In this document: positions 1 to 64,000 of the stretch, piece after piece
Numbering within the stretch: position 1 is the first letter of the stretch
Layout of the letters: every line of letters begins with the position of its first letter
Origin: an uncultured Ruminococcus sp.
GTDB lineage: Bacteria > Bacillota > Clostridia > Oscillospirales > Acutalibacteraceae
Assembly: GCA_902798755.1 (NCBI GenBank)
Contig: CADBYC010000003.1
Location: forward strand, 1-64,000
DNA length: 64,000 bases
Reading direction: 5' to 3'
Made by a program: the position numbers and the translations under genes
The notes under the pieces: generated by a model
What the model saw: the letters and a program-made list of their open reading frames with translations, nothing else
Told to the model about the DNA's origin: nothing
Database searches by the model: none

Positions 1-68
1 ACCGAGTTCTTCGGCTTATTTGCTATGCCTTGATTTTTGTCAACCAAAACAATCTCATCTTTTTTCAT
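1..68 (-). CDS. Possible 5' end of a gene leaving the window on the left
   Basis: An ATG at 68 opens a reading frame on the minus strand that stays open to the window edge (first residues MKKDEIVLVDKNQ). An in-frame stop lies just upstream, so the frame begins here. No clear Shine-Dalgarno precedes the ATG. A terminator hairpin at 110-143 separates it from the genes to the right. With only about 22 codons visible no function can be assigned, and it could be a chance frame. Confidence 0.3.
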   Translation of the reverse strand, partial: MKKDEIVLVDKNQGIANKPKNS

Positions 69-109
69 TTTAGGGCTTGACTTTTATTTGCAAGACTCCT
101 ATAAAATAA

Positions 110-143
110 ATTCGGCAGCTCCTACCATGGGAAGCTGCCGAAT
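110..143. terminator. Perfect 11-bp stem-loop terminator
   Basis: ATTCGGCAGCT at 110-120 pairs with AGCTGCCGAAT at 133-143 around a 12-base loop. An A-rich tract lies on its left (T-rich on the minus strand). It would end minus-strand transcription coming from the 113-residue gene at 376-717. The short frame overlapping it at 99-287 is rejected as a gene. Confidence 0.7.
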
Positions 144-375
144 CGTATTATAGCAGATATATGTATCTTTTTCTATTGTATAGATGAATACGCAGAATCT
201 TCTTTGCAATTCTGTTAAACATTCTTGTACTAATGAAAACGCAATCATATCCAATGAAACTTTTCTAACCAGCAAATCCACTTCCACATCAGATGTGGAA
301 GTGCCAAATCGATACTGTAAAACACAACTTTTCCGGAATAGCTCTAAAGCGAAATGACACGAGCCTATTTTACGT

Positions 376-717
376 TTATTCTGCTAAGTTTTTGCAATAC
401 GTTTGAATCCACTGGCTTGTAGATTCCCGAAGCTCCTCGCTGAAATCCTGCAAATCTTCTAATGAAATGACATGTTCGATTATCAAGCCGGTCAGAATGT
501 TTTTCAGTTTTGAGCCGCTTTCCTCATTGACACGAACGCCAAAGCTCTGTCTGTCCGCGCGAATACGCTTGTCGAGCGACCAGAATTTTTCGGACGCCGC
601 TTTATCGCTGCTGAGCAGTTCGGCATATTCCTTGATCAGCCGCTCCATATACGCTTCCTGCCATTCGGGCAGCTTCTCACGAAACACTTTCCAGTCTTTT
701 TCCTCTGACTGATACAT
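376..717 (-). CDS. Small hypothetical protein (113 aa)
   Basis: The 113-residue protein is charged and predicted to be largely helical, with tryptophans near both ends. It has no membrane segment or signal peptide. The start has a strong ribosome site (AGGAGG about 8 bases upstream, near 724-729). It resembles in style the short cytosolic proteins that travel with serine-recombinase elements in Clostridia, some of which carry the misleading label multidrug transporter; that comparison is from memory. It lies 230 bp beyond the recombinase stop and so may be cargo at one end of the mobile element. Function unknown. Confidence 0.7.
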   Translation of the reverse strand: MYQSEEKDWKVFREKLPEWQEAYMERLIKEYAELLSSDKAASEKFWSLDKRIRADRQSFGVRVNEESGSKLKNILTGLIIEHVISLEDLQDFSEELRESTSQWIQTYCKNLAE

Positions 718-945
718 TAATAACTCCTCCTATCTTTTGTTTCGCTATTATTATACATCAATATTCGCTAAAAATCGACTAATATCATACATTTAACCTA
801 TTTTGTATGACGCGTTTCCGATTATAGTTTTAGATATATACACGCCATCTTCTAAAAAATTCAAATCTACGAGTTGTTAGTACAAATCAGAGTATACTTT
901 CAATGATTGTCGGCAAATATAAAAGCTCCTAACCGGTATGATAAT

Positions 946-2589
946 TCAAGCGGATCGTTTCTCTGATCGCTTCTGCATTCCAGCAAATGCGTCGCAGAAG
1001 TTGAAAGCGATGTCCAGTGTGCCGTCCTTGTGTGCTGCGATCCTGTCGATCAGCTCGGTGAGAATGGGGCGGGTAAGGCTCTTGATATTGCCGTGCTTTT
1101 TGAAATGCTCAATAAAGTCGTTGGTTGCGACGTTATCATCCTCCGATTGACCGAGAGACGCTTTGAGCTTTTGGATACTTTGGGTCAAGTCCCTCTGCGC
1201 CTGCTCGTACTTCTCCTTCATGATCCGATACTGGTCGGTATTGATGACGCCGTCCTTTAGATCGGGATAGAGATCCGCCATGCGCCGGAGAACTTTCTCC
1301 AATTCCTGCTCCTGCTTTTCGAGCTGTTTTTTCAGTCCTTCGTCCGAGACCTTTACCTGATTCTCTTTCATCTGACGAAGTACCTCGTCAGCGTTCACCG
1401 CGGCGTCCACCATCTGTTGGAGGCAGTAAAGCACGCAGTAGTACAGCCGCTCGTAGCGAATGGTATGCGCGTTGCATGCGGTCTTGCACTTACAATGTGA
1501 GGAACAGCGATAGTAAACATAGGTTTTGTCGGGATTATGATTCGTCTTTTTGATCAGCGCGTGTCCGCAGTCGGCGCATTTGAGAAGCCCCGCAAAAAGG
1601 TCGATACTGCCGCTTTGTACAGCGCCCTTGACGCCCGTTTGCAGCATTTTCTGAACACGGTCAAAATCAGCCTTGTCGATGATCGGATCATGCGTACCCT
1701 CTACCCGTATCCACTCGTCGGGTACACAGCTTCGGATCGCTTTGCTCTTGTAATTGATCTTTTGGTTTTTGCCCTGCACCATCGTACCGACGTACATCTC
1801 GTCATGCAGGATACGGCGCACGGTCTTGTCGCACCACAGACTTGAATCGCCGACGGTGCGGGCTTTGAAATTCAGTCCCTGCATACGCTTATATGTCGAG
1901 GGATTCGGGATCCCGTTCCCGTTCAACCTACGCACGATACCGCGGATACCGACGCCGCTCAGGTAAAGGCTGTAGATCATCCGCACGATCTCGGCGGAGG
2001 GCTCGTCGATCACCAGCTTGTGGTGGTCGGTCGGGTCTTTTTTATAGCCGTATTTGGCAAACGAGCCGATAAACTCACCTTTCCTGCGCTCCATGTTCAA
2101 CGTTGAACGGATCGACTCTGAGTTTGCGGCTACATAGTATTCGTTCATCAATCCCCTGAAACCAACATTGAGGAAGTCGCTTGCGATGCTTTGACTTTTT
2201 CCCGAATCGATCAGGTCATTCACAGCGATAAAGCGAACCTGTAACTTCGGAAAGATCTCGCCGATATATCTGCCGCTCTCAGAAGCGTTTCTGCCGAATC
2301 TTGAGCTGTCCTTGACGATCACACAGGTGACCTTCCCCGCGTAGATATCCGCCATCATACGAAGGAAAGAGGGGCGTTCAAAATTGGCGCCCGAATAACC
2401 GTCGTCAACATAGTAATCGACGGGTTCGATATCAGGCTGAGCGGCAATATAGTTGTCGAGGATCCGCTTTTGGTTGACGACCGAATCAGACTCCGGCTTG
2501 TCGCCGTCCTCGCGGGACAGGCGAATATAAAGAGCAGCCTTGTAGGTGCGTAACACCTGCGGAGGCCTCTCGTAAGTATCATATCTCAT
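946..2589 (-). CDS. Large serine recombinase (resolvase/integrase family)
   Basis: About 547 residues, the usual size of large serine integrases. The N-terminal resolvase domain carries the nucleophile context YIRLSRED, and VKDSSRFGRNASES follows the expected fold. A recombinase domain follows, then a zinc beta-ribbon (CADCG, later CSSHCKCKTAC) and a C-terminal coiled coil. I chose the start at 2589 because AGGAGG (2596-2601) lies 6 bases upstream; a longer frame reaches 2685 but has no ribosome site. Such enzymes catalyse attP x attB integration and, with a partner, excision. It is the terminal gene of the 0.9-4.8 kb element, so an attachment site is expected nearby. None was identified by eye. 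Confidence 0.93.
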   Translation of the reverse strand: MRYDTYERPPQVLRTYKAALYIRLSREDGDKPESDSVVNQKRILDNYIAAQPDIEPVDYYVDDGYSGANFERPSFLRMMADIYAGKVTCVIVKDSSRFGRNASESGRYIGEIFPKLQVRFIAVNDLIDSGKSQSIASDFLNVGFRGLMNEYYVAANSESIRSTLNMERRKGEFIGSFAKYGYKKDPTDHHKLVIDEPSAEIVRMIYSLYLSGVGIRGIVRRLNGNGIPNPSTYKRMQGLNFKARTVGDSSLWCDKTVRRILHDEMYVGTMVQGKNQKINYKSKAIRSCVPDEWIRVEGTHDPIIDKADFDRVQKMLQTGVKGAVQSGSIDLFAGLLKCADCGHALIKKTNHNPDKTYVYYRCSSHCKCKTACNAHTIRYERLYYCVLYCLQQMVDAAVNADEVLRQMKENQVKVSDEGLKKQLEKQEQELEKVLRRMADLYPDLKDGVINTDQYRIMKEKYEQAQRDLTQSIQKLKASLGQSEDDNVATNDFIEHFKKHGNIKSLTRPILTELIDRIAAHKDGTLDIAFNFCDAFAGMQKRSEKRSA

Positions 2590-2721
2590 GGTATACCTCC
2601 TGAATATTTCATTAAGGGGAAGGAGCGTTTCCATACCCCAGCTTAGCAGTAGTATACCATCTTGAATCCGATCCAAGTATACCACACTTCAGCATCAATA
2701 GCAAATGGAAAATCTTTCAAA

Positions 2722-2931
2722 TCATGAACTCAGCATCGTTTGAAAGGCGTTCGCGAGGCGCGTGTTAAGATCCCCGCTGTCGTTGAAGCTGAGTCGAACG
2801 GTCGTATCTCCAACCGACATGGTACGAGGGTTCAAAACAGTTGATACGTCTTTATCATGACGTTCGTTGTTCTCCTGATTTGGAAGCGAAACATTAACGA
2901 ATGCTTGCCAATTATTCACATTGTCATTCAT
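2722..2931 (-). CDS. Small element-associated protein, possibly TnpW-like
   Basis: About 69 residues. The C-terminal half (MSVGDTTVRLSFNDSGDLNTR) has the look of short beta-alpha proteins such as TnpW found beside transposon recombinases; this is weak inference. I prefer the start at 2931 because AGGTGA lies about 6 bases upstream. An ATG at 2991 would overlap the end of the gene to its right but lacks a ribosome site. It lies between the winged-helix protein and the recombinase on the same strand, consistent with one transcription unit. Confidence 0.6.
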   Translation of the reverse strand: MNDNVNNWQAFVNVSLPNQENNERHDKDVSTVLNPRTMSVGDTTVRLSFNDSGDLNTRLANAFQTMLSS

Positions 2932-2983
2932 CTGATCACCTGCTTTAGAGTATTCGATAATAGTGTTGGCTGAATATGCCGTC

Positions 2984-4102
2984 TTAGTCATCAAAGAGCG
3001 AAATCGTGAGCACTTTGACCGGATAGCCCTCCGTGACCTTCTGCAGCACGGAAAGATCCCTGTACCTGCACAAGATATAGCTCAAGCGACTTGTTTTCCC
3101 TGCGTTAAGAACAAAGTATTTTAATTTAACCGCATTCACATTCCCCGCGCAGATCAAGACAGGATCATCATCTATGAAACCTGTGCCGAAGAGAAAGCGT
3201 GTCCTGTGGTTAGCGTCCTTATCCGAAGTATCGATCCTGTACCGCTCGATCAATCTCCGCTCTGTATCGGTATGGTCGATATACAGATCGGTCAGATGAC
3301 TCAGGAAGCTGTCGTCGCTCTGCAGGATATAGAAGTTTTTATACCCGGCAGTATTGACGCTCTTTTTATCATAGCTGTTGCTCTCGATGATTTGGGTAAA
3401 AAGATGGATTGCCGCAATGTCATAAAAACATATCATGATCGCCGTGGTGAGAGGAACGGAAAAATACCGCTGCACATATTCGGGGATCCATTGTTCATGC
3501 TTACCAAAGACCGGCATCGAATAATCGGTCATGTAAACCGAAACGATCTTCCCTCTCCCAATCAAAAAACCAAGCAGCTTACTTCCCTTAAACGGTGTAG
3601 CCTCTATCCCGATCATACGCTTGAATTCTAATGCTGTATAGAAGTATATCTTGTCCCCGTTCACATCGACATCCTGAATCGAAGGTTTTGCATAAACCTG
3701 ATAAGTTATTCCCACACGATCAAACAGTGCATACAGATAAGAAAAGTTCCTTTTCCTTCTTCTTCGCTTTGCAGTGTAATGGCGATCGGTTTCTTCTTCC
3801 ACACAGGGACGGTATTTCAAATAATTGATCTTCGTTTTTGTAAGATTCTTGCCCTTCAGCGTTAATTGGTAACCTGCCATCCCATCTTGACTGACACGCT
3901 TGATGAGCCCGAGCCGGAGAAGATCTGATATCAGTTTCCTATAGTAATCGTACGAAAGATTCATCTCAACGAATAAATCATTAGGAAGTTCAGAAGCATG
4001 AAATAAAATGTTGAGTAAACCATCGCGGCGGGATCTGTACTTGCCCTCACTCATATCTACTTTGAACTTGGTATTTCCTGCGTTCTTTGAAACAAATGTC
4101 AT
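2984..4102 (-). CDS. Mobile-element protein with N-terminal winged helix (372 aa)
   Basis: Residues about 20-90 look like a winged helix-turn-helix (GLLNILFHASELPNDLF, then ISDLLRLGLIKRVS). A basic linker (AKRRRRKR) follows, then an alpha/beta C-terminal domain with no motif I can name. Such an architecture suits a replication-relaxation or replication-initiation type DNA-binding protein of an integrative element. The ribosome site AAAGGAGC precedes the ATG. It is the first of three co-oriented genes ending in the recombinase. Function not established. Confidence 0.75.
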   Translation of the reverse strand: MTFVSKNAGNTKFKVDMSEGKYRSRRDGLLNILFHASELPNDLFVEMNLSYDYYRKLISDLLRLGLIKRVSQDGMAGYQLTLKGKNLTKTKINYLKYRPCVEEETDRHYTAKRRRRKRNFSYLYALFDRVGITYQVYAKPSIQDVDVNGDKIYFYTALEFKRMIGIEATPFKGSKLLGFLIGRGKIVSVYMTDYSMPVFGKHEQWIPEYVQRYFSVPLTTAIMICFYDIAAIHLFTQIIESNSYDKKSVNTAGYKNFYILQSDDSFLSHLTDLYIDHTDTERRLIERYRIDTSDKDANHRTRFLFGTGFIDDDPVLICAGNVNAVKLKYFVLNAGKTSRLSYILCRYRDLSVLQKVTEGYPVKVLTISLFDD

Positions 4103-4297
4103 GTCGGTTGCTCCTTTCGTATTTTGTTTCTTGTGGCAAACCGGTTTAATGTTTTTATGTATTGTACCTTAAAAGGTGCCGCAAAATCACCGGACCTGCC
4201 TGTTATCAGGCCGCATCATCAGCGGATTTTGCCTTTCATCACAGCACTCACAAACAAAAAGCCTGAATATCCTCTGTTTGTGACAGCTTCGCTGCAT

Positions 4298-4771
4298 CTA
4301 TTTGTGACACGTTGACTTGATAAATGCTAACAACTCAACATCGTGATCGCTGTCAATGACAAAGATTTCTGTTATAGCTTTTTCCGAAACCTTTGAGTAG
4401 TACATCGTATTGCATACCTCGGGTCGATCATCACGTATTAATCTGCCGTTTAAAGAATTGATGATCACCGCGCTGTCCAAATTATCATTATCGATAGTGA
4501 CGCTCCCGTTTTGATAATGCGACAAGAAAATGACTGTCGCGTGAGCAAAAGGCATGATATGATGCCCTCTGCAAAACTGACTGACAGCGTCCCTGACGGA
4601 TTCGGTAATAATATCGTTGCGCTCAGCTTTTCTTTTACGTTTGTTGGGTAGTAAAAACGGCAGGGTGATCCTGTAAACAGGGAAGTCAAATTCCTTTGAC
4701 CTCTCAACTGAGATACCGAGCGAATCCAGGCAGAACTCGAAAACTTTGCGGGACTTCGGGACCAAAGGCAT
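4298..4771 (-). CDS. Small protein with a weak RusA-like motif (157 aa)
   Basis: Toward the C-terminus the segment IDNDNLDSAVIINSLNGRL followed by IRDD recalls the acidic motif of RusA-like Holliday-junction nucleases (DxDN...DaLnG...DD) and related element-borne families. The match is by eye only. The ATG at 4771 has only a weak ribosome site. A second frame, starting around 4845 (MHFLRKMEAGGYMNEIMEIRQQ), runs into the same codons one base out of phase, so a frameshift near 4775 that has removed the true N-terminus is possible. It sits at the far end of the recombinase element, 190 bp below the terminator of the structured RNA. Confidence 0.55.
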   Translation of the reverse strand: MPLVPKSRKVFEFCLDSLGISVERSKEFDFPVYRITLPFLLPNKRKRKAERNDIITESVRDAVSQFCRGHHIMPFAHATVIFLSHYQNGSVTIDNDNLDSAVIINSLNGRLIRDDRPEVCNTMYYSKVSEKAITEIFVIDSDHDVELLAFIKSTCHK

Positions 4772-4963
4772 AGCCTGACCTGCTGCCGTATTTCCATGAT
4801 CTCGTTCATGTAACCACCCGCTTCCATCTTTCTCAAAAAGTGCAATTTACTCCATTGTACCTTTTGGGAATAGAGGGGTGATTATTGAGCGGTTACGCAG
4901 ATTTGATCCTGCAGGCATGCCAATAATCTATTTATTTGTAAAAACTGCGTAACATAAAATGCG

Positions 4964-5284
4964 CAAAAAAACGCGAAGGTTGAAACCGTCGCGTTTTTAG
5001 AGTCGTATTAACTGCCTAGGCAGTAAAAAGCCGATGGGCGCACTTTCCCCTTGTTGCAAGGTTACTTTTTTTGTACGTCCATCGCTGTAAAACGATGTTG
5101 CCTTTGTTATGCCTTAATTCAATAAGGACCAAAGGTAAAATTTAAATAAATATAGAATAATAGGATTACGTGTGAACTCAGGTCGGATCACACTCATAGC
5201 TTTCATTCGCGCCTCGGAATGAAAGGTCTAAAGCGTCATTGATACTGTTCTCGGCTTTAGCTGTTTTATAATATAGAGTATAAC
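4964..5284 (-). ncRNA. Unidentified highly structured RNA, about 320 nt, own promoter and terminator
   Basis: No protein frame is credible here, yet the minus strand has a textbook promoter (TTGACA at 5319-5314, 17 bp, TAAAAT at 5296-5291). It ends in a strong hairpin with a run of seven T (stem around 4967-4996). Between them are consecutive perfect stems. CTAAAGC/GCTTTAG pairs 5228-5234 with 5254-5260. A 9-bp stem pairs 5200-5208 with 5217-5225. GTGTGA/TCACAC pairs 5170-5175 with 5188-5193. CCTTTG/CAAAGG encloses a smaller stem near 5105-5142. CATCG/CGATG, CCTTG/CAAGG and a CGATGG/CCATCG long-range pairing follow to 5030. I find no tmRNA, RNase P, SRP or 6S hallmarks, so the family is unknown. 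Confidence 0.65.
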
Positions 5285-5288
5285 ATCT

Positions 5289-5320
5289 TTATTTTATATT
5301 CCATTTCTTCTATTGTCAAG
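5289..5320 (-). promoter_or_regulatory. Sigma-70 type promoter of the structured RNA
   Basis: Minus-strand TTGACA (5319-5314), 17-bp spacer, TAAAAT (5296-5291). Transcription would start near 5284. No Shine-Dalgarno/ATG pair lies downstream before the terminator. Confidence 0.7.
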
Positions 5321-5334
5321 AAAAAGATATAATG

Positions 5335-5556
5335 ATGGCACGGTTTTTGAATGAGTAAACAAATTGTGAACAAATTCATATTGGGTCGTTATTTTGACTG
5401 CGTGAGTTCGATACGCGCCAAAATAATATTCTAATTTCGAATAATAAATAATTTGCGACTACGTTCTTATATTCTAAATTCGAATTATTTTTGAAACTAT
5501 CATGTTTTATTAAGAGGCTGTTCATAAACTATTAACTCATTCAAAAAACGTGATAG
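5335..5556. mobile_element. MITE-like element with about 35-bp terminal inverted repeats
   Basis: The left arm (5338-5372, containing TTTTTGAATGAGT) reappears inverted at the right (5518-5553). The outer right end, GAGGCTGTTCATAAACT, is typical of transposase-recognised IS termini. The 150-bp core has no gene. It holds a hairpin (TTATTTTG 5389-5396 with CAAAATAA 5419-5426) and two near-copies of an AATTCGAATT-centred palindrome (about 5428-5450 and 5469-5489). The element lies directly upstream of the RNA promoter. Confidence 0.55.
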
Positions 5557-5772
5557 CTTCACTAACGAGCGTATCTACATTATTTGAAAACAACAAGCTG
5601 CTTCAGATCTTATTCTCTATTTTTTTGGGGGATGTATCGCAAGGGTGGCGGTCATCTTTCAGATACTTTGTTTTATTTCGATTATACACATCGTCGTTTG
5701 GCGGTTTCTTCTGAACCGTTTTTGGCGATTTTTGCTGAGCCCGATTTGGTCGTTTCTACCGGGCGCTAACAC

Positions 5773-5882
5773 TGTTCAATCACGCCGACGCCTATGCGCA
5801 CTTTATGCGACGAAAGTGCGCAATTTCGCCGACGCCACTGCTCAATTCGCGCGGCTGCGGTGCTCAATTTCGGGCGACATAT
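5773..5882. repeat. Five degenerate 22-bp tandem repeats
   Basis: Units begin at 5773, 5795, 5817, 5839 and 5861, each starting TGYKCA and followed by a CG-rich stretch (for example TGCGCAATTTCGCCGACGCC). The period is exactly 22 bp, which is not a multiple of three, so it is not a protein repeat. The tract is much richer in G+C than its surroundings. Frames crossing it at 5584-5905 are therefore not called as genes. Confidence 0.6.
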
Positions 5883-5932
5883 TCAGTTGTTTGTACCGCT
5901 CTTAGGAGCGGCACTGTCTAAAGACATTAATT

Positions 5933-5975
5933 AAAGCCATATTCCGACTTGAGCCGAATCATGGCTTTTTCTGTC
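5933..5975. terminator. Bidirectional terminator hairpin
   Basis: AAAGCCAT and ATGGCTTT bracket an interrupted second stem (ATTC..GAAT) and are followed by T-rich sequence on both sides. It lies just past the stop of the minus-strand gene 6005-6874. Confidence 0.6.
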
Positions 5976-6004
5976 AATATATGATTTTGTAGTTTATTAT
6001 ATAC

Positions 6005-6874
6005 TTATGTATCAATAATGATTTTCGATAAAGATGAATCATTGCTATCAATCCAGTGACTGCCGACCTTAACCACTATGAATGTGTTCTCCTTAATGTC
6101 TTTATTTCCCCAGCTGAAATATATTCGATAATCGCTGTCTCCGCGAATCAATTTAAAGTGCGGATGACAAGGGATGGTGTGTTCTGTCTGTGAATCAATC
6201 TTAACTGCTAACACTTTCTTTTTATACTTTTGTGTTTCATTTCCACCCTTACCGGTACAGCTAATCCCCGACAAAACAGCTTGCATCGACGGTAATGCTT
6301 CGCTGATTTCCTTAGCATGGTATACTATTCTATCGTTGTTCAATACCGTTAAACACTGTAACGTCTGAGATAAAAGATTGGCATAGTCGGGTTCAGAAGC
6401 GTTATGGAAAGCCATATGATTATTTCCAAAGGAGTCCTCTGTGAATAACAGATTAGGAAAACACCTGTTTTTCCAGTCAAACAAATCGGAAAAGGTTTTC
6501 AACTCATAAGCACTGTCCTGATAATACTTCAGCAATTCTTCCTTGTTGTGAATCGCTGCTTCTTCCTCACCGAGATCAAGCTTATCTATCCTGATGAAAC
6601 AATTGTGGTAATCTTCAGTATTGATTGACCCTATTTCTGTGTCAACAATTGAACACTTGCCAATAATCTGAGCAAGCAGCTTTAGAGCACTGTTTTGTTC
6701 CTTATCGTAAATTGTCTCTCCACCACTATCAGGTTCAAAGAAACAGTACGGTATCAAAAAGATATCAGAATTACTTTCTATTTTTGATATTAATTCTTTT
6801 AATTTTACAGCTGAATCATAATCAATATTACAATATGCTTTAATCGGCAAAAGATAAAAAACTACCGTCTGCAT
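6005..6874 (-). CDS. Hypothetical protein (289 aa), isolated in the defence region
   Basis: A soluble 289-residue protein with no signal peptide or membrane segment. I recognise no catalytic motif. The N-terminal third alternates short beta strands and helices. The C-terminal 70 residues (HPHFKLIRGDSDYRIYFSWG, then TFIVVKVGSHW) look like a small beta-rich module resembling the RelE/YoeB-type strand pattern, which is inference only. It is monocistronic, with terminators on both sides. Its AT-rich composition and location beside Wadjet suggest acquired accessory DNA. Confidence 0.7.
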   Translation of the reverse strand: MQTVVFYLLPIKAYCNIDYDSAVKLKELISKIESNSDIFLIPYCFFEPDSGGETIYDKEQNSALKLLAQIIGKCSIVDTEIGSINTEDYHNCFIRIDKLDLGEEEAAIHNKEELLKYYQDSAYELKTFSDLFDWKNRCFPNLLFTEDSFGNNHMAFHNASEPDYANLLSQTLQCLTVLNNDRIVYHAKEISEALPSMQAVLSGISCTGKGGNETQKYKKKVLAVKIDSQTEHTIPCHPHFKLIRGDSDYRIYFSWGNKDIKENTFIVVKVGSHWIDSNDSSLSKIIIDT

Positions 6875-7239
6875 TTATTCTTTACTACCTCAAATAAATC
6901 TTTTTCGCTTTGATCAAAAAAGCCTTTTGGCCATACAGTAAGAATTCCTTTCAAGATCATAACAAAAAAATTCAAAAAAACAGCTATTTAACCACAAACC
7001 GCCGTGAAGCAATCCACGGCGGTCATTTTTGTTCTATCGGTTCTTCTTTGTCTGTATAGCTATCGTTAAAACTCGGTTGCTTTTCTTAACTTTTGTCAAA
7101 TACTCGTTCTGTTGTCCACAGATCAAGGGATCACGAAGAAATTTAACAGTAAAATAATCAACGATGTCGCTTACGCTTCGAACCAATCACTTCGATTTTC
7201 ACTTTAAATTTATCATATACACGAATACAAATACTATGT
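6875..7239. other. Intergenic stretch with one terminator
   Basis: 365 bp without a credible gene. An ACCGCCGTG/CACGGCGGT hairpin at 6998-7023 terminates the minus-strand gene at 7240. The same stem sequence, with one change, follows the gene at 59107. Nothing else stands out. Confidence 0.6.
6998..7023 (-). terminator. Terminator of the nucleotidyltransferase gene
   Basis: Perfect 9-bp stem ACCGCCGTG/CACGGCGGT with an 8-base loop. Confidence 0.6.
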
Positions 7240-8439
7240 CTAATCACTATTTCGTCTGATATAGTCTTTTTCGGAATAGTCGAAATCCTTTACTTTTTGA
7301 TATTCATGAAGCACATCGTTTCGCCTTACGAACACCGCTCTCAGGAATCGGTATATGTGAAGAAAAGGAATCAAAATCTTATGCTTATAAAAAAATGGAT
7401 AATTCTTTCTCATGGTTTCCGGAGTCATGAACAGCCTGTCCTTCAGATATTGTTTCTTCGCCTTTTTGCTGTCATCTCCTGATAACTTTGTCGCGATATG
7501 ATTGTTCAAGGCATGTTCGGACGTACCGAAGGTTCCCGATGAGATATAGTATATCAGTTCTTCCTTTTCGGTATCGCCGAGCGAAACACCTGAAAAAGTC
7601 GCTTTCGAAAGCGCTTTCGTTTTTTCTTCAAATTCGCTGATTTTCAGTTTATCTGCTTCACGGCGAATATACTCCCAATCAAGCTTATCATTCCACCGCT
7701 GCAAATAAACATAAATATCCAGGAGCGAACGCAAGCCGGTACCGCCTAAGATATAGTGCTTATACTCATGCGCGATCATATAAAGATAGAAATCTTCGGG
7801 CGTAAAGCGATATTCATAATCGCCCTTGTCATCGGGCAACAACCTGCTCTTGATATCCTTGTAGTACGAATGAAACAGCTCCGATTCTCTTTCATCAAAG
7901 AGATTGCGGTGCATTTCAAACGAAACGGGAGCCTTGACGTAGGTATCATCGACCCTTTCATCATAGACAGTACATTGAAAGCCGAGAGCCTCCATGATCC
8001 GCTTTATATCGTCCATACGATCGGCATCGCACAGGATATCATTATCTGACATCTCACGCAAGCCAAAGGCGGGATAATATTCCTTCAAAATGATCCCCTT
8101 GAGCGACATATGCCAGATTTTTTCTTTATTCAGCTGAGCATAAATGCGGCCTCTTTCAATATCAAACAGAGCGATTCTTCTGATCGTTTTTTTCTTCGCC
8201 TGTTCAAATACTTCGGGAAGCTCGATCGCCTTTTCCAAGGCAGAAGCCGCCAAAGCGGTCACAGAATGAAGCTGAGCCCAACGGTATATTAGTTCTAACT
8301 GCATGCTGTTGACGCGCTCGCTATCAGGTTTTATTTGATTGACCGCGCAAGCCAAAAGATAAATCAAGTCATCGATTTCTTTTGTATACTTCATGCTTTT
8401 ATCTATAACATGCGGATTTTTAACAGCTTCTTCGCTCAA
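7240..8439 (-). CDS. Nucleotidyltransferase-family protein (NTase_5-like)
   Basis: About 399 residues. The pattern MSLKGIILKEYYP...LREMSDNDILCD matches the LKG..L..YYP....R..gDiDll signature of the uncharacterised nucleotidyltransferase family (Pfam NTase_5). The acidic pair DND holds the metal ligands. The start is taken as TTG 8439 because GGGAGG lies 5 bases upstream; the first in-frame ATG is 15 codons later. Two diverged paralogues lie at 55977-57212 and 57772-58923. Substrate unknown; members often occur in polysaccharide or peptide modification loci. Confidence 0.8.
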   Translation of the reverse strand: MSEEAVKNPHVIDKSMKYTKEIDDLIYLLACAVNQIKPDSERVNSMQLELIYRWAQLHSVTALAASALEKAIELPEVFEQAKKKTIRRIALFDIERGRIYAQLNKEKIWHMSLKGIILKEYYPAFGLREMSDNDILCDADRMDDIKRIMEALGFQCTVYDERVDDTYVKAPVSFEMHRNLFDERESELFHSYYKDIKSRLLPDDKGDYEYRFTPEDFYLYMIAHEYKHYILGGTGLRSLLDIYVYLQRWNDKLDWEYIRREADKLKISEFEEKTKALSKATFSGVSLGDTEKEELIYYISSGTFGTSEHALNNHIATKLSGDDSKKAKKQYLKDRLFMTPETMRKNYPFFYKHKILIPFLHIYRFLRAVFVRRNDVLHEYQKVKDFDYSEKDYIRRNSD

Positions 8440-8597
8440 GTTATCCTCCCGATTGAATTCTCTCTATCTGTTCATCCTATAAATTTATGCCGTTTAACAA
8501 GTGTTTGACTCGTTGCAATTTACAGCACATTTGCATGCTTATTATATTATTTTATCATATCGGTGTCAATCCAATAGAAGATAAAAGAAACCTCATC

Positions 8598-8786
8598 TCA
8601 ATATTCCCGATAAAACTCCTCCGCTTCTTCTATCGTATGATTCGAAAACATGCAGTCAAGCATTTTGAGAAGCTCCGCGATTTGTTCCTCGGTATAACTC
8701 AGCGCCTGACATGCTTTGATCGCGTAGCCTTTACAGGCGGCGTTTGACCATCTGTTTTCTCCAAATAATAAATCCTCCGTGCGCAA
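8598..8786 (-). CDS. Small acidic hypothetical protein (62 aa)
   Basis: The 62-residue helical protein (ACKGYAIKACQALSYTEEQI) starts at TTG 8786, 7 bases after a GAGGTG ribosome site. It is co-oriented with and 58 bp downstream of jetD, so it may be co-transcribed with Wadjet. It also resembles stand-alone housekeeping-type small ORFs of Clostridia. Function unknown. Confidence 0.55.
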   Translation of the reverse strand: MRTEDLLFGENRWSNAACKGYAIKACQALSYTEEQIAELLKMLDCMFSNHTIEEAEEFYREY

Positions 8787-8844
8787 CTTTCATCACCTCA
8801 GGATGATTGTAACGCGGCGGAGGATTATATTCTGTCATGTTATG

Positions 8845-10065
8845 TCAGTCTGATAAGAGCATTGCTTCCTGCTCCAGCTTCACGCGATGTTCCTGCATAT
8901 AGGCTAAACTCTCCTGGCAGTCTGAGAGTTCCTCTTGATTGCTCAGCCTTTGCAGCCGCTCGGCATAATCATCGGCAAATGTCCGGGTAAAGTCACGATA
9001 TCGGATCAATTCTTCGCGTTCCATCCGATACGGCTGTACCGAGGGCAGGATCTCCCTGCGCAAACGCAGCAGCATGCTGAATCCACCGAAGTCGATATCA
9101 CCCCAGTGATACCATGCGCACCCTTTCGGCAGCGCTTCCGCCAGTTTGAGAAACAGCGTTTTCTTCGCGGGACTGTACTGACCGCCGTGGTACACAGCCA
9201 GTTCGTCCTCACCTTGCCGATAGGCGAAATAATTCGCGCGATTCTCGATCGTGATAAGCCTTTTCATGTTTGCGGGCAGCTTGATCCGCGCTTGGTCGAT
9301 CTCGTTTGAATACAGACAAAATCCTTTTTCAAAAGCTCGCATCTCATTCCCGTTCACGATAATATCACCGCGCATTTCCAGCGGCTCAGGGTAACGGGAG
9401 ATACCAACAAATTGCAGCAGCTCCGCGTCCGACATATCGCCGACATATTTACGCAGAACAGAGAGAAGTATCGACTTCAAATGATTCTCAAAATACTTGG
9501 AATCACCGAAACACTTTTCCGAAAAGACCCGCTCCGTAACGGATACGATTGATGCACTGTCGATCAGCCGCAGCATTTGAAACAATGCCTTGCGCTCAGT
9601 CTTGCCCTTTGGCAAGGTTGCGGGAAATCGGAGCTTTTCGCGCATATATTTTACGGTTTGATCGTAATACAAAGCGATCCATTCAGTGCGGATGAGCGCA
9701 CGCTCCCGATCCAGTTCGTGGATGACCGCTGTGATCTGTTCTTTGACGGGGGGTCGATTCGCATACCGATATGCTTCTTCGATATTGTCAGAATTCAGCC
9801 AAACGCACTGTAATATGTGGTTTTCTTCCCCTCTCAGCCACTCAAAAGATATGATCCCTTGTCGGCTTAATGCTGTCACAGCCTCGTTGATAGCTTGTCT
9901 TTTGTGATAATCCTCGATATCATACGCGGGAAAATCGGACCTCTTGTTGCCCACAAGCGACAGCATAACGCGCCGCTCGGGAGCCGTACCGCTTTTATAC
10001 GCGCTTGAGCGCTCATACTTGTCCAGTAAAGCATTGATCAACGCTTTCTCTAAAACATCACTCAT
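8845..10065 (-). CDS. jetD: Wadjet protein JetD (Toprim-like nuclease subunit)
   Basis: The 406-residue protein has an N-terminal DUF3322-like winged-helix region and a C-terminal DUF2220 Toprim-like domain. The motif YHWGDIDFGGF is the metal-binding acidic centre. In Wadjet, JetD cleaves closed circular DNA after loop extrusion by the JetABC SMC complex, which blocks plasmid transformation. The ATG overlaps the jetC stop by 8 bases, and the ribosome site GGAGAGC lies inside jetC, indicating translational coupling. Length and order match known systems. Confidence 0.92.
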   Translation of the reverse strand: MSDVLEKALINALLDKYERSSAYKSGTAPERRVMLSLVGNKRSDFPAYDIEDYHKRQAINEAVTALSRQGIISFEWLRGEENHILQCVWLNSDNIEEAYRYANRPPVKEQITAVIHELDRERALIRTEWIALYYDQTVKYMREKLRFPATLPKGKTERKALFQMLRLIDSASIVSVTERVFSEKCFGDSKYFENHLKSILLSVLRKYVGDMSDAELLQFVGISRYPEPLEMRGDIIVNGNEMRAFEKGFCLYSNEIDQARIKLPANMKRLITIENRANYFAYRQGEDELAVYHGGQYSPAKKTLFLKLAEALPKGCAWYHWGDIDFGGFSMLLRLRREILPSVQPYRMEREELIRYRDFTRTFADDYAERLQRLSNQEELSDCQESLAYMQEHRVKLEQEAMLLSD

Positions 10066-13000
10066 CGAACAGCTCTCCTAATCCCTCTTTATCGAAGCAA
10101 GTCACCTGAGAATGTCTGCCGCTTCTGAGTACTACGATCGTCCTGTCGACCAGCGGAGCGATATCCGCCGCCTTTTCGGTCGGGGTGGACAGGATGACCT
10201 GGAACCCGATCTTTCGGAGCAGCATGATACTTTTCTCGATACGGTCGCCGTCCATCTTGGAAAAGGCTTCGTCAAAGATGATCAGCCGCGGCGTTTTCTC
10301 GCTCCGATTCCTGCCCTTTCCGATATGGTACATCTGGGCAAAGGACGCCAGTACCGCGATATAAAACGGCGTTTGTGTTTCGCCGCCCGACTTCTTGTCG
10401 ATCGTGCGGGACAGCCGCTGTACCTCGCCGTCTTTGTTCTTGACCTCGATATCAAATTCAAGATAGGTTCGGTAATCGGTGAACAGGCTGACTCTCTTTT
10501 CGTAGTCGCTCTGGCTGAGGGCGGTATTTCCCTCGCCTGTCATGATCGAGAACAGCTCGTCGATCTCTTCACGGTATTTTTCGTTGAACTGATTGGTCAT
10601 CAGCGTATAGCCCTGCATCAGCATCTCGTCGGTAATCATTTTATAGAAACGCACATACTCCTTTTTCGCTTCTACCCGAAAGCTGTATGTATCGTCGCCG
10701 AAAGAAGCGGACGATATCGCCAGATTCAGGTCTTTGATCCTGTGTTTTACAGAGCGTATCTTGTCGCTGAGCTTACTGAGGAAATCCTCCTGAAATTCCT
10801 CGAGCGCCTTTTGCTTCGTGTCTTCAATGCGGGACAGATAATCAGGCAAAGTATTTTCGCTGATCAGACAAAGGGCGTCGTCATATTCATGATTATCCTC
10901 TGCCTTTACGTCAAAGCCAGCTTTAAAGCTGTAGTTATACTCTGTCCTCTGGGTGACAAGCATATCACGGAACTTGTCGATCGCGTTCGTTGCCTTGTTC
11001 TTTTCACGGGGAAATGCCTCCGCGATCAGGTGCGCGCTTTTTCTCTTGCTGTACTCAAAGAGATAGCGCGGCTCGCCGTTATCATTCACCCATTCCTCAT
11101 CAAACATTTCACCAAGAACATTCGATACTTCTGAGATCTCTTTTTCGATTTGCGGTATCTTCTCATCCCTCAGAGCTACCAACTGATTGCCGATCTCTCC
11201 TAATGACCGCTGATATTTCTCGATCTGGTGGGACGTTCCTTTCATGTCCTCCTCGATATCGGCTAATTGCTGTCGGAGCAACAGCACATTACTCAGGTCG
11301 AGCGCATCTTTTTCTCTTTTCAGCGTGTCGATCACCTTTTCGTCTTCACGGCTATTGATCAACTCCTGAGCTGTTTCACCGAAGCGTTCCACATCGCCTG
11401 AGCCGAAACAGCTTAGCGTTTTACAGCTTTCCGCGCCGATCTTCAGCGAGGAATACCTATTCAGCCTGTTCTTTTCCTGCGCTGTTTCCTCTCGGATCTG
11501 AGCCAATCTTCGCGTGATCGCGCTCTGTCCGATAGCGGGGCGTTTCCATGACTCGGGATTCATCGCGCGGACCGTATAGTTTTGATACAATAAACCCTCG
11601 TCAGTCACAGAGATCGGATAATCACGGATCCGTTCGGGAGACTCACACTTGCGTACCCTGCCCAGAACGCGATCCAAGAACGCGCGCACATAGGCGTTGT
11701 CGGTCGTAAGCTCCTGCGCCAGACTGTTTTCCTCCGCTTTAGGATGCTTCTGCATGATCTTCTCGATATCGACCACGCCGGTATCATATACCTTCCGCTC
11801 CCGCTTGATACGGTTCAAAACATTGATCGCGAGCTGAACGTATCGCGGCGGAACAATCACATAGAATCGCTGTTTGCCGAGATACCCCTCGATCACGTTA
11901 CGCCACCGATCGCCTTTGATTTCTGCCGCCTCTGCGACGAGCTTCACCTCTGCCCTATCGCCTGTTTTGGCGTGTATCTGCGACAGAATCGCCTGTTTGA
12001 GATCCAGCGCGTTCTGCGGGAACTGAAATCTGCCCTTCTCCAATTCCTGCTGTTCCTCTTTCAGGGATCTCAGCTTTTCTTTGATCGCGCGAACAGCGTC
12101 CGTCAGCTTTGCGTGCAGTACGGTGGCGTCCTCTTTCAGCGCCTCCATCTCATCGATGATCTGTTGAAATTCCTTTTCGGAATAGCTGATGATACTTTCG
12201 GGAGCGGTATCTTCGATCTCACCGAACCGATCGGGGATCCTCTCCATCTCTGTGAGCATACTATCCAAATGGACATTGATAATCTCGTCGTCGATCTCCT
12301 GTGACTCGATCTCACCAACGCGGCTGAGGACGTCGCTCCTTGTCCGCAAAAAACGTGATTGCGTTACATGGATACGCGCGAGCGTTTTCTCGAATTCCTG
12401 CTTTGCCCGATCGATGCGCGCTGTCCTTGCGGCGATCTCGGAGTCGATCTCCTTGAGCCGCCGCTCGGTCTGATTTTCATGGAGCTGCCAATTCAGCTTG
12501 TCGTGCTTGTCTGACAGCACTTGATAGTTTTCTTTATCGAACGCGAGATTTTCCTCGGTATTCCGCAGCTTTTCTTCCGTTGCCGATAAATCGTTTTGCA
12601 ACGATTGCCGTTTTTCCTGAGCTATCTGTTTTTCCGCCCGCTTGATCAGATAGGTATACAGCCTTTCGCTTTCCTTATTCTTTTCTATCTCTTTGTAGGT
12701 ATCAGCGATCTTTTGCAAAGCCGCCTTTTTGCGCTCCAGCTCCTGCGCGGTCTGTTCCAGATTTTTATAACTGCGGATATTCGCCTGCATCGGCGCTATA
12801 TCGACAGCCTGCTCGCTGTCGCAGACAAACTCCGTGATAAACTTCCGGATATTATTATCGGGATTGAAGGCGATCGCTTTTTTGAGCAAATCGCGGAACT
12901 TCGGCCGCAGCGCGCCGAGCATCGCGTATATCTCGTTGCGGTAGCCGACTCCCGATTCGAAGAATTGAGGTTCTTTTACAGCGCCAACTTTAAAAGACTC

Positions 13001-13456
13001 TCTGAGCTTCGCGATCTCCATCGGCACACCGTTTTCGATAAAATGATTTTCGGGGATCTCGCCGTAATAGCGGAAGAACCTCGTGACGATATCTCCGGGC
13101 GAGTACACATCGTAAACGCCGCCAAAGACAAAGCTGCGCTGTTTTTCATCGTCATAAAACTCGACAGCCGTATAGCTTGTGAAGCGGCCCTCTCTCAGAT
13201 AATGAAAGCCTCCCTCGGCGTTGTCGCTGATCTCACCGCACAGATAGCTCGCCAATGTTCGGGCGCTTTTTCCGCTGGCGGATTTATTGAAATACCGTCC
13301 CGCAGTGTCGCCGAACAATACGATCTGCAACGCGTCGATGATCGTCGACTTTCCCGAGGCGTTCACTCCCGTCATAAAATTGAGTTGCTCGAACTCGATC
13401 ATCTGATGGGTGAAATAATGCCAGTTGATCAACAACAGTTTTTTAAGGATCTTCAT
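10058..13456 (-). CDS. jetC: Wadjet protein JetC (MukB/SbcC-like SMC ATPase)
   Basis: About 1132 residues. Walker A lies near residue 30 (GVNASGKSTIIDALQ). A long coiled coil with a central hinge follows. The signature loop KKSGGETQTPF and Walker B RLIIFDEAFSKMDGDR lie near the C-terminus. It is the motor that extrudes DNA loops with JetA (kleisin) and JetB (KITE). I chose the start at 13456 (MKILKKLLLINW) because CGGAGGAAA precedes it; the longer frame to 13495 has no ribosome site. It overlaps the end of jetB by 14 bases. Confidence 0.95.
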   Translation of the reverse strand: MKILKKLLLINWHYFTHQMIEFEQLNFMTGVNASGKSTIIDALQIVLFGDTAGRYFNKSASGKSARTLASYLCGEISDNAEGGFHYLREGRFTSYTAVEFYDDEKQRSFVFGGVYDVYSPGDIVTRFFRYYGEIPENHFIENGVPMEIAKLRESFKVGAVKEPQFFESGVGYRNEIYAMLGALRPKFRDLLKKAIAFNPDNNIRKFITEFVCDSEQAVDIAPMQANIRSYKNLEQTAQELERKKAALQKIADTYKEIEKNKESERLYTYLIKRAEKQIAQEKRQSLQNDLSATEEKLRNTEENLAFDKENYQVLSDKHDKLNWQLHENQTERRLKEIDSEIAARTARIDRAKQEFEKTLARIHVTQSRFLRTRSDVLSRVGEIESQEIDDEIINVHLDSMLTEMERIPDRFGEIEDTAPESIISYSEKEFQQIIDEMEALKEDATVLHAKLTDAVRAIKEKLRSLKEEQQELEKGRFQFPQNALDLKQAILSQIHAKTGDRAEVKLVAEAAEIKGDRWRNVIEGYLGKQRFYVIVPPRYVQLAINVLNRIKRERKVYDTGVVDIEKIMQKHPKAEENSLAQELTTDNAYVRAFLDRVLGRVRKCESPERIRDYPISVTDEGLLYQNYTVRAMNPESWKRPAIGQSAITRRLAQIREETAQEKNRLNRYSSLKIGAESCKTLSCFGSGDVERFGETAQELINSREDEKVIDTLKREKDALDLSNVLLLRQQLADIEEDMKGTSHQIEKYQRSLGEIGNQLVALRDEKIPQIEKEISEVSNVLGEMFDEEWVNDNGEPRYLFEYSKRKSAHLIAEAFPREKNKATNAIDKFRDMLVTQRTEYNYSFKAGFDVKAEDNHEYDDALCLISENTLPDYLSRIEDTKQKALEEFQEDFLSKLSDKIRSVKHRIKDLNLAISSASFGDDTYSFRVEAKKEYVRFYKMITDEMLMQGYTLMTNQFNEKYREEIDELFSIMTGEGNTALSQSDYEKRVSLFTDYRTYLEFDIEVKNKDGEVQRLSRTIDKKSGGETQTPFYIAVLASFAQMYHIGKGRNRSEKTPRLIIFDEAFSKMDGDRIEKSIMLLRKIGFQVILSTPTEKAADIAPLVDRTIVVLRSGRHSQVTCFDKEGLGELFDE

Positions 13457-14075
13457 GTTCTGTTTCCTCCGAAACCCGCATTTCTTCCAGCTCACTGATC
13501 ATCGCGTTGATGCTTTGATTGTCGATCACGTGCAAGATCGTCGGCAGGATCAGTATATTGTTCCCGTCCGCATTCCAGGGAGCGGCTTCCATCTTCTGAA
13601 TGATATTAAAATGCGTGAGCGTTCGCTGGGCGTCGATGCGTTCCTTCTGCTTTGACTTACCGCCTTTGAGCAGTCCGAGCGTTTTCATCTTCTCTACCAC
13701 CGACGAAGTATCGGTTTTCACCACATGGTAGCTGTTCTCATTCTCACGATTCTCCTCATAGATCAGACGACAGATATATAGAAACAGCGTGGTGAAGCGG
13801 TCAAGGCGAAAGCGGTTGTTATCATAATCGCTGATCAAAGACACGATACCGAAATCATCGTCCTTTGACAATCTCCAGCCGATCACCTCAAAATACTCCT
13901 GAAAGACCTCGAACAACCGCATCACGGTATTATAGTCCGAGTTCGGCAAAGTCGTTTCCTCTCCTGCGTCATAGACGAATCGCGCCATATAGGTGTGTGA
14001 CAGCAGATAATTCCCGAGTCGGCGAAATTCGCCCTGCTCATACGACGAGAGCTTTTCATACTGCTCACTCCACAT
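13443..14075 (-). CDS. jetB: Wadjet protein JetB (DUF4194, KITE-like subunit)
   Basis: About 210 residues with the tandem winged-helix, MukE/KITE-like pattern of DUF4194 (SYEQGEFRRLGNYLLSHTY, later GVV-type beta wings). The start at 14075 (MWSEQYEKL) follows AAGGGGGAAAA and overlaps jetA by 11 bases. It bridges the JetA kleisin and the JetC heads. Assignment rests on position between jetA and jetC, size and motif pattern. Confidence 0.88.
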   Translation of the reverse strand: MWSEQYEKLSSYEQGEFRRLGNYLLSHTYMARFVYDAGEETTLPNSDYNTVMRLFEVFQEYFEVIGWRLSKDDDFGIVSLISDYDNNRFRLDRFTTLFLYICRLIYEENRENENSYHVVKTDTSSVVEKMKTLGLLKGGKSKQKERIDAQRTLTHFNIIQKMEAAPWNADGNNILILPTILHVIDNQSINAMISELEEMRVSEETEHEDP

Positions 14076-15471
14076 TCGGTTTTCCCCCTTTATACAGTAC
14101 AAATCTCGGGATACGGTACTGATCTTTCAGCATATAACCGTCTTCCAGCTTTACGCTGTATCCCCGTCGTCCCTTAAAAGCGCTCACTACCGCAAGCAGC
14201 GTCAAAATATAGTCCGTATCATTTTCGACGGGTATATGCTCGCTGCTGACCTGCTTTTGATCATCGGCAAACAAATCCTCCATAAACGACCTCACACGCG
14301 CTTCGGAATAACCGTTTTTCATTTTCTCGGATACAGCCGCCATGATTTCTTCCTCGACGCCGCCGTCTTCGGGCAAGGTCATCGGCGGCGCGTCGATCCG
14401 GCGGCTCCTGATATTCTTGTGCCATAAGGAGCCCTTGTCGATGTAATCCTGCCTGTTCACCTGTATGTGCTCCTGCAGCATGGATGTGACTGCGGTCTCC
14501 CGCTCTCCTTCTGCTTCGGCAAAAGCCTTCATCAGCTCTACCAGTTTCCCTTTGATGCTCTGGTCGGCAGACATCACATACCGTATTTTATCGACCGACT
14601 GCTTCGTCAGACTGCTGTGCTTCAAGTCGATCTCATCCACCAGCTGTCTGATCGCTCGATAGGAATCGACGATCTTCTCGATCGTGTTCAAAATATCCTC
14701 CCGCGCGTCTTCTTCATCGGGATAGTTCTTTGTCACCAGCGCCTTTTGTGTCATCTGCCGCAGAAGATCCTCGTCATAACGCACCTCTGTCAGGATATTG
14801 CAGATCGGTCCCGAATAGCGGGAGAGCGAGTCCATCGTTTTGATCGGGTGATACACGCGGTCTGCTTCTTTCTTATACGCTTCAAAATGGTTTTGCAGCA
14901 AACGGTTCACGTCGCTGTTCTCCCGAATGATCCTCAGATATCCTCGTATGCCGTGATAAAATGTCCTCAGCTCATAATCCAGCTTTTCGGTATTGTTCTT
15001 CGCGATCAAAAGCGCTTCATACATCCTGTCGCGGCTGTCGGTATAGGCTTGGTTCAGCGCCGAATAAGTCGAGAACACCAGTGAGTTATACTCAGCCGCC
15101 CCGTTCCTCGTCAGCTCGTCCAGCATACGCATCACGATGATGGCGTAGGGATAGGGAGTAATAATCTCGGTAAAAGAGCCGTCAAGATACTCGCGCTCGA
15201 TCCAGCGTGTCTTTTCCAAACGATGCTCGATCAGTCTGGCTTTTCCGCGTAAGGAAGTGAACTCAAATTCTTCCGCGTCGTCGCCTTCCTCCATGACATA
15301 CTGCCTGTCCTCCAGCAAAAGCTCCACTTCGGCTAAAAACGCTTTCAGCCGAATGTTGATCTCCGCCTGGAACATTTCATACAGCTTCATCAGCGCGTCG
15401 ACATAGATCTCTCGGTTCGGCGATACCAGCACCGAGAAAAAATCCGCAGGAACCGTCTCAAAAACCTTCAT
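14065..15471 (-). CDS. jetA: Wadjet protein JetA (kleisin-like subunit)
   Basis: 468 residues, mostly helical, matching in size and position the JetA family formerly DUF5716 rather than the DUF3375 version of type I Wadjet. It has an N-terminal winged-helix-like head and long central helices. The ATG at 15471 has GGGGTGG 6 bases upstream. It is the first gene of the jetABCD operon. The 540 bp upstream contain a conserved element shared with two other minus-strand defence operons. Subtype assignment is tentative. Confidence 0.88.
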   Translation of the reverse strand: MKVFETVPADFFSVLVSPNREIYVDALMKLYEMFQAEINIRLKAFLAEVELLLEDRQYVMEEGDDAEEFEFTSLRGKARLIEHRLEKTRWIEREYLDGSFTEIITPYPYAIIVMRMLDELTRNGAAEYNSLVFSTYSALNQAYTDSRDRMYEALLIAKNNTEKLDYELRTFYHGIRGYLRIIRENSDVNRLLQNHFEAYKKEADRVYHPIKTMDSLSRYSGPICNILTEVRYDEDLLRQMTQKALVTKNYPDEEDAREDILNTIEKIVDSYRAIRQLVDEIDLKHSSLTKQSVDKIRYVMSADQSIKGKLVELMKAFAEAEGERETAVTSMLQEHIQVNRQDYIDKGSLWHKNIRSRRIDAPPMTLPEDGGVEEEIMAAVSEKMKNGYSEARVRSFMEDLFADDQKQVSSEHIPVENDTDYILTLLAVVSAFKGRRGYSVKLEDGYMLKDQYRIPRFVLYKGGKPNVE

Positions 15472-15632
15472 TCGTCCACCCCTAACTCCGGTTCATCATC
15501 ACTATCTTATAACTCTTGATGGGCTGTTTTCATACCATCTATAAGCGTTTCTTATCGCTCCCTATACCCCATTAGCAGTATACAGCGTCACATTGACCGC
15601 ATTTCTATTATATCCTGTATTATAATACGAAT

Positions 15633-15710
15633 AAATGCATTCCTGTGTAGAATCTTGTCGATTCAATTTGTAAGTTATGCATCACAAATCATAAACAAAG
15701 TTGTTTACAG
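15633..15710 (-). promoter_or_regulatory. Conserved upstream element, copy A
   Basis: About 75 bp aligning with 19185-19262 at roughly three quarters identity. Shared blocks are AAATGCAT, GTAGAAT-TTGTCGA, TTTGTA and AATCATAAACAAA. The block TAAACAAAGTTGTT recurs at 40294-40307 upstream of a third operon. It sits upstream of a TATAAT box facing jetA. It could be a regulator site, or one of a pair of direct repeats bracketing the nitrilase operon. Confidence 0.5.
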
Positions 15711-15946
15711 CCTATTCAGTAGTTTAACATATGGAATCTACAAATATAGCATCGAGTAATATCACTATTCCAATTGATCAAAATATACATTATTTATTAT
15801 TAATCCAAATTATTGATCCGCCTCATATTTTCAACAATATTAGTTGATTGATGAATACTCATAAACATGGCATTGTCAATCATAATGTTCAGCAATACTT
15901 TGAGTGTTATATATTATTGAGACAACAGACTTTTCAATAAACAAAA

Positions 15947-15980
15947 TCGCGCGAGCGAAAATGACTTTTCTCTCACGCGA
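15947..15980 (-). terminator. Terminator of the 16.0-19.0 kb operon
   Basis: TCGCGCGAG (15947-15955) pairs with CTCACGCGA (15972-15980). On the minus strand the stem is followed by TTTTGTTT. Confidence 0.65.
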
Positions 15981-16010
15981 ATAATGTTCTCAAATGCTGA
16001 TACCAAATTA

Positions 16011-16652
16011 TTATTGCTCATCGTTTTCTTCATCTAACATAGATGAGAAAACACGATAAATATTATTAATACTTTTTTCTGTTTTCAAAAGCATCTCATA
16101 GCATCTCATAGTAATAACCGTCTTCATCTGCTCCTCATTTTCTTCGCAGTAATGCCAAAGGAATTCTATCCAGCTCTTTTTGAAGTTAAAACTGTCACGC
16201 AGCACTACGCTGAAACAGTTTTGAGTATAACGCTTAATCATATAATAATGTACGATTGTGTTTGCAAGTTTAATAAGACGCTCTATCTTATTCTCTTCCA
16301 ACCCCAAATACATATTTATGGTATCCTTTGTTTCAGAATGGAAAACTGTATTATCAAAGATATAAGTCATCTTCTTCTGAAAATCCTCAAATTTCATCGC
16401 TCTTATAAACCGAGTATCCTCAAATGGTTTTAGATCTCGATTCATTCTCTTAATTATAAAGCTTGCAACAGCCTTGTTCTCACATTTTTCTTCAATTTCA
16501 TCCGTTACTGCTTCCTTGCTTTCCCCATTTTTCACCCTGTCTGTAAGGTTATTCAGTTCAGTTTCACATTCTTTTTCATACTGGTAGAAAAGTTCTTCGA
16601 TTTCCTGTTCCGTCATTGTTGAATCTGCATTATTAACCAAAATATCAAACAT
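16011..16652 (-). CDS. Hypothetical protein (213 aa), third gene of the nitrilase operon
   Basis: A 213-residue, highly charged, almost entirely helical protein with acidic N- and C-termini (ending DEENDEQ). No catalytic motif, membrane segment or signal peptide is visible. The ATG follows GAGGTGAATTAA. It lies only 12 bp below the winged-helix gene and ends 30 bp before a terminator, so it is the last gene of the three-gene unit. It may be a structural partner or antitoxin-like regulator of the nitrilase-like protein; that is inference. Confidence 0.75.
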   Translation of the reverse strand: MFDILVNNADSTMTEQEIEELFYQYEKECETELNNLTDRVKNGESKEAVTDEIEEKCENKAVASFIIKRMNRDLKPFEDTRFIRAMKFEDFQKKMTYIFDNTVFHSETKDTINMYLGLEENKIERLIKLANTIVHYYMIKRYTQNCFSVVLRDSFNFKKSWIEFLWHYCEENEEQMKTVITMRCYEMLLKTEKSINNIYRVFSSMLDEENDEQ

Positions 16653-16664
16653 TTAATTCACCTC

Positions 16665-17516
16665 TTAGTATGTTCCTTCATAAGAATAGATATCACTGTC
16701 TTCTTCGTGTATATATGGCAATTCTCTTTTTGCTTCAAATGTATACTGAGTCCAAATACGCACAGCTTTGTAAAGTTTGTTTTTAACATGAGCATCTCTT
16801 GATCTGAACACAGCATCGACCTTATTCTTCAAAATGTTCTTATCGCTTATATCTAGCTCATATAAAGAAGACTGTATCAGTACTGATATCGTATTAGGTT
16901 GATCATTGCGCATTTCATCCGCAATAGAATCCAACATCATTATCATATACTTCGTCGTCAACTTTTCACTGTTCGATTGGTGATTGATGTTGTCAGGCAT
17001 AGCAAGAGCCTTTTTACCCTTCGGTGAAAGTGAATAATAATTTGATCTACCAACCTTATGAACAATGATTAAGTTGTAATTGTCTATCCTACGCATAAAA
17101 TTTGTTAGGGAACTTGCGGACAATCCTAATTGTTTTCGCAATTTAGCTCCGGAAATCTCGCTCTCTTTTGAAATCTCCTTTAATACTGGTCTCAAAATTG
17201 GATAGTCTTTGAACAAGCTCTCATAAGACGCAGCAGTATCTAACGCATTAGATAAGTCGATCACCAAACTCGACAGTGATGTAATTTTCCCAAAAAAGTA
17301 AGATTTTCTATTCAAATCATCATCGAAGTTCAGACTGTTTCTTATGCGTTCAAATTCGTTAGATATTTTCCGAAAATCCTCAACAACTTCATTTACCCTG
17401 TTGTTTGCAATTGCATCTTCGGCATACTTATATAACCCGTTGAAAACAGCCTCAATATAGTTTAAATTTGCATTGACCAAGTTCTTATAGTCAATATAGT
17501 TTGTGAGCGAGTTCAT
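16665..17516 (-). CDS. Winged-helix DNA-binding protein (283 aa)
   Basis: Residues about 105-170 form a MarR/ArsR-type winged helix: SKESEISGAKLRKQLGLSAS is the helix-turn-helix, and IVHKVGRSNYYSLSPKGKK is the wing with the classic Y.LS..G motif. The N-terminal 100 residues and C-terminal 100 residues are helical and unrecognised. GGAGGCTGT precedes the ATG. A possible promoter (TTGCAA-17-TATAAT) lies in the 64 bp between it and the nitrilase-like gene, so it may also be made independently. Likely sensor/repressor or DNA-binding subunit of the operon. Confidence 0.8.
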   Translation of the reverse strand: MNSLTNYIDYKNLVNANLNYIEAVFNGLYKYAEDAIANNRVNEVVEDFRKISNEFERIRNSLNFDDDLNRKSYFFGKITSLSSLVIDLSNALDTAASYESLFKDYPILRPVLKEISKESEISGAKLRKQLGLSASSLTNFMRRIDNYNLIIVHKVGRSNYYSLSPKGKKALAMPDNINHQSNSEKLTTKYMIMMLDSIADEMRNDQPNTISVLIQSSLYELDISDKNILKNKVDAVFRSRDAHVKNKLYKAVRIWTQYTFEAKRELPYIHEEDSDIYSYEGTY

Positions 17517-17580
17517 ACAGCCTCCATCGATTTACGTGTATTATACGTGAAGTATTTGATAATTATAGCATATTCTTATT

Positions 17581-18981
17581 TTATTTGCAAGAGTCAAAAT
17601 GTAAATCAAAATAAAAGATTTCCTGATTATGATTATCGTCGTCATCTACTATATAGCTCACTGACTTTGCAAACAGCTTTTTGTTTTTTGCCTTTGGCAC
17701 GATACAAAAGCCATTCGAATGTTTGTCAGGTTTTTGAGGATCCTTTGCGGAACGTGCATTGCAGAGAACCGTTGACATCGCGCTCAAACATGCTTTGCTC
17801 TCGGCAGCTGTGAACATGGTTTCCGTATTTTTAGTATATGAAGAAACAAATACAAAATCCACTTCCATTAGTTCTAACAAATTTTGGATTTCTTTCGCAT
17901 TGATATCCGCACAAATACAGTAAGCAATCCTTCCAAAAGATTCTATATCTATTAATGTGACATTCTTATCGTGCTTTATATCTTCGCGATAATAAATATC
18001 ATCGTGGTGAAAGTGATAATATGGTTCTTTCTTTTTTTGTCTCGCCAGAACCGTTCCCGAAGAACTCATAAGAGAAGAAATATTATTCTTATCAATCCAC
18101 GCACTCCCCAAAAAACAAAACTTCAAATGCTCAAAAGATTTTGGAGTACTTAGCAAAACATCCTTAACAAAATCTTCAGTCGTAGCATTCATAGCTAACT
18201 CAGGAAAAATAATAATGTCAGCAAGATTGTTATCAGCCTGGATGATAGAATTTTTGTATGCCTGATTTGAGATTTTCATTTTATAATCGCTGTAACTGAT
18301 TGAAAAAGTCCTTGCTCCATCATTAAAATGTGTCCTAAACCATGGGGATTGATAAAATGGAACAACAGCGATTTTGATGGATTCAGTAAATGTCTTTTTC
18401 CCAGAATAGCGATACACTACTGGCCTCATATCGCAAAGAAAAGATTCTTTTATAACCACAAAATTCTTGAAATACTTATTTACAGAGTCATTAAAAAACT
18501 GTATCGTTGTCCGTCCCGGATAAATTTTTTCTGAATTTAAAACAGCTGAAAAGAAGCTGCTCCGAGGTTTACGTAAATAGAGAAAATATGTATTATCTGT
18601 ACTCATGGGACCTTCGAATATAAGCGGCCTATCTTTGTCAAAAGCAATAATCTTGATTATAGCATCAATTCTTAATAATGTACAAAGGCAAAAAACGGGT
18701 AGAGGGACGGCTGTAGTTCCTGCCATATCAAGCCAATTTTGCTTCCATGCAATAAATCCTATCGTATGTGCAAATACTAAATAATCGACTAAATCGTCAA
18801 GCTTTTTCATTGCCTCAACATATTTTCCGTCTTCTTCAACTTCTTTTTCGTTCTGAAAACGATTATATGCTTTATGTAAATCACCTATACTGACGGAGTC
18901 CAAAAATTTGTAATTTTCGAGCACAAACGCATAAAGATCGCTTGACCTGCTGAAGTTATCTAAGGGATTATTTTTCAACAT
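17581..18981 (-). CDS. Carbon-nitrogen hydrolase (nitrilase-like) protein (466 aa)
   Basis: The C-terminal two thirds carry the nitrilase catalytic triad in order: Glu in DIIIFPELAM, Lys in the KKKEPY segment, and Cys in RIAYCICADI. An N-terminal helical extension of about 180 residues precedes it. Typical members hydrolyse amides or nitriles, but nitrilase domains also occur in defence proteins such as some DRT-type reverse transcriptases (family knowledge). It heads the operon. The ATG follows AGGAGGAAA, and the promoter carries a LexA box. A DNA-damage-induced defence or stress role is the best inference. Confidence 0.8.
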   Translation of the reverse strand: MLKNNPLDNFSRSSDLYAFVLENYKFLDSVSIGDLHKAYNRFQNEKEVEEDGKYVEAMKKLDDLVDYLVFAHTIGFIAWKQNWLDMAGTTAVPLPVFCLCTLLRIDAIIKIIAFDKDRPLIFEGPMSTDNTYFLYLRKPRSSFFSAVLNSEKIYPGRTTIQFFNDSVNKYFKNFVVIKESFLCDMRPVVYRYSGKKTFTESIKIAVVPFYQSPWFRTHFNDGARTFSISYSDYKMKISNQAYKNSIIQADNNLADIIIFPELAMNATTEDFVKDVLLSTPKSFEHLKFCFLGSAWIDKNNISSLMSSSGTVLARQKKKEPYYHFHHDDIYYREDIKHDKNVTLIDIESFGRIAYCICADINAKEIQNLLELMEVDFVFVSSYTKNTETMFTAAESKACLSAMSTVLCNARSAKDPQKPDKHSNGFCIVPKAKNKKLFAKSVSYIVDDDDNHNQEIFYFDLHFDSCK

Positions 18982-19049
18982 TTTCCTCCTTTCCGCATTT
19001 TCATCAACGAACCAATATGCTTTTACGCCGAAAACCAGTATCTATTTTT

Positions 19050-19079
19050 ATTATAGCATATAGAACATATGTTTGTCAA
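19050..19079 (-). promoter_or_regulatory. Promoter with LexA (SOS) box, nitrilase operon
   Basis: Minus-strand TTGACA (19079-19074), 18 bp, TATAAT (19055-19050). The spacer contains AGAACATATGTTTG on the plus strand (19062-19075), close to the Gram-positive LexA consensus CGAACATATGTTCG. The promoter is nearly identical to that of recQ at 21480-21509. Confidence 0.65.
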
Positions 19080-19184
19080 TGCGCTAGGGATCTATTTTTT
19101 TACAGTCTTTATCTATACTGATATGCTTTACATATCGATCATTAAGTATGATAAAAACATTATACTCTTTATTTTTTCTCAAAG

Positions 19185-19262
19185 AAATGCATATGTTTGT
19201 AGAATTTTGTCGAATCGGTTTGTAGGCAATATACGAATAATCATAAACAAACCTGTTAATCG
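19185..19262 (-). promoter_or_regulatory. Conserved upstream element, copy B
   Basis: Aligns over about 75 bp with 15633-15710, in the same orientation. It lies roughly 110 bp upstream of the SOS promoter and just beyond a minus-strand TATAAT (19164-19159). Confidence 0.5.
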
Positions 19263-19333
19263 CGCTAAATGCCCTGATAATCCGATTTATCTGATAAGCT
19301 CTGCACTCTCATTTTTGATATTTTTTCATTTGA

Positions 19334-19360
19334 AAAGGCACATCGCTATGATGTGCCTTT
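19334..19360 (-). terminator. Terminator downstream of recQ and its coupled ORF
   Basis: Perfect 11-bp stem AAAGGCACATC/GATGTGCCTTT with a 5-base loop, T-rich on both sides. Confidence 0.7.
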
Positions 19361-19433
19361 CCGTTTATTGTGTCCTTTGTTTTTTCATTTGTTATAGCGT
19401 ACTCACACAGTGTTTTGTTGACCAGGGCAAGTC

Positions 19434-19634
19434 CTACTCGTCTTCACTCTCATCGCTTTCTTCATTTTCATCGTCCAGTGATTCCAGAATCTCCATCAGC
19501 GTAGATATCCGATCATAAAGAATACTCAGAGCGCTTGCAAGCACTGCCAATTTTCCGCCTTTATCATCAATGGCGTCCAATAAAGAAATCAAACAATCAA
19601 TAACTGCATTGTATGATAATGAACGTGGAATCAA
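19434..19634 (-). CDS. Acidic micro-protein coupled to recQ (66 aa)
   Basis: The 66-residue protein is helical, with a hydrophobic middle and a strongly acidic tail (DDENEESDESEDE). Its ATG overlaps the recQ stop by 4 bases (ATGA), so translation is coupled. An acidic tail on a protein made with a helicase suggests a binding partner, DNA mimic or regulator of RecQ; this is inference. Confidence 0.65.
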   Translation of the reverse strand: MIPRSLSYNAVIDCLISLLDAIDDKGGKLAVLASALSILYDRISTLMEILESLDDENEESDESEDE

Positions 19635-21451
19635 TGATCCTTTAAACGATATTCTTTGATGACCGCTATAAACTGTTCTCCATACAGTCTCAGCTTTGTT
19701 TCACCAACGCCGTTGACCGCCAGGAATTCTTCATCTGTAACAGGCAGCTTGCGGCACATATCGTGCAGCGCAGAATCCGAAAAAATTACGAATGCGGGCA
19801 CCCCACGCTTTATGGCTATCATCAAACGGACTACCTGCAGCGCTTTAAACAATTCTGAATCTAAAGTAGTATCTGTTGATTTTTTCATAGATGTTTTTAC
19901 TATCAGCGTTTCTCTCGCCTGTACCTGTGCTTTTCCTTTCAGCACCAGCCACCCCGCGTCCGTGACCTTCAGGATCGGTCTGCCGACGCCGACATACTCG
20001 ATATAACCCTGTTCCTCAAGATTATCGATCAGCGCCTTGATCTTCTTCGGCTTAACATCCTCCATGATCGCATAGGTAGACTGTCTGTCCAATTTGAAGT
20101 TGATGACCTGCGAAGTCACCTTTCCTTTTAAGACGTCGCATATCGCCTGCGCACCGAACCGCTGACCGGTTCTGATGATACAGGACAGTATCTTTTGTGC
20201 CTCCACCGTCACATCAACCATTTGATAACGCGTACAGCAATTTGAGCATTTATCACAGCTGTCCTTTGCCGTGTCGCCGAAATAGCGAAGCATATACGCC
20301 CTGAGGCATCCTTGCGTTTTACAATAGGATATCATCACGCTCAGGCGTTCCTCCTGTTTCTTTCTGAACGCCTCGTTCTGCTCATCCGTCAGTTCAGGAT
20401 TCGGCTCCGTATTCTCAATAAACCAACGCGCTGTATCGATATCCTGCTGACCAAACATCAAAATGCAGTCGGCGTCCTCGCCGTCACGTCCCGCGCGCCC
20501 CGCCTCCTGATAATAACTCTCCAGATCCTGCGGCATATTATAATGGATGACGTATCTCACATCCGACTTGTCGATCCCCATCCCGAAGGCATTGGTCGCG
20601 ACCATGATCCGCTTGCGGTCATAGACAAAATCATCCTGATTCTTCCTGCGTTCCTCATCCTCCAACCCGGCATGGTATCGCGTGGCTGAGAAGCCTTTAT
20701 CACAAAGTGATTTGCAGACCTCTTCCACTCGTTTGCGTGTAGAGCAATAAATGATGCCCGTCTCCCCTGTTCGCTCTCTCACCAACCGAAGCAGCTCCTG
20801 CGGCTTACTGCTCGGCCGAATAACGGAGAAAAACAGATTCGGTCTGTCAAAACCGGTCGTCACCTCAGCGGGCGAATTTAATCGGAGGATCCGCTTGATA
20901 TCCTGCTTGACTTCCGGCGTCGCCGTCGCGGTGAAGGCGCCGATGGTAGGACGAGTCGGCAATTTCTCGATAAACTCAGTGATATTCAGATAGCTTGGAC
21001 GAAAATCCTGTCCCCATTGCGACACGCAATGCGCTTCATCCACAGCGATCAGCGAGATCGGCAACTGCCTTGCAACTCTCACAAATATTCCTGTGTTCAA
21101 TCTTTCGGGAGCGACATAGATGATTTTGTAGCTTCCCTGTGCCATATTGGACAGCGCCTTATCGAACTGCGCGTCCGTCAGCGAACGGTTCAAATACGCA
21201 GCCTTCACCCCTTGTGCGGTCAATGCGTTGACCTGATCCTTCATCAATGAAATGAGCGGTGAGATCACCAAGGTCACACCGCTGAGCATCAATGCGGGTA
21301 TCTGATAACACAAGGATTTTCCCGCGCCTGTCGGCATGATCGCCAGCACATCCTTTTTTGATAGCAACGCGTCGACGATCTCTTCCTGTCCCTCGCGAAA
21401 GGTCCGATATCCAAATACGCTTTCCAATACCTGAAACTTTTCCCCGATCAT
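19631..21451 (-). CDS. recQ: ATP-dependent DNA helicase RecQ
   Basis: 606 residues. Walker A (MPTGAGKSLCYQIPA), DEAH box (AVDEAHCVSQWGQDFR), motif VI (YYQEAGRAGRDG), zinc-binding RQC cysteines (CLRAYMLRYFG...CDKCSNCC), winged helix, and C-terminal HRDC domain (FAALN-type core ...LAVNGVGETKLRLYG). It unwinds recombination and replication intermediates 3'-5'. The ribosome site is weak (GGTGATGAT). The promoter has a LexA box, so induction by DNA damage is expected. It is AT- and gene-neighbourhood-consistent with either chromosomal or accessory RecQ. Confidence 0.95.
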   Translation of the reverse strand: MIGEKFQVLESVFGYRTFREGQEEIVDALLSKKDVLAIMPTGAGKSLCYQIPALMLSGVTLVISPLISLMKDQVNALTAQGVKAAYLNRSLTDAQFDKALSNMAQGSYKIIYVAPERLNTGIFVRVARQLPISLIAVDEAHCVSQWGQDFRPSYLNITEFIEKLPTRPTIGAFTATATPEVKQDIKRILRLNSPAEVTTGFDRPNLFFSVIRPSSKPQELLRLVRERTGETGIIYCSTRKRVEEVCKSLCDKGFSATRYHAGLEDEERRKNQDDFVYDRKRIMVATNAFGMGIDKSDVRYVIHYNMPQDLESYYQEAGRAGRDGEDADCILMFGQQDIDTARWFIENTEPNPELTDEQNEAFRKKQEERLSVMISYCKTQGCLRAYMLRYFGDTAKDSCDKCSNCCTRYQMVDVTVEAQKILSCIIRTGQRFGAQAICDVLKGKVTSQVINFKLDRQSTYAIMEDVKPKKIKALIDNLEEQGYIEYVGVGRPILKVTDAGWLVLKGKAQVQARETLIVKTSMKKSTDTTLDSELFKALQVVRLMIAIKRGVPAFVIFSDSALHDMCRKLPVTDEEFLAVNGVGETKLRLYGEQFIAVIKEYRLKDH

Positions 21452-21479
21452 ATCATCACCGTCCGAATTTTCTGATTTG

Positions 21480-21509
21480 ATTATAGCATATAGAATATAT
21501 GTTCGTCAA
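21480..21509 (-). promoter_or_regulatory. recQ promoter with LexA box
   Basis: Minus-strand TTGACG (21509-21504), 18 bp, TATAAT (21485-21480). Plus-strand AGAATATATGTTCG (21492-21505) in the spacer is a LexA-box variant. Nearly identical to the promoter at 19050-19079. Confidence 0.65.
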
Positions 21510-21713
21510 TGCTCCGCCGAAAATTCTGTACTTCAATGGAGATATTTGAAGAGTTCAAGCAAATATGTTTTCTCAACCCGATTCCGAGAAGCAAATATTC
21601 ACACTGCACAATTAAATGCGGCGGGATCTACTGCAGAGATTTTCGTCATAACACGAAGTTGGAAGATCTGACCTACGCCTCCAACTTGTAAATAGTATAA
21701 AAAATCTTTCCGC

Positions 21714-21780
21714 TATCGGCAAAAACATATGCTTTTCAATGACAGAAATATTGATTTTTTTGCCGATAATGTAGTATACT
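21714..21780 (+). promoter_or_regulatory. fic promoter with perfect 12-bp inverted repeat operator
   Basis: TATCGGCAAAAA (21714-21725) and TTTTTGCCGATA (21757-21768) are perfect inverted copies with a 43-bp centre spacing, about four helical turns. The promoter is TTGATT (21751-21756), 18 bp, TATACT (21775-21780), so the right half-site fills the spacer. This suggests autoregulation by the Fic protein's own N-terminal helix-turn-helix. Confidence 0.55.
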
Positions 21781-21815
21781 ATCCATAAAGAACTCATTGT
21801 CAGAAGGTCGAGCGT

Positions 21816-22721
21816 ATGAAGTATATCTCAGTAGCGGAAGCCGCAAAGCGTTGGGGAATCTCAGAAAGAAGCGTAAGGAATTATTGCGCAAACGGAAGGA
21901 TTCCGGATGCTTTTCTTACAGGCAAGACCTGGAACGTCCCCGAAACCGCCGTCAAACCTGAGAGAGCCAATAAGCATAAAGATGAATCTCATGATTTGCT
22001 TTCTTTTTTGAAAGCGGAAAAAAAAGCAAAGCTTCACGGCGGGATCTATCATAAGATTCAGATAGATTTGACATACAATTCCAATCATATCGAGGGCAGT
22101 CGACTGACGCATGATCAGACGCGGTATATCTTTGAAACCAACACCATCGGGATCACAGAGTCCGTAAAGGTCGATGATATCGTTGAAACGGCAAATCACT
22201 TCAAGTGTATCGATATGATAATCGACAGTGCAACCTATGCGCTGAGCGAGAGCTTTATCAAGCAGCTTCATATGGTACTGAAAAGCGGAACAACAGATTC
22301 GAGACTCGATTGGTTTGCTGTGGGTGATTATAAGAAGGTTCCAAATGAGGTTAGCGGTAAAGACACGACCGCTCCCGAGAATGTTGCCAAAGAGATGAAA
22401 GCGTTGATTGCAGATTACAACAATTTCAAGGAGAAGAGCTTTGACGATCTGCTGGATTTTCATTATCGATTTGAATCGATCCATCCATTTCAGGACGGCA
22501 ACGGAAGAGTGGGCAGACTGATTCTGTTCAAGGAGTGTCTGAGGAATGGGATCGTCCCATTTATCATATCTGATGATTTGAAGATGTTCTATTATCGAGG
22601 TCTGAAAAACTGGAAAGACGAACGCGGTTATTTAAGGGATACCTGCCTGACAGCACAGGATCGATTCAAAGTAGTTTTGGATTATTTTAAGATACCATAC
22701 AAAGACGAATCTGTTGATTGA
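21816..22721 (+). CDS. Fic-domain AMPylase-type protein with N-terminal helix-turn-helix
   Basis: 301 residues. Residues 1-50 (VAEAAKRWGISERSVRNYC...IP) are an excisionase/MerR-like helix-turn-helix. The Fic core motif HPFQDGNGRVGR is complete near residue 225, so transferase activity (usually AMP transfer to a hydroxyl) is possible. The inhibitory motif SNHIEG ((S/T)xxxE(G/N)) is present on an N-terminal helix, giving class II self-inhibition. The same N-terminal domain is fused to the ATPase/nuclease at 51963-53825. Monocistronic with a palindromic operator. Confidence 0.9.
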   Translation: MKYISVAEAAKRWGISERSVRNYCANGRIPDAFLTGKTWNVPETAVKPERANKHKDESHDLLSFLKAEKKAKLHGGIYHKIQIDLTYNSNHIEGSRLTHDQTRYIFETNTIGITESVKVDDIVETANHFKCIDMIIDSATYALSESFIKQLHMVLKSGTTDSRLDWFAVGDYKKVPNEVSGKDTTAPENVAKEMKALIADYNNFKEKSFDDLLDFHYRFESIHPFQDGNGRVGRLILFKECLRNGIVPFIISDDLKMFYYRGLKNWKDERGYLRDTCLTAQDRFKVVLDYFKIPYKDESVD

Positions 22722-23223
22722 TAAAAATACCTTTTTACAAGGTCGTTACAGAGTGTCATAAAACGGGATTCAGGCAAAAAGACAGCCTCCGGGATTATGT
22801 AAAATAAAGTGTGTAAGTTAGAAAAACAGCTTGCACACTTTTTTCTATTTCTGCCGAGTGTGCTGCAATGAAAGAATGGACAGAAGCAGAGATTTAATAT
22901 ACTAATGAAGGCACGACAGTTTCAGGTTTAAAAACGATTCGGTTGAGGGAGCTGCTTTAGAGCGGCAGTCGTCCGGCGTTCCACGGCGCAGGATCCGAAC
23001 TAATACTAAATTCAAATAAAACCCTTTAACATCTGTTGCGGAGAATTCCGTATCACTTTGTTGTCGGACTTGACAGTCGCCAGCCTGCCTGCGCCCTCCG
23101 CCGCGTTCTACGAAATTCTCCGCTAACATCTTATTTAAGCTTTTTATTTGAAATTTGTATATATTACCTACTGATTCGGAATAAAATGCGACCTATCGGT
23201 CACACTAAGCATGAGGTGAAACT
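22722..23223. other. Intergenic region with large nested inverted repeat
   Basis: 502 bp. The first 180 bp hold nothing clear. From about 22920 the sequence turns GC-rich and leads into the nested inverted repeat at 23009-23155. An open frame on the minus strand (22902-23129) crosses the repeat and is not accepted as a gene. Confidence 0.5.
23009..23155. repeat. Nested inverted repeat (large stem-loop)
   Basis: Inner arms TGTTGCGGAGAATTCCGTA (23034-23052) and its near-inverse (23109-23128, one bulge and one mismatch) enclose a 56-base GC-rich loop. Outer arms AATTCAAATAAAA (23009-23021) and its inverse (23142-23155, one bulge) enclose the whole. It may be a MITE, a structured RNA, or an attenuator ahead of the operon at 23224. 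Confidence 0.5.
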
Positions 23224-23499
23224 ATGGCAAAACAAGGAATGAAAAGAGAAGAACGAATGCATACCAAGCCCCGCAACGAACAGGCGGCTGTTCCCGAGAT
23301 TCAGGGAAAGGCAAAGCACGGAAAGGAAAAGGTCAACCCCATCATTGCGGGGACAGAAGCTCCCGCTCAAAAGGTGTACCACACGACACCTCACACGCAC
23401 GAAAAGCCGATCTCCGAGGTTTATAAGGAGATCAACACCGACCTTGCGCGGGATAATCTAGAGAACGATATCCCTGACGCGGACTTGCGGGATCTATGA
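23224..23499 (+). CDS. Small basic protein heading the DUF421 operon (91 aa)
   Basis: 91 hydrophilic residues rich in Lys, His and Pro, with a conserved-looking C-terminal segment (VYKEINTDLARDNLENDIPD). No domain recognised. GAGGTGAAACT precedes the ATG. The stop overlaps the DUF421 start (ATGA). A decayed copy keeping the leader and this C-terminal segment occurs at 44023-44135, showing that the segment is a real, once-duplicated coding sequence. Confidence 0.75.
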   Translation: MAKQGMKREERMHTKPRNEQAAVPEIQGKAKHGKEKVNPIIAGTEAPAQKVYHTTPHTHEKPISEVYKEINTDLARDNLENDIPDADLRDL

Positions 23500-24188
23500 T
23501 GGAAGTCCTGCAAGTCGTTCTCGCATCGCTGTTCTCAGCGGTGATCCTGTTCATCATTGCAAAAGTCATCGGGCATAAGCAGGTCGCGCAGCTGGAATTC
23601 TTCGACTACATCACGGGCATCACCATCGGCTCAATCGCCGCGGAGCTGGCGACCACCTTGGACAAGCCATGGTGGAAACCGACCATTTCCATGATCGTAT
23701 TCGGTTCGATCACGGTGACTCTGAGTATCATCACGCGCAGATTCGCGAGAAGCCGGAAATTCATCAATGGTACACCCACCATCATACTGAACGACGGCAA
23801 GCTGTACCGTGAGAACATGAAAAAGGCAAAGCTCGAACTGAGCGAATTTCTGCTCCTATGCCGTCAGGAGGGTTACTTCAATCTGAACGATATTCAGACT
23901 GCTGTCTTTGAATACAACGGTAAGCTGTCGATCCTTCCGAAAAGCGCCAAACGTCCGCTGAACCCAGAGGACATGGAGCTGAATCCCAAGCCCGAACACA
24001 TCGGTACGGAGATCATCATGGACGGCAGAGTAATGTATGATAATCTCAAACGAAAAGGGCTGAATGATGACTGGCTCCAAAAAGAGCTGAAAAAGCAGGG
24101 ATATAATAAAGCCAAGGAAATATTCCTCGGCATCTGCTATGACGAGAATCAACTGACCCTGTTCCCTATGAAGGATGGTAGCAAATGA
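23496..24188 (+). CDS. DUF421 (YetF-type) membrane protein
   Basis: 230 residues. The N-terminal half has three hydrophobic segments, with the DUF421 motif DYITGITIGSIAAELA between them. The C-terminal half is the soluble beta-alpha DUF421 domain (IILNDGKLYRENMKKAKL...ELSEFLLLCRQEGYFNL). In Bacillales and Clostridia such proteins accompany spore-germination spoVA-type loci. Overlaps both neighbours by 4 bases, so it is translationally coupled. Confidence 0.9.
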   Translation: MMEVLQVVLASLFSAVILFIIAKVIGHKQVAQLEFFDYITGITIGSIAAELATTLDKPWWKPTISMIVFGSITVTLSIITRRFARSRKFINGTPTIILNDGKLYRENMKKAKLELSEFLLLCRQEGYFNLNDIQTAVFEYNGKLSILPKSAKRPLNPEDMELNPKPEHIGTEIIMDGRVMYDNLKRKGLNDDWLQKELKKQGYNKAKEIFLGICYDENQLTLFPMKDGSK

Positions 24189-25480
24189 AATCTGTATGGC
24201 AAAACACAGTGCAACTCCCGCGCTTTCCGCAATTAAATAAGGATATCCATACCGACGTACTGATCATCGGCGGAGGAATCGCAGGAATTCTGACCGCGTA
24301 CTATCTGCACCAAGCTGGCGTAAAGTATGTGCTTGTTGAAAAGAATACGATCTGCTCAGGAACAACGCAGAACACCACCGCGAAAATAACCTATCAGCAC
24401 GGTCTGAATTACCATCAAATTCTAAAGAGCTATGGTACGTATGCGGCTCAGCAATACTTGACCGCTAATAAAAGAGCGTTTGAACAGTATGCCGCACTAT
24501 GCCGATCGATCGACTGCTATTACGAAGAAAAAGATAACTACGTTTACAGTACCAACAACCGCAAAAAGCTGGATGATGAAATGGAAGCCTTACATCGGAT
24601 CGGGTATCAAGCAGAACTGTGTGAAAATCCCAATATTCCCATCAAAACGATGGGTGCGGTGAAATTCCCACGTCAAGCGCAATTCCATCCGCTGAAATTC
24701 CTTTCCGTTGTCGCCAAAGGATTAATCATCTACGAGCACACCTTCGTCCGTGAAATGATCGGCAACACAGCGATCACCGATCAAGGTACTATCAACGCAA
24801 ACCACGTGGTCGTAACCACACATTTCCCGTTCATCAACAAGCACGGCAGTTATTTTCTCAAGCTCTATCAGCACCGCTCCTATGTCATTGCACTCAACAA
24901 CGCACAGGATGTCAACGGTATGTATGTTGACGAATGTCGCACAGGTTTATCCTTTCGCATCCACAGTGATCTGCTTTTGCTCGGAGGAGGAGGTCACCGC
25001 ACAGGTCACAAGGGCGGCAATTGGAATGAACTGCGCGAATTCGCCAAAAGGGTTTATCCTCATTCGACTGAACAATACCGCTGGGCAGCGCAGGACTGTA
25101 TAAGTCTTGACGACATCCCGTATATCGGTCAATATTCAAAGCGCACCCATCATCTTTATGTCGCCAGCGGCTTCAACAAGTGGGGCATGACCGGTGCTAT
25201 GACCGCAGCAATGATACTCACGGATAGGATCCTTGGAAAACAAAACGACTGTGCCGATGTATTCGACCCGTCAAGAAGTATTCTCAAACCGCAGCTATTA
25301 GTCAACGGATTCGAAGCGACAAAAAATCTGTTGACCATCTCAAAGAAGCGTTGTCCGCACCTCGGCTGCGCGTTGAAATGGAACAGCGCTGAACACTCAT
25401 GGGACTGCGCCTGTCACGGCTCGCGTTTTGACGAGAACGGCAAAGTCCTCGATAACCCCGCTAACGGCGATCTGAAATAA
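24185..25480 (+). CDS. FAD-dependent oxidoreductase with C-terminal Rieske [2Fe-2S] domain
   Basis: 431 residues. An N-terminal dinucleotide fold (VLIIGGGIAGILTAYYL) and DAO-family body are followed by a Rieske module with both ligand pairs, CPHLGC and CACHGSRF. Such fusions transfer electrons from a flavin-bound substrate to an iron-sulphur cluster; the substrate is unknown. Starts within the DUF421 stop (ATGA). It is unusually short at the C-terminus, ending ANGDLK. A broken copy of its tail lies at 31289-31455. Confidence 0.92.
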   Translation: MKSVWQNTVQLPRFPQLNKDIHTDVLIIGGGIAGILTAYYLHQAGVKYVLVEKNTICSGTTQNTTAKITYQHGLNYHQILKSYGTYAAQQYLTANKRAFEQYAALCRSIDCYYEEKDNYVYSTNNRKKLDDEMEALHRIGYQAELCENPNIPIKTMGAVKFPRQAQFHPLKFLSVVAKGLIIYEHTFVREMIGNTAITDQGTINANHVVVTTHFPFINKHGSYFLKLYQHRSYVIALNNAQDVNGMYVDECRTGLSFRIHSDLLLLGGGGHRTGHKGGNWNELREFAKRVYPHSTEQYRWAAQDCISLDDIPYIGQYSKRTHHLYVASGFNKWGMTGAMTAAMILTDRILGKQNDCADVFDPSRSILKPQLLVNGFEATKNLLTISKKRCPHLGCALKWNSAEHSWDCACHGSRFDENGKVLDNPANGDLK

Positions 25481-25588
25481 AATTGCACATAACAGATTCT
25501 TGACAGAACCCAATACTATTGAAAAACATATTATCTAAAAACCGGATATCTTACTCAATAATCCTTTGTTTGCACATGATAAACAACA

Positions 25589-25632
25589 AACGCGCAGCTA
25601 AACAAAAAGCAATTATAGTTCAGCTGCGCGTT
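25589..25632 (+). terminator. Terminator-like hairpin after the DUF421 operon
   Basis: AACGCGCAGCT (25589-25599) pairs perfectly with AGCTGCGCGTT (25622-25632) around a 22-base AT-rich loop. Confidence 0.5.
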
Positions 25633-25738
25633 CTATTGCAAATAACATATTCTGTTTTCTGTAACATATTATCCGATTCCGCTTTTGCATTACAGAAGTC
25701 GGATAAATAGTATATCTATCATTCAAGAAATGATATAA

Positions 25739-27205
25739 TTATAGAATCAAGAGATCATCCCGATCAATTCCCTTTTCCAATTCCTCTTTCCGATAGGTCG
25801 AAATGACAAAACGGTTCAATCCGTCGAATACGAAAGCTACGGATTTGGAGAAGGGCGTCTTTTGCTCGTATTCCGTAATGATCAGGCTGCCTTTTGTCTT
25901 ATGAAGCGTTTCAAATGTCGTCATGAAGCCGATACCCGAACCGCCGTCGTCAGCGTGTGTAGTCACCTGCTCCTTGCCGATCCTCGCCAGCGTATCCGCT
26001 TCAAAATCCACACCGTTATCACGGATAGTGATCTCAAAGATACTGTCTTTCTTTTCGATCGTCACAAGAATTCTGCCGTCAGTGATACCCGCAGACTCAA
26101 CGGCGATGATCGCGTCCTTGATATGATCGCAAAGCAGTGTTTGCAAATCGGTCTGGCTGATGACGTTGTTAACCAGATAATACGGTTCGTCGCTCACCGT
26201 CAGATCAAAGCTGATCCCACGCGCGGCGGCTTTGACATACAACTCGCTCAGCGAGCTGTCGATCAGCGCAAAGCCTGTTGACGGAAGGATCTTATTCTTC
26301 TGCTGTTCCTTTACGATCGAATCATTGCGCTCAAGATACAGCGTATGTATCTCTCCGATGATCTGTTCCCTCTGTTCAGCGGAGTCACATGCGGCAAGCT
26401 CTTGCACGGAACGGTCTACCGATGTCATCAGATGATTGTCACGATGGACCTGCTTCGCAAGAGCAGTGACCTCGGCTTCCAGCCGCTCAATACGCTTGTC
26501 CTTATCCTCCATTTCTTTCTGTGTGTATTCGTCCATCCTATCCTGTAATTTGTTCTTGTAATACCGCTTTACAATACTACGAATCCAAAGAATCAAACCT
26601 ATGAATACTAAAGGAATACAGAATAATACAACAGAGATTAATGTGTTTTGTACCCAGCCTTCTATGGAGATAGATAAACTGAAAAATAGTATATAACCAG
26701 ATATTAGCAATCCTGCTCCAAAGTGTTCTTCTTTTTTTAAATATGAAAAAGCCTTTTTTAATCTGTTTATACGAGTAAACAATATACAAAGAAAAAATTG
26801 AATCAAACAAGTAATAATAGTAGTAACAATATTTGCACTAGTAAAACCAAAAATGTATAAAACAAGAGTTATAATAATTACACTTATATATTCTAAACAA
26901 TATGAAAAACTCACAGAAATAATAGCTATAGGAATACTTAAAAGTTGTGATTTTTTGTTTATCGCTATTAAAGATACGCATTCAATACTAATAAAGATAA
27001 TTTTTATTACTAAAGAATCATACCCGCCAAAAAGCACACATGAAGAAGATAATAACAGTACAAATAAACACATACAAAGCCAAATTAACTTTGATACTTT
27101 TAGATTATTATACTTGATATAAAAATATAAAGCACAAACATAGGTCGTAATAAGTACTAGATCTTTTTCTATAAAAGGTAATACTGAATTATTTAGATCC
27201 ATCAT
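25739..27205 (-). CDS. AgrC-like membrane sensor histidine kinase
   Basis: 488 residues. About six hydrophobic segments in residues 1-215 form a peptide-receptor-like membrane domain. A coiled linker with a phospho-acceptor-like His (KQVHRDNHLM) and a GHKL ATPase domain follow. The ATPase has N-box CDHIKDAIIAV (Asp in place of the usual second Asn), G1 RDNGVDF and G2 GGSGIGF. The architecture is that of quorum-peptide kinases. It follows the 15-codon ORF and the Spo0A-like regulator on the same strand. GAGGA precedes the ATG, and a TATAAT lies in the 65 bp upstream, below a terminator. Confidence 0.88.
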   Translation of the reverse strand: MMDLNNSVLPFIEKDLVLITTYVCALYFYIKYNNLKVSKLIWLCMCLFVLLLSSSCVLFGGYDSLVIKIIFISIECVSLIAINKKSQLLSIPIAIISVSFSYCLEYISVIIITLVLYIFGFTSANIVTTIITCLIQFFLCILFTRINRLKKAFSYLKKEEHFGAGLLISGYILFFSLSISIEGWVQNTLISVVLFCIPLVFIGLILWIRSIVKRYYKNKLQDRMDEYTQKEMEDKDKRIERLEAEVTALAKQVHRDNHLMTSVDRSVQELAACDSAEQREQIIGEIHTLYLERNDSIVKEQQKNKILPSTGFALIDSSLSELYVKAAARGISFDLTVSDEPYYLVNNVISQTDLQTLLCDHIKDAIIAVESAGITDGRILVTIEKKDSIFEITIRDNGVDFEADTLARIGKEQVTTHADDGGSGIGFMTTFETLHKTKGSLIITEYEQKTPFSKSVAFVFDGLNRFVISTYRKEELEKGIDRDDLLIL

Positions 27206-27270
27206 AACAAATTATTCCTCAACAATGGTTTTATTAATTATACTATATTATACCATATTATGAGAAATAA

Positions 27271-27295
27271 AAAAAGCGGTATTAAACCGCTTTTC
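27271..27295 (-). terminator. Terminator between the mini-ORF and the kinase gene
   Basis: Minus-strand AAAAGCGGT and ACCGCTTTT stem followed by a T-run. It would uncouple high expression of the 15-codon ORF from that of the kinase. Confidence 0.7.
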
Positions 27296-27302
27296 TAAGT
27301 AA

Positions 27303-27350
27303 TTAATGGTTTCTATTCAAAAACCAGAGCAGATATTCCCACCAGCTCAT
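27303..27350 (-). CDS. 15-residue peptide ORF, candidate signalling peptide
   Basis: ATG 27350 to TAA 27303 encodes MSWWEYLLWFLNRNH. The Shine-Dalgarno is ideal (AAGGAGG, 7 bases upstream), and the ORF ends 8 bp before a terminator stem, so it looks like a dedicated small mRNA. The peptide is amphipathic and Trp-rich (WW, W). It sits between the Spo0A-like regulator and the AgrC-like kinase. A GTCCGTTTTT box (27448-27457), also found in tandem at the regulator promoter, lies upstream of a weak TTCACT-17-TATTGT promoter. Function as an exported autoinducer, membrane-active peptide or leader is inference. Confidence 0.65.
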   Translation of the reverse strand: MSWWEYLLWFLNRNH

Positions 27351-27521
27351 GATTTCCCCTCCTTTGCGTTAAATTTCTTTAACACAAAGGTACAATAAAA
27401 CGGGAAAATTTCTGAGTGAATTATGGGGAGAGTTTTTCTCGGTTAATGTCCGTTTTTATCGCCATGCGGCGAATCTTACGCAACACTTATTAATTCGTCA
27501 CAAAAGTGATGATATATAACG

Positions 27522-27555
27522 AAAGAGAGCAAGCGGATATGCCTGCTCTCTTTTA
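27522..27555 (-). terminator. Hairpin after the Spo0A-like regulator gene
   Basis: AAAGAGAGCA and TGCTCTCTTT form a perfect 10-bp stem right after the regulator stop, T-rich on the minus-strand side. Confidence 0.6.
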
Positions 27556-27572
27556 TAATATATGAATCTTGA

Positions 27573-28352
27573 TCACAATTCTCTTTTGATTTTATCGACA
27601 TAGTGAAAAACGAACTCAGAGGGTGAAGGCGATCCGCGTTTGGGATCAATTGGAGACGTATAGTGAAACAGCAGGATCGCGGGATCGTTGTTCCATGTCA
27701 CCTCGATTGCGTGGCGCATCGCTTTTTCGATGCTATCCGCGGTGACGGAATACTTTTCCGACAGCTCGGCTTTGGTATTATCCCTGCGCTTTTCGACGTT
27801 CATCTCGATCGCGTCTTTGAGATACCTTGCTCCTTTCAGGCTGGGCTTCATACCAAGCTTTTCCATCTCCACCGCGATCTTTTTCTTCAACCGCATTGAA
27901 TACTCTTGCTTTGCCATGATTTTTGCAAGCTCCGCTTGGCGGCTTTTATCAAGCGAGTCGACCGACACCAGAGAGTCGATGGTATTCAGTACCATCTCAA
28001 CACTGTAATCAGGTTTGGATTTAGTGATGATATAGTCGCCGCCCTTTTCGTGTATACGGCTATGTATAAGCGAGGAAATAAGATTGGTAACAACGATGAT
28101 CAAGGGCTTCTTTCCGACGCAAGTTTCCTTGATATCATCTAAGAATGTGAATCCGTCGCCGTTCCCCTGGTTCAACTCGATATCCAGCACGACCGCGTCG
28201 GGTGTATACTCCTTCACCATATCCACAGCGTCCGGCGCGTTATTGGTGGTTCCGATCAAATATAGATTTTCATGATCCTCGACCTGCAGGCGATATTGAT
28301 CGCAGATGTATTCTTCATCCTCAACAACGATAAAGGTCTTTTTCATTTCCAT
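27573..28352 (-). CDS. Spo0A-like response regulator
   Basis: 259 residues. The receiver domain has the full acidic set: Glu11/Asp12, phospho-acceptor Asp57, Thr89 and Lys111. The C-terminal domain matches Spo0A_C (VTADSIEKAMRHAIEVTW..., then GSPSPSEFVFHYVDKI, compare the conserved Spo0A ...AIRHAIEVAW... and KPTNSEFIA). It therefore should bind 0A-like boxes. GGAGGGTG precedes the ATG. Its own promoter carries three tandem TTTTTGTCSG units. It is not Spo0A itself: the linker and recognition helix differ. Confidence 0.88.
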   Translation of the reverse strand: MEMKKTFIVVEDEEYICDQYRLQVEDHENLYLIGTTNNAPDAVDMVKEYTPDAVVLDIELNQGNGDGFTFLDDIKETCVGKKPLIIVVTNLISSLIHSRIHEKGGDYIITKSKPDYSVEMVLNTIDSLVSVDSLDKSRQAELAKIMAKQEYSMRLKKKIAVEMEKLGMKPSLKGARYLKDAIEMNVEKRRDNTKAELSEKYSVTADSIEKAMRHAIEVTWNNDPAILLFHYTSPIDPKRGSPSPSEFVFHYVDKIKREL

Positions 28353-28398
28353 GTTTTATCACCCTCCTGACAGTAGAAAAGATTCGGGAATTTATAGC

Positions 28399-28462
28399 CA
28401 AAACGGACAAAAACGGACAAAAACCGACAAAAAGTAGTCGAAACCTGTCGAATATTGCGACA
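28399..28462. promoter_or_regulatory. Tandem 0A-box-like operators between regulator and Xre gene
   Basis: On the minus strand three 10-bp units, TTTTTGTCGG then TTTTTGTCCG twice, occupy 28404-28433 with exact 10-bp phasing, just upstream of a TATAAA facing the regulator. Next to them on the plus strand lie AGTCGAA and TGTCG-N7-CGACA (28446-28462). Spo0A boxes have the core TGTCGAA. TATAAT at 28495-28500 faces the Xre gene with a poor -35, as expected for an activated promoter. Confidence 0.55.
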
Positions 28463-28531
28463 AGAAAGGTTAAAACACCTCAAAACCGACCACTTATAAT
28501 AGGTATATATTGGAAAATCTGAGGTGAAAAA

Positions 28532-28897
28532 ATGACTTTCGGAGACTTCGTTAAAGCAAAAAGAGAAGAGGCTTCGCTTTCGCAAAGAAACTTTGCCGCT
28601 CTGCTGAGCATTTCTCCCGTTTATGCCTCTTATTTTGAATCCGGAAAGCGCAAGCCGCCAAAGCGTGAGCTGCTGTTAAAAATCTCAGAGGTGCTTCACC
28701 TGAATAAGAAAGATACTCAAACGCTGCTGTATCTTGCCGCACAGGAGAAGTATCATCAGGACACCCCTGATGATATCATCGGTTATATATGCAGTAACGA
28801 TTACGCGAAGGACGCGCTGCGGTTGGCGAAAGAATGCCAAATCACCGATGAAGATTGGACTTATTTTACCAAATATATCTATAATAAATACCTGTAA
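28532..28897 (+). CDS. Xre-family DNA-binding protein (121 aa)
   Basis: An N-terminal helix-turn-helix (FGDFVKAKREEASLSQRNFAALLSISP) is followed by a helical tail. GAGGTGAAAAA precedes the ATG at 28532. Divergent from the Spo0A-like regulator across 180 bp that contain the repeated 0A-like boxes, so it is a likely member of that regulon. Confidence 0.85.
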   Translation: MTFGDFVKAKREEASLSQRNFAALLSISPVYASYFESGKRKPPKRELLLKISEVLHLNKKDTQTLLYLAAQEKYHQDTPDDIIGYICSNDYAKDALRLAKECQITDEDWTYFTKYIYNKYL

Positions 28898-29026
28898 CCT
28901 TTATTTCCATATTATACCAGATTTTTCGACAGCTATGTTAACAAACATGTGAACGCCTTTTCGTATAATTTGACTAAACGTGTTTCACATTTCATAGCAA
29001 CATTACTACTTGAAAGGAAGATCTTT

Positions 29027-29230
29027 ATGAATATGATCCCCGTCAGCTCAAGCAATCTTTCAGCGGTAGGGTATGAAAACGGTATCTTATATATTCGGTT
29101 TCACGGCGGACAACTGTACTGTTACTACAACGTCCCTGAGGTTGTCTACCGACAGTTGATGTCAGCCCCCTCACATGGAAAGTACTTTGCGGCGAATATC
29201 AGGAATGTGTATCGGTATAGCAAGCTGTAA
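29027..29230 (+). CDS. KTSC-domain protein (67 aa)
   Basis: 67 residues matching the KTSC domain throughout (VSSSNLSAVGYENGILYIRF, then YYNVPEVVYRQLMSAPSHGKY). KTSC domains occur alone or fused to lysyl-tRNA synthetase-like proteins and predicted RNA-binding proteins; the function is unclear. Start at 29027 is set by GGAAG 8 bases upstream. Confidence 0.85.
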   Translation: MNMIPVSSSNLSAVGYENGILYIRFHGGQLYCYYNVPEVVYRQLMSAPSHGKYFAANIRNVYRYSKL

Positions 29231-29280
29231 TCTATCATAAGCACGATTGTAATCGTTTCTTAATATGACCAAACTATAAA

Positions 29281-29329
29281 AAGCCCTCAGATAGAAGCAT
29301 GGTTTTTCGCCAACACTTTATCTGAGGGC
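29281..29329. terminator. Terminator between KTSC gene and hipBA
   Basis: GCCCTCAGATA pairs with TATCTGAGGGC (29319-29329) around a 25-base loop, followed by ATTTCC. Confidence 0.55.
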
Positions 29330-29395
29330 ATTTCCTATCATAATAAACACTATTTTCAGGATCAAAGAAATGTTCCAAAAAATAATATGTCATAT

Positions 29396-29424
29396 TTGAC
29401 AAACAATAAATAATATGATATTAT
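29396..29424 (+). promoter_or_regulatory. hipBA promoter
   Basis: TTGACA (29396-29401), 17 bp, TATTAT (29419-29424). The block ATTTGACAA occurs here and again about 45 bp downstream, flanking the start region, and may be the HipB operator. Confidence 0.6.
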
Positions 29425-29464
29425 AAAAATGCAAATTTGACAAGTTATATTTTTGGAGAAAGCT

Positions 29465-29815
29465 ATGAAAATCAGTGGATTTGAAAATGAACAAGTGATT
29501 CTCGCAGAACTTGGCACAAGGATCAAACAACAGCGCATAAAGCTGAACTTAACTCAGGCACAGTTCGCTCGACGTTGCGGCATTTCATTAAGCACTTTGG
29601 TGCGAATCGAAAGCGGCGAAGATTCCAAAATTTCTAATTATATCAAAGTTTTGAACGGCTTGAAAATGTCAAGCAATCTGGACCTGCTTATTGCGGAGGT
29701 CCAGCCCGATTATAAAGCTATTTATGCAGGTAAACGGGAAAGGGTACGAGTCAAGCACGCAAAAGCATCACACAATACACATAAGAAAAAATGGAAATGG
29801 GGTGAGGATGAATAA
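29465..29815 (+). CDS. hipB: HipB-like antitoxin (Xre family)
   Basis: 116 residues with an N-terminal helix-turn-helix (LGTRIKQQRIKLNLTQAQFA, RRCGISLSTLVRIESG) and a basic C-terminal tail. ATG 29465 has GGAGA upstream; the in-frame TTG 12 bases earlier is less likely. Its stop TAA shares one base with the hipA ATG. It should repress its own promoter and neutralise HipA. Confidence 0.88.
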   Translation: MKISGFENEQVILAELGTRIKQQRIKLNLTQAQFARRCGISLSTLVRIESGEDSKISNYIKVLNGLKMSSNLDLLIAEVQPDYKAIYAGKRERVRVKHAKASHNTHKKKWKWGEDE

Positions 29816-31101
29816 TGTCTGTACAAACTGTCAAGGTTGTTCTTTGGGGAACGCCGATAGGCTACCTTCATAGGCAGAGCAACGGCATCATAGGCTTTCA
29901 ATATGATGATTCTTTTCTTGAGAGCGGTATAGAGACATCTCCGATCATGATGCCGTTATCCGATATGACGTATTCATTTCCAAGCTTATCTGAGGAAACA
30001 TTCAGCGGATTACCGGGGTTGGTCGCCGATTCCCTTCCCGATCGATTCGGTAACATTGTCATTAAAAGATACCTGAAAAGCGCCGGAAAGAATGAGGATT
30101 CCTTGACTCCGTTGGAAAAACTCTGTTATACAGGCAAAAGAGGAATGGGCGCATTAGAATACGAACCATCCGAGGATCTTTTTGACGCAAGTGAACCGCT
30201 CAACATCAGCGCCTTGACTAAGCTGGCTTCTGAGATACTATCAAACAAAGAAAGTATTCATATCTCTCAGGGTGATAAAATGATTGCCCAACTGATGCAA
30301 AGCAGTTCTTCGGTTGGCGGCGCAAGAGCAAAGACACTGATTGCCTGGAATCGGAACACAAAAGATGTTCGATCAGGACAGGTAAACGCGGGTGAGGGCT
30401 ATGAGTACTGGCTGTTAAAATTTGATAATATCGAGAACAACCGAGATAAAGATCCCGAAGCTGACAGCAAAGAATACACAAAAATTGAATACGCATACTA
30501 TCTCATGGCAATCTCTGCCGGAATAGAAATGAACGAAAGCCTTCTTTATCACGAAAACAGGAATGCGCATTTCATCACAAAAAGGTTTGATCGTATAGGT
30601 AAAAAAGGCGAAAAGTTGCATATGCAAAGTCTGTGCGCCCTTGCACACATGGACTTTAATTCGCCCCGTTTGTATTCTTATGAAGACGCTTTCAACGTAA
30701 TGCAAAAGCTGCGTCTGTCACACGATGATTTTATCCAGCTATACAAACGTATGGTATTCAATGAATTCGCCAAAAACTATGATGATCACACAAAAAACAT
30801 CGCCTTCCTCATGAACAAGGCAGGTGAATGGTCGCTCGCTCCGGCTTTTGATTTGACTTATTCCTACAAAAAAGACAGCATTTGGGTCAGCGCCCATCAA
30901 ATGCTGATCAACGGTAAAGCTGATGAAATAACTATTGACGATCTTATCTCCGTAGCAGAAAAGGCGGGGATCAAGAGATCTACAGCAAAGGAATGTATCG
31001 ATCAGATACAAACAGCAACAGCGAGTTGGCTCAACTTCGCGGAACAGGCTGAGCTATCGCCTCAAAAAGCAAAGCTTATATATAAACGACTCGGCAACTA
31101 A
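29815..31101 (+). CDS. hipA: HipA-like serine/threonine kinase toxin
   Basis: 428 residues. HipA N-terminal subdomain (couple_hipA: VVLWGTPIGYLHRQ), the P-loop-like SVGGARAKTLIAW, the catalytic loop with Asp-Asp-His-x-Lys-Asn (NYDDHTKN) and metal-binding Asp in APAFDLTYS. Classical HipA phosphorylates glutamyl-tRNA synthetase and arrests growth; the target here is unknown. One-base overlap with hipB. All catalytic residues seem intact. Confidence 0.92.
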   Translation: MSVQTVKVVLWGTPIGYLHRQSNGIIGFQYDDSFLESGIETSPIMMPLSDMTYSFPSLSEETFSGLPGLVADSLPDRFGNIVIKRYLKSAGKNEDSLTPLEKLCYTGKRGMGALEYEPSEDLFDASEPLNISALTKLASEILSNKESIHISQGDKMIAQLMQSSSSVGGARAKTLIAWNRNTKDVRSGQVNAGEGYEYWLLKFDNIENNRDKDPEADSKEYTKIEYAYYLMAISAGIEMNESLLYHENRNAHFITKRFDRIGKKGEKLHMQSLCALAHMDFNSPRLYSYEDAFNVMQKLRLSHDDFIQLYKRMVFNEFAKNYDDHTKNIAFLMNKAGEWSLAPAFDLTYSYKKDSIWVSAHQMLINGKADEITIDDLISVAEKAGIKRSTAKECIDQIQTATASWLNFAEQAELSPQKAKLIYKRLGN

Positions 31102-31124
31102 CCCGTTTTTTTTACCATATCTAC

Positions 31125-31157
31125 AAAACCTCCTGCGTAATCGTGGCAGGAGGTTTT
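31125..31157 (+). terminator. hipBA terminator
   Basis: Perfect 12-bp stem AAAACCTCCTGC/GCAGGAGGTTTT with a 9-base loop followed by ATTTG. Confidence 0.8.
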
Positions 31158-31288
31158 ATTTGTAATAGTTATAATACAAAAATTTAATAAAAAGTTGACA
31201 AATTGCTATCGAGGATGGTTTTCGCAAGAGGATAGTTGCTACGCGAGTACGAGAGCGGTCAAGCCTAACCACTCTCAATGAGTTTGTC

Positions 31289-31455
31289 AAGCGACAAAGA
31301 ACCTGTTGACGATCTCAAAGAAGCGCTGTCCACACCTCGGCTACGCGTTGAAATGGAACAACGCCGAACACTCCTGAAACTGAGCCTGTCACGGTTTCCG
31401 TTTTGACGAGAGCGGCAAAATCCTCAATAATCCCGCCAATGGTGATTTGCAGTAA
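31289..31455 (+). pseudogene. Decayed tail of the FAD/Rieske oxidoreductase
   Basis: About 165 bp clearly homologous to 25318-25480, the Rieske end of the gene at 24185. The first ligand pair reads CPHLGY instead of CPHLGC, and the Trp codon after EHS has become TGA. Only the last fifth of the gene survives, with the terminal TAA at 31453. Confidence 0.8.
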
Positions 31456-31456
31456 T

Positions 31457-32085
31457 TTAATCAGAATCGATGTCGCAATCAAGACAACCGAACCCGTCCC
31501 GATCAGGACATAGGTCAAAGCATGATCGTCCTTATTGCGCAAGTAAAAAAACTCCGCTACCCAAAGTTTCTTTATCCTCTTCGATATCTGATCTAACGCT
31601 GAGAGAAGAACGTGAGAAAGATGAACTTTTGTCTAAGAAAGCAGAAGATGCTTTCGTCGAGGTTGGCGGCGCAGCCATGTCATCCTTCGCGAGCTTCACA
31701 CCTAATGAATAATCAGAAAAGCCGGTCAGCTTTTTCGACTCACTGTCAGCCGCTTGGGGAATATGCAGAGTAAATAAACTGGTATCCGACTGAATCGCCT
31801 TGAACGCGACACGGCAAATCTTGCCCAGCGCAGCACAACGATCGCAAAAAGCGCTCTTCTCACGCCCGCCGTCACAAACAGCGCGAACGGAAGCAGAATT
31901 GCTGACAGAACTCATCTCGCAATACTCGGCGAAAGTATCATCAGAGCTCAGCTCCATCACCGCGAATCAGATCTCGTCAGAACCGCTGACGTCAATATAG
32001 AACACAGAACTTCTCTTGGCTTTCAGCATATACTCACAAAAAACCGCTCTCCGCCGTACAGGGAATCACGATGAATGCCATCCGT
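31457..32085 (-). pseudogene. Decayed copy of the cohesin-like membrane protein
   Basis: Homologous to 59107-59910 from the cleavage region of the signal peptide to the transmembrane segment. Fragments GKICRVAFKAIQSDT, LHIPQAADSE and YVLIGTGSVVLIA match GKLCRVAFKALQAGT, LHIAQAADSE and YILIGAGIVVLFA. Frameshifts and a deletion of the linker break it into several frames, and the acidic tail is missing. Confidence 0.8.
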
Positions 32086-32205
32086 AAGACAATCATCTAT
32101 ACCGCTGTTCGCTTCAAAGTCCTCACCTGTCTTAATCACTCTGATCCAATCACACATGAAATCATAGTATTCGTCCAGACACCGTATTTTCAAAACTGCA
32201 TTTTT
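32023..32205 (-). pseudogene. Possible gene remnant upstream of the cohesin pseudogene
   Basis: An open stretch of about 60 codons (LKIRCLDEYYDFMCDWIRVI, then KTGEDFEANSGIDDCL) reads like real protein but has no ribosome site and no ATG. It overlaps the start of the cohesin pseudogene. Family unknown. Confidence 0.3.
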
Positions 32206-32469
32206 TGAAAGAATAAAGTGAATTATAATAATTGAGCTCTAAATATAAACACTATTAGCAATGAAAAGCCGTACTTACAAATATCTTGCTGTTTCAGCCC
32301 GGTTATGGAGGTAATCAGTTATCGATGATCACCGACATCATTATTAATGTCAGCCTTCAACCGGCTCAGAAGAGCAATGGTCAAAGGCTGATCCTAATAA
32401 ATATTAATTTAGTTTTACTTGAATCTAAGACTAAGCACAACAACTAACCAACATATGGAGGTATAAATC

Positions 32470-32589
32470 ATGGATATCAATATAAACACTTTCATAGCTA
32501 AGTCGTATATGAAATCAGATATATCTCTTTCGGATATCGCTCAGGCGGAAGGTCAGATTTTCACAATGCTTTCTTACGTAAACAAGTGA
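32470..32589 (+). CDS. 39-residue peptide ORF
   Basis: ATG 32470 with GGAGGT (32457-32462) 7 bases upstream, to TGA 32589. The peptide starts MDININTFIAKSYMK and ends MLSYVNK, with mixed polarity and no Cys. Upstream, 32350-32395 can fold through AGCCTT/AAGGCT. Hypothetical; could be a RiPP-type precursor or a leader. Confidence 0.45.
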   Translation: MDININTFIAKSYMKSDISLSDIAQAEGQIFTMLSYVNK

Positions 32590-32618
32590 GATTGTGTCAC
32601 TCCCGATGAATTTCGGCG

Positions 32619-32753
32619 TCAGTCGCGGAAAGGAATCGTTGATTTATAAATCAACACTCCATTGACAGAACGGTAAACCAATATCTTTTCTTCGATATTA
32701 TCTTCGCTTATCTTCGTTGTGCAGAATAACCGCTCGGGATAATCGTTCTCCAA
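32619..32753 (-). CDS. Small downstream ORF of the GHKL/PRTase operon (about 44 aa)
   Basis: Reads (TTG)ENDYPERLFCTTKISED, then NIEEKILVYRSVNGVLIYKS to TGA at 32619. AGAGGA lies about 10 bases before TTG 32753. It follows the DUF2971 gene stop by 14 bp and its composition looks coding. It could equally be the original C-terminus of the DUF2971 protein after a frameshift, because the frame stays open back into that gene. Confidence 0.4.
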   Translation of the reverse strand: MENDYPERLFCTTKISEDNIEEKILVYRSVNGVLIYKSTIPFRD

Positions 32754-32767
32754 GACTGATATATCCT

Positions 32768-33817
32768 CTATTTTCCAAGGATCTTCTTCAAGCTTTTTTC
32801 GCAGATCGTTTCAGAGTAGAACCGCCCCGATTCCGTTCCCTCGATCATATTTATCACTGCGTTAAATACAAGGTTTTGATTTGCGCCGGGACCAACAGTA
32901 ACAGATTTTATCGGCAATTTGTCTTTATCCTTGTTGACGATCGTACATTTAAAATACGGAAGTATTCTGCTTCCCTTTTCTCTGTAGAGCATGGGCGTAT
33001 CGTTCGTGGGAAAGAATAGCAGCCGCGATTCCTTTTCATGCGCAAAATAATTATTCTTACAAATAGGGATAAAAGAGGCGATGATATTGTTATAATATAT
33101 CTCTTTAGATTTATCTGAATCGATCAGTCCCAACTTCTTGATATCATTGTCATACCCTTTAATAATATACTCCAGGGCTTTTCTCTTCTCATCATCCGTG
33201 TACAATACTTCGATAGGCCGCAGATTATTACCTTTTCGTGTTTTCTGTGAATAGGAAATAGTCATCGGAATATCTGCATCAGAAAAATCCAATTCATCAT
33301 CATTTGTTATCAGAGAAGTAATAGCATCTGTATCGATCTCCACTTTCCTGGTATAGACCTCGTCATCGGATATCTTAGCGTCTTTCTTCCAAAAGCCCTC
33401 GCACTCATTGAAATCAAAGCCTATGGATAGACCGCAATTTTTTCCGTAATACTTCCACTGTTCGAGCATATCACGATCTGATGAAAAGCAGGCAATGTAT
33501 ACATTTTTAGAAAAATGATTCAGCGACTTCTCCAAAAGCTGTTTCGTCTGATCACGTGTATTTTTTTGTTCTATGTAAGCGCCTATGAATTTTTCTCCTT
33601 CAAATAGTTCATTAGCATCGTTTTGATACTGTGTATTACCGGGAAACAAATAGCACTTCTTATCTCTAATATCTTTCATCATCAGTAAAAAGCCGGCGAT
33701 GCTTGTATAATGATAAAAAAACTTTTTACCTGTCCTCGGCGCGATTTTTTTTGCGTCTTTAACAGTATCATTGAGGATCTTGCATATGATATCATATTTT
33801 AAAAATTCCTCATTCAT
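32768..33817 (-). CDS. DUF2971-family protein, likely effector of the four-gene system
   Basis: 349 residues. The DUF2971 landmarks are present: an N-terminal KFFYHYTSIAGFLLM, the central ACFSSDRDMLEQWKYYG with CGLSIGFDF, and a C-terminal YFAHEKESRLLFF. The H-S-E-like spacing invites comparison with ADP-ribosyltransferase folds, but that is inference. DUF2971 genes are frequent in defence islands. Its ATG overlaps the receiver-gene stop (ATGA), and it is the last large gene of the operon, the usual place of an effector. Confidence 0.85.
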   Translation of the reverse strand: MNEEFLKYDIICKILNDTVKDAKKIAPRTGKKFFYHYTSIAGFLLMMKDIRDKKCYLFPGNTQYQNDANELFEGEKFIGAYIEQKNTRDQTKQLLEKSLNHFSKNVYIACFSSDRDMLEQWKYYGKNCGLSIGFDFNECEGFWKKDAKISDDEVYTRKVEIDTDAITSLITNDDELDFSDADIPMTISYSQKTRKGNNLRPIEVLYTDDEKRKALEYIIKGYDNDIKKLGLIDSDKSKEIYYNNIIASFIPICKNNYFAHEKESRLLFFPTNDTPMLYREKGSRILPYFKCTIVNKDKDKLPIKSVTVGPGANQNLVFNAVINMIEGTESGRFYSETICEKSLKKILGK

Positions 33818-34452
33818 TTTTTATTCTCCGATTTCTTTATTAAGTCTCTGAACACAATCTTACACAATATTCCCAATTCGTCTTTTTCCTCATATTGAGG
33901 AGAGAGAAGAACTCTATTGACATATTTTCCATTTTTGTCGATCGGATTATAGATACAATATATTTCCTCTCCGGTTTTCCAATTTAGATTATTCTTTATA
34001 CCGTTATAATCTCTGATATCTGTTACCGCCTTAATATCATACCAGCTGGACATGAAAGTAATGGAGATTCGTTCTCGCTCGTTATTTAACCGATCCAAAA
34101 TCTTGTTGGCGACCTCGATCCCGGACGCGATCCGAGAATTTGAAACGCTGTCATCCGTAAGCTGATCGGAAATTTTTCTCAAGTCGTCTTCTTCGGCTTT
34201 CGTCAATAAAAAGTCGATCAGCAGCTCTACATGATCCGTATCGCTCTTCGTAAACAAATCCTTCAGCAAAGCTATCAACCGGTCAGAAGCAGCTGTTACA
34301 TCTGCATCTTCCACTGTGAATCCATAGTACCCGCCAACCTTTATCTCTTTCTTACTATCCTGCATATATTGCTGTGAATACTTTTGGATCAGCGCTTTCA
34401 TCGTAATAGCTTTTGTTTTGTTATTATCTATGATGATAATATAGTATTTCAA
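33814..34452 (-). CDS. Receiver-domain protein (212 aa) of the four-gene system
   Basis: Residues 1-155 read as a response-regulator receiver with an insertion. Asp9 ends beta-1 (YYIIIIDNN), Asp80 lies in ELLIDFLLT, SGIEVANKI follows as in G.e.a..i, Ser135/136 lies in ISITFMSSW, and Lys153 completes the set. The C-terminal 55 residues (GEEIYCIYNPIDKNGKY) are not a known DNA-binding domain. TTG start 34452 with GGGGGAA 6 bases upstream, 2 bp after the preceding stop. Probably receives phosphate or a signal from the GHKL proteins and acts on the DUF2971 protein. Confidence 0.75.
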   Translation of the reverse strand: MKYYIIIIDNNKTKAITMKALIQKYSQQYMQDSKKEIKVGGYYGFTVEDADVTAASDRLIALLKDLFTKSDTDHVELLIDFLLTKAEEDDLRKISDQLTDDSVSNSRIASGIEVANKILDRLNNERERISITFMSSWYDIKAVTDIRDYNGIKNNLNWKTGEEIYCIYNPIDKNGKYVNRVLLSPQYEEKDELGILCKIVFRDLIKKSENKK

Positions 34453-34454
34453 TT

Positions 34455-37400
34455 TTATTCCCCCATAAAATAATTATATATCGTTGAAACGTAGTTCTTC
34501 GGATTCCCTTCGTCTTCTTTAAAGTCCATCCTCGCATACCTGTTGTTGATAGTATGCTCCATCGCTAACTGTGTAATGCGCCGACTGTTATTTTGATGCG
34601 TTTCCACGGACTTTTTCTTATTCACGACCTTGAGATGTATTGCGTTTTCTCCTGCCTCAAACCTTATCTTTACAGGATCATCTTTCTCTCCGTGCTCTAT
34701 CGCATTCTGTACCAGAATATGGATCAGCGCGATAGAGATCCAGCTGGAACCTGTTGAATCTATTGCAAGACTGAGGATCTTTTTCACATTTTGACCGCTA
34801 TGCAAAACGCCTGTATCACACTCGATGTTGTTTCCGTCGGGCTGATACTGTCCCCGTATGGAAGTAAGATAGTATTCAAATCTCGGTATAAAATCCTGAA
34901 GCTGATTATAAGTTGGTGCTAATTCATCAGAACTGTCGGAAAAATCAATGTCACTATCACTCATTTTTAAGGTATCAGGGCTTAGCGTCCCTGATTTTGA
35001 AATATCCTTTACATAAGTAATATCCAACATGCTCTGAAACTTATATTCAAAACCCATATCGTTCGCTACACGACTGCAATGCATAAATGAAATCAGTTTG
35101 TTGGCGAGAAGCGTTATCTCAGAATAGATCCCGTTGGGAACATCTGCCTTAGAAGACAAATGATAGATTTTCTCAAGAGAACTGATACTCTCGATAATGT
35201 CCTCGCTGTTGCCGTGAGAGATCGCCTTAGGCTCAGATAAAATCTTCACCCAATTCTCCTCTTGATACATCTTATAAAGCACACCGGACCGCGCTTCGAT
35301 TTTGATTTGCTCCGCTATATCATACCGGTACAGAAGAAGCTTTCTCAGCAAAAGTAATCTGTCGATTTCGCTTTCCTGAGAGAGATGATTTACGATCATA
35401 TATACAGAATCTAAGTTTCCGTATCCGATTTTGCAAACCTGGACGCTGAAGAAATCACCGCCGTCTTTAAAGTCGTTGTCACTGTCAACCATATATGACT
35501 GATCCAGTATCTTTTCATTCTGCTGAAAAGTGCTTCGCCCGTCTTGGTCGATAATAAATCTTTCTCCCGTGCTGCTTACCTTTGCAATTAAGAAAACTTT
35601 CTCGTTATTTGTGATTTCGTCAAAGATATCTTGGAAAGAACTTGGGAATGGGTGACTGTCTTTTTGGGTAATATCCTTTTTTTCGGTTATTACATGCAAA
35701 TTGTCAAGAAAAACAGATTTGACAAACTCTTTCAGCTCCCGGTCTTTTTCGTTAGCGCTGCTTAAAATACCGGACCGTAAAATCTCGTTATCAAGTCTGA
35801 CTGCCTTTCTGTAGCCGCTCAATCCTCCGGTGATTTTTATGATCGAGCTTCTGAGCATCATTTTAAATTGTTTCTTTTCGCCTTCTGTGACATTGATCTT
35901 TTCAACAAAATCAAAAGCGAACGCGATATTTTTAAACTTAATAAAATAATTAGACTCGATCTCACAAATACGTTTAAGCAATATCAAATACAAATAAAAA
36001 ATATGCTCATCTTGCCTCGACTTTAATGCTATATCCTTCATGTCTTGAATAATGATAAACGCCTTGTTGTGGTCGATCCCATTGATATCTTTTAATAATC
36101 TGATCAGTGATTTGGGCTGTATCCTGTAGTCTTTTTTCAGGATTTCCAGCATATACAGCAGAATTGCGTGAATGGCTTTCTTTACGTTTTCCCGATAGTA
36201 CAAAAACGGTCTGGACAAAACGATGATAAAAGAATAGATATATTCGTACTGTAAATCCCCTTTTAACGGGTTCAGCTCTGATGAAATACAGTCCAAAATG
36301 ATCCGATAGATCTTATTGGGATCTGACCATTCGTGACTCAGTCTTTTATACATCTGATTCTCACAGTAAAACCTTCTGATATGCCGTTCCTGGATATCAT
36401 CTGATTGCTTTAAAAAGACTTCTTTCGCGCCCTCAAGGTTTTTTATAATATGATAACGCTCTCTCTCAGCCCAATGCTCCTCCATGGATAAAAACGCTGA
36501 TTTTTTCTTTAAACGTGTTGCCTGTGCTTTTTTACCGCACAGATGACAAGAATCTCCGTAGTTTCTGAGAGAAGGAACGTTAATATCAATAAATGAGAAA
36601 AATCTATCTGCGTCGCTTACATAATTGTATTTAGAGGCTGACGAATTTCTGTTAAGCAAGATAATAACCGATTCAAATAAATGTATATTCTTTCTTGCAA
36701 CTTTGATGTCTAAACGTCTGATCAAAGAGGTGACAAAAGACTTTGCCCTGTAAAAAGAATTGCCCAGTATCAATTCGTCATCAACATAGTGAAAATAGAT
36801 ATTCGTTTCCGCCTGCAGATTCTTTAACGGATTTATGATATAAGAATAGTTAGAATATTTGCTCTCGAAATTGGAACGGAATTCATTTTTTGGATTAAGC
36901 GTAATGATCTCGCATTGCGATTCAAATACTTCCGTGCTGATCATGTTAAAAAACCGCTCGTTGCTGTAGTGAGTCGGAGCTATGATAACGTCGATTCTCT
37001 CCTCGTCCTTCTTAATAAGTCTGTCACGGATTGTTTGACAATACTGACCAAACTTTTTGGATAATCTTTCATCAGACAGGATTCTGTTTAACAGCGCGTT
37101 CGTTCTGATATAATACTGATAATGATTCCCGTCGCGCGTTATATGGTTGTAGTATAAATACTCGCTGAAAACAAAATGATGATCGGCGTCACGCTCGAAA
37201 AAATCTATTTTTTCAGCGTCATCCCTTTTTTCAGCGTCTTGATCGTCTTTTTTTTCTTTGCTCAGATCGCCTTCGATCATTTGGATCGGGATCACCGATG
37301 TTTCATTGGTCCCGATAATCGGTCTTTCATGCTCCTGTTGATAACACCATTTACAGTCAGAGGCATTTTGCCATTCGCAATAAACGCATATGAGATATTT

Positions 37401-38216
37401 TGCTTCTATGCGCATCTCTTCAGATCCGCCCTTTCGAGTAAGCAGCCGCTCTGCGCTCTGATGCTCCAGGACTTTTCCGTCATCGAGATCATACACAACG
37501 TTACCCGAAAGGAACTCATTAGGCAAAACCTGGATGACAGAATAAAAAAGAGAACGTTCCAAAATCCATTTCTGAATCCGTTTCTTCAGTATTTTCTCTT
37601 TTTCATCTTCACTGTAAATATTGTCATACTCTTTTTTCAACTCTTCTGCTAATCTACCAAAACGTTCTCCCTGCTCGTTCTTTTTGTCATACATATCGTT
37701 AAATAACCGATCAAATATTTTGTTATATGTACTCAGAGTTGAGGATATTCCGCAGACAAAAACAAATCTGTCGTACTCTGACAAGGGCAGAATGCTGCAC
37801 TTTCTCAGCCTTTCCTTGGTCATATAGTCCGACGTAGTGTGCTTGGGTCCCTCGTAAATGCAGTAATCCACATCTGTGAACTTAGCTTCTTCCATGATAT
37901 CTTTTGTCTTTATCATTACAGGCTCGATGTAGGTTTCATATCCTATCATCAGAATTTTTTCAGACTTGTCCGATATAACATCTGATATATCCTTCGCCAA
38001 GGAATTTGAAAAAATAGATATCCAATACGCGTTTCCGAATAAAAACTGTGCTTCAAAAAACTCTCCGAGATGTACATCTCCCACTTTTACATGAGTGCTG
38101 TTCACATGACATCCCAAATCCACCTTATGGATATCTCTGGTTAATATACGGGTCAATTCCGTTTGCCAAATTTTTCTTGGACCGCAGTCGAGCATTTTAA
38201 ACTTTTGTATATTCAT
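34455..38216 (-). CDS. Phosphoribosyltransferase-like / zinc / GHKL ATPase multidomain protein (1253 aa)
   Basis: An N-terminal PRTase-like region (KVGDVHLGEFFEA, then ILMIGYETYIEPVM) is followed by a zinc-binding loop near residue 275-292 (CVYCEWQNASDCKWC). A second PRTase-like motif lies near 475 (HYVDDELILGNSFYRA, compare DDxxxxGxS/T), and a further CHLCG lies near 550. A long helical region follows. The C-terminal GHKL ATPase has N-box IALIHILVQNAIEHGE near 1163. No classic phospho-acceptor His domain is evident. ATG overlaps the upstream stop (ATGA). Domain calls are by eye; the combination is unfamiliar to me. Confidence 0.8.
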   Translation of the reverse strand: MNIQKFKMLDCGPRKIWQTELTRILTRDIHKVDLGCHVNSTHVKVGDVHLGEFFEAQFLFGNAYWISIFSNSLAKDISDVISDKSEKILMIGYETYIEPVMIKTKDIMEEAKFTDVDYCIYEGPKHTTSDYMTKERLRKCSILPLSEYDRFVFVCGISSTLSTYNKIFDRLFNDMYDKKNEQGERFGRLAEELKKEYDNIYSEDEKEKILKKRIQKWILERSLFYSVIQVLPNEFLSGNVVYDLDDGKVLEHQSAERLLTRKGGSEEMRIEAKYLICVYCEWQNASDCKWCYQQEHERPIIGTNETSVIPIQMIEGDLSKEKKDDQDAEKRDDAEKIDFFERDADHHFVFSEYLYYNHITRDGNHYQYYIRTNALLNRILSDERLSKKFGQYCQTIRDRLIKKDEERIDVIIAPTHYSNERFFNMISTEVFESQCEIITLNPKNEFRSNFESKYSNYSYIINPLKNLQAETNIYFHYVDDELILGNSFYRAKSFVTSLIRRLDIKVARKNIHLFESVIILLNRNSSASKYNYVSDADRFFSFIDINVPSLRNYGDSCHLCGKKAQATRLKKKSAFLSMEEHWAERERYHIIKNLEGAKEVFLKQSDDIQERHIRRFYCENQMYKRLSHEWSDPNKIYRIILDCISSELNPLKGDLQYEYIYSFIIVLSRPFLYYRENVKKAIHAILLYMLEILKKDYRIQPKSLIRLLKDINGIDHNKAFIIIQDMKDIALKSRQDEHIFYLYLILLKRICEIESNYFIKFKNIAFAFDFVEKINVTEGEKKQFKMMLRSSIIKITGGLSGYRKAVRLDNEILRSGILSSANEKDRELKEFVKSVFLDNLHVITEKKDITQKDSHPFPSSFQDIFDEITNNEKVFLIAKVSSTGERFIIDQDGRSTFQQNEKILDQSYMVDSDNDFKDGGDFFSVQVCKIGYGNLDSVYMIVNHLSQESEIDRLLLLRKLLLYRYDIAEQIKIEARSGVLYKMYQEENWVKILSEPKAISHGNSEDIIESISSLEKIYHLSSKADVPNGIYSEITLLANKLISFMHCSRVANDMGFEYKFQSMLDITYVKDISKSGTLSPDTLKMSDSDIDFSDSSDELAPTYNQLQDFIPRFEYYLTSIRGQYQPDGNNIECDTGVLHSGQNVKKILSLAIDSTGSSWISIALIHILVQNAIEHGEKDDPVKIRFEAGENAIHLKVVNKKKSVETHQNNSRRITQLAMEHTINNRYARMDFKEDEGNPKNYVSTIYNYFMGE

Positions 38217-40168
38217 CGTGTCTCTCCTTCGTCCTCTTCAGCCACATTCCGTTCCAGCGTGGAAACAGATGTATTCAGCTCATCAAAGATTTCATCGTTG
38301 ATAGCCCCAAACACCAGTTGGCTTACAAGATTCTTCAGTATATCGTCGTACTTTTTCCCTGAAATAAAGATTTCAGCGCTGCAGTCGAGATTGCATAAGA
38401 ACAGTTCGTTTTGAAGAAACGTCGTGTTCTCTCCCCTGTATGTATAACACAGCGCAATCAACCTGAGCGCCGTCTTCAACAGCCCCATGTTTTGGAACTC
38501 GGTGATTGCAACACAGGTAGACTTCTCTGCTTCGAAAGTTTGATCCCGCTTGCTTAAAAAAGAGAGAACCGCCTTGATTAAGTATTCCACTTCAATTCTC
38601 CGCTTGATGGTTAAAGCGCTGAGGCACAGGATTTTTCCCTCTTCATAGTTATCCGTCAAAAGCCGCGTCAGTTGATTGATCCTGTCGCTTTTCTCCTGCC
38701 TGTTATCCGGCAGGTCAAATTGACTATAGTCGATCTTCAAAGAACATGCGCCAAAGTCCAAATACGAAAAATTATAATTATTTTTACTGATTCCGGTATA
38801 TACAGACTTAGAAACTTGTTCACGTATCGGAATGACCAGTCTGTAAAAAGTTCCCTGTGCATAGTGATAATTCTCCGCCGCCTGAGGTTTGAAAGAAGGA
38901 TTTTGTGTATCAGAATAAAAATATTGCTTGTTTTTCAGGCAAAACAGCGCCTCCGTTTTTTTTGCCATAAGATGCAAGGTCTGCAAACCGTAGTGTTCAA
39001 TAATCATTTTCGGATTATTAAAATACTCATCTATTGTATTACTGATATTGGGTGTCAAAATCCTCTCAAGCGCATTGGGGGAGTCAAGCTCACTCTTCAA
39101 TTCCGGCTTTCTGTTTTCATCGGCCAAATCAATAAAATTAGAAACTATTGTTCCGTTCGGACAATAATCAACCAGTGTGACTTCTATAAAGAATCCGGCA
39201 GCCGAATTGCGCTGATCGGGTTTCATAACGTCAATCAGCGCTTTGGAATCGCCCTTATGGATCCTGAAAGATAAAACACCGTCAGAGGCATAGAAGAAAG
39301 TGTTCTCAACGATCTGTTCAAGGCTCAGCGCGTAATCAAGACAGCTTTCAAAGACCAATCCGTAATCAAAGCTATCTGATTGCTTTTTGGTGACTACGGC
39401 GCCAAATAGAAGCATTGCCAAAAGCGGGGTATCGTGCTGAAGCCTAATGAAATCTATCACCTTTTCATAACCCCTTAAACGCGTCAAATAGCTATATATA
39501 CAAAAATACAAATTTATTTTTGCAGGGGAGTATCCAAAGTCGGACAGAACAGTTAGAATCATTTTTCTGTTATATCCAATTTTGTCGTATATTTCTTCAT
39601 TAAAATGAAAGGAATCATAACAAGAGCGGTAAAAATCCTCATCGACTCTGAAAAACGGCAGAATCTCTCCCGGCAAAAAATCATTATATTGTGAAGGTAG
39701 ATTTCTTATTCCATCTGCATCCTTGATAAATATATAGTCATATAGGGTCGTGCGATTTGTAAAGAAATACTGTGAAATCTTAAAATATATATTAATATCA
39801 ACCTCGTTATGAAGGATTAAGAACGCATTAATACTATTTGTTCTAAAGTATTCCTCCAATATCAAAATATATTGCAGATTGATGACATCCTCTTTTCCAA
39901 GCTCTACTGTTATGATTATATGCTTTTCGACAGTCTTGCCGTACTCTTCAAGGGTTATTTGTTTATTACAGCTGGTAAAGCTCTCGATTTTGGATAAATC
40001 CAAATAGACAGATACGTTGTTATAATAACAAATTGAATTTATAAATGGATCATCCTTCGGAAATTGATTATTGATAATATAATTCGGGATTCTATCAAGT
40101 ACAAACGAATCCCCTCTGCATTTGATAAACAACACACCTGCATCTTTTGAAATCTTGATCTTTGCCAT
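38213..40168 (-). CDS. Degenerate GHKL-ATPase protein (651 aa), first gene of the four-gene system
   Basis: The N-terminal 200 residues are alpha/beta with STAS- or REC-like strands (VSVYLDLSKIESF). A GHKL-like core spans about 275-460: LEQIVENTFFYASDGVLSF as N-box, VDYCPNGTIVSNF in place of DxGxG, HYGLQTLHLMAKKTEALF, and GTFYRLVIPI as the final strand. The G-boxes are eroded, so ATP turnover is doubtful and a regulatory or partner role is likely. AGGAGAGAAAA precedes the ATG. Directly coupled to the 1253-residue protein. Confidence 0.75.
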   Translation of the reverse strand: MAKIKISKDAGVLFIKCRGDSFVLDRIPNYIINNQFPKDDPFINSICYYNNVSVYLDLSKIESFTSCNKQITLEEYGKTVEKHIIITVELGKEDVINLQYILILEEYFRTNSINAFLILHNEVDINIYFKISQYFFTNRTTLYDYIFIKDADGIRNLPSQYNDFLPGEILPFFRVDEDFYRSCYDSFHFNEEIYDKIGYNRKMILTVLSDFGYSPAKINLYFCIYSYLTRLRGYEKVIDFIRLQHDTPLLAMLLFGAVVTKKQSDSFDYGLVFESCLDYALSLEQIVENTFFYASDGVLSFRIHKGDSKALIDVMKPDQRNSAAGFFIEVTLVDYCPNGTIVSNFIDLADENRKPELKSELDSPNALERILTPNISNTIDEYFNNPKMIIEHYGLQTLHLMAKKTEALFCLKNKQYFYSDTQNPSFKPQAAENYHYAQGTFYRLVIPIREQVSKSVYTGISKNNYNFSYLDFGACSLKIDYSQFDLPDNRQEKSDRINQLTRLLTDNYEEGKILCLSALTIKRRIEVEYLIKAVLSFLSKRDQTFEAEKSTCVAITEFQNMGLLKTALRLIALCYTYRGENTTFLQNELFLCNLDCSAEIFISGKKYDDILKNLVSQLVFGAINDEIFDELNTSVSTLERNVAEEDEGETR

Positions 40169-40260
40169 TTTTCTCTCCTAAAACTATTTGTTTTTATAAT
40201 TTTATCATGATTCGATTATATTCTCTATAATTAGACAACATTTGTCCTAGAGAAAAACAC

Positions 40261-40312
40261 ATCTGTTTCTTGTGCAATTAGCAAAGTAATTCTTAAACAA
40301 AGTTGTTAACAT
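40261..40312 (-). promoter_or_regulatory. Conserved upstream element, partial copy C
   Basis: TAAACAAAGTTGTT (40294-40307) is identical to a block of copy A (15692-15705), preceded by similar AT-rich sequence. It lies about 70 bp upstream of a minus-strand TATAAT-like box, as in copy A. Confidence 0.4.
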
Positions 40313-40437
40313 AATCGGATAAACATAGTATATGAAATTATCATCCATATCAAACTTCAGCAGCAGAAAGAGCGCGCCCCCAAAAAAATGAGAGCAAACT
40401 GATCTATAACTGTTTTTACATTATAGTCGATTATTTT

Positions 40438-40462
40438 TTGTTTCCAACTTGACAACAGCAGG
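40438..40462. repeat. Dispersed short repeat, copy 1 (partial)
   Basis: Shares CCAACTTGACAACAGCAGG with the 37-bp copies at 51753-51789 and 55177-55213. Confidence 0.6.
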
Positions 40463-40651
40463 CGGTATTATATCCTCCGGTTTTTTCCAATGCTTCGGAT
40501 ATAGCATCCTCTCCATTTTCAAATATTTGCATCGTTTTCGGAATAACTAATGTCAAATGCTTCTTTTTGTTCCGAAATCGGAATATTCAATTGACTTTTG
40601 ATAGATAATATTTTATAATGATTTTATTATAGAAAGAAAGGAAAAGCGCTA

Positions 40652-41875
40652 GTGGTACAACGAAGAGAATACTTAAATCAACTCAAACAATGGAAAGATG
40701 AAAAGGTAATTAAAGTCATTACCGGGCTGAGGCGTTGTGGCAAGTCTACTCTTTTACAAATGTTTCGAGATCATCTGGAATCTTCCGGAATACTTCCTGA
40801 ACAAATCATCTTCATCAATTTTGAAGATATAGAATTTGAAAACCTTCTGGATTATAAAAAGCTTTATCAATACATCTGTGACAGACTCGTTCCCGATAAG
40901 ATGAACTATATCTTTCTTGATGAAATACAAGCTGTTTCTGATTATCAGAGGGCGGTCGATAGTTTGTACCTTAAAGAAAACACTGATATTTATATCACAG
41001 GCTCAAACGCATACTTACTATCCGGTGAGTTAGCGACACTGCTGTCCGGCAGGTACGTAGAGATCAATATGCTTCCTTTATCGTTTGCTGAGTACTGTGA
41101 ATTAGTGAGCGGAAATGATAAAGAATCATTATTTGCAGAATATATGCGTTTTGGTTCTCTTCCGTATATTGCTTCTTTAGATCCTGTGTCGGAAAAAGCA
41201 GACATCTACCTGGAAGGGATATACAACACCATAATAATTAAAGATATCGAGCTTCGTCAACAACGAAAAGAGCGCGACCCGAATAAGCGAAAAGTAACCG
41301 ATACCACTCTTCTCAGGAACATTTCGAAATTCTTGGCAAATTCTATCGGCAGTCCTGTTTCCATAAAAAGCATTGCTAACTATATCAGCTCAAACGTCAG
41401 ACCTATTTCCCAGAATACGGTCGCTGATTATGTTGAAGCTTTAGTAGAACCATATGTGTTTTACCCGATAGAGCGATACGACGTGTTTGGAAAGAATCTT
41501 TTAAAACAGAATTGCAAGTATTATATCGTCGACCTGGGAATCAGACGACATTTGCTGTCGCGAAGCAGATATGATCTTGGATTCTCTCTAGAAAACCTTG
41601 TGTGTTTAGAGTTGCTCCGCAGAGGATATTCAGTGAATGTCGGCAAAGTCGGGTCTGCAGAAGTTGACTTTGTCGCAAAAAAGAGCGACCAGACAGAATA
41701 CTATCAGGTCACAGCGTCAATGGTAGATGAATCAACCTTTGATCGTGAAATATCCCCCTTAAAATCCATCTCTGATAATTATCCTAAAACGATCCTCACT
41801 CTCGATCGTCTGTCCCTTGGTAATTACGAAGGGATTCTTGTAAAAAATGCAATCGACTGGTTATTGGATAAATAG
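40652..41875 (+). CDS. AAA ATPase with DUF4143 domain
   Basis: 407 residues starting at GTG 40652 (AAAGGAAAA upstream). Walker A GLRRCGKSTLL, Walker B MNYIFLDEIQ, sensor ITGSNAYLLS, and a C-terminal DUF4143 / restriction-endonuclease-like fold (SAEVDFVAKKSDQTEYYQV). Family members are common, poorly understood STAND-like ATPases of gut bacteria. Monocistronic. Confidence 0.9.
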   Translation: MVQRREYLNQLKQWKDEKVIKVITGLRRCGKSTLLQMFRDHLESSGILPEQIIFINFEDIEFENLLDYKKLYQYICDRLVPDKMNYIFLDEIQAVSDYQRAVDSLYLKENTDIYITGSNAYLLSGELATLLSGRYVEINMLPLSFAEYCELVSGNDKESLFAEYMRFGSLPYIASLDPVSEKADIYLEGIYNTIIIKDIELRQQRKERDPNKRKVTDTTLLRNISKFLANSIGSPVSIKSIANYISSNVRPISQNTVADYVEALVEPYVFYPIERYDVFGKNLLKQNCKYYIVDLGIRRHLLSRSRYDLGFSLENLVCLELLRRGYSVNVGKVGSAEVDFVAKKSDQTEYYQVTASMVDESTFDREISPLKSISDNYPKTILTLDRLSLGNYEGILVKNAIDWLLDK

Positions 41876-42098
41876 TGCTTATGAAACTTGTTTATCCTGA
41901 TTATATTTCTTCACTGATTGATTTTTTACACTTAGTTATTATAACGTTAATCAAATTTGTAGAGATGAATCCTTCGGATTTATATACAGCTTTGGATTTA
42001 TGTGATTTACACATCGTCAATAAATAGAAATCTCATCCTACGTTAGATTATTTTTCTTGCTGCATAAAGTGTTTATCTATTTGTTGCTGCTCAGCTAA

Positions 42099-42287
42099 TC
42101 AAGATTCGTCAATCAAATCCTCTTTCTTCAAACGCGAGCGTATCGCGCCTTGAGTTCTTCTGTGAATCTCAGTTAATTCTTTAATATTCATTCCGCTCAT
42201 GAATTCAGTCTTTGATTGATCGATCTCCGGATTATATATCTTGATTTCGGCTTTTATGTCGCCATCTAATATTAGTAAATTATTCAT
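42099..42287 (-). CDS. Small protein with helix-turn-helix-like end (62 aa)
   Basis: The C-terminal half (KELTEIHRRTQGAIRSRLKK) is the motif of a short DNA-binding or helicase-associated repeat (IxxxxxRTxGAIrSRLkk). The start lies inside the triple operator at 42272-42323, divergent from the Xre gene. The ribosome site is poor. Possibly a solo remnant of a larger protein. Confidence 0.55.
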   Translation of the reverse strand: MNNLLILDGDIKAEIKIYNPEIDQSKTEFMSGMNIKELTEIHRRTQGAIRSRLKKEDLIDES

Positions 42288-42357
42288 TTACTAAATTGAA
42301 TAAAATCTTAACTTTAGTAAATGATATATTGACACAAGCCGCATTTAACAATATAAT
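42272..42357 (+). promoter_or_regulatory. Xre/ImmA promoter with three operator half-sites
   Basis: TTGACA (42329-42334), 17 bp, TATAAT (42352-42357), consensus. Upstream, TTAGTAAAT (42272-42280), ATTTACTAA (42286-42294) and TTAGTAAAT (42314-42322) alternate in orientation. The latter two form a perfect 11-bp inverted repeat with a 17-bp gap. This is the expected operator of the Xre repressor and also covers the start of the divergent ORF. Confidence 0.7.
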
Positions 42358-42381
42358 AAATTATAGAAGGAGGTGCTAAAT

Positions 42382-42759
42382 ATGATTGACATGAATATCA
42401 TCGTTGCCAAGAACATCAGCAACGCACTAAAAGCGGTTGGAAAGAAGCAATCCGAGCTTGCCGAGGCTCTCGGCTTTTCTAAGCAAATAGTCAGCAATAT
42501 GCTTTCCGGTTCACGTTCAATCAACGCACTTGAGCTAAAAAGAATAGCAGACTTCTGTAATGTGAGTATGGAAAGCCTTGTTAAGCTGCCGGAGCAGCCA
42601 ATCGAAACAAATGTTGTTCGTGCATTTATGGGACAGGTTAAGACACAAAATGCAAAAGATGGAATCGAAATTGCCGATAAACTGATTGATATGTATTTGT
42701 TTCATGCGCGTGTGCACGATAGTTATATCATAGGAATGACAGAACGGAGCAGTCTGTAA
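42382..42759 (+). CDS. Xre-family antitoxin/repressor
   Basis: 125 residues with a clear helix-turn-helix (KKQSELAEALGFSKQIVSNML). ATG 42382 follows AAGGAGGTG. Its stop overlaps the next ATG by one base. In Xre/ImmA pairs the repressor is cleaved by the metallopeptidase, as in ICEBs1 ImmR/ImmA. Confidence 0.9.
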   Translation: MIDMNIIVAKNISNALKAVGKKQSELAEALGFSKQIVSNMLSGSRSINALELKRIADFCNVSMESLVKLPEQPIETNVVRAFMGQVKTQNAKDGIEIADKLIDMYLFHARVHDSYIIGMTERSSL

Positions 42760-43580
42760 TGAACAAAGTACTTGAGAACAGTCTTTTTCAAATAAATCCC
42801 GACCGCTTTCAGAAATTAAGACGGTATGTCGGTGAATTCAATACATCTTATAACGGGAACAACATCATACAAGACGATATATTTATTATTGTGCGTAATT
42901 ATGCCAAGAGAAACGGAAAGCATATAGAGTTGTTTCGTCTTCCGGTATACGATGAGGATTTTTGCGCCTTTACCTGTGTCAGAGAAGGAAAAATCTTTAC
43001 TGTGATAAACTCATATCTCCCTATCTGCAAACAAATTTTTGCCGCAGGTCATGAATTGTATCATATATGGCGTTATGTTTCAGATTCCGACGACTCTTTG
43101 CCGTTAAGCGGTTCTTTTCTTACCGCTGATAATATGGATGAAGAAACAGCTAAAAACGAAGACAATGAAGCTAACGCCTTTTCCGCACTGTTGCTTGCTC
43201 CTAAAAGCGCGATCACTGAACAAATAGAAATATATGATCTTGGTCAAAAGGAATTCGATTTGGACGATGTTATCCGATTAATGGATGTGTTTGCAATCCC
43301 GTTTAAGGCGATGGTCTTACGTTTATATGAAGAAAAAATAATAGACGCAAAACGAGCCGATTATCTTCTCGAAAAAGGGTCCGTCGACAATCAGAAACAT
43401 TCTATGAGAAGACAAAACACCGCTTTACGCTGGCAAAAGCGTACCGAAGATATAGCGGATATCGGTACACTACATTCATTGATTCAGGATAATATGGAAG
43501 CAGGATGCCTTCCGAAGCAAAGAATCGAAGAAGATATTCAATTTTTGGAAGACAATAACATCTGGGACTTTGAAGAGTGA
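42759..43580 (+). CDS. ImmA/IrrE-family metallopeptidase
   Basis: 273 residues. The zinc motif HELYH (HExxH) sits in QIFAAGHELYHIW, followed by the downstream acidic ligand region (NEANAFSALLLAPKSAI) typical of ImmA/IrrE. Probably cleaves the Xre repressor encoded just upstream in response to damage or another signal. One-base overlap with that gene. Confidence 0.9.
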   Translation: MNKVLENSLFQINPDRFQKLRRYVGEFNTSYNGNNIIQDDIFIIVRNYAKRNGKHIELFRLPVYDEDFCAFTCVREGKIFTVINSYLPICKQIFAAGHELYHIWRYVSDSDDSLPLSGSFLTADNMDEETAKNEDNEANAFSALLLAPKSAITEQIEIYDLGQKEFDLDDVIRLMDVFAIPFKAMVLRLYEEKIIDAKRADYLLEKGSVDNQKHSMRRQNTALRWQKRTEDIADIGTLHSLIQDNMEAGCLPKQRIEEDIQFLEDNNIWDFEE

Positions 43581-43588
43581 GGCGCATT

Positions 43589-43922
43589 ATGGAACAAGAC
43601 AAAAGATGTGCCATGCTGGACGCCGATTTTATCTCTAAACTATATGAAAGCAATCAGATGATAGTCCGCATACTCAGTATCGCTGATTTCAATTTTTGTC
43701 TATCATAAACAAACAGGCATTGAGTTGAGCAGACATAATCACCAAGCGCTTCAATGGTTGAACACAAATACCGACATAACTGTTTATTCGGATCGTGATC
43801 TGATTCAGCAAATGTTGGAACTATTCAATATATCTGCCTATACATATTATGCTGATATGCTGCGCAGAAGCTGTGACATTTTTTCTCAGGGCTTCTATAA
43901 TCAATACTATAATAAAATCATT
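43589..43922 (+). pseudogene. Frameshifted third gene of the Xre/ImmA unit (PIN-like)
   Basis: The ATG at 43589 opens MEQDKRCAMLDADFISKLYE and stops at 43708. The next frame continues at once with KQTGIELSRHNHQALQWLNT and runs to the terminator, so one indel near 43700 has broken a gene of about 110 codons. Asp11/Asp13 near the N-terminus are reminiscent of PIN-type nucleases that follow Xre/ImmA pairs, but this is a weak match. Confidence 0.6.
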
Positions 43923-43968
43923 AATAAATCCCTCGATAAAGATTTTTCTCTTTATCGAGGGATTTATT
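43923..43968 (+). terminator. Strong terminator of the Xre/ImmA unit
   Basis: Perfect 18-bp stem: AATAAATCCCTCGATAAA (43923-43940) with TTTATCGAGGGATTTATT (43951-43968). An open frame reading through it to 44135 is therefore spurious. Confidence 0.85.
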
Positions 43969-44022
43969 GTATGTCAACTCAAAGAACACATTTTTCGTCT
44001 TCGGAGGGTTTGCTGTTAATAC

Positions 44023-44135
44023 AACCTATCGGTCACATTAAGCCGATCCCCAAGGTGTACAAAGGAATCGACTCCGACCTTGCGCGGGATAATCTTGAAA
44101 ACGATATCCCCAACGCAAACTTGCAAGATTACTAA
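44023..44135 (+). pseudogene. Internally deleted copy of the 23224 small-protein gene
   Basis: The leader CCTATCGGTCACA-TAAGC matches 23192-23210, then the sequence jumps to the part equivalent to 23407-23499 (ending VYKGIDSDLARDNLENDIPN). The jump is at a 4-bp AAGC repeat present at both borders in the intact copy, so about 200 bp including the ATG were lost by short-homology deletion. Confidence 0.7.
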
Positions 44136-44161
44136 ATTATTACGGTTGCAATAATATTGTT

Positions 44162-44710
44162 TTACTGCATATCATCGTTTGTAAATACATATTCGCTGAC
44201 CTCGTCATCGATTTCTTCGCGGATGCACCAGAACGGACTGTAGGTGCCTCCGTCACCGTCTGCGAACACGCCGATCAGATGAACAGATAAATCGCTGTCA
44301 AGCAGTTCTGCCCAATACCGTTCGAATATCCGCCAGACTCCGTACCGATTCATCGTCCTATCCTGTTCCATCGCAATGCTCGGATGCTGACCGAGGGACA
44401 GACCAAAATGACCTGCGTCTCTATCCTTTGACCCTGCTTTACGGTACTCCGGATGAGATAGTCTGAGTGGTTTTGTGGGTGATACACGGCACAAATAGCA
44501 ATCAATAAACGCGATATTGCCCTGAATATCTGTGAGATAAAGATTTTGATCATATACATAGGCTGTTTCGCTTTGTAAGGCTGTGGGATCCACATGATCT
44601 TCAAGATTCATTCGCTTGATCTCTTTGATATCCAGATAATCCGGGACCAAGCGGCCTCTTTTCAAAACGAGCTCCACGCCCGGCTCCATGACGTCGTCAA
44701 ATATCAGCAT
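44162..44710 (-). CDS. Hypothetical partner of the Upf1-like helicase (182 aa)
   Basis: 182 residues, soluble, acidic at the C-terminus, no recognised domain. AGGAGGGAA precedes the ATG. It starts 26 bp after the helicase stop on the same strand, so the two form an operon. Its partnership with a nucleic-acid helicase next to other defence genes suggests a two-gene accessory system; the role is unknown. Confidence 0.75.
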   Translation of the reverse strand: MLIFDDVMEPGVELVLKRGRLVPDYLDIKEIKRMNLEDHVDPTALQSETAYVYDQNLYLTDIQGNIAFIDCYLCRVSPTKPLRLSHPEYRKAGSKDRDAGHFGLSLGQHPSIAMEQDRTMNRYGVWRIFERYWAELLDSDLSVHLIGVFADGDGGTYSPFWCIREEIDDEVSEYVFTNDDMQ

Positions 44711-44736
44711 AACACTTCCCTCCTAACTTACAGTGC

Positions 44737-47700
44737 CTAAAACCGGTTATCTTGAACATAACGGCATAGCAATCCCTTAGCAGAAGCAGAGCTGCCGTTT
44801 TGCAGGCAGTCAAAGCTGCCAAACACCCAGAACGCATCCTTTGCTCGAGAAACGGCAACATTCATTAATTCCGTATGGTTGTCAATGAAAAAACCGCTTT
44901 CATTTGCTCCGTATGTAGTGGAAAAGATAATAATATTTCGTTCTGCACCTTGAAACGTATGGACCGTACCGACGGTTACCGGAACCGTCTGAAAAGCAAA
45001 AGCCTTGCGCAGCTGCGTTCTGATCTCATTCGCCTGCGCCTTAAACGGAGTGATGACCGCTATGATATCTTCTTTTCTTATGTTTTTGTCGGTATTGCCG
45101 TAAGCGTCACACAGCTCTCCGAAATGAGTCGCGATCCATAGTGCGATCTCTTTCGCTTCTTTCACGTTCTTTCGGCTGGAACCGACCTTCTCGGAGTTCG
45201 GCGTCGGTATATCATGACAGCCGATGATCGGGTATTGCTTCATTTTTTCCGGACGTTTCGTGTCTTTTAACCCGCTGCCGCGCTTCGGTTCCAGCCTGTT
45301 CTGATACACCAAATCATTGCAGTATCGGATGATCTCATCGTAACACCGTCGATGCTCGCTGAGAAACAGTCCTTTATAAGTATTGCCTTTATATGCTTTG
45401 CTATAGGGACAAGCTCCGAGCGCAAGCTTCATTACACTGGACTGTGAGGCATTTAATCCGCGTTTCTCCAGTAAAGAAAAATCCTCTTGTTGCTGAATCA
45501 CACCGCAGTCCAAAGCGAGCGCCATATCCAATTGACGGCATAACCCCCATACCGGCGGGATCTGAAACTCATCCCCAACCACGATCGCTTTCTTTGCCAG
45601 CGCAAATGACGCCGCAGCAACCTCCGGTGATGTTTGTCCCGCCTCATCAACGATCAACAAATCGATATAGTTCATCAAATAACGATCGTTATACATTTTC
45701 ATTTTTGACGGCAGCATATAGAATGTCATTACAAAACACGGTGACAGCATTGACAATTGGCGATACTTTTTTGTCAACACCGGATAGGTCGTCTTCCAAA
45801 TATCTGTCTCTTTGATCGGCTCCTCTTCCAGCCAAACACATTCATAATAATGAATCGCCAGCCAAAACGACCGCCACCTTAAAGAAACATCTAAATACTC
45901 GTTTATTTCTTTAGTTGTTGATTCACTGATGAAAGCGTTGATTGATACTTCTTTCCCATCTTTTTTAGGATGAACGCATCCTGACGCTTCGATTATCTCA
46001 TTGCCGATCATAACAGCTTCGTTCAACAAAGATTCCGTTTCCTTTGCTCGATCATTAAGCCCTTTGATCTGAACGTCAAAGTTTAAACTCTTTTCTTGTA
46101 ATTCTTTGATCCGACTGTCTGTAGCTTGGATTCGGTTTTGATAAAAGGCCAACATATCCTTTGTTGTATGCGCTGACGAAGCTTCTGTGATTTCGCTCTC
46201 CGTTTTAAACGCCTGCGTCCAGCGGATGATCTTTCTGTTAAAAGATGGGACAAAACCGAACATACGGATATACCAGGAAACCTGCGATTGAAAACTCTTC
46301 TCCCACTCTTCCATGCGCAGGCACAGGCTCTGTCGCTTATTCAAAGCCGCTACCCGGAGAGCGTCGATCTCCTGCTTTTTATTCTCAATAGCATGTATTT
46401 CCTGAGCGTTCTGATAAAGATAGTCCTTTACGAAAAGACCGTTTGTCGCTCTCATAATATCGGCGTGCTTGTTGAGAAAACGACGTTTCAAGCTTTCACT
46501 CTTAGTCAGCTCGTGATAAACCGCATCCCTGCATTCTGCAATATCAGTCAAACAATGTCCGAAAAATGCTTCACAACAACATAGCATCTTCTCCTTTGAC
46601 TCTTTTCGAACATCTTCCTGATTTATTGTATTGATCATATCAGTATCAATCTGATACTTCTTCGATTGTCCTTTTTTAGAAGAGGAAGGGAAATAGGTTG
46701 CCAAGCTGTCGGCCGCCGTGACCCATCTTAATTCCAGACCGGATGGATCGGTAGACCTTGGCTGAGAAAAGGAATCGATTATATTTGTTACAGCCTGATT
46801 ATTGGTTGATGACGCAACGATGATCGGCGCCTCTGCTTTCATTAATGCGCGCTTTGTGACACAATCCGCGACAACAGATTGTAAAAGCGTTGTTTTACCT
46901 GTTCCCGGAGGTCCGCTGACAGCCAGTATCTCTCCGTCTGCTAAAAGATTCAAATGATCAAGCGATTCGCGCTGCGACTCCGCCAGAGGATAGCGGTTGC
47001 CCATTTGACCGGAATGATTCAACATTGCTTTCAGCGGATCATCTGTCAGCGGGCGACCAGTCGCCTCACCAAGAGCTGTAAAACGTCTATATAAGGGCAG
47101 CTCATTTATACTATGTTGAGTCAGAATAGCGTCATAGAGTTTTAGAATATGCTGAGAAGCAACAACGGTAGTGTCATTGATCATGTAACATCTCTTATCA
47201 AACTTAAGCACAGCGTCATTTGGGACTGCCAAGCTTGAGATATCCTCATGAGTCACCGTTTGATACATTAAACAGATATAGTCCCAATAATCGTTCCAAC
47301 TCTCGATTTTTCGGCGTTCCGCCGCTGTTTGTGAAAGAAAAACGTCTACATCCTCTGCTTTACCGATACTCAACTCCGCCTCTATCATCGGTTCCATATA
47401 TTCTCTTACAAACCACGGGAGTTTTCCCTCGTTTTTGGCAAGGATTCCTCCTTCACAGAGCTTTGCGGGAACAAAGAATACGCAAGTCAACTCTCTCGGC
47501 TTCTGCGAATCGCTAACACCTTCTTCATAAGGAGATAACAAGTTCTTTAATGCAATCAGTATTTCATATTCTCTTGTGGGGAGTTCCTTATCAGACCGGT
47601 GTTTTTCGCTGTCCTTCAACAGTTTTTCATAGTAATCTTCAAAGCCTTCTCCGGTTGCGATATGATTCATATCGGTAATAAGCAGTGAATCGTCATTCAG

Positions 47701-47760
47701 TTCTATGCTCTGACTTGATTGAGCTGCTAACGCCTTTCGCAAATATTTGGTTACCTTCAT
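44737..47760 (-). CDS. Superfamily 1 Upf1-like helicase (1007 aa)
   Basis: Walker A GPPGTGKTTLLQSVV near residue 285, the Upf1-type Walker B DEAGQTSPE, motif III VVGDEFQIPPV, motif V VGTVHTFQGAERNIIIFS and motif VI NVAVSRAKD. A helical insertion of about 250 residues, partly coiled-coil, separates the first two motifs. A non-helicase N-terminal 250 residues precede them. Such large bacterial Upf1-like helicases occur in defence systems. GAGGG precedes the ATG. Confidence 0.92.
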   Translation of the reverse strand: MKVTKYLRKALAAQSSQSIELNDDSLLITDMNHIATGEGFEDYYEKLLKDSEKHRSDKELPTREYEILIALKNLLSPYEEGVSDSQKPRELTCVFFVPAKLCEGGILAKNEGKLPWFVREYMEPMIEAELSIGKAEDVDVFLSQTAAERRKIESWNDYWDYICLMYQTVTHEDISSLAVPNDAVLKFDKRCYMINDTTVVASQHILKLYDAILTQHSINELPLYRRFTALGEATGRPLTDDPLKAMLNHSGQMGNRYPLAESQRESLDHLNLLADGEILAVSGPPGTGKTTLLQSVVADCVTKRALMKAEAPIIVASSTNNQAVTNIIDSFSQPRSTDPSGLELRWVTAADSLATYFPSSSKKGQSKKYQIDTDMINTINQEDVRKESKEKMLCCCEAFFGHCLTDIAECRDAVYHELTKSESLKRRFLNKHADIMRATNGLFVKDYLYQNAQEIHAIENKKQEIDALRVAALNKRQSLCLRMEEWEKSFQSQVSWYIRMFGFVPSFNRKIIRWTQAFKTESEITEASSAHTTKDMLAFYQNRIQATDSRIKELQEKSLNFDVQIKGLNDRAKETESLLNEAVMIGNEIIEASGCVHPKKDGKEVSINAFISESTTKEINEYLDVSLRWRSFWLAIHYYECVWLEEEPIKETDIWKTTYPVLTKKYRQLSMLSPCFVMTFYMLPSKMKMYNDRYLMNYIDLLIVDEAGQTSPEVAAASFALAKKAIVVGDEFQIPPVWGLCRQLDMALALDCGVIQQQEDFSLLEKRGLNASQSSVMKLALGACPYSKAYKGNTYKGLFLSEHRRCYDEIIRYCNDLVYQNRLEPKRGSGLKDTKRPEKMKQYPIIGCHDIPTPNSEKVGSSRKNVKEAKEIALWIATHFGELCDAYGNTDKNIRKEDIIAVITPFKAQANEIRTQLRKAFAFQTVPVTVGTVHTFQGAERNIIIFSTTYGANESGFFIDNHTELMNVAVSRAKDAFWVFGSFDCLQNGSSASAKGLLCRYVQDNRF

Positions 47761-48302
47761 AATTTCCCTCGCTCTTTTTCGTCCCTATTATCAAATTGTG
47801 TCAATTGTTGCCAGATTGCACTTCTTCTAATCAATATAAATCAATTAATAATCTTTATTGCGGTTGAAAGTATTATCGCTTTGACTGAACGCAAAAAGCA
47901 GCATACAGCGGAGCAGATTTTATGTCGTTCTCAAAACCGAATTTCTATGCGGAGATTCTGACTGAATATGCGGGCTCAAAGAGCCGAACATATTCCCTAA
48001 GGCTCTTTGAATCGACATGCTCCCCGCTCTTCACTTCAGCAGGAATCAGTTCTCCGTTTACAAGCGATATATTATAACTCGTTTTAGAAAATGATGCAAA
48101 ATATTGCGCATAACCAGCATTAATTTCTTAAATAAATCTAGATGACTTTGCATTATATTCTACTCTATCACTTGCTTCTTTATTTCTAATACTATTCATA
48201 CTCGTTCTATCTTTCCATAAAAATTATTACTAATCTGCCATCACCGCTGCACTTGTTTGAAAACCCTTTCCATAGTACACAAAAACAAAGAATCCGGAAC
48301 AA
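47761..48302. other. Intergenic region with a pseudogene scrap
   Basis: 542 bp. Besides the DUF4143 remnant at 47873-48105 only AT-rich sequence is seen. Confidence 0.6.
47873..48105 (-). pseudogene. Remnant of a DUF4143-ATPase C-terminus
   Basis: The minus strand reads KTSYNISLVNGELIPAEVKS, GEHVDSKSLREYVRLF, then EPAYSVRISA, a stop (TAG), and KFGFENDIKSAPLYAAFCVQ to TAA. This is the PD-(D/E)XK-like end (E.K motif AEVKSG) common in DUF4143 ATPases. The rest of the gene is gone. Confidence 0.7.
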
Positions 48303-49589
48303 TCAGTTCTTTAACGCTGTTATCGGTACTACGAATACTCCATCAGGACGTCGGTAAGCAGCTGTTGCCATTCCGCAAATCACACATAATACCTTAGGAG
48401 GTACCCCTTTGGGATCTTTAGCGATATCGTTCTCGATTTTGATCAAATTAGCTGCTGCATCATCGATCTGATTAGCGCCGAGCTTGATTTCAAAGGCACA
48501 CCAGTTCCCGTCACTCAGTTCAATTACTGTGTCGATCTCGCGACTCTGATAGTCCTGATAGTGAAATGCTTTTGCACCAAAAGTTTCTGCATAGATCCTC
48601 AGATCTCTTTCACACAGTGCTTCAAATAAAAAACCAAATGTGTGCAGATCATTCAAAAGCCGCTCTTGATTGGCATTTAACAGCGCACAAGCAAGAGCAG
48701 GATCACAAAAATGTCTTTTCTCTGCTTGCTTAACTCTGACAGAAGAACGAATATTTTCCGAGAAAGGCAAGAGATTATCCGTCAGAAACAATCGATCAAA
48801 CACATCCAAGTAGGTTGCGATCGTATCCCTGTCGATTATCTCATCATCTGTTTCCTGAATATCTCTCAATAAACGACTATTCGTTGCTGTTGTACTTTCG
48901 TTACGGGCAAGCGATCTTAACAACAACCTTATTTTATGCTTGTTATACTTTGTACTATCCAACCTTTGAATATCGTCATCTAGTATCGCGCTGATATACG
49001 ACTTCGGCAGTATATCAGCATTTTCTCTGCTGACATCGATATTCCCGGGCCATCCGCCTCTAACCACATAGTATATCAGTTGCTTAATATCTACATCACC
49101 TGTTAAGCACGGAGAAAGTTCTCCTCGACAAAGCGCTTCAAGCGATACCTGACCGGAAGAATCCCCCGACTCATACAGTGACATCGTACGCATACGCAAT
49201 TTGCTGATTCTTCCTGCACCGCTGTGTAAAATACCTTTCCTTTTCGGTGTAGATGAGCCGGTCAGTATAAATTGAGCGCTTTTCGCTCTCTGATCGACAG
49301 CATATCGTACTGCATCCCAAATCGATGGAACCTCTTGCCATTCATCGATCAGGCGAGGTGTCGCTCCTTCCAAAATGGTTGCCGGAGCTATCTCCGCCAG
49401 TTGTCTGTTTTGAAAGTTATTTGCAGGGTCCCCAATCAGATATTCACTGTTACAGTGATAGGAAGATGTCCACGTCTTCCCGCACCATTTCGGCCCTTCT
49501 ACACAAACAGCTCCAACGGCAGTCAAATATTGTTCTACGCGAGAGTCGATCATTCTGGGCTTATACTTTTCCTTGTTTGCAATGCTCAT
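48303..49589 (-). CDS. AAA ATPase with DUF4143 domain
   Basis: About 428 residues. Walker A EGPKWCGKTWTS, Walker B RLIDEWQEVP, sensor ILTGSSTP, and the C-terminal DUF4143/PD-(D/E)XK region (SREIDTVIELSDGNWCAFEI, then KLG). I chose ATG 49589 with GAGG 8 bases upstream over a longer frame to 49631. Second intact DUF4143 ATPase in the window. Confidence 0.9.
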   Translation of the reverse strand: MSIANKEKYKPRMIDSRVEQYLTAVGAVCVEGPKWCGKTWTSSYHCNSEYLIGDPANNFQNRQLAEIAPATILEGATPRLIDEWQEVPSIWDAVRYAVDQRAKSAQFILTGSSTPKRKGILHSGAGRISKLRMRTMSLYESGDSSGQVSLEALCRGELSPCLTGDVDIKQLIYYVVRGGWPGNIDVSRENADILPKSYISAILDDDIQRLDSTKYNKHKIRLLLRSLARNESTTATNSRLLRDIQETDDEIIDRDTIATYLDVFDRLFLTDNLLPFSENIRSSVRVKQAEKRHFCDPALACALLNANQERLLNDLHTFGFLFEALCERDLRIYAETFGAKAFHYQDYQSREIDTVIELSDGNWCAFEIKLGANQIDDAAANLIKIENDIAKDPKGVPPKVLCVICGMATAAYRRPDGVFVVPITALKN

Positions 49590-49869
49590 AGTTAACCTCA
49601 CATTTGTCATACTGTTAACATTATACTTCATTCCGCAGAATTAATCAATAAAATTACGCAAAATTATTTGAAAATATTCCGCAAGATTTCCATATTATAT
49701 TCCTCATCATTTTAATAACAAAACACACATCGTGTATTGTGTTTTCTCTTTTAATAAATCGAACAATTTATTACAATCTAAATATATTTGAATTTCATTA
49801 ATCTGGATTCGCATTGCATATTAGCAGAAAAGCCGACAGGATACCCCATCGACTTTTTCATGATCGTTA
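49590..49869. other. Intergenic stretch with terminator
   Basis: 280 AT-rich bp. The hairpin AAAGCCGACAGG...CCATCGACTTTTT (49828-49857) terminates the gene at 49870. The segment 49795-49920 is duplicated at 54125-54260. Confidence 0.5.
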
Positions 49870-50106
49870 TTATTTTGCGTTTGGAATCGCCAACAACTCC
49901 CGAGCTCTTTTTTTGATATGATATTCGATCGCCTGCAAGCGCCCCTCGGGCAGATTGATCGACGGGTGTCTGGTAAAGGTGAAATTCACCAACCGTCTCA
50001 GCTGTGTCTTTTGTTTACTTCCCATGATCGCTCTGCATACATCCTCAAAGGAAATACAATAAGGCGTAGTCCTTGTCTTAGCGTACGCATCGAGGTCATC
50101 CGGCAT
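49870..50106 (-). CDS. Small hypothetical protein (78 aa)
   Basis: Starts MPDDLDAYAKTRTTPYC at ATG 50106 with GAGGTG 6 bases upstream. Basic, helical, no domain recognised. Its 3' part and terminator are duplicated in decayed form at 54125-54260, so it belongs to a sequence that has moved or duplicated locally. Confidence 0.65.
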   Translation of the reverse strand: MPDDLDAYAKTRTTPYCISFEDVCRAIMGSKQKTQLRRLVNFTFTRHPSINLPEGRLQAIEYHIKKRARELLAIPNAK

Positions 50107-50289
50107 AGCAATCACCTCGTTTCATGATGTTATCATATTTGATAATACTTGTCTATACTGTCAATGTGCTATGAATGCTATCAGTCACTTTTCCTTCTAT
50201 CTGATTCTCTATCGGAATCAATCATCGCAAACTGTAAAATGACCGGTTTTTATCATGTTGCTCGGTGAGACAGCGCCTTGCTGTCATCA

Positions 50290-51639
50290 TCACAGCAAGC
50301 CCTCACTGTCATTCGGTTTTAAGAACATCACATAGTAAATCGGCAGATAGTATATTTTTTCTTTTTGGGATATTTCTCTGGTATTTGAGAATACAATTGC
50401 CTTTCGGATATTATAATCTTCGTTGGAGAGCAACGCATTCAAAGCGCTGTGGACTTGATAATCCTTCCCGGATTTTACCTCGATAGGCAGTAACGATAAA
50501 GCATCATAATCATCGACGACATAATCGATTTCGCCCTTCTTGCGATTGTCGTAGTAGCGCAAATCAAATCCATGAGCGCGTAATTCCTGTGCCACAACAG
50601 ATTCATATACCGTGCCGAGGTTGATGCTTTTCTCATTATCCAGCACCGCGCGGATATTGTATCGATACAAAATGTTTGTCAACAAACCGACGTCGTTCAA
50701 ATAGAGCTTGAGTAAGTTTTTATTCTCGGACTCGATCAGTGGAAATTTTGGATTGGAAACCGCCTTAACATCTAATGCCACGCCTGCGGAGATCAGATAT
50801 TCAAACTCATCCTGATAATCCGTATAGCGCTTGCCTTTCTTATCCTCGATATCCTTGAACACAACACGCTTTTTCTTGTTTTCCAGATTTAATGGAATCA
50901 TTTCATAAATACGTTGAATTTTCAGTTTTCGGTAATTCTCTTCCTCATACTTTGCTGCGTCAGCGACATAAAAGTCATGAATGTCACTTTGGATCGCTCG
51001 GACATTGGCAATGTTTTTACTTTCGAGGAAGCTGTTGACCGAATCAGGCAAGCCGCCTATCAACAGATATTTCTTGAATAGATCCAGAACACGATTGTGA
51101 GTATTCTCGTCCAAACTCTCATTTGCCAGATACTTTTTTCTCAGAATCTCGATCGCCGTAGCGTTGAATCCATTGGCAATCAAGAATTCTTCAAAATCCA
51201 GCGGGTACATCCTTTTTCGCAGAATACTGCCGATCGGGATAGACGTAGTCTTTTTCAGCGATACGCCCAACATAGAACCACTCGCAATATAGTTATAGCG
51301 ATTATCCGCACGCAGGAATTTGAGCAACGTAAGGAGCTGAGGATACTGCTGGATCTCATCGAGGAAAATCAGCGTATTTTCCTTCTCTTTCATCCTTTCT
51401 CCCGCGATCATGCTGACCTGAAGATAAAAGTCGTCGACCGTCCTAACGTTTTCAAACAGACGGTCGCCTTCATAATCCTCGACAAAGTTCAGCTCGATAT
51501 AATTCTCAAAGAGCTTCTTGCCGACATGATTGATGATAAAAGTCTTTCCGATCTGACGTGCGCCGTCAATCACTAATATCTTGTCGGAATCAGAGCGCAA
51601 ATGAGTCTCGATAAATGCTTCGATTTTGCGATATAACAT
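50290..51639 (-). CDS. AAA ATPase with DUF4143 domain
   Basis: About 449 residues. Walker A DGARQIGKTFII, Walker B TLIFLDEIQQYP, sensor ASGSMLGVS, and DUF4143 C-terminus with the nuclease-like motif (KKGEIDYVV...PIEVKSGKDYQVH). ATG 51639 is preferred over an upstream in-frame start because it begins the family-typical MLYRKIE; the ribosome site is weak. Third intact paralogue in the window. Confidence 0.9.
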   Translation of the reverse strand: MLYRKIEAFIETHLRSDSDKILVIDGARQIGKTFIINHVGKKLFENYIELNFVEDYEGDRLFENVRTVDDFYLQVSMIAGERMKEKENTLIFLDEIQQYPQLLTLLKFLRADNRYNYIASGSMLGVSLKKTTSIPIGSILRKRMYPLDFEEFLIANGFNATAIEILRKKYLANESLDENTHNRVLDLFKKYLLIGGLPDSVNSFLESKNIANVRAIQSDIHDFYVADAAKYEEENYRKLKIQRIYEMIPLNLENKKKRVVFKDIEDKKGKRYTDYQDEFEYLISAGVALDVKAVSNPKFPLIESENKNLLKLYLNDVGLLTNILYRYNIRAVLDNEKSINLGTVYESVVAQELRAHGFDLRYYDNRKKGEIDYVVDDYDALSLLPIEVKSGKDYQVHSALNALLSNEDYNIRKAIVFSNTREISQKEKIYYLPIYYVMFLKPNDSEGLL

Positions 51640-51752
51640 GGCAATCACACTTTTCAATATATTTTTGAGGTATTATACTACACTTTTCAATATAAATGAT
51701 ACCCTAAAAAATACACTTTGTCAACAAGGCTGTTTAATTTATTGTCATTGAA

Positions 51753-51789
51753 AATCCCGAATTGTTCCCAACTTGACAACAGCAGGTGC
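51753..51789. repeat. Dispersed 37-bp repeat, copy 2
   Basis: Identical over 37 bp to 55177-55213 (contains CCCGAATTGTTCCCAACTTG followed by ACAACAGCAGGTGC), and partly shared with 40438-40462. Probably the end of a lost mobile element. Confidence 0.65.
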
Positions 51790-51856
51790 TCTTGTTGTCC
51801 CAATATTTTCCATTTTCTCTGTATTTTATGTGTTCAAGATAATAATCCATACAAAA

Positions 51857-51893
51857 GTACTGCTCAGAAAACGATATGATAATCAAAGAAACC
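51857..51893. repeat. Second dispersed repeat, copy 1
   Basis: ACTGCTCAGAAAACGATATG followed by TAATCAAAGAAA also occurs at 54047-54081 with one change. Confidence 0.6.
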
Positions 51894-51962
51894 TGAAATT
51901 ATAACCACTCCAAAAAATCTCAAATGATTATTCTTCTATATACCCAATGAATAATATCAGAC

Positions 51963-53825
51963 CTATCCCATACATATCTCAACGTTCTTTCCGCTGAAAG
52001 CTACCCCGTATTTAACGATAGTTTCAACACCTCTTCTATGCATTTCAGTATCATATCCACGAGTATTGATTTGATTCAATGCCTCCTGAGCAAGTGAATT
52101 TAAACTTAGCGATTCGCAATCCTTCTCATGCTTTAGCTCAAATAATATTCCGGGACGCTTTGCTTCCTTCGGCTCTAACTGAATGTCAAACCTTCCTTCC
52201 CCTGATTCTCTGTTTGAAGATACATAGTATTGATCGTCAAACATCGCGCAAATACCGAGTAATAGTCCATGAAAAAACAGTTCTTTGGTTGTATCATAAC
52301 AGCTGGCAGATTGCAGCAATAGATTTCTTATATGCTTTTGAAGTTTTACGATATCATTCGTATAAATAGCCTCTTGAATTCCTGTTGCGGTAGACTGACT
52401 CACAAATCCTTCCAGCTTTTGCAAAATCTCCTTGTTATATACAGTCTTGATCTCCTTATTAGGCAGTGATACCTCGCACATATAATCGCCGTTAGGAGAA
52501 ATATCCGCGTTTTCTGCTTTTAAGTAACCCGCCACTAACAAAAAACTGTAAATAGTAGAAGGATTGTTTTTTATCTGAGGATATATTACTCCGGTATCAA
52601 TCAACGCAGTGAATTTTTCACCTTGTAACAGTTGCTCCAATCTTTCATATATCTCTTCATCTGCGTTCCCAATCACTTCGGAAATGATATCATTGCTTCC
52701 GGTTGACTGCCAAAAAGGTTTGGGCTTACAGCGATTACCAAAATAATTAATTACCGACCATGGATTAAAAATCTCTGTATCTCCAAAACGATAACCATCA
52801 TACCATTCGCCGATCTCTTTTATTTTGTCCGATGCATAATAGTATTCAGCCATTGCTTCAACCTCTTTCCGAGTAAACCCAAAGTATTGACTGTATTTAT
52901 CATCGATCACAGAATTGGTTACCAAATTATTTAATCCACTGAAAATACTTTCCTTTGCTACACGAAGAATTCCTGTCAAGAAGCCATATGCCAAATAACT
53001 GTTATCCTTCAATCCACCAGAAAATAGATTTCTCATAAAATCTATGACTTGATCATAAAAATTCTTCGAGTGACCCTGCTGGATCGGAACATCATATTCA
53101 TCTATGATGATAATAACATTTTCGCCGTAATGCTTTGAAAGCATACGGGACAAAACATCAAAAGATCTGGATAAGCCCACCTTATCCAGCTTTTGATCAA
53201 CCGCGTCTTGATAATACCTTTTATCGCTCTCACTGCATTTTGGGGAATCAATCAATTCATGATGCCTATCAAATTCATTTGCGATCGTCGCTTTCAGCAT
53301 TTCAAATGTGTCTTCCCAGTTATCGAACTTGATGTCTTTAAAGGACACATAAATAACAGGAAACTTTCCCTGATAAGAACGGTACTGTTCTCCACAGTTC
53401 CATATTTTTTTATCTTGAAAAAATATGGATGTATCCTCATCGCTTAATTCAAAAAACACACGTAGCATATCCATATTCAGAGTTTTTCCAAAGCGCCGCG
53501 GGCGGGTGAACAACGATACCTTAGGACGCTCATCCAGAAAATCTTTTATCAACATAGTCTTATCAATATAGTAGTACTGAGTTGACGCAAGACGATATTC
53601 CGAAATACCGATAGGAAGCGGAAGCAAAGTGCCAAAGTGTATATCTCCCTCAGGCTGTTTTTTTCGACGCTTATCCATAGGTTTTACCGCATTAATTGGA
53701 ATAAGCCATTCTTTTTTGCCTTTTATGGCGCCGGGTATTTCACCATTACGACACATTTGAGCTACTCGGGTGCTTGTAAGTTTCCACTTACCGGCTGCTT
53801 CTTTTGCCGATATCATTCCATCCAT
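51963..53825 (-). CDS. Helix-turn-helix / AAA-ATPase-like / PD-(D/E)XK (DUF1703) protein (620 aa)
   Basis: Residues 1-50 (MISAKEAAGKWKLTSTRVAQ...IPGAI) are the same kind of excisionase-like helix-turn-helix as in the Fic protein at 21816. The AAA-ATPase-like domain follows (PLPIGISEYR, TRPRRFGKTLNMDML Walker A, IIIDEYDVPIQ Walker B). The C-terminal DUF1703 nuclease-fold domain has GEGRFDIQL and ILFELKHEKD (D...ExK). GGAGGAATAGAA precedes the ATG. Three phased palindromes lie in its promoter, so the N-terminal domain probably autoregulates. Confidence 0.9.
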   Translation of the reverse strand: MDGMISAKEAAGKWKLTSTRVAQMCRNGEIPGAIKGKKEWLIPINAVKPMDKRRKKQPEGDIHFGTLLPLPIGISEYRLASTQYYYIDKTMLIKDFLDERPKVSLFTRPRRFGKTLNMDMLRVFFELSDEDTSIFFQDKKIWNCGEQYRSYQGKFPVIYVSFKDIKFDNWEDTFEMLKATIANEFDRHHELIDSPKCSESDKRYYQDAVDQKLDKVGLSRSFDVLSRMLSKHYGENVIIIIDEYDVPIQQGHSKNFYDQVIDFMRNLFSGGLKDNSYLAYGFLTGILRVAKESIFSGLNNLVTNSVIDDKYSQYFGFTRKEVEAMAEYYYASDKIKEIGEWYDGYRFGDTEIFNPWSVINYFGNRCKPKPFWQSTGSNDIISEVIGNADEEIYERLEQLLQGEKFTALIDTGVIYPQIKNNPSTIYSFLLVAGYLKAENADISPNGDYMCEVSLPNKEIKTVYNKEILQKLEGFVSQSTATGIQEAIYTNDIVKLQKHIRNLLLQSASCYDTTKELFFHGLLLGICAMFDDQYYVSSNRESGEGRFDIQLEPKEAKRPGILFELKHEKDCESLSLNSLAQEALNQINTRGYDTEMHRRGVETIVKYGVAFSGKNVEICMG

Positions 53826-53854
53826 TTCTATTCCTCCAAAAATATGTATATATT

Positions 53855-53921
53855 ATTATAACTTTATTTTCGAAAATATGCAACCGATTTTCGAAAATAT
53901 ATACTCTTGTTTCGAAAATAT
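53855..53921 (-). promoter_or_regulatory. Promoter with three palindromes phased at exactly 21 bp
   Basis: TTTTCGAAAA-type palindromes are centred at 53871/72, 53892/93 and 53913/14. The first fills the spacer of the promoter (TTGCAT 53883-53878, 17 bp, TATAAT 53860-53855, minus strand), and the other two lie upstream. The 21-bp spacing places all on one face of the helix. Confidence 0.65.
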
Positions 53922-54046
53922 ATATCTTCATATGAAACTTTATGCTTCTTTTAACAACATCCTGATAATAGCTTTGTGAAAATGAGACTATATAATGATC
54001 CAGAGACAGATACTTTTTCTTCCATATTAGTGCTTTCTTTAGAAAG

Positions 54047-54081
54047 CACTGCTCAGAAAACGATATGTTAATCAAAGAAAA
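54047..54081. repeat. Second dispersed repeat, copy 2
   Basis: Same sequence block as 51857-51893. Confidence 0.6.
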
Positions 54082-54124
54082 ACTACTTCTCGAAAGATAT
54101 AATATTACATCTAAATATAAATAT

Positions 54125-54260
54125 AATTGAATATCTTGCTTCTGGATTTTGCATTGCGTATCGAAAGAAAGCCGACGGGATAACCCATCGACTCTTTTTC
54201 ATGATCGTTATTATTTGGCATTTGGAAGCGCTAACATCTCGAACTCTTTTTTGGATATGG
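54125..54260 (-). pseudogene. Decayed duplicate of the 49870-50106 gene end
   Basis: Matches 49795-49920 through CTGGATT, GCCGACGGGATAACCCATCG, CATGATCGTTATTATTT and GAACTCTTTTTT. Only the terminator and the last codons of the small gene remain. Confidence 0.6.
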
Positions 54261-54422
54261 TAAACCATTATCACATATGTCGAAGCAAAGGAAATAGTTT
54301 ATGATACTATGCAACTCTTTGAAGTTTCAAATCCTCTCAAATCTTATACAAATGGATAAAGTTAGCATCTTCTTACAGAACTCAAAAAACAATTTTTCAC
54401 TCTATTCGGCGCTTGGTACTTA

Positions 54423-55064
54423 TCAACCATATCGCTCTTTACTGATTAATGCTTGGATCAGGCTTGTTCCTAAAATCTTTTTTGATACTGAGTCCGGGAA
54501 GTAAATACAATACTGATGGACAGCCGAGAAGGTAACATTATATTTTCTAATATAATCTTCAAGTCTGTTTATTGTCCATTTATTTCGATCGCTGATATTG
54601 ATCAATCTCACAGCTTCTAAGAAGCGAAGAACAGCTACATTAACCGCTGAGATTTCTGTCGGAGGCTTTATTAGGTAAATCTCCTTATCACCCAGTCTCA
54701 CTTTCCTGCCTCTGGATTTTTCTTTGTTGGTAACTATAATCATCACATCAGGTTCACAATTTATCAGACCTAAAACCTTTAATAATTTATCACCCGAAAC
54801 ATATCCAAAAACTTTGCCGTCCCGCTCTATGTACTTCTCCCTAATAACTTTACTTACGTCAAGCTCTGAAATACTTTCCCGATTTTTTCTTGGACGGTAA
54901 TATATCCCAGTCGCGTATCTTACTAATTGTCCTGACGCCGTCAACTCACTTAACTCATGGTCAATCCATTGCCGGGAACGGGTTGGATACATCTTGATAA
55001 TGTCTTCAATAAAAATCGGCTCATTCACTTTTATTAGATCAAATAATTTTGGTTTCTCTCCCAT
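54423..55064 (-). CDS. AbiEi-like antitoxin / DUF6088-type regulator (213 aa)
   Basis: An N-terminal winged helix (EPIFIEDIIKMYPTRSRQWI, then ELSELTASGQLVRYATGIYY) with the tyrosine-rich hinge is followed by the AbiEi-type C-terminal domain. GAGGCGATGAA precedes the ATG. In type IV AbiE systems the partner is the nucleotidyltransferase toxin AbiEii encoded next door. None is adjacent here, so it is orphaned or a stand-alone regulator. Confidence 0.75.
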   Translation of the reverse strand: MGEKPKLFDLIKVNEPIFIEDIIKMYPTRSRQWIDHELSELTASGQLVRYATGIYYRPRKNRESISELDVSKVIREKYIERDGKVFGYVSGDKLLKVLGLINCEPDVMIIVTNKEKSRGRKVRLGDKEIYLIKPPTEISAVNVAVLRFLEAVRLINISDRNKWTINRLEDYIRKYNVTFSAVHQYCIYFPDSVSKKILGTSLIQALISKERYG

Positions 55065-55150
55065 TTCATCGCCTCTTTGATCGAATTATAAGATATTTTG
55101 ACTATTCTTGTCAATATTTCTCGGATATACAAAAATTTAATCATCAAAAT

Positions 55151-55168
55151 ATGGCTTATCTAAGCCAT
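55151..55168. terminator. Small palindromic hairpin
   Basis: ATGGCTTA/TAAGCCAT stem just past the chimeric spoVAD end. Confidence 0.35.
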
Positions 55169-55864
55169 TATTGAGGAATCCCGAATTGTTCCCAACTTGA
55201 CAACAGCAGGTGCCATAGCGGCGCCCATATTGTTCTGATCGGTGATCTGAAAGTCGATGATCCTACCGAGACGTGCGGAATGGAGATACGGTTTTCGCGA
55301 AATATGTGATCGAGGATCTTCGGGAATACTCTTACCGTCTCCGCTTTCTAACACACACGCCCCCGATCCGGTAACGGTCCACTGGGCTGTCGGGGGCCGC
55401 TGAGAGCCATATTCGAGTGGGAAGCGATACTGGCGCTCTGCCGTGCAGTAATGGGAAGACGCGGCGCAGACCGCGCGCTTTGCCGCACCGCTTTCGATTG
55501 CGATAGCGGACAGAATCATCGACAGCGCCATGGTAGAGCACGCCCCGTATACGCCCGCGTAAGGGATATGATAAGATCGCATCGCAAAGCTGCTCGCCAC
55601 GCATTGATTCAGCAGATCGCCGCAGCAGGCAAAGTCGATCTGCTCCTGCGTAAAGTCCCCTTTATTCAGTGCGACCCGAACGGCAGTGTTCATCAGCTCG
55701 CTTTCCGCCTTCTCAAAAGTTTCCTTGCCGACATAGCTGTCGTGAATGATACGGTCAAAATAGTCGCGCAGAGGACCTTCTCCCTCTTTCTTGCCGACTA
55801 CAGCGGCACAGCTCGCAATATATGGCACATTCTCGAATATCAGATTACCATCTTTATTTCTCAT
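55160..55864 (-). pseudogene. spoVAD: Truncated stage V sporulation protein AD
   Basis: The first about 217 residues match SpoVAD (thiolase-like fold): NVPYIASCAAVVGKKEGEGP, FACCGDLLNQCVASSFAMRS, VYGACSTMALSMIL, YRFPLEYGSQRPPTAQWTVT and NNMGAAMAPA. SpoVAD is normally about 335 residues and continues ...MAPAA. Here the reading frame enters the 37-bp dispersed repeat right at APA and ends 16 codons later. spoVAC and spoVAE are absent. The start has AAGGAGT upstream. The protein would bind dipicolinic acid import machinery in spores; this copy is probably non-functional. Confidence 0.85.
55177..55213. repeat. Dispersed 37-bp repeat, copy 3, at the spoVAD break
   Basis: Identical to 51753-51789. 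Its right border coincides with the point where spoVAD homology stops. Confidence 0.65.
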
Positions 55865-55976
55865 GTGAATACTCCTTAATCAATGTCATACATTAGTATT
55901 CACAGTTTTATGGATATCATGCCGATAAAATCGAAAGCTCCCGACGCATGATCGAGAGCCTTGCACCAACCAATGT

Positions 55977-57212
55977 TTATTTTTCAAACAATCGCAAACT
56001 GCTGTAGACCTTTTTCCTTTGCGCGGCTTCTTTGAGCATCTGCTTTGTCCCCGAGGATTTGCGCCTGCCCGTTATCAGCAAGCCGATATACTTACCTCCC
56101 TCGGCAAGATAGCCGATCGGCAACAGAAATCGGTGTTTATCGATTGCTTTGTAGTCCTCAATAACTTTCTTGTTCAGCGTCCTGAAGCCCTGCTTGATGA
56201 TGCCGTCGGAGCTGACAGTACGCTCGCCGCGGTCGGAGATATACTTGATCTCACGATAGCGGTTCATATCCTTAAAACCGAAGTTTCCGCCGCTTAAGAT
56301 ATCGTTCATCAAGCTCTCAAGCTGTTCAGAGCTTACTTCTTTGCGCTCGATCGCCTCGATCGCCCAGACCCGCTTCGGAGCACCGAGATATTTGATCCCC
56401 AGCAAGGTAAGAACCTGCGCGAATTTCCAGAGTCCGAATTCCTTGAGCTTCTTTTCAAAGATCTCACGAAACTCCGCGTCACTCAAGTCGGACACAAATA
56501 CCACCCAATCGCAAAGGTGTCTGAGTCCCACTCCTTCGCTCGTCAGGTGAGAAGCGGTATGCAGCAACATGATCAACCCGTGATGGAATCGGTCGGGCAC
56601 ACGGCAAAGGACGCCGTCACAGGTCTTTTCCACTGCTGTCTCGATCGTTCGGCCTACCTCCGCTTCTATCAGTTTGCCGATCTCTCCCGAGGGCACTCCG
56701 TTCACGCTTCGGTGCATTTCCCAGATGCTCATGGGAGGACGGGTGTAGGCGACATGGATACCGTCGTCCTCATCGCCGTGATCGATCGCAAAGCCTGCCT
56801 GCTCCAGTACCTCCCCCGCTCTCGTCATATCGGACGGGTCTACCAAAAAATCTACATCGCCCATATTGCGCAGTGAAGGCTCGGGATAGTACATCGCTGA
56901 CGCCAAGCCTTTGATCACGACATAAGGGATCTGACAAGAAGTCATCAGCTCATGCAGTTCTCCGTGCTCGTCAAAATTGCGTGTGCAGGCTATCGCGTGC
57001 ATCAGATTCATTTCACTGTATTGCTCAGCCTTTTCACCGCTGAGCACACTCTTTATCTGACTTTCAAGCGTATTAAACAGGAGAGAATAGACCGCCTGAG
57101 ATTTGCTTTCCTTCAACAGCGGTTCGATGTACTGCTCGTCAACAGCGGGCATATCCCTGCCGAACAAAGCGCCTCCGACGATCTGCAACAGCAGAGCTTG
57201 AACATTATTCAT
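55977..57212 (-). CDS. Nucleotidyltransferase-family protein (NTase_5-like)
   Basis: 411 residues. The signature VVIKGLASAMYYPEPSLRNM then GDVDFLV carries the two metal-binding Asp. The body contains the conserved MHR and HTASHL...GLRHLCDWVVF segments. GGAGGAAAG precedes the ATG, which overlaps the VanZ gene stop by 8 bases. Paralogous to 57772-58923 and more distantly to 7240-8439. Substrate unknown. Confidence 0.85.
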   Translation of the reverse strand: MNNVQALLLQIVGGALFGRDMPAVDEQYIEPLLKESKSQAVYSLLFNTLESQIKSVLSGEKAEQYSEMNLMHAIACTRNFDEHGELHELMTSCQIPYVVIKGLASAMYYPEPSLRNMGDVDFLVDPSDMTRAGEVLEQAGFAIDHGDEDDGIHVAYTRPPMSIWEMHRSVNGVPSGEIGKLIEAEVGRTIETAVEKTCDGVLCRVPDRFHHGLIMLLHTASHLTSEGVGLRHLCDWVVFVSDLSDAEFREIFEKKLKEFGLWKFAQVLTLLGIKYLGAPKRVWAIEAIERKEVSSEQLESLMNDILSGGNFGFKDMNRYREIKYISDRGERTVSSDGIIKQGFRTLNKKVIEDYKAIDKHRFLLPIGYLAEGGKYIGLLITGRRKSSGTKQMLKEAAQRKKVYSSLRLFEK

Positions 57213-57753
57213 CAGGCTTTCCTCCTTTTTCGGATTTCAGAAACAGCTTGCGCCATAGCAAGGTCAGCAAATAGGACATGCTGCCGATCGCCGTGCCTAC
57301 CGTATTGCAGATTACATCATCTGCTTCCGCCATTCCTAACGCAAAGAAATATTGTATCATCTCAACTGCAAAAGACAACGCAAAGCCGATCATGATCGCC
57401 AGCAGTACCCTTTTCGCCGTATTTCCTTTCAAAACAAACGGCAACGCTAAGCCAAGCGGCTCAAATAAAAAAGTATTCATCAGCATAGAGCGATAGAATT
57501 CAGGCTGTTCGATCGCCCTTTGAAAAGAAGAAAAGGGAATGAAATCATGCCCGAGACTCGACTCGCCGCGCGAGAATACCGTCGCGTACAGAATGATCGC
57601 CGTATACGCGATCGAAACGATCAGTCCGATCAGCCGCATCCTTTTATAAAGAAGCGCGCCGAAAACCGACCATGCAATCAATAAAATGACCATGATTATC
57701 ATGATCGTAGACAGGTCTGCAACATATATTTGATGAAAAAATGAATGGATCAT
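57205..57753 (-). CDS. VanZ-family membrane protein
   Basis: 182 residues with four to five hydrophobic helices and the VanZ motifs (NTFLFEPLGLALPFVL, SFAVEMIQYFFALGMAEADD, VICNTVGTAIG). VanZ relatives confer low-level teicoplanin resistance in some hosts, but most are of unknown role. It sits between two nucleotidyltransferases in one operon. No good ribosome site is visible, suggesting coupling to the gene 18 bp upstream. Confidence 0.9.
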   Translation of the reverse strand: MIHSFFHQIYVADLSTIMIIMVILLIAWSVFGALLYKRMRLIGLIVSIAYTAIILYATVFSRGESSLGHDFIPFSSFQRAIEQPEFYRSMLMNTFLFEPLGLALPFVLKGNTAKRVLLAIMIGFALSFAVEMIQYFFALGMAEADDVICNTVGTAIGSMSYLLTLLWRKLFLKSEKGGKPDE

Positions 57754-57771
57754 AAGTTTACAAAAAATTCA

Positions 57772-58923
57772 TCATCGGTTCAGCCCGAGACGCTCGAGGA
57801 AATCAAACTTTTCCGTACCTGAGGACATACCCTTTGCGATCGGTTCGCCGTGGAAAACCGCTGACAACCCGCGCTTGATATAACGGAATATCTGATACAG
57901 CCACGCAAAACGCCGCAGGAAAGGGTGCTCCTGACTTTTCGTCCAATTCTGTTCCCCTCTTGCCTGCAGATATCGAAACAGTCCCATTCGACGGGCGCTG
58001 ATCGTGATATACTCCGCCGGCTGAATTTCCTCCGTCAGCTTACTGCCAAAATCTCCGTAATCAAAAACGGCTTCGAGCAATTCCTGTGCTGTATCTTCAT
58101 CGGCAGGATCACACCATGTAATGGGATCGGTCAGTCCGAACCACTTCTTGCACATACTCGTCATCGTCACAGCAAGCGTTTCAAGCCCTGCTCCCCGCGC
58201 GAGCTGTGCAAAGCCGGTTTCCCAGCTTTCATCGTTCAGATTCGCGTGGACGAACATCATCCAGTCGATGATCTGACGGATACCGAGACCGCCCTGTAAG
58301 TGATGGCGCACATGATCAAGCAGGACCAGCCCATTGATCATCTCGGGCAAAACAGGAAAATGATGATTGAACACTTCACGGGTTGAGATATCAGGAAAGC
58401 TCTCCAAAATCAACGGGTCGATATCCCATTTCTCGTCACTGTAACGATGATGAAGCTCCAGCACAACACCGCGTATCGTATAGCTGTAGTCCCGATCCGT
58501 ACCGTGATCCGAGTTAAAAGCATATCCATTCTCATCCATCAAAGAACGCGCGCTCTCAAAATATTCAGGGGGCACCAAAAAGTCGATATCCCCCATTGCG
58601 CGTCTGAGGGGAGCGGGATAATACATCGCCGCGGCAAAGCCTTTGAGGATCACGAGAGGGATCCCCGCGGCCTCGAAAAGCCGGATCTGCTTTGTCTGTT
58701 CATTCAGCAGATTCAAAAAGTTAGCTGTGTTTCTCGCGACAGAGGTCTGCCATTTCGCAGCTTCTTTTTTCGGAACAGCAGGAGCCGCCAGCGCGACCAC
58801 CGCCTGATCCTTCGCCTCTTGCAGTACCGCGTCCCAGTCAACGCCAGAGGAAAAAGACGGTTTCGTCTCAAACAGTGACGCCTTGATCAGTTCAAGGAGC
58901 GCCTGTTGATTTACATTGATCAT
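57772..58923 (-). CDS. Nucleotidyltransferase-family protein (NTase_5-like)
   Basis: 383 residues. The signature LVILKGFAAAMYYPAPLRRA then MGDIDFLVPP, then LELHHR and DHVRHHLQGGLGIRQIIDWM, align with the gene at 55977. AGGAGGTCGCTT precedes the ATG. First gene of the NTase-VanZ-NTase operon. The pair may act on a surface glycan or small-molecule precursor; inference only. Confidence 0.85.
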   Translation of the reverse strand: MINVNQQALLELIKASLFETKPSFSSGVDWDAVLQEAKDQAVVALAAPAVPKKEAAKWQTSVARNTANFLNLLNEQTKQIRLFEAAGIPLVILKGFAAAMYYPAPLRRAMGDIDFLVPPEYFESARSLMDENGYAFNSDHGTDRDYSYTIRGVVLELHHRYSDEKWDIDPLILESFPDISTREVFNHHFPVLPEMINGLVLLDHVRHHLQGGLGIRQIIDWMMFVHANLNDESWETGFAQLARGAGLETLAVTMTSMCKKWFGLTDPITWCDPADEDTAQELLEAVFDYGDFGSKLTEEIQPAEYITISARRMGLFRYLQARGEQNWTKSQEHPFLRRFAWLYQIFRYIKRGLSAVFHGEPIAKGMSSGTEKFDFLERLGLNR

Positions 58924-59090
58924 AAGCGACCTCCTTCAACACACACTTTAACAGGTTAATAGTATCATACTGACCTCTAAAATGCAAGTAGCGGAAAATC
59001 TGCAACTATATGTGCCGGTGAATGATCGTCATTTATTCCTCAATTCTGTATTATGATAAAAGTGTATCATTACCAACAAACCGCCATGAA

Positions 59091-59104
59091 TCAATCACGG
59101 CGGT
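59091..59104 (-). terminator. Terminator hairpin after the cohesin-like gene
   Basis: CCGCCATG...CACGGCGG stem directly after the stop at 59107, related to the stem at 6998-7023. Confidence 0.45.
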
Positions 59105-59106
59105 CG

Positions 59107-59910
59107 TTATCCTTGTTCGGTTTCTTCATTTTCTGTTGGTTCTTCTGCGGCTTCACTCTCGCTTGGCTCCTCTGCGACCTCGCTTTCGTTTGGTTCTTCC
59201 GACACAGACTTCTTTTTCTTTTCAGCCGTTTTCCGTCCGATCAGAACGCCTGCATAGATCAGCGCGGCAAATAAGACGACGATACCCGCGCCGATCAAAA
59301 TGTATTTCACGGCGTGGTTTTTCCGCAGATCTATGACTTCACCCGTGGCAGGATCGACATAGACGTCCGAATCGGAGGCTTCATTAAGGTAGGATCTTGA
59401 AGATGATCCGTTTTTATCTGTTTTTGAGGACGCCTTAGTCGACGCTGTTGAAGAAGAGCCCGCTGCGACATCGTCCTTTCCGAGCTTCACCTCGATAGAG
59501 GAATCCGGGAAAGCGCCCATCAGCTTAGGCTCGCTGTCCGCCGCCTGAGCGATATGCAGATCAAAGGTGCAGGTTCCTGCCTGAAGGGCTTTGAACGCGA
59601 CTCGGCACAGCTTGCCTTTGATTGCTCCGCTGTCCGCCAAGGCGATCTTTACTGCTCCATTCTCCTTTGCCGAACGCACGGAAGTGGATTTCTCCGCGGC
59701 GCTTACCTCACGAAACTCAGCAAAGCTCTCGTCAAAGCCTAACTCCATCACCGCGGCGCTTGTGTCAACCGTGCTGTAAATATCAATATAAAACACGTTG
59801 CTTTTCTCGGTCTTCGGCGAATACTCACAGTAGAAGCCGCTGTCCGCCGCACAGGGGATCCCAAAGAATATCAACAGCAGAATAATCGTCAAAGCTGCTA
59901 TCCGCTTCAA
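59107..59910 (-). CDS. Membrane-anchored cohesin-like protein
   Basis: About 267 residues. A signal peptide (LKRIAALTIILLLIFFGIPC), one cohesin-like beta domain (VFYIDIYSTVDTSAAVMELG ... GKLCRVAFKALQAGTCTFDL), a Ser/Thr-rich linker, a transmembrane helix (YILIGAGIVVLFAALIYAG) and an acidic cytoplasmic tail with ESE/EE repeats. TTG 59910 follows GAGG/GTGAGG; an ATG at 59949 is the alternative. It would display a protein- or carbohydrate-binding module on the cell surface. A broken copy lies at 31457-32085. Confidence 0.8.
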   Translation of the reverse strand: MKRIAALTIILLLIFFGIPCAADSGFYCEYSPKTEKSNVFYIDIYSTVDTSAAVMELGFDESFAEFREVSAAEKSTSVRSAKENGAVKIALADSGAIKGKLCRVAFKALQAGTCTFDLHIAQAADSEPKLMGAFPDSSIEVKLGKDDVAAGSSSTASTKASSKTDKNGSSSRSYLNEASDSDVYVDPATGEVIDLRKNHAVKYILIGAGIVVLFAALIYAGVLIGRKTAEKKKKSVSEEPNESEVAEEPSESEAAEEPTENEETEQG

Positions 59911-60116
59911 GCCCTCACCGCCTCTCGTGGTTCTTCGTTCATCATACATAAAAATTCGATATTTGTCTATAGCTCTCAAACAAATCATATTAAAAATAAG
60001 CAAATCATATTAGAAATAATGCAATTACGCTCAGACTAAGTTCTTCATATATCCTCCCTGTCATATTACCCTACATTAGAGGCATCGTTCAAAAGATTTC
60101 GCGTATAAAAGCACAA

Positions 60117-60147
60117 AACTCCCCCATCATCTGCAGATGGGGGAGTT
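60117..60147 (-). terminator. Terminator of the multi-cohesin gene
   Basis: Perfect 12-bp stem AACTCCCCCATC/GATGGGGGAGTT, 7-base loop. Confidence 0.85.
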
Positions 60148-60187
60148 GATTGTACTTGATCGGAATATGCTTACTGCGTGAGTATAA

Positions 60188-63100
60188 TTACTCTACCGTC
60201 ACATACTCATTGATCGGATAACTGACACTCAGTTTTGCAAGATAACGCTGAATAAAGGTAGCGTCAATAATATTTAACTTACCGTCTCTGTTAACATCGC
60301 CGTTTCTCTGTGCGATGGTTGCATCAACCCCTTCGGGAAGAGGCATTTTTGCATCATAACGCTGGATAAGAGAAATGTCACGCGTCACAACCTTATTGTT
60401 GTTATCAGTATCGCCGAGCAGATAGGTCTCGGGAGCTTCTGTCGGCTGGGTCTCGCCGGGCTTTGTGAAGGATGCGCTACCGTCGATGGAGAAGCCGGGC
60501 TGTAACTCGCCTTTTCTGACGATAACGGTAAGATCAGCGTCAGCAGAAGCCAGCATATCCAGAGTGGTTCTGATCTCTGCGTCGCCTGCAGCAGTGACCT
60601 TGTAGCTGGTTACAGCCAGCAGAGCATTGTCGCTGTCGAACTTGAAGCCCTTGTTGATCTGCGGAGTAGAAGCGTTGAATTTGTTCAGACCGTCATAGAT
60701 CTTCGCGACAGCAGCATCTCCGAGGATCGGGAATACTGTCTCGTTATCGGTAACAACATAATCATTGTCAACTGCGTCGGTAGACTGCAGGATGCTCTTG
60801 GTATAGGTCTGGGAGCCGCTGATGGAAGCAACGCCGCCGGGAGCTGCGGTAGCAGCATTGAGAGTGGTGTATACGGTGAAGGTATCGCCAACATTAAAGG
60901 TCTTGACCTCAGAGGTGCCGTCGATACCGTAGATGGTTACATTAGCTTTCTGATCTGGCTGAGGCTCGGTCGGCTTTACAGGAGGCTCAGTGGGAGCTTC
61001 TGTCGGAGGCTCTGTGGGCTCGGGCTCGCCGGGCTTATAGAAGGAAGCGATGCCGCCGAGGGTGAAGCCGGGCTGTAACTCGCCCTTTCTGACGACCTGA
61101 GTGAGGTCCTTATCAGCGATCGCCAGAGTGACCAGGCTGTTTCTGATCTCCGCGTTACCGGCAGCGGTAACCTTGTAGTTGCTCACGATCAGCAGAGATT
61201 CGTCGGTGATGAGCTTGAAGCCCTTGTTGACCTGCGGGGTAGATGCGTTGAACTTGGTAACGCCTAATTCGGTGTCGATCTTCGCAACGGTCGCGTTGCC
61301 CAAGATCGGGAACATCGCCTCGTTATCGACAACTACGCTGAGTTCGTCGACCTCGTCCTGAGGCTGCAGGATCTCCTTTGTGAAGGACTGCTCCGCGTTG
61401 ATGGAAGCAATACCTGCGGGATCCGCGGCGGGAACATTCAGAGTGGTATATACCGTGAAGGTGTCGCCGATGTTAAAGGTCTTGGTCTTGGGGGTGCCGT
61501 CGATCGCGTAGATGGTTACGGTAGCCTTGTTGCTGGGCTCGGTCGGTGTAGGCGGATCGGTCGGTGTGGGAGGATCGGTAGGCTTTACGGGGGGCTCGGT
61601 CGGCTCGGGAGCGCCGGGATCGGTAAAGGAACCGGGCATGGAGTAGGTCTGACCGGACTGTGTCGCGTTGTTGTAAACGATCTTGGTCGCGTCAGCGTCG
61701 TCCTTGATCAGGGTTCTGAGGGTGGTCTTGATGGTAGCAGTACCGGTAGCAAGAACCTTGTAGTTGGTGACGATCAGCTTAGAGGTATCGGTATTGAACG
61801 CATAACCGCCGTCGATGGTGCCTCTGGTCGCGTTGAACTTGATCTTGCCGTTGTTAGCTGCGGCAAATGCCTCGTCACCGAGGATCGGGAACATCGCAGT
61901 CTTGTTGGTGATCTCGTTATACTCGCCGTTGACCGCGTCGGTCAGCTGGAGAGAAGCGGTGGGATAGACCTGGGTGCCTTCTACGCTGGCGATCTTGGCG
62001 CCTGCGTTGAGGACAGTATATACGGTAAAGGTCTCGCCCTTGCTGAATTCCTTGACAACAGTGGTGTTGTCGGGATTGACGATGGTGACCTTCAGCTTGT
62101 CGCTCTCAGGCTGTGTGGGAGGCTCGGTCGGAACAGGAACGTCAGAGGAGAAGGAGGCGGGCATGCTGTAGCTCTTGCCGGTCTGGGTCTCGCCGTTGAA
62201 TACGATACGGGTGATATCTTCATCATTCGCCGCCAGCGTATTCAGCTTGTTGGTGATATCGGCATAACCGTTCGCCGTAACCTTATAGGTAGTGACGATC
62301 AGCAGGCTGCTGTCAGAATCAAACTTGAATCCGGCTGTGGAAGAACCCGCGTACTTGATAACGCCGGCGTTCTTCGCGATGCCGATAGCGGAATCCTTCA
62401 TTACGGGGAACACAGTGCTGGTATTTTTAATATATCCATCCGCGTCAACAGCGTTGGTAAGCTGCAGGACAGAAGAAGTGTAGCGCTGGGTACCGTTGAC
62501 GGAAGCCATATCGCCGCCGTTGACGGAAGACGCGTTGAGGAACGTGTAAGCGGTGAAGGTATCGCCGATATTGAAGCTCCTTGTCTCAACACTGCCATCA
62601 AGGCTGTGCAGGCGTACTTCTGCATGATCGATCGCGGGAGTAGGATCATCGAAGCTGGCTTTACCGGCGATGGTCTTGCCCTCCTGAGCCTTGCCCTCAA
62701 AGACGAGTCTGGTCAGATCGGCATCGGCAGCCGCGAGGTTTTTCAAAGCGTTCTTGACTTCGGCGGTGCCTGCCTTGGTTGCCTTATAGGTAGTAACGAT
62801 CAGCAGAGAAGAGTCGGAATCAAACTTGAAGCCGTTGTTGATGGCGGGAGCAGATGCGTTGTAGACGATCTTGCCTGCCTGCGCGCCGTTAGCGATCGTA
62901 TTGTCGCCGGTCACGGGGAATACTTTTACGGGGTCTACAAACTCACCGTACTGTCCCGATACTTCGTCAACCAGAGAAAGGACGTCGGAAGTATAGGTCT
63001 GTGTACCCTGGATCGAACCGATCATACCGTTAGTAACAGAGGCAGAGACGTTCAGTGTGGAATAAACGGTAAATTCTTCACCTACGTTGACTTCTTTGAC

Positions 63101-63229
63101 CTCAGTCGTTCCGTCAATGCCGTAGATGGTGATGGTCGCCGTTTCAGCGGCGCTTGTGGTGGTTATGCCGACAGTAAGCAAAGTTAGAACCATGGCAAGA
63201 ACCATCATGATGCTGATAATCTTTTTCAT
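60188..63229 (-). CDS. Secreted surface protein with five cohesin-like repeats and a dockerin
   Basis: 1013 residues. Signal peptide (MKKIISIMMVLAMVLTLLTV), then five repeats of about 145-180 residues. Each begins with TIYGIDGT-like, FNVGDTFTVYTTLN, and continues FPVLGD..., KFNAST..., GFKFDSDSSLLIVTTYKVTA. They are joined by Pro/Thr/Glu linkers (PTEPPTEAPTEPP). The C-terminal type-I dockerin pair (LGDTDNNNKVVTRDISLIQR and GDVNRDGKLNIIDATFIQRY) carries both Ca-binding loops. GAGGAGGATTAAC precedes the ATG. It is probably a scaffold or adhesin that docks on another cohesin; the repeats may be cohesin-fold without being classical cohesins. Confidence 0.85.
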   Translation of the reverse strand: MKKIISIMMVLAMVLTLLTVGITTTSAAETATITIYGIDGTTEVKEVNVGEEFTVYSTLNVSASVTNGMIGSIQGTQTYTSDVLSLVDEVSGQYGEFVDPVKVFPVTGDNTIANGAQAGKIVYNASAPAINNGFKFDSDSSLLIVTTYKATKAGTAEVKNALKNLAAADADLTRLVFEGKAQEGKTIAGKASFDDPTPAIDHAEVRLHSLDGSVETRSFNIGDTFTAYTFLNASSVNGGDMASVNGTQRYTSSVLQLTNAVDADGYIKNTSTVFPVMKDSAIGIAKNAGVIKYAGSSTAGFKFDSDSSLLIVTTYKVTANGYADITNKLNTLAANDEDITRIVFNGETQTGKSYSMPASFSSDVPVPTEPPTQPESDKLKVTIVNPDNTTVVKEFSKGETFTVYTVLNAGAKIASVEGTQVYPTASLQLTDAVNGEYNEITNKTAMFPILGDEAFAAANNGKIKFNATRGTIDGGYAFNTDTSKLIVTNYKVLATGTATIKTTLRTLIKDDADATKIVYNNATQSGQTYSMPGSFTDPGAPEPTEPPVKPTDPPTPTDPPTPTEPSNKATVTIYAIDGTPKTKTFNIGDTFTVYTTLNVPAADPAGIASINAEQSFTKEILQPQDEVDELSVVVDNEAMFPILGNATVAKIDTELGVTKFNASTPQVNKGFKLITDESLLIVSNYKVTAAGNAEIRNSLVTLAIADKDLTQVVRKGELQPGFTLGGIASFYKPGEPEPTEPPTEAPTEPPVKPTEPQPDQKANVTIYGIDGTSEVKTFNVGDTFTVYTTLNAATAAPGGVASISGSQTYTKSILQSTDAVDNDYVVTDNETVFPILGDAAVAKIYDGLNKFNASTPQINKGFKFDSDNALLAVTSYKVTAAGDAEIRTTLDMLASADADLTVIVRKGELQPGFSIDGSASFTKPGETQPTEAPETYLLGDTDNNNKVVTRDISLIQRYDAKMPLPEGVDATIAQRNGDVNRDGKLNIIDATFIQRYLAKLSVSYPINEYVTVE

Positions 63230-63565
63230 GTTAATCCTCCTCGGGATATATTTTCAGACAATATAATTTTAACATATTATTTTTGATTATTCAACGATAA
63301 TTGATGATTTTTTAATAAAGATTTTCGACTCAGTTTTGTATATTATGACAAAAGAATTACAAAAATGCTGAATTAAAATGCACAGCCGCCGCGTGCTTGT
63401 GCTTTCGTAAGGGTGACGGAAATGATCCTATCCGTGGTTTTAAAGGGCGTATTTTCGGTTGCTTTTCCATTATTATTTCTTCGTTTTTCAGTGTTCATAA
63501 CAAAACCGCTCCCCCTGAAAACCAGAGGGAGCGATAATCATTCAGTTATTCGATACCGACAGGGA
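63230..63565. other. Promoter region and terminator
   Basis: 336 bp. AT-rich promoter sequence for the gene at 60188 and the terminator of the next gene at 63507-63533. No gene seen. Confidence 0.55.
63507..63533 (-). terminator. Terminator of the edge dockerin gene
   Basis: CGCTCCCCCTG pairs with CAGAGGGAGCG with one mismatch, followed on the minus strand by a T-run. Confidence 0.65.
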
Positions 63566-64000
63566 TCAAACGTCCGTGCCGATCTTCAGATCCTGATTCA
63601 GACCTAAGAGCCAGCGCTGGAGCTTGGTGACGTCTATCGAGGAAAGATCGCCGTCGCCGTCTACGTCGCCGAGCTTCACAACGGTAGCGTCCCTATCCTT
63701 TGCTCCTGCAAGTACACGCTGGAGGTAGGTCACGTCGAGAACGGTGACCTCGCCGTCGCAGTCAACGTCGCCGAGCTTGCCTGTAACGATCCTCGGGATT
63801 CTGACATTTTCCCAAGTGGTCTCAGTAGTGCCGGCAGCAGTGGTAAAGAGCTTGCCGCACTCGGTGCAGTAGAAGTGGGTCTTCCAACCGTCAGCCTCGG
63901 TGGTTGCCGCCTTGCCGGACTTGATCTTGATGGTATGCTTCGTCATATCAATGGTCTTGTGCTCGCGGGAAATCTCAGCGCCGCACTCGGTGCAGTATAC
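63566..64000 (-). CDS. Dockerin-containing protein, 3' end (runs off the window)
   Basis: The reading frame stays open to position 64000, so the N-terminus is missing. Visible parts: a CTECG-type segment repeated twice (YCTECGAEISREHK and HFYCTECGKLFTTAAG), then a dockerin pair (KLGDVDCDGEVTVLDVTYLQ and KLGDVDGDGDLSSIDVTKLQ) with complete Ca loops. It should be secreted and bound to a cohesin scaffold. The catalytic or binding module lies outside the window. Confidence 0.85.
   Translation of the reverse strand, partial: VYCTECGAEISREHKTIDMTKHTIKIKSGKAATTEADGWKTHFYCTECGKLFTTAAGTTETTWENVRIPRIVTGKLGDVDCDGEVTVLDVTYLQRVLAGAKDRDATVVKLGDVDGDGDLSSIDVTKLQRWLLGLNQDLKIGTDV

Follow-up and report, generated by a model that had tools for sequence, protein, structure and literature searches.

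A candidate defence operon in an uncultured Ruminococcus sp. with a GHKL ATPase and PRTase-like core and a DUF2971 protein

Four closely spaced genes of an uncultured Ruminococcus sp. raise the question of whether they act together and, if so, in which process. The genes, designated A to D, all lie on the minus strand of the 64,000-nucleotide stretch of DNA that was analysed (the window). Gene A (38213–40168, 651 aa) overlaps gene B (34455–38216, 1253 aa) by 4 bp, gene C (33814–34452, 212 aa, TTG start) follows after 2 bp, and gene D (32768–33817, 349 aa in frame) overlaps C by 4 bp (junctions −4, +2 and −4 bp), just as the first-pass annotation had described four long minus-strand genes joined by overlaps or a 2-bp gap. 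The genes are real and form one unit, a single operon. The promoter scan gave about as many hits as shuffled sequence (34 found, 28.9 expected), and scanning the window for Rfam families and tRNAs gave no hit. No family could be assigned to A, B or C with Pfam, NCBIfam, PADLOC or PHROGs.

Relatives of the operon are few. Protein B was searched for in samples of 98, 391, 394, 260, 239 and 210 genomes and protein A in 398 genomes, the samples overlapping, and real matches were obtained only in the genome of the window, in Pseudoflavonifractor sp. An44 and in two further genomes (G960 and G1096). The four known loci all fall within one order, and their patchy spread is as expected of a mobile trait. 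Three other matches were rejected by eye: one lay in a region of GGDEF/EAL-like genes, one was a VanS-like histidine kinase and one an unrelated protein. A search of genome contigs with B alone gave nothing useful, and with B and An44 B together it returned An44 itself only. Similarly, viral contigs searched with B, with two B alignments and with D alone yielded nothing useful, tblastn of B and its relatives in plasmids and phages produced no match, and profiles of A, B, C and D found nothing credible among the PDB sequences.

The order A-B-C-D recurs in An44, and the order AB-C-D in G960, in which A and B are one protein of 2250 aa; the co-occurrence that the first-pass annotation had proposed to check was thus found, with A to D in order, in two other genomes. 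In G1096, a fused A+B protein ends before the B tail, neither C nor D is present, a metallophosphatase gene begins 3 bp after AB, and no DUF2971 match was present at E ≤ 0.05. Homology of protein B is clear across the four loci (every pair gave blastp E 3e-30 or better; 31% identity between the window and An44). The relationship of A to An44 A is clear (blastp 2e-7), but the corresponding N-terminal portions of the fused proteins are only weakly similar (best pairs 3e-4 and 0.005 for G1096, 0.03 for G960), so it is chiefly position and the GHKL motifs that justify the term A+B fusion. The single AB protein of the relatives and the different arm in G1096 suggest that A and B constitute a core whose effector arm is apparently exchangeable, the exchange being seen in one locus (G1096) of four.

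The region of A at about residues 265–455 resembles GHKL ATPases. Compared by hhalign with 21 HATPase sequences from the same genome, it gave E 2e-5 and a probability of 77%, the regions of A, B and C for hhalign having been chosen after the motifs had been seen. This score was reached by 0 of 40 and 0 of 150 column-shuffled controls; uncut A scored lower (probability 7%, E 0.005). The N box (N289), the G2 box (H392-Y-G394) and the G3 box (G439...P447) were located, and N289, H392, G394, G439 and P447 are invariant in the four-row alignment, in which the G960 row near the N box may be misplaced. Membership of A in the GHKL group is supported by the profile and the three boxes, at modest strength.

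A PRTase-like region at residues 345–570 of B contains the motif VDDELILG (478–485) and H416. Against 10 PRTases of the same genome, it gave E 0.003 over 90 columns and a probability of 10.5% (hhalign), a score reached by none of 40 and none of 150 column-shuffled controls, and YVDDELILGNSF of B aligned with the PRTase loop. Uncut B scored lower (probability 1.6%, E 0.03). A relationship of this region to the PRTase superfamily is supported, again modestly, and the PRTase-like motifs of the first-pass annotation hold. A possible further PRTase-like region at residues 30–230 is weakly supported, as its score was reached by 0 of 40 and 2 of 150 shuffles. The PRPP-type motif V-D-D-x-x-x-x-G is present in three of the four loci; its Asp pair is replaced by N-T in G1096, so the family does not depend on PRTase catalysis. 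The Cys pairs of B, described as zinc loops in the first-pass annotation, probably hold zinc. C557/C560 is kept in all four loci and C288/C291 in three; C277/C280 occurs in the window only.

The C-terminal tail of B carries a GHKL-like N box (VQNAIEHG, 1169–1176) and, ahead of it, the sequence SHG (1000–1002, with H1001), which is common to the window and An44. The window and An44 rows of the tail matched histidine kinases in the N box only (hhalign E 2e-4, probability 45%), and the score was reached by 0 of 40 and 0 of 150 column-shuffled controls; with the G960 row added, E was 0.003. The GHKL character could not be recognised in the G960 tail alone, which gave no significant match, and in the alignment used G960 does not keep N1171. 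The counterpart of H1001 in G960 depends on the alignment (absent in one, present in the trimmed one), and profile comparison gave no match to the SHG-bearing part of B. The presence of a GHKL N box in the tail is supported, likewise at modest strength. Of the GHKL regions that had been proposed for both upstream proteins, the region of A and the N box of the B tail stood, whereas no clear G boxes (ATP lid) were found in the tail. Absence of a GHKL or PRTase fold in profile searches had been named beforehand as refuting the proposal; the relationships were supported for A and B.

Protein C had been credited with a full set of receiver residues. It is receiver-like by motif and order alone, with D9-N-N, D80 and S135/S136. 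Its score against 18 receivers of the same genome was not beyond chance, as 2 of 40 and 4 of 150 shuffles attained it, and did not exceed the score obtained with PRTases (attained by 2 of 40 shuffles). C has no Pfam match, PF00072 receivers included. In a model of pLDDT 47, strands and helices alternate, and Asp9, Asp80 and Ser135 fall at the ends of strands or beside them. Lys153, which of the relatives only An44 shares, lies away from the end of the fifth strand in this model; it was not upheld as the receiver lysine, and the full set was not sustained. A Foldseek search with this model gave 976 matches at E ≤ 10 and none at E ≤ 0.001, the receivers appearing at E 0.02–0.09 mixed with many other folds. 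No significant similarity was detected by blastp among the three C proteins, and their putative homology is suggested by position and a few motif residues.

The assignment of D to DUF2971, made in the first-pass annotation, was confirmed by PF11185, barely above the cut-off (23.1 bits against 22); An44 D scored 36.5 bits and G960 D 16.4 bits, which is under the cut-off. D also matched phrog_1762, of unknown function (E 3e-12). The residues HYT 36–38, ND 66–67, E70, D116, QW 120–121, YG 124–125, E261, E263 and R265 are identical in six of six rows. The invariant His36, Tyr124 and Glu263 recall the H-Y-E triad of ADP-ribosyltransferases, which we take to be an analogy; the model of D (pLDDT 36) matched nothing in the PDB at E below 3, and neither this model nor that of C was good enough to assign a fold. 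The cassette had been drawn to position 32619, but the in-frame D ends at 32768, and the stretch at 32619–32801 (minus strand), which by eye resembles the conserved C-terminal end in the DUF2971 rows, lies in another frame. Since the C-terminal end of D is out of frame in the assembly, the window copy may not be functional. One or two DUF2971 copies occur per genome in each of the three carriers, and relatives of D were found by tblastn in 102 plasmid records. A copy in another contig of the same genome is located between mod- and res-like genes, and one on an E. coli plasmid is near SIR2, DUF87 and abortive-infection genes; two other plasmid copies inspected have no defence-like neighbours. 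In the literature searched, DUF2971 is named by one paper only.

The window also contains a complete type I Wadjet system (JetA, JetB, JetC and JetD) and a Mokosh MkoC-like gene. The An44 copy adjoins the BREX genes BrxA/B/C, with a SIR2/AbiH-like gene on the opposite side. No obvious defence island surrounds the G960 or the G1096 copy, so that dense defence surroundings are found in two of the four loci. With Wadjet and MkoC in the window and BREX at An44, the defence context is stronger than was known to the first-pass annotation.

No described system with the A–D gene set was found in PADLOC 2.0.0 or in the literature searched, in agreement with the earlier claim of novelty, and PADLOC gave no match for An44 A, An44 B or G960 AB. 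Detocs, a defensive two-component system, has kinase and receiver partners and a PNP effector domain, and other effectors exist. Common to it and the candidate cassette is a defence layout, of three genes in Detocs, in which the effector activity is separate (PMC11249213). In contrast to Detocs, A–D contain no PNP domain (Pfam), the core consists of GHKL and PRTase-like modules, the last protein is a DUF2971 protein and C could not be identified as a receiver. In DefensePredictor, HATPase and REC are listed among the domains of predicted, unvalidated defence systems in a figure legend and PRTase among those of validated systems in another; the comparison with the cassette is one of legends, which name no gene groupings (PMC13092281). 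The models of the PADLOC candidate PDC-S31 match D weakly (E 6e-6) and An44 D (3e-4), but they cover D-like proteins only, and A, B and C match nothing in it. VcSduA, a Shedu protein, has an N-terminal GHKL ATPase hypothesised to control a phage-defence effector; it is one protein with a DUF4263 nuclease and without PRTase, C or DUF2971 (PMC12137116).

We propose, with moderate confidence and as the most likely reading, that the A–D operon is a defence (conflict) system with a GHKL/PRTase core, a DUF2971 effector and C as the link between them, its predicted targets probably being phages or plasmids. The proposal is based on the conserved gene order, the occurrence of A and B in one protein in two relatives, the GHKL and PRTase relationships, the surrounding defence genes and the case of G1096, which carries a metallophosphatase gene and lacks the B tail together with C and D. 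A and B would form a sensor-switch core, to which A would contribute the GHKL ATPase and B a PRTase-like nucleotide-binding module. An infection cue, or a nucleotide change caused by infection, would alter the state of the core. C would act with the GHKL-like tail of B as an adaptor coupling the core to the effector, and the core would release D, which as a DUF2971 effector would stop or kill the infected cell.

The first-pass annotation envisaged that the PRTase module would be the sensor and that a phosphorelay to C would release the DUF2971 effector. In its strict form, in which the B tail would autophosphorylate at H1001, the phosphate would pass to Asp80 of C and phospho-C would release D, such a relay is conceivable but doubtful. 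The SHG shared with An44 ahead of the GHKL N box, the expected order of Asp9, Asp80 and Ser135 at the strand ends of the low-confidence C model and the fact that G1096 lacks the B tail as well as C and D agree with it. However, neither profiles nor Foldseek detect C as a receiver, His1001 lies 170 residues ahead of the N box and has an alignment-dependent counterpart in G960, and N1171 is not conserved there in the alignment used. It is rather unlikely that the PRTase-like module of A+B instead produces or alters a nucleotide upon infection, to which exchangeable effectors (DUF2971, metallophosphatase) would respond. The PRPP-type motif in three of the four loci and the apparently exchangeable arm would fit such a second messenger, but G1096 has N-T in place of the Asp pair, support for the first PRTase-like region is weak (2 of 150 shuffles reach its score) and no ligand-binding domain was recognised in the DUF2971 or the metallophosphatase effector.

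Modules of the PRTase and GHKL types occur widely in metabolism and signalling, and both families were matched in 14 of 14 control genomes, as would suit a stress or metabolic regulator situated in a variable region and having no defence role. The patchy distribution, the dense defence surroundings of two of the four loci and the other defence-like settings of DUF2971 (the second contig and the E. coli plasmid) make this similarly improbable, though the two other plasmid copies inspected lack such neighbours. That four unrelated neighbours were joined by chance is hardly credible. Nothing but the small number of loci speaks for it, and it is ruled out by the conserved order; the order is the same in two diverged genomes, the genes overlap and single proteins span A and B. 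The chance adjacency of DUF2971 in both relatives was put at about 1e-6 to 2e-6, a rough, after-the-fact estimate. A bolder version of the defence proposal, which we put forward as a long shot, is a new modular immune class with a core of GHKL and tandem PRTase-like modules and exchangeable arms, one of which would comprise the kinase tail, a receiver that has diverged strongly and, by analogy, an ADP-ribosyltransferase-like DUF2971 protein.

If the cassette defends its host, it would represent a new sensor core, a GHKL ATPase with a PRTase-like module, that is used with swapped effectors, and it would provide a defined setting for DUF2971. Moreover, because one relative lacks the B tail together with C and D, the wiring of the system can be tested directly.

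The four closely linked genes that the first-pass annotation had described on the minus strand are present as open reading frames in the order A (38213-40168, 651 aa), B (34455-38216, 1253 aa), C (33814-34452, 212 aa, TTG start) and D (32768-33817, 349 aa), with A and B overlapping by 4 bp, B and C lying 2 bp apart and C and D overlapping by 4 bp. By eye, AGGAGAG, a likely ribosome-binding sequence, lies directly before the ATG of A, and GGGGG precedes the TTG of C. The left edge had been placed at 32619, which is the end of a stretch in another frame; the in-frame D ends at 32768. This stretch (32619-32801) encodes a conserved DUF2971-like C-terminal end, and its translation terminates in KSTIPFRD, similar to the SSVPYRG and SKIPFRG with which other DUF2971 proteins finish. 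Since the frame of the KSTIPFRD stretch is not that of D, whose stop is at 32768, D is out of frame at its end in this assembly of 74 contigs and 90% completeness, a real mutation and an assembly error both being possible; the sequence of D was used unmended.

Relatives of B are rare. B was searched in 98 relatives, 391 genomes of the class, 394 of the order, 260 of the family of Pseudoflavonifractor sp. An44, 239 of the phylum and 210 of the window's family (overlapping samples), and real matches were found only in the window's genome, An44 and two further genomes, G960 and G1096; three more reported matches were dropped after reading. With A as the query, 398 genomes of the phylum gave matches in the window and An44; B had no match in plasmid, phage and viral collections.

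The search for co-occurring neighbours suggested in the first-pass annotation retrieved A-B-C-D in An44 and AB-C-D in G960. The An44 genes follow the same order as in the window (junctions −8, −4 and +2 bp), and B' (1308 aa) is 31% identical to B. In G960, a single 2250-aa protein replaces A and B and is followed by a C-like and then a DUF2971 gene; going by the listed starts, the successive genes overlap by 17 and 53 bp. The DUF2971 gene scored 16.4 bits, below the Pfam cut-off, and its product matched the two other D proteins by blastp with E 3e-4 and 1e-6. Each of the three carrier genomes has 1-2 DUF2971 genes, and the probability that the adjacency arose by chance in both relatives is roughly estimated, after the fact, at 1e-6 to 2e-6. 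In G1096, a single 1609-aa protein ends before the B tail (the C-terminal GHKL-like part of B) and is followed after 3 bp by a 752-aa metallophosphatase gene (contig piece L020, 6792-9050; PF00149, E 2e-14), whose 300-aa N-terminal part is without assignment, and then by an endonuclease/exonuclease/phosphatase-family gene. G1096 showed no C-like gene, and no DUF2971 match at E<=0.05 was found anywhere in its genome.

Every pair of B sequences across the four loci gave a blastp E of 3e-30 or better, which puts their homology beyond doubt. The similarity of A is clear between the window and An44 (2e-7). Since it is weak to the fused proteins (3e-4 for An44-G1096, 0.005 for window-G1096 and 0.03 for An44-G960, with window-G960 falling short of significance), the assignment of their A part rests also on position and GHKL motifs. 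From these comparisons A+B emerges as the core; the B tail, C and D together seem to make up one exchangeable arm, on the basis of a single contrast (G1096).

Domains were compared by hhalign with column-shuffled controls, in regions picked once motifs had been seen, against the HATPase (21/23 matches), receiver (18/19) and PRTase (10/10) sequences of the window's own genome. The GHKL-like ATPase region proposed for A was supported, as residues 265-455 (4 rows) matched HATPase with E 2e-5 and probability 77%, a score reached by 0/40 and 0/150 shuffles. For B, residues 941-1253 (window and An44 rows) matched HATPase with E 2e-4 and 45% (0/40, 0/150 shuffles); this match spans the N box only, and adding the G960 row gave 9.8% and E 0.003. 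The PRTase-like region of B also scored above the controls: residues 345-570 (4 rows) matched PRTase over 90 columns with E 0.003 and 10.5% (0/40, 0/150 shuffles), and the PRPP loop was paired with YVDDELILGNSF. The Asp pair is kept in 3/4 loci and is N-T in G1096. Residues 30-230 matched PRTase weakly (0/40 and 2/150 shuffles reached the score), and the uncut proteins scored lower (A against HATPase 7%, B against PRTase 1.6%). Of the proposed zinc loops, C557/C560 occurs in 4/4 loci and C288/C291 in 3/4, but C277/C280 in the window only; these pairs may bind zinc.

The receiver assigned to C did not emerge from the profile comparison: a 3-row profile matched receivers not beyond chance (2/40, 4/150 shuffles) and no better than PRTases (2/40 shuffles). 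In the AlphaFold model of C from two sequences (pLDDT 47, pTM 0.49), strands and helices alternate, and Asp9, Asp80 and Ser135 sit at, or adjacent to, the ends of strands 1, 3 and 4. This order fits a receiver and also other Rossmann-like folds, since Foldseek against the PDB gave 976 matches at E<=10 and 0 at E<=0.001, with the receivers FleR (0.023), MaeR (0.038) and RssB (0.093) amid KaiC, Rho, kinases and others among the best 50 of 976. Blastp among the three C proteins gave nothing significant, and C as a receiver thus stays a lead. A phosphorelay via H1001 of B, which precedes the N box, and Asp80 of C is possible, though less likely than not.

Residue conservation suggests that D is an enzyme, because His36-Tyr-Thr, Asn66-Asp, Glu70, Asp116, Gln120-Trp, Tyr124-Gly, Glu261, Glu263 and Arg265 are identical in 6/6 rows; this pattern is reminiscent of H-Y-E-type ADP-ribosyltransferases. 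A structure model of D had pLDDT 36, and in PHROGs D falls in phrog_1762 (function unknown). Relatives of D occur in 102 plasmid records (tblastn), and four viral contigs were also retrieved. Of three plasmid DUF2971 genes examined, one had SIR2, DUF87 and abortive-infection neighbours and two did not. The window's genome has one more DUF2971 gene (contig piece L087, 3411-4346), located between genes that by eye are a mod-like methyltransferase and a res-like helicase, which gives the family a further defence-like context.

The window also contains a complete type I Wadjet on the minus strand (8845-15471), comprising JetA (14065-15471), JetB (13443-14102), JetC (10058-13495) and JetD (8845-10065), a Mokosh MkoC-like helicase (44737-47760, PADLOC E 7e-259), HipA and a Fic protein. 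A 182-aa gene (44162-44710) without Pfam or PADLOC match lies just downstream of the helicase, which is flanked by three AAA_14/DUF4143 ATPase genes (40652-41875, 48303-49631, 50290-51657). Three NTP_transf_5 nucleotidyltransferase genes (7240-8439, 55977-57212, 57772-58923), one beside Wadjet, and a large serine recombinase gene (946-2685) bordering the defence-rich region were also observed. In An44, the cassette has a SIR2/AbiH-like gene on one side and divergent BrxA-BrxB-BrxC genes on the other (contig piece L007, 2075-3001 and 12229-16967). Near the G960 copy are a transposase and a recombinase-like ORF (by eye) and a gene matching PADLOC PDC-S15 candidates.

No family in Pfam, NCBIfam or PADLOC, nor in PHROGs for the window's proteins, exceeded the cut-off for A, B or C, and the papers searched for DUF2971, for combinations of PRTase with GHKL and for two-component defence did not contain this gene set, a scope that left out bioRxiv, supplements and most subscription papers. 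In the accessible part of PMC13092281, HATPase and REC are among the domains of predicted, unvalidated systems. Because of these family and literature results, we place the cassette, as a new candidate system, among the multi-gene defence cassettes that combine a signalling core with a separate effector. Gene context and patchy spread suggest a role in defence, in which A+B would be the sensor and switch, its GHKL domain binding ATP and its PRTase-like module a nucleotide, the B tail and C would link this core to D, and D would be the effector.
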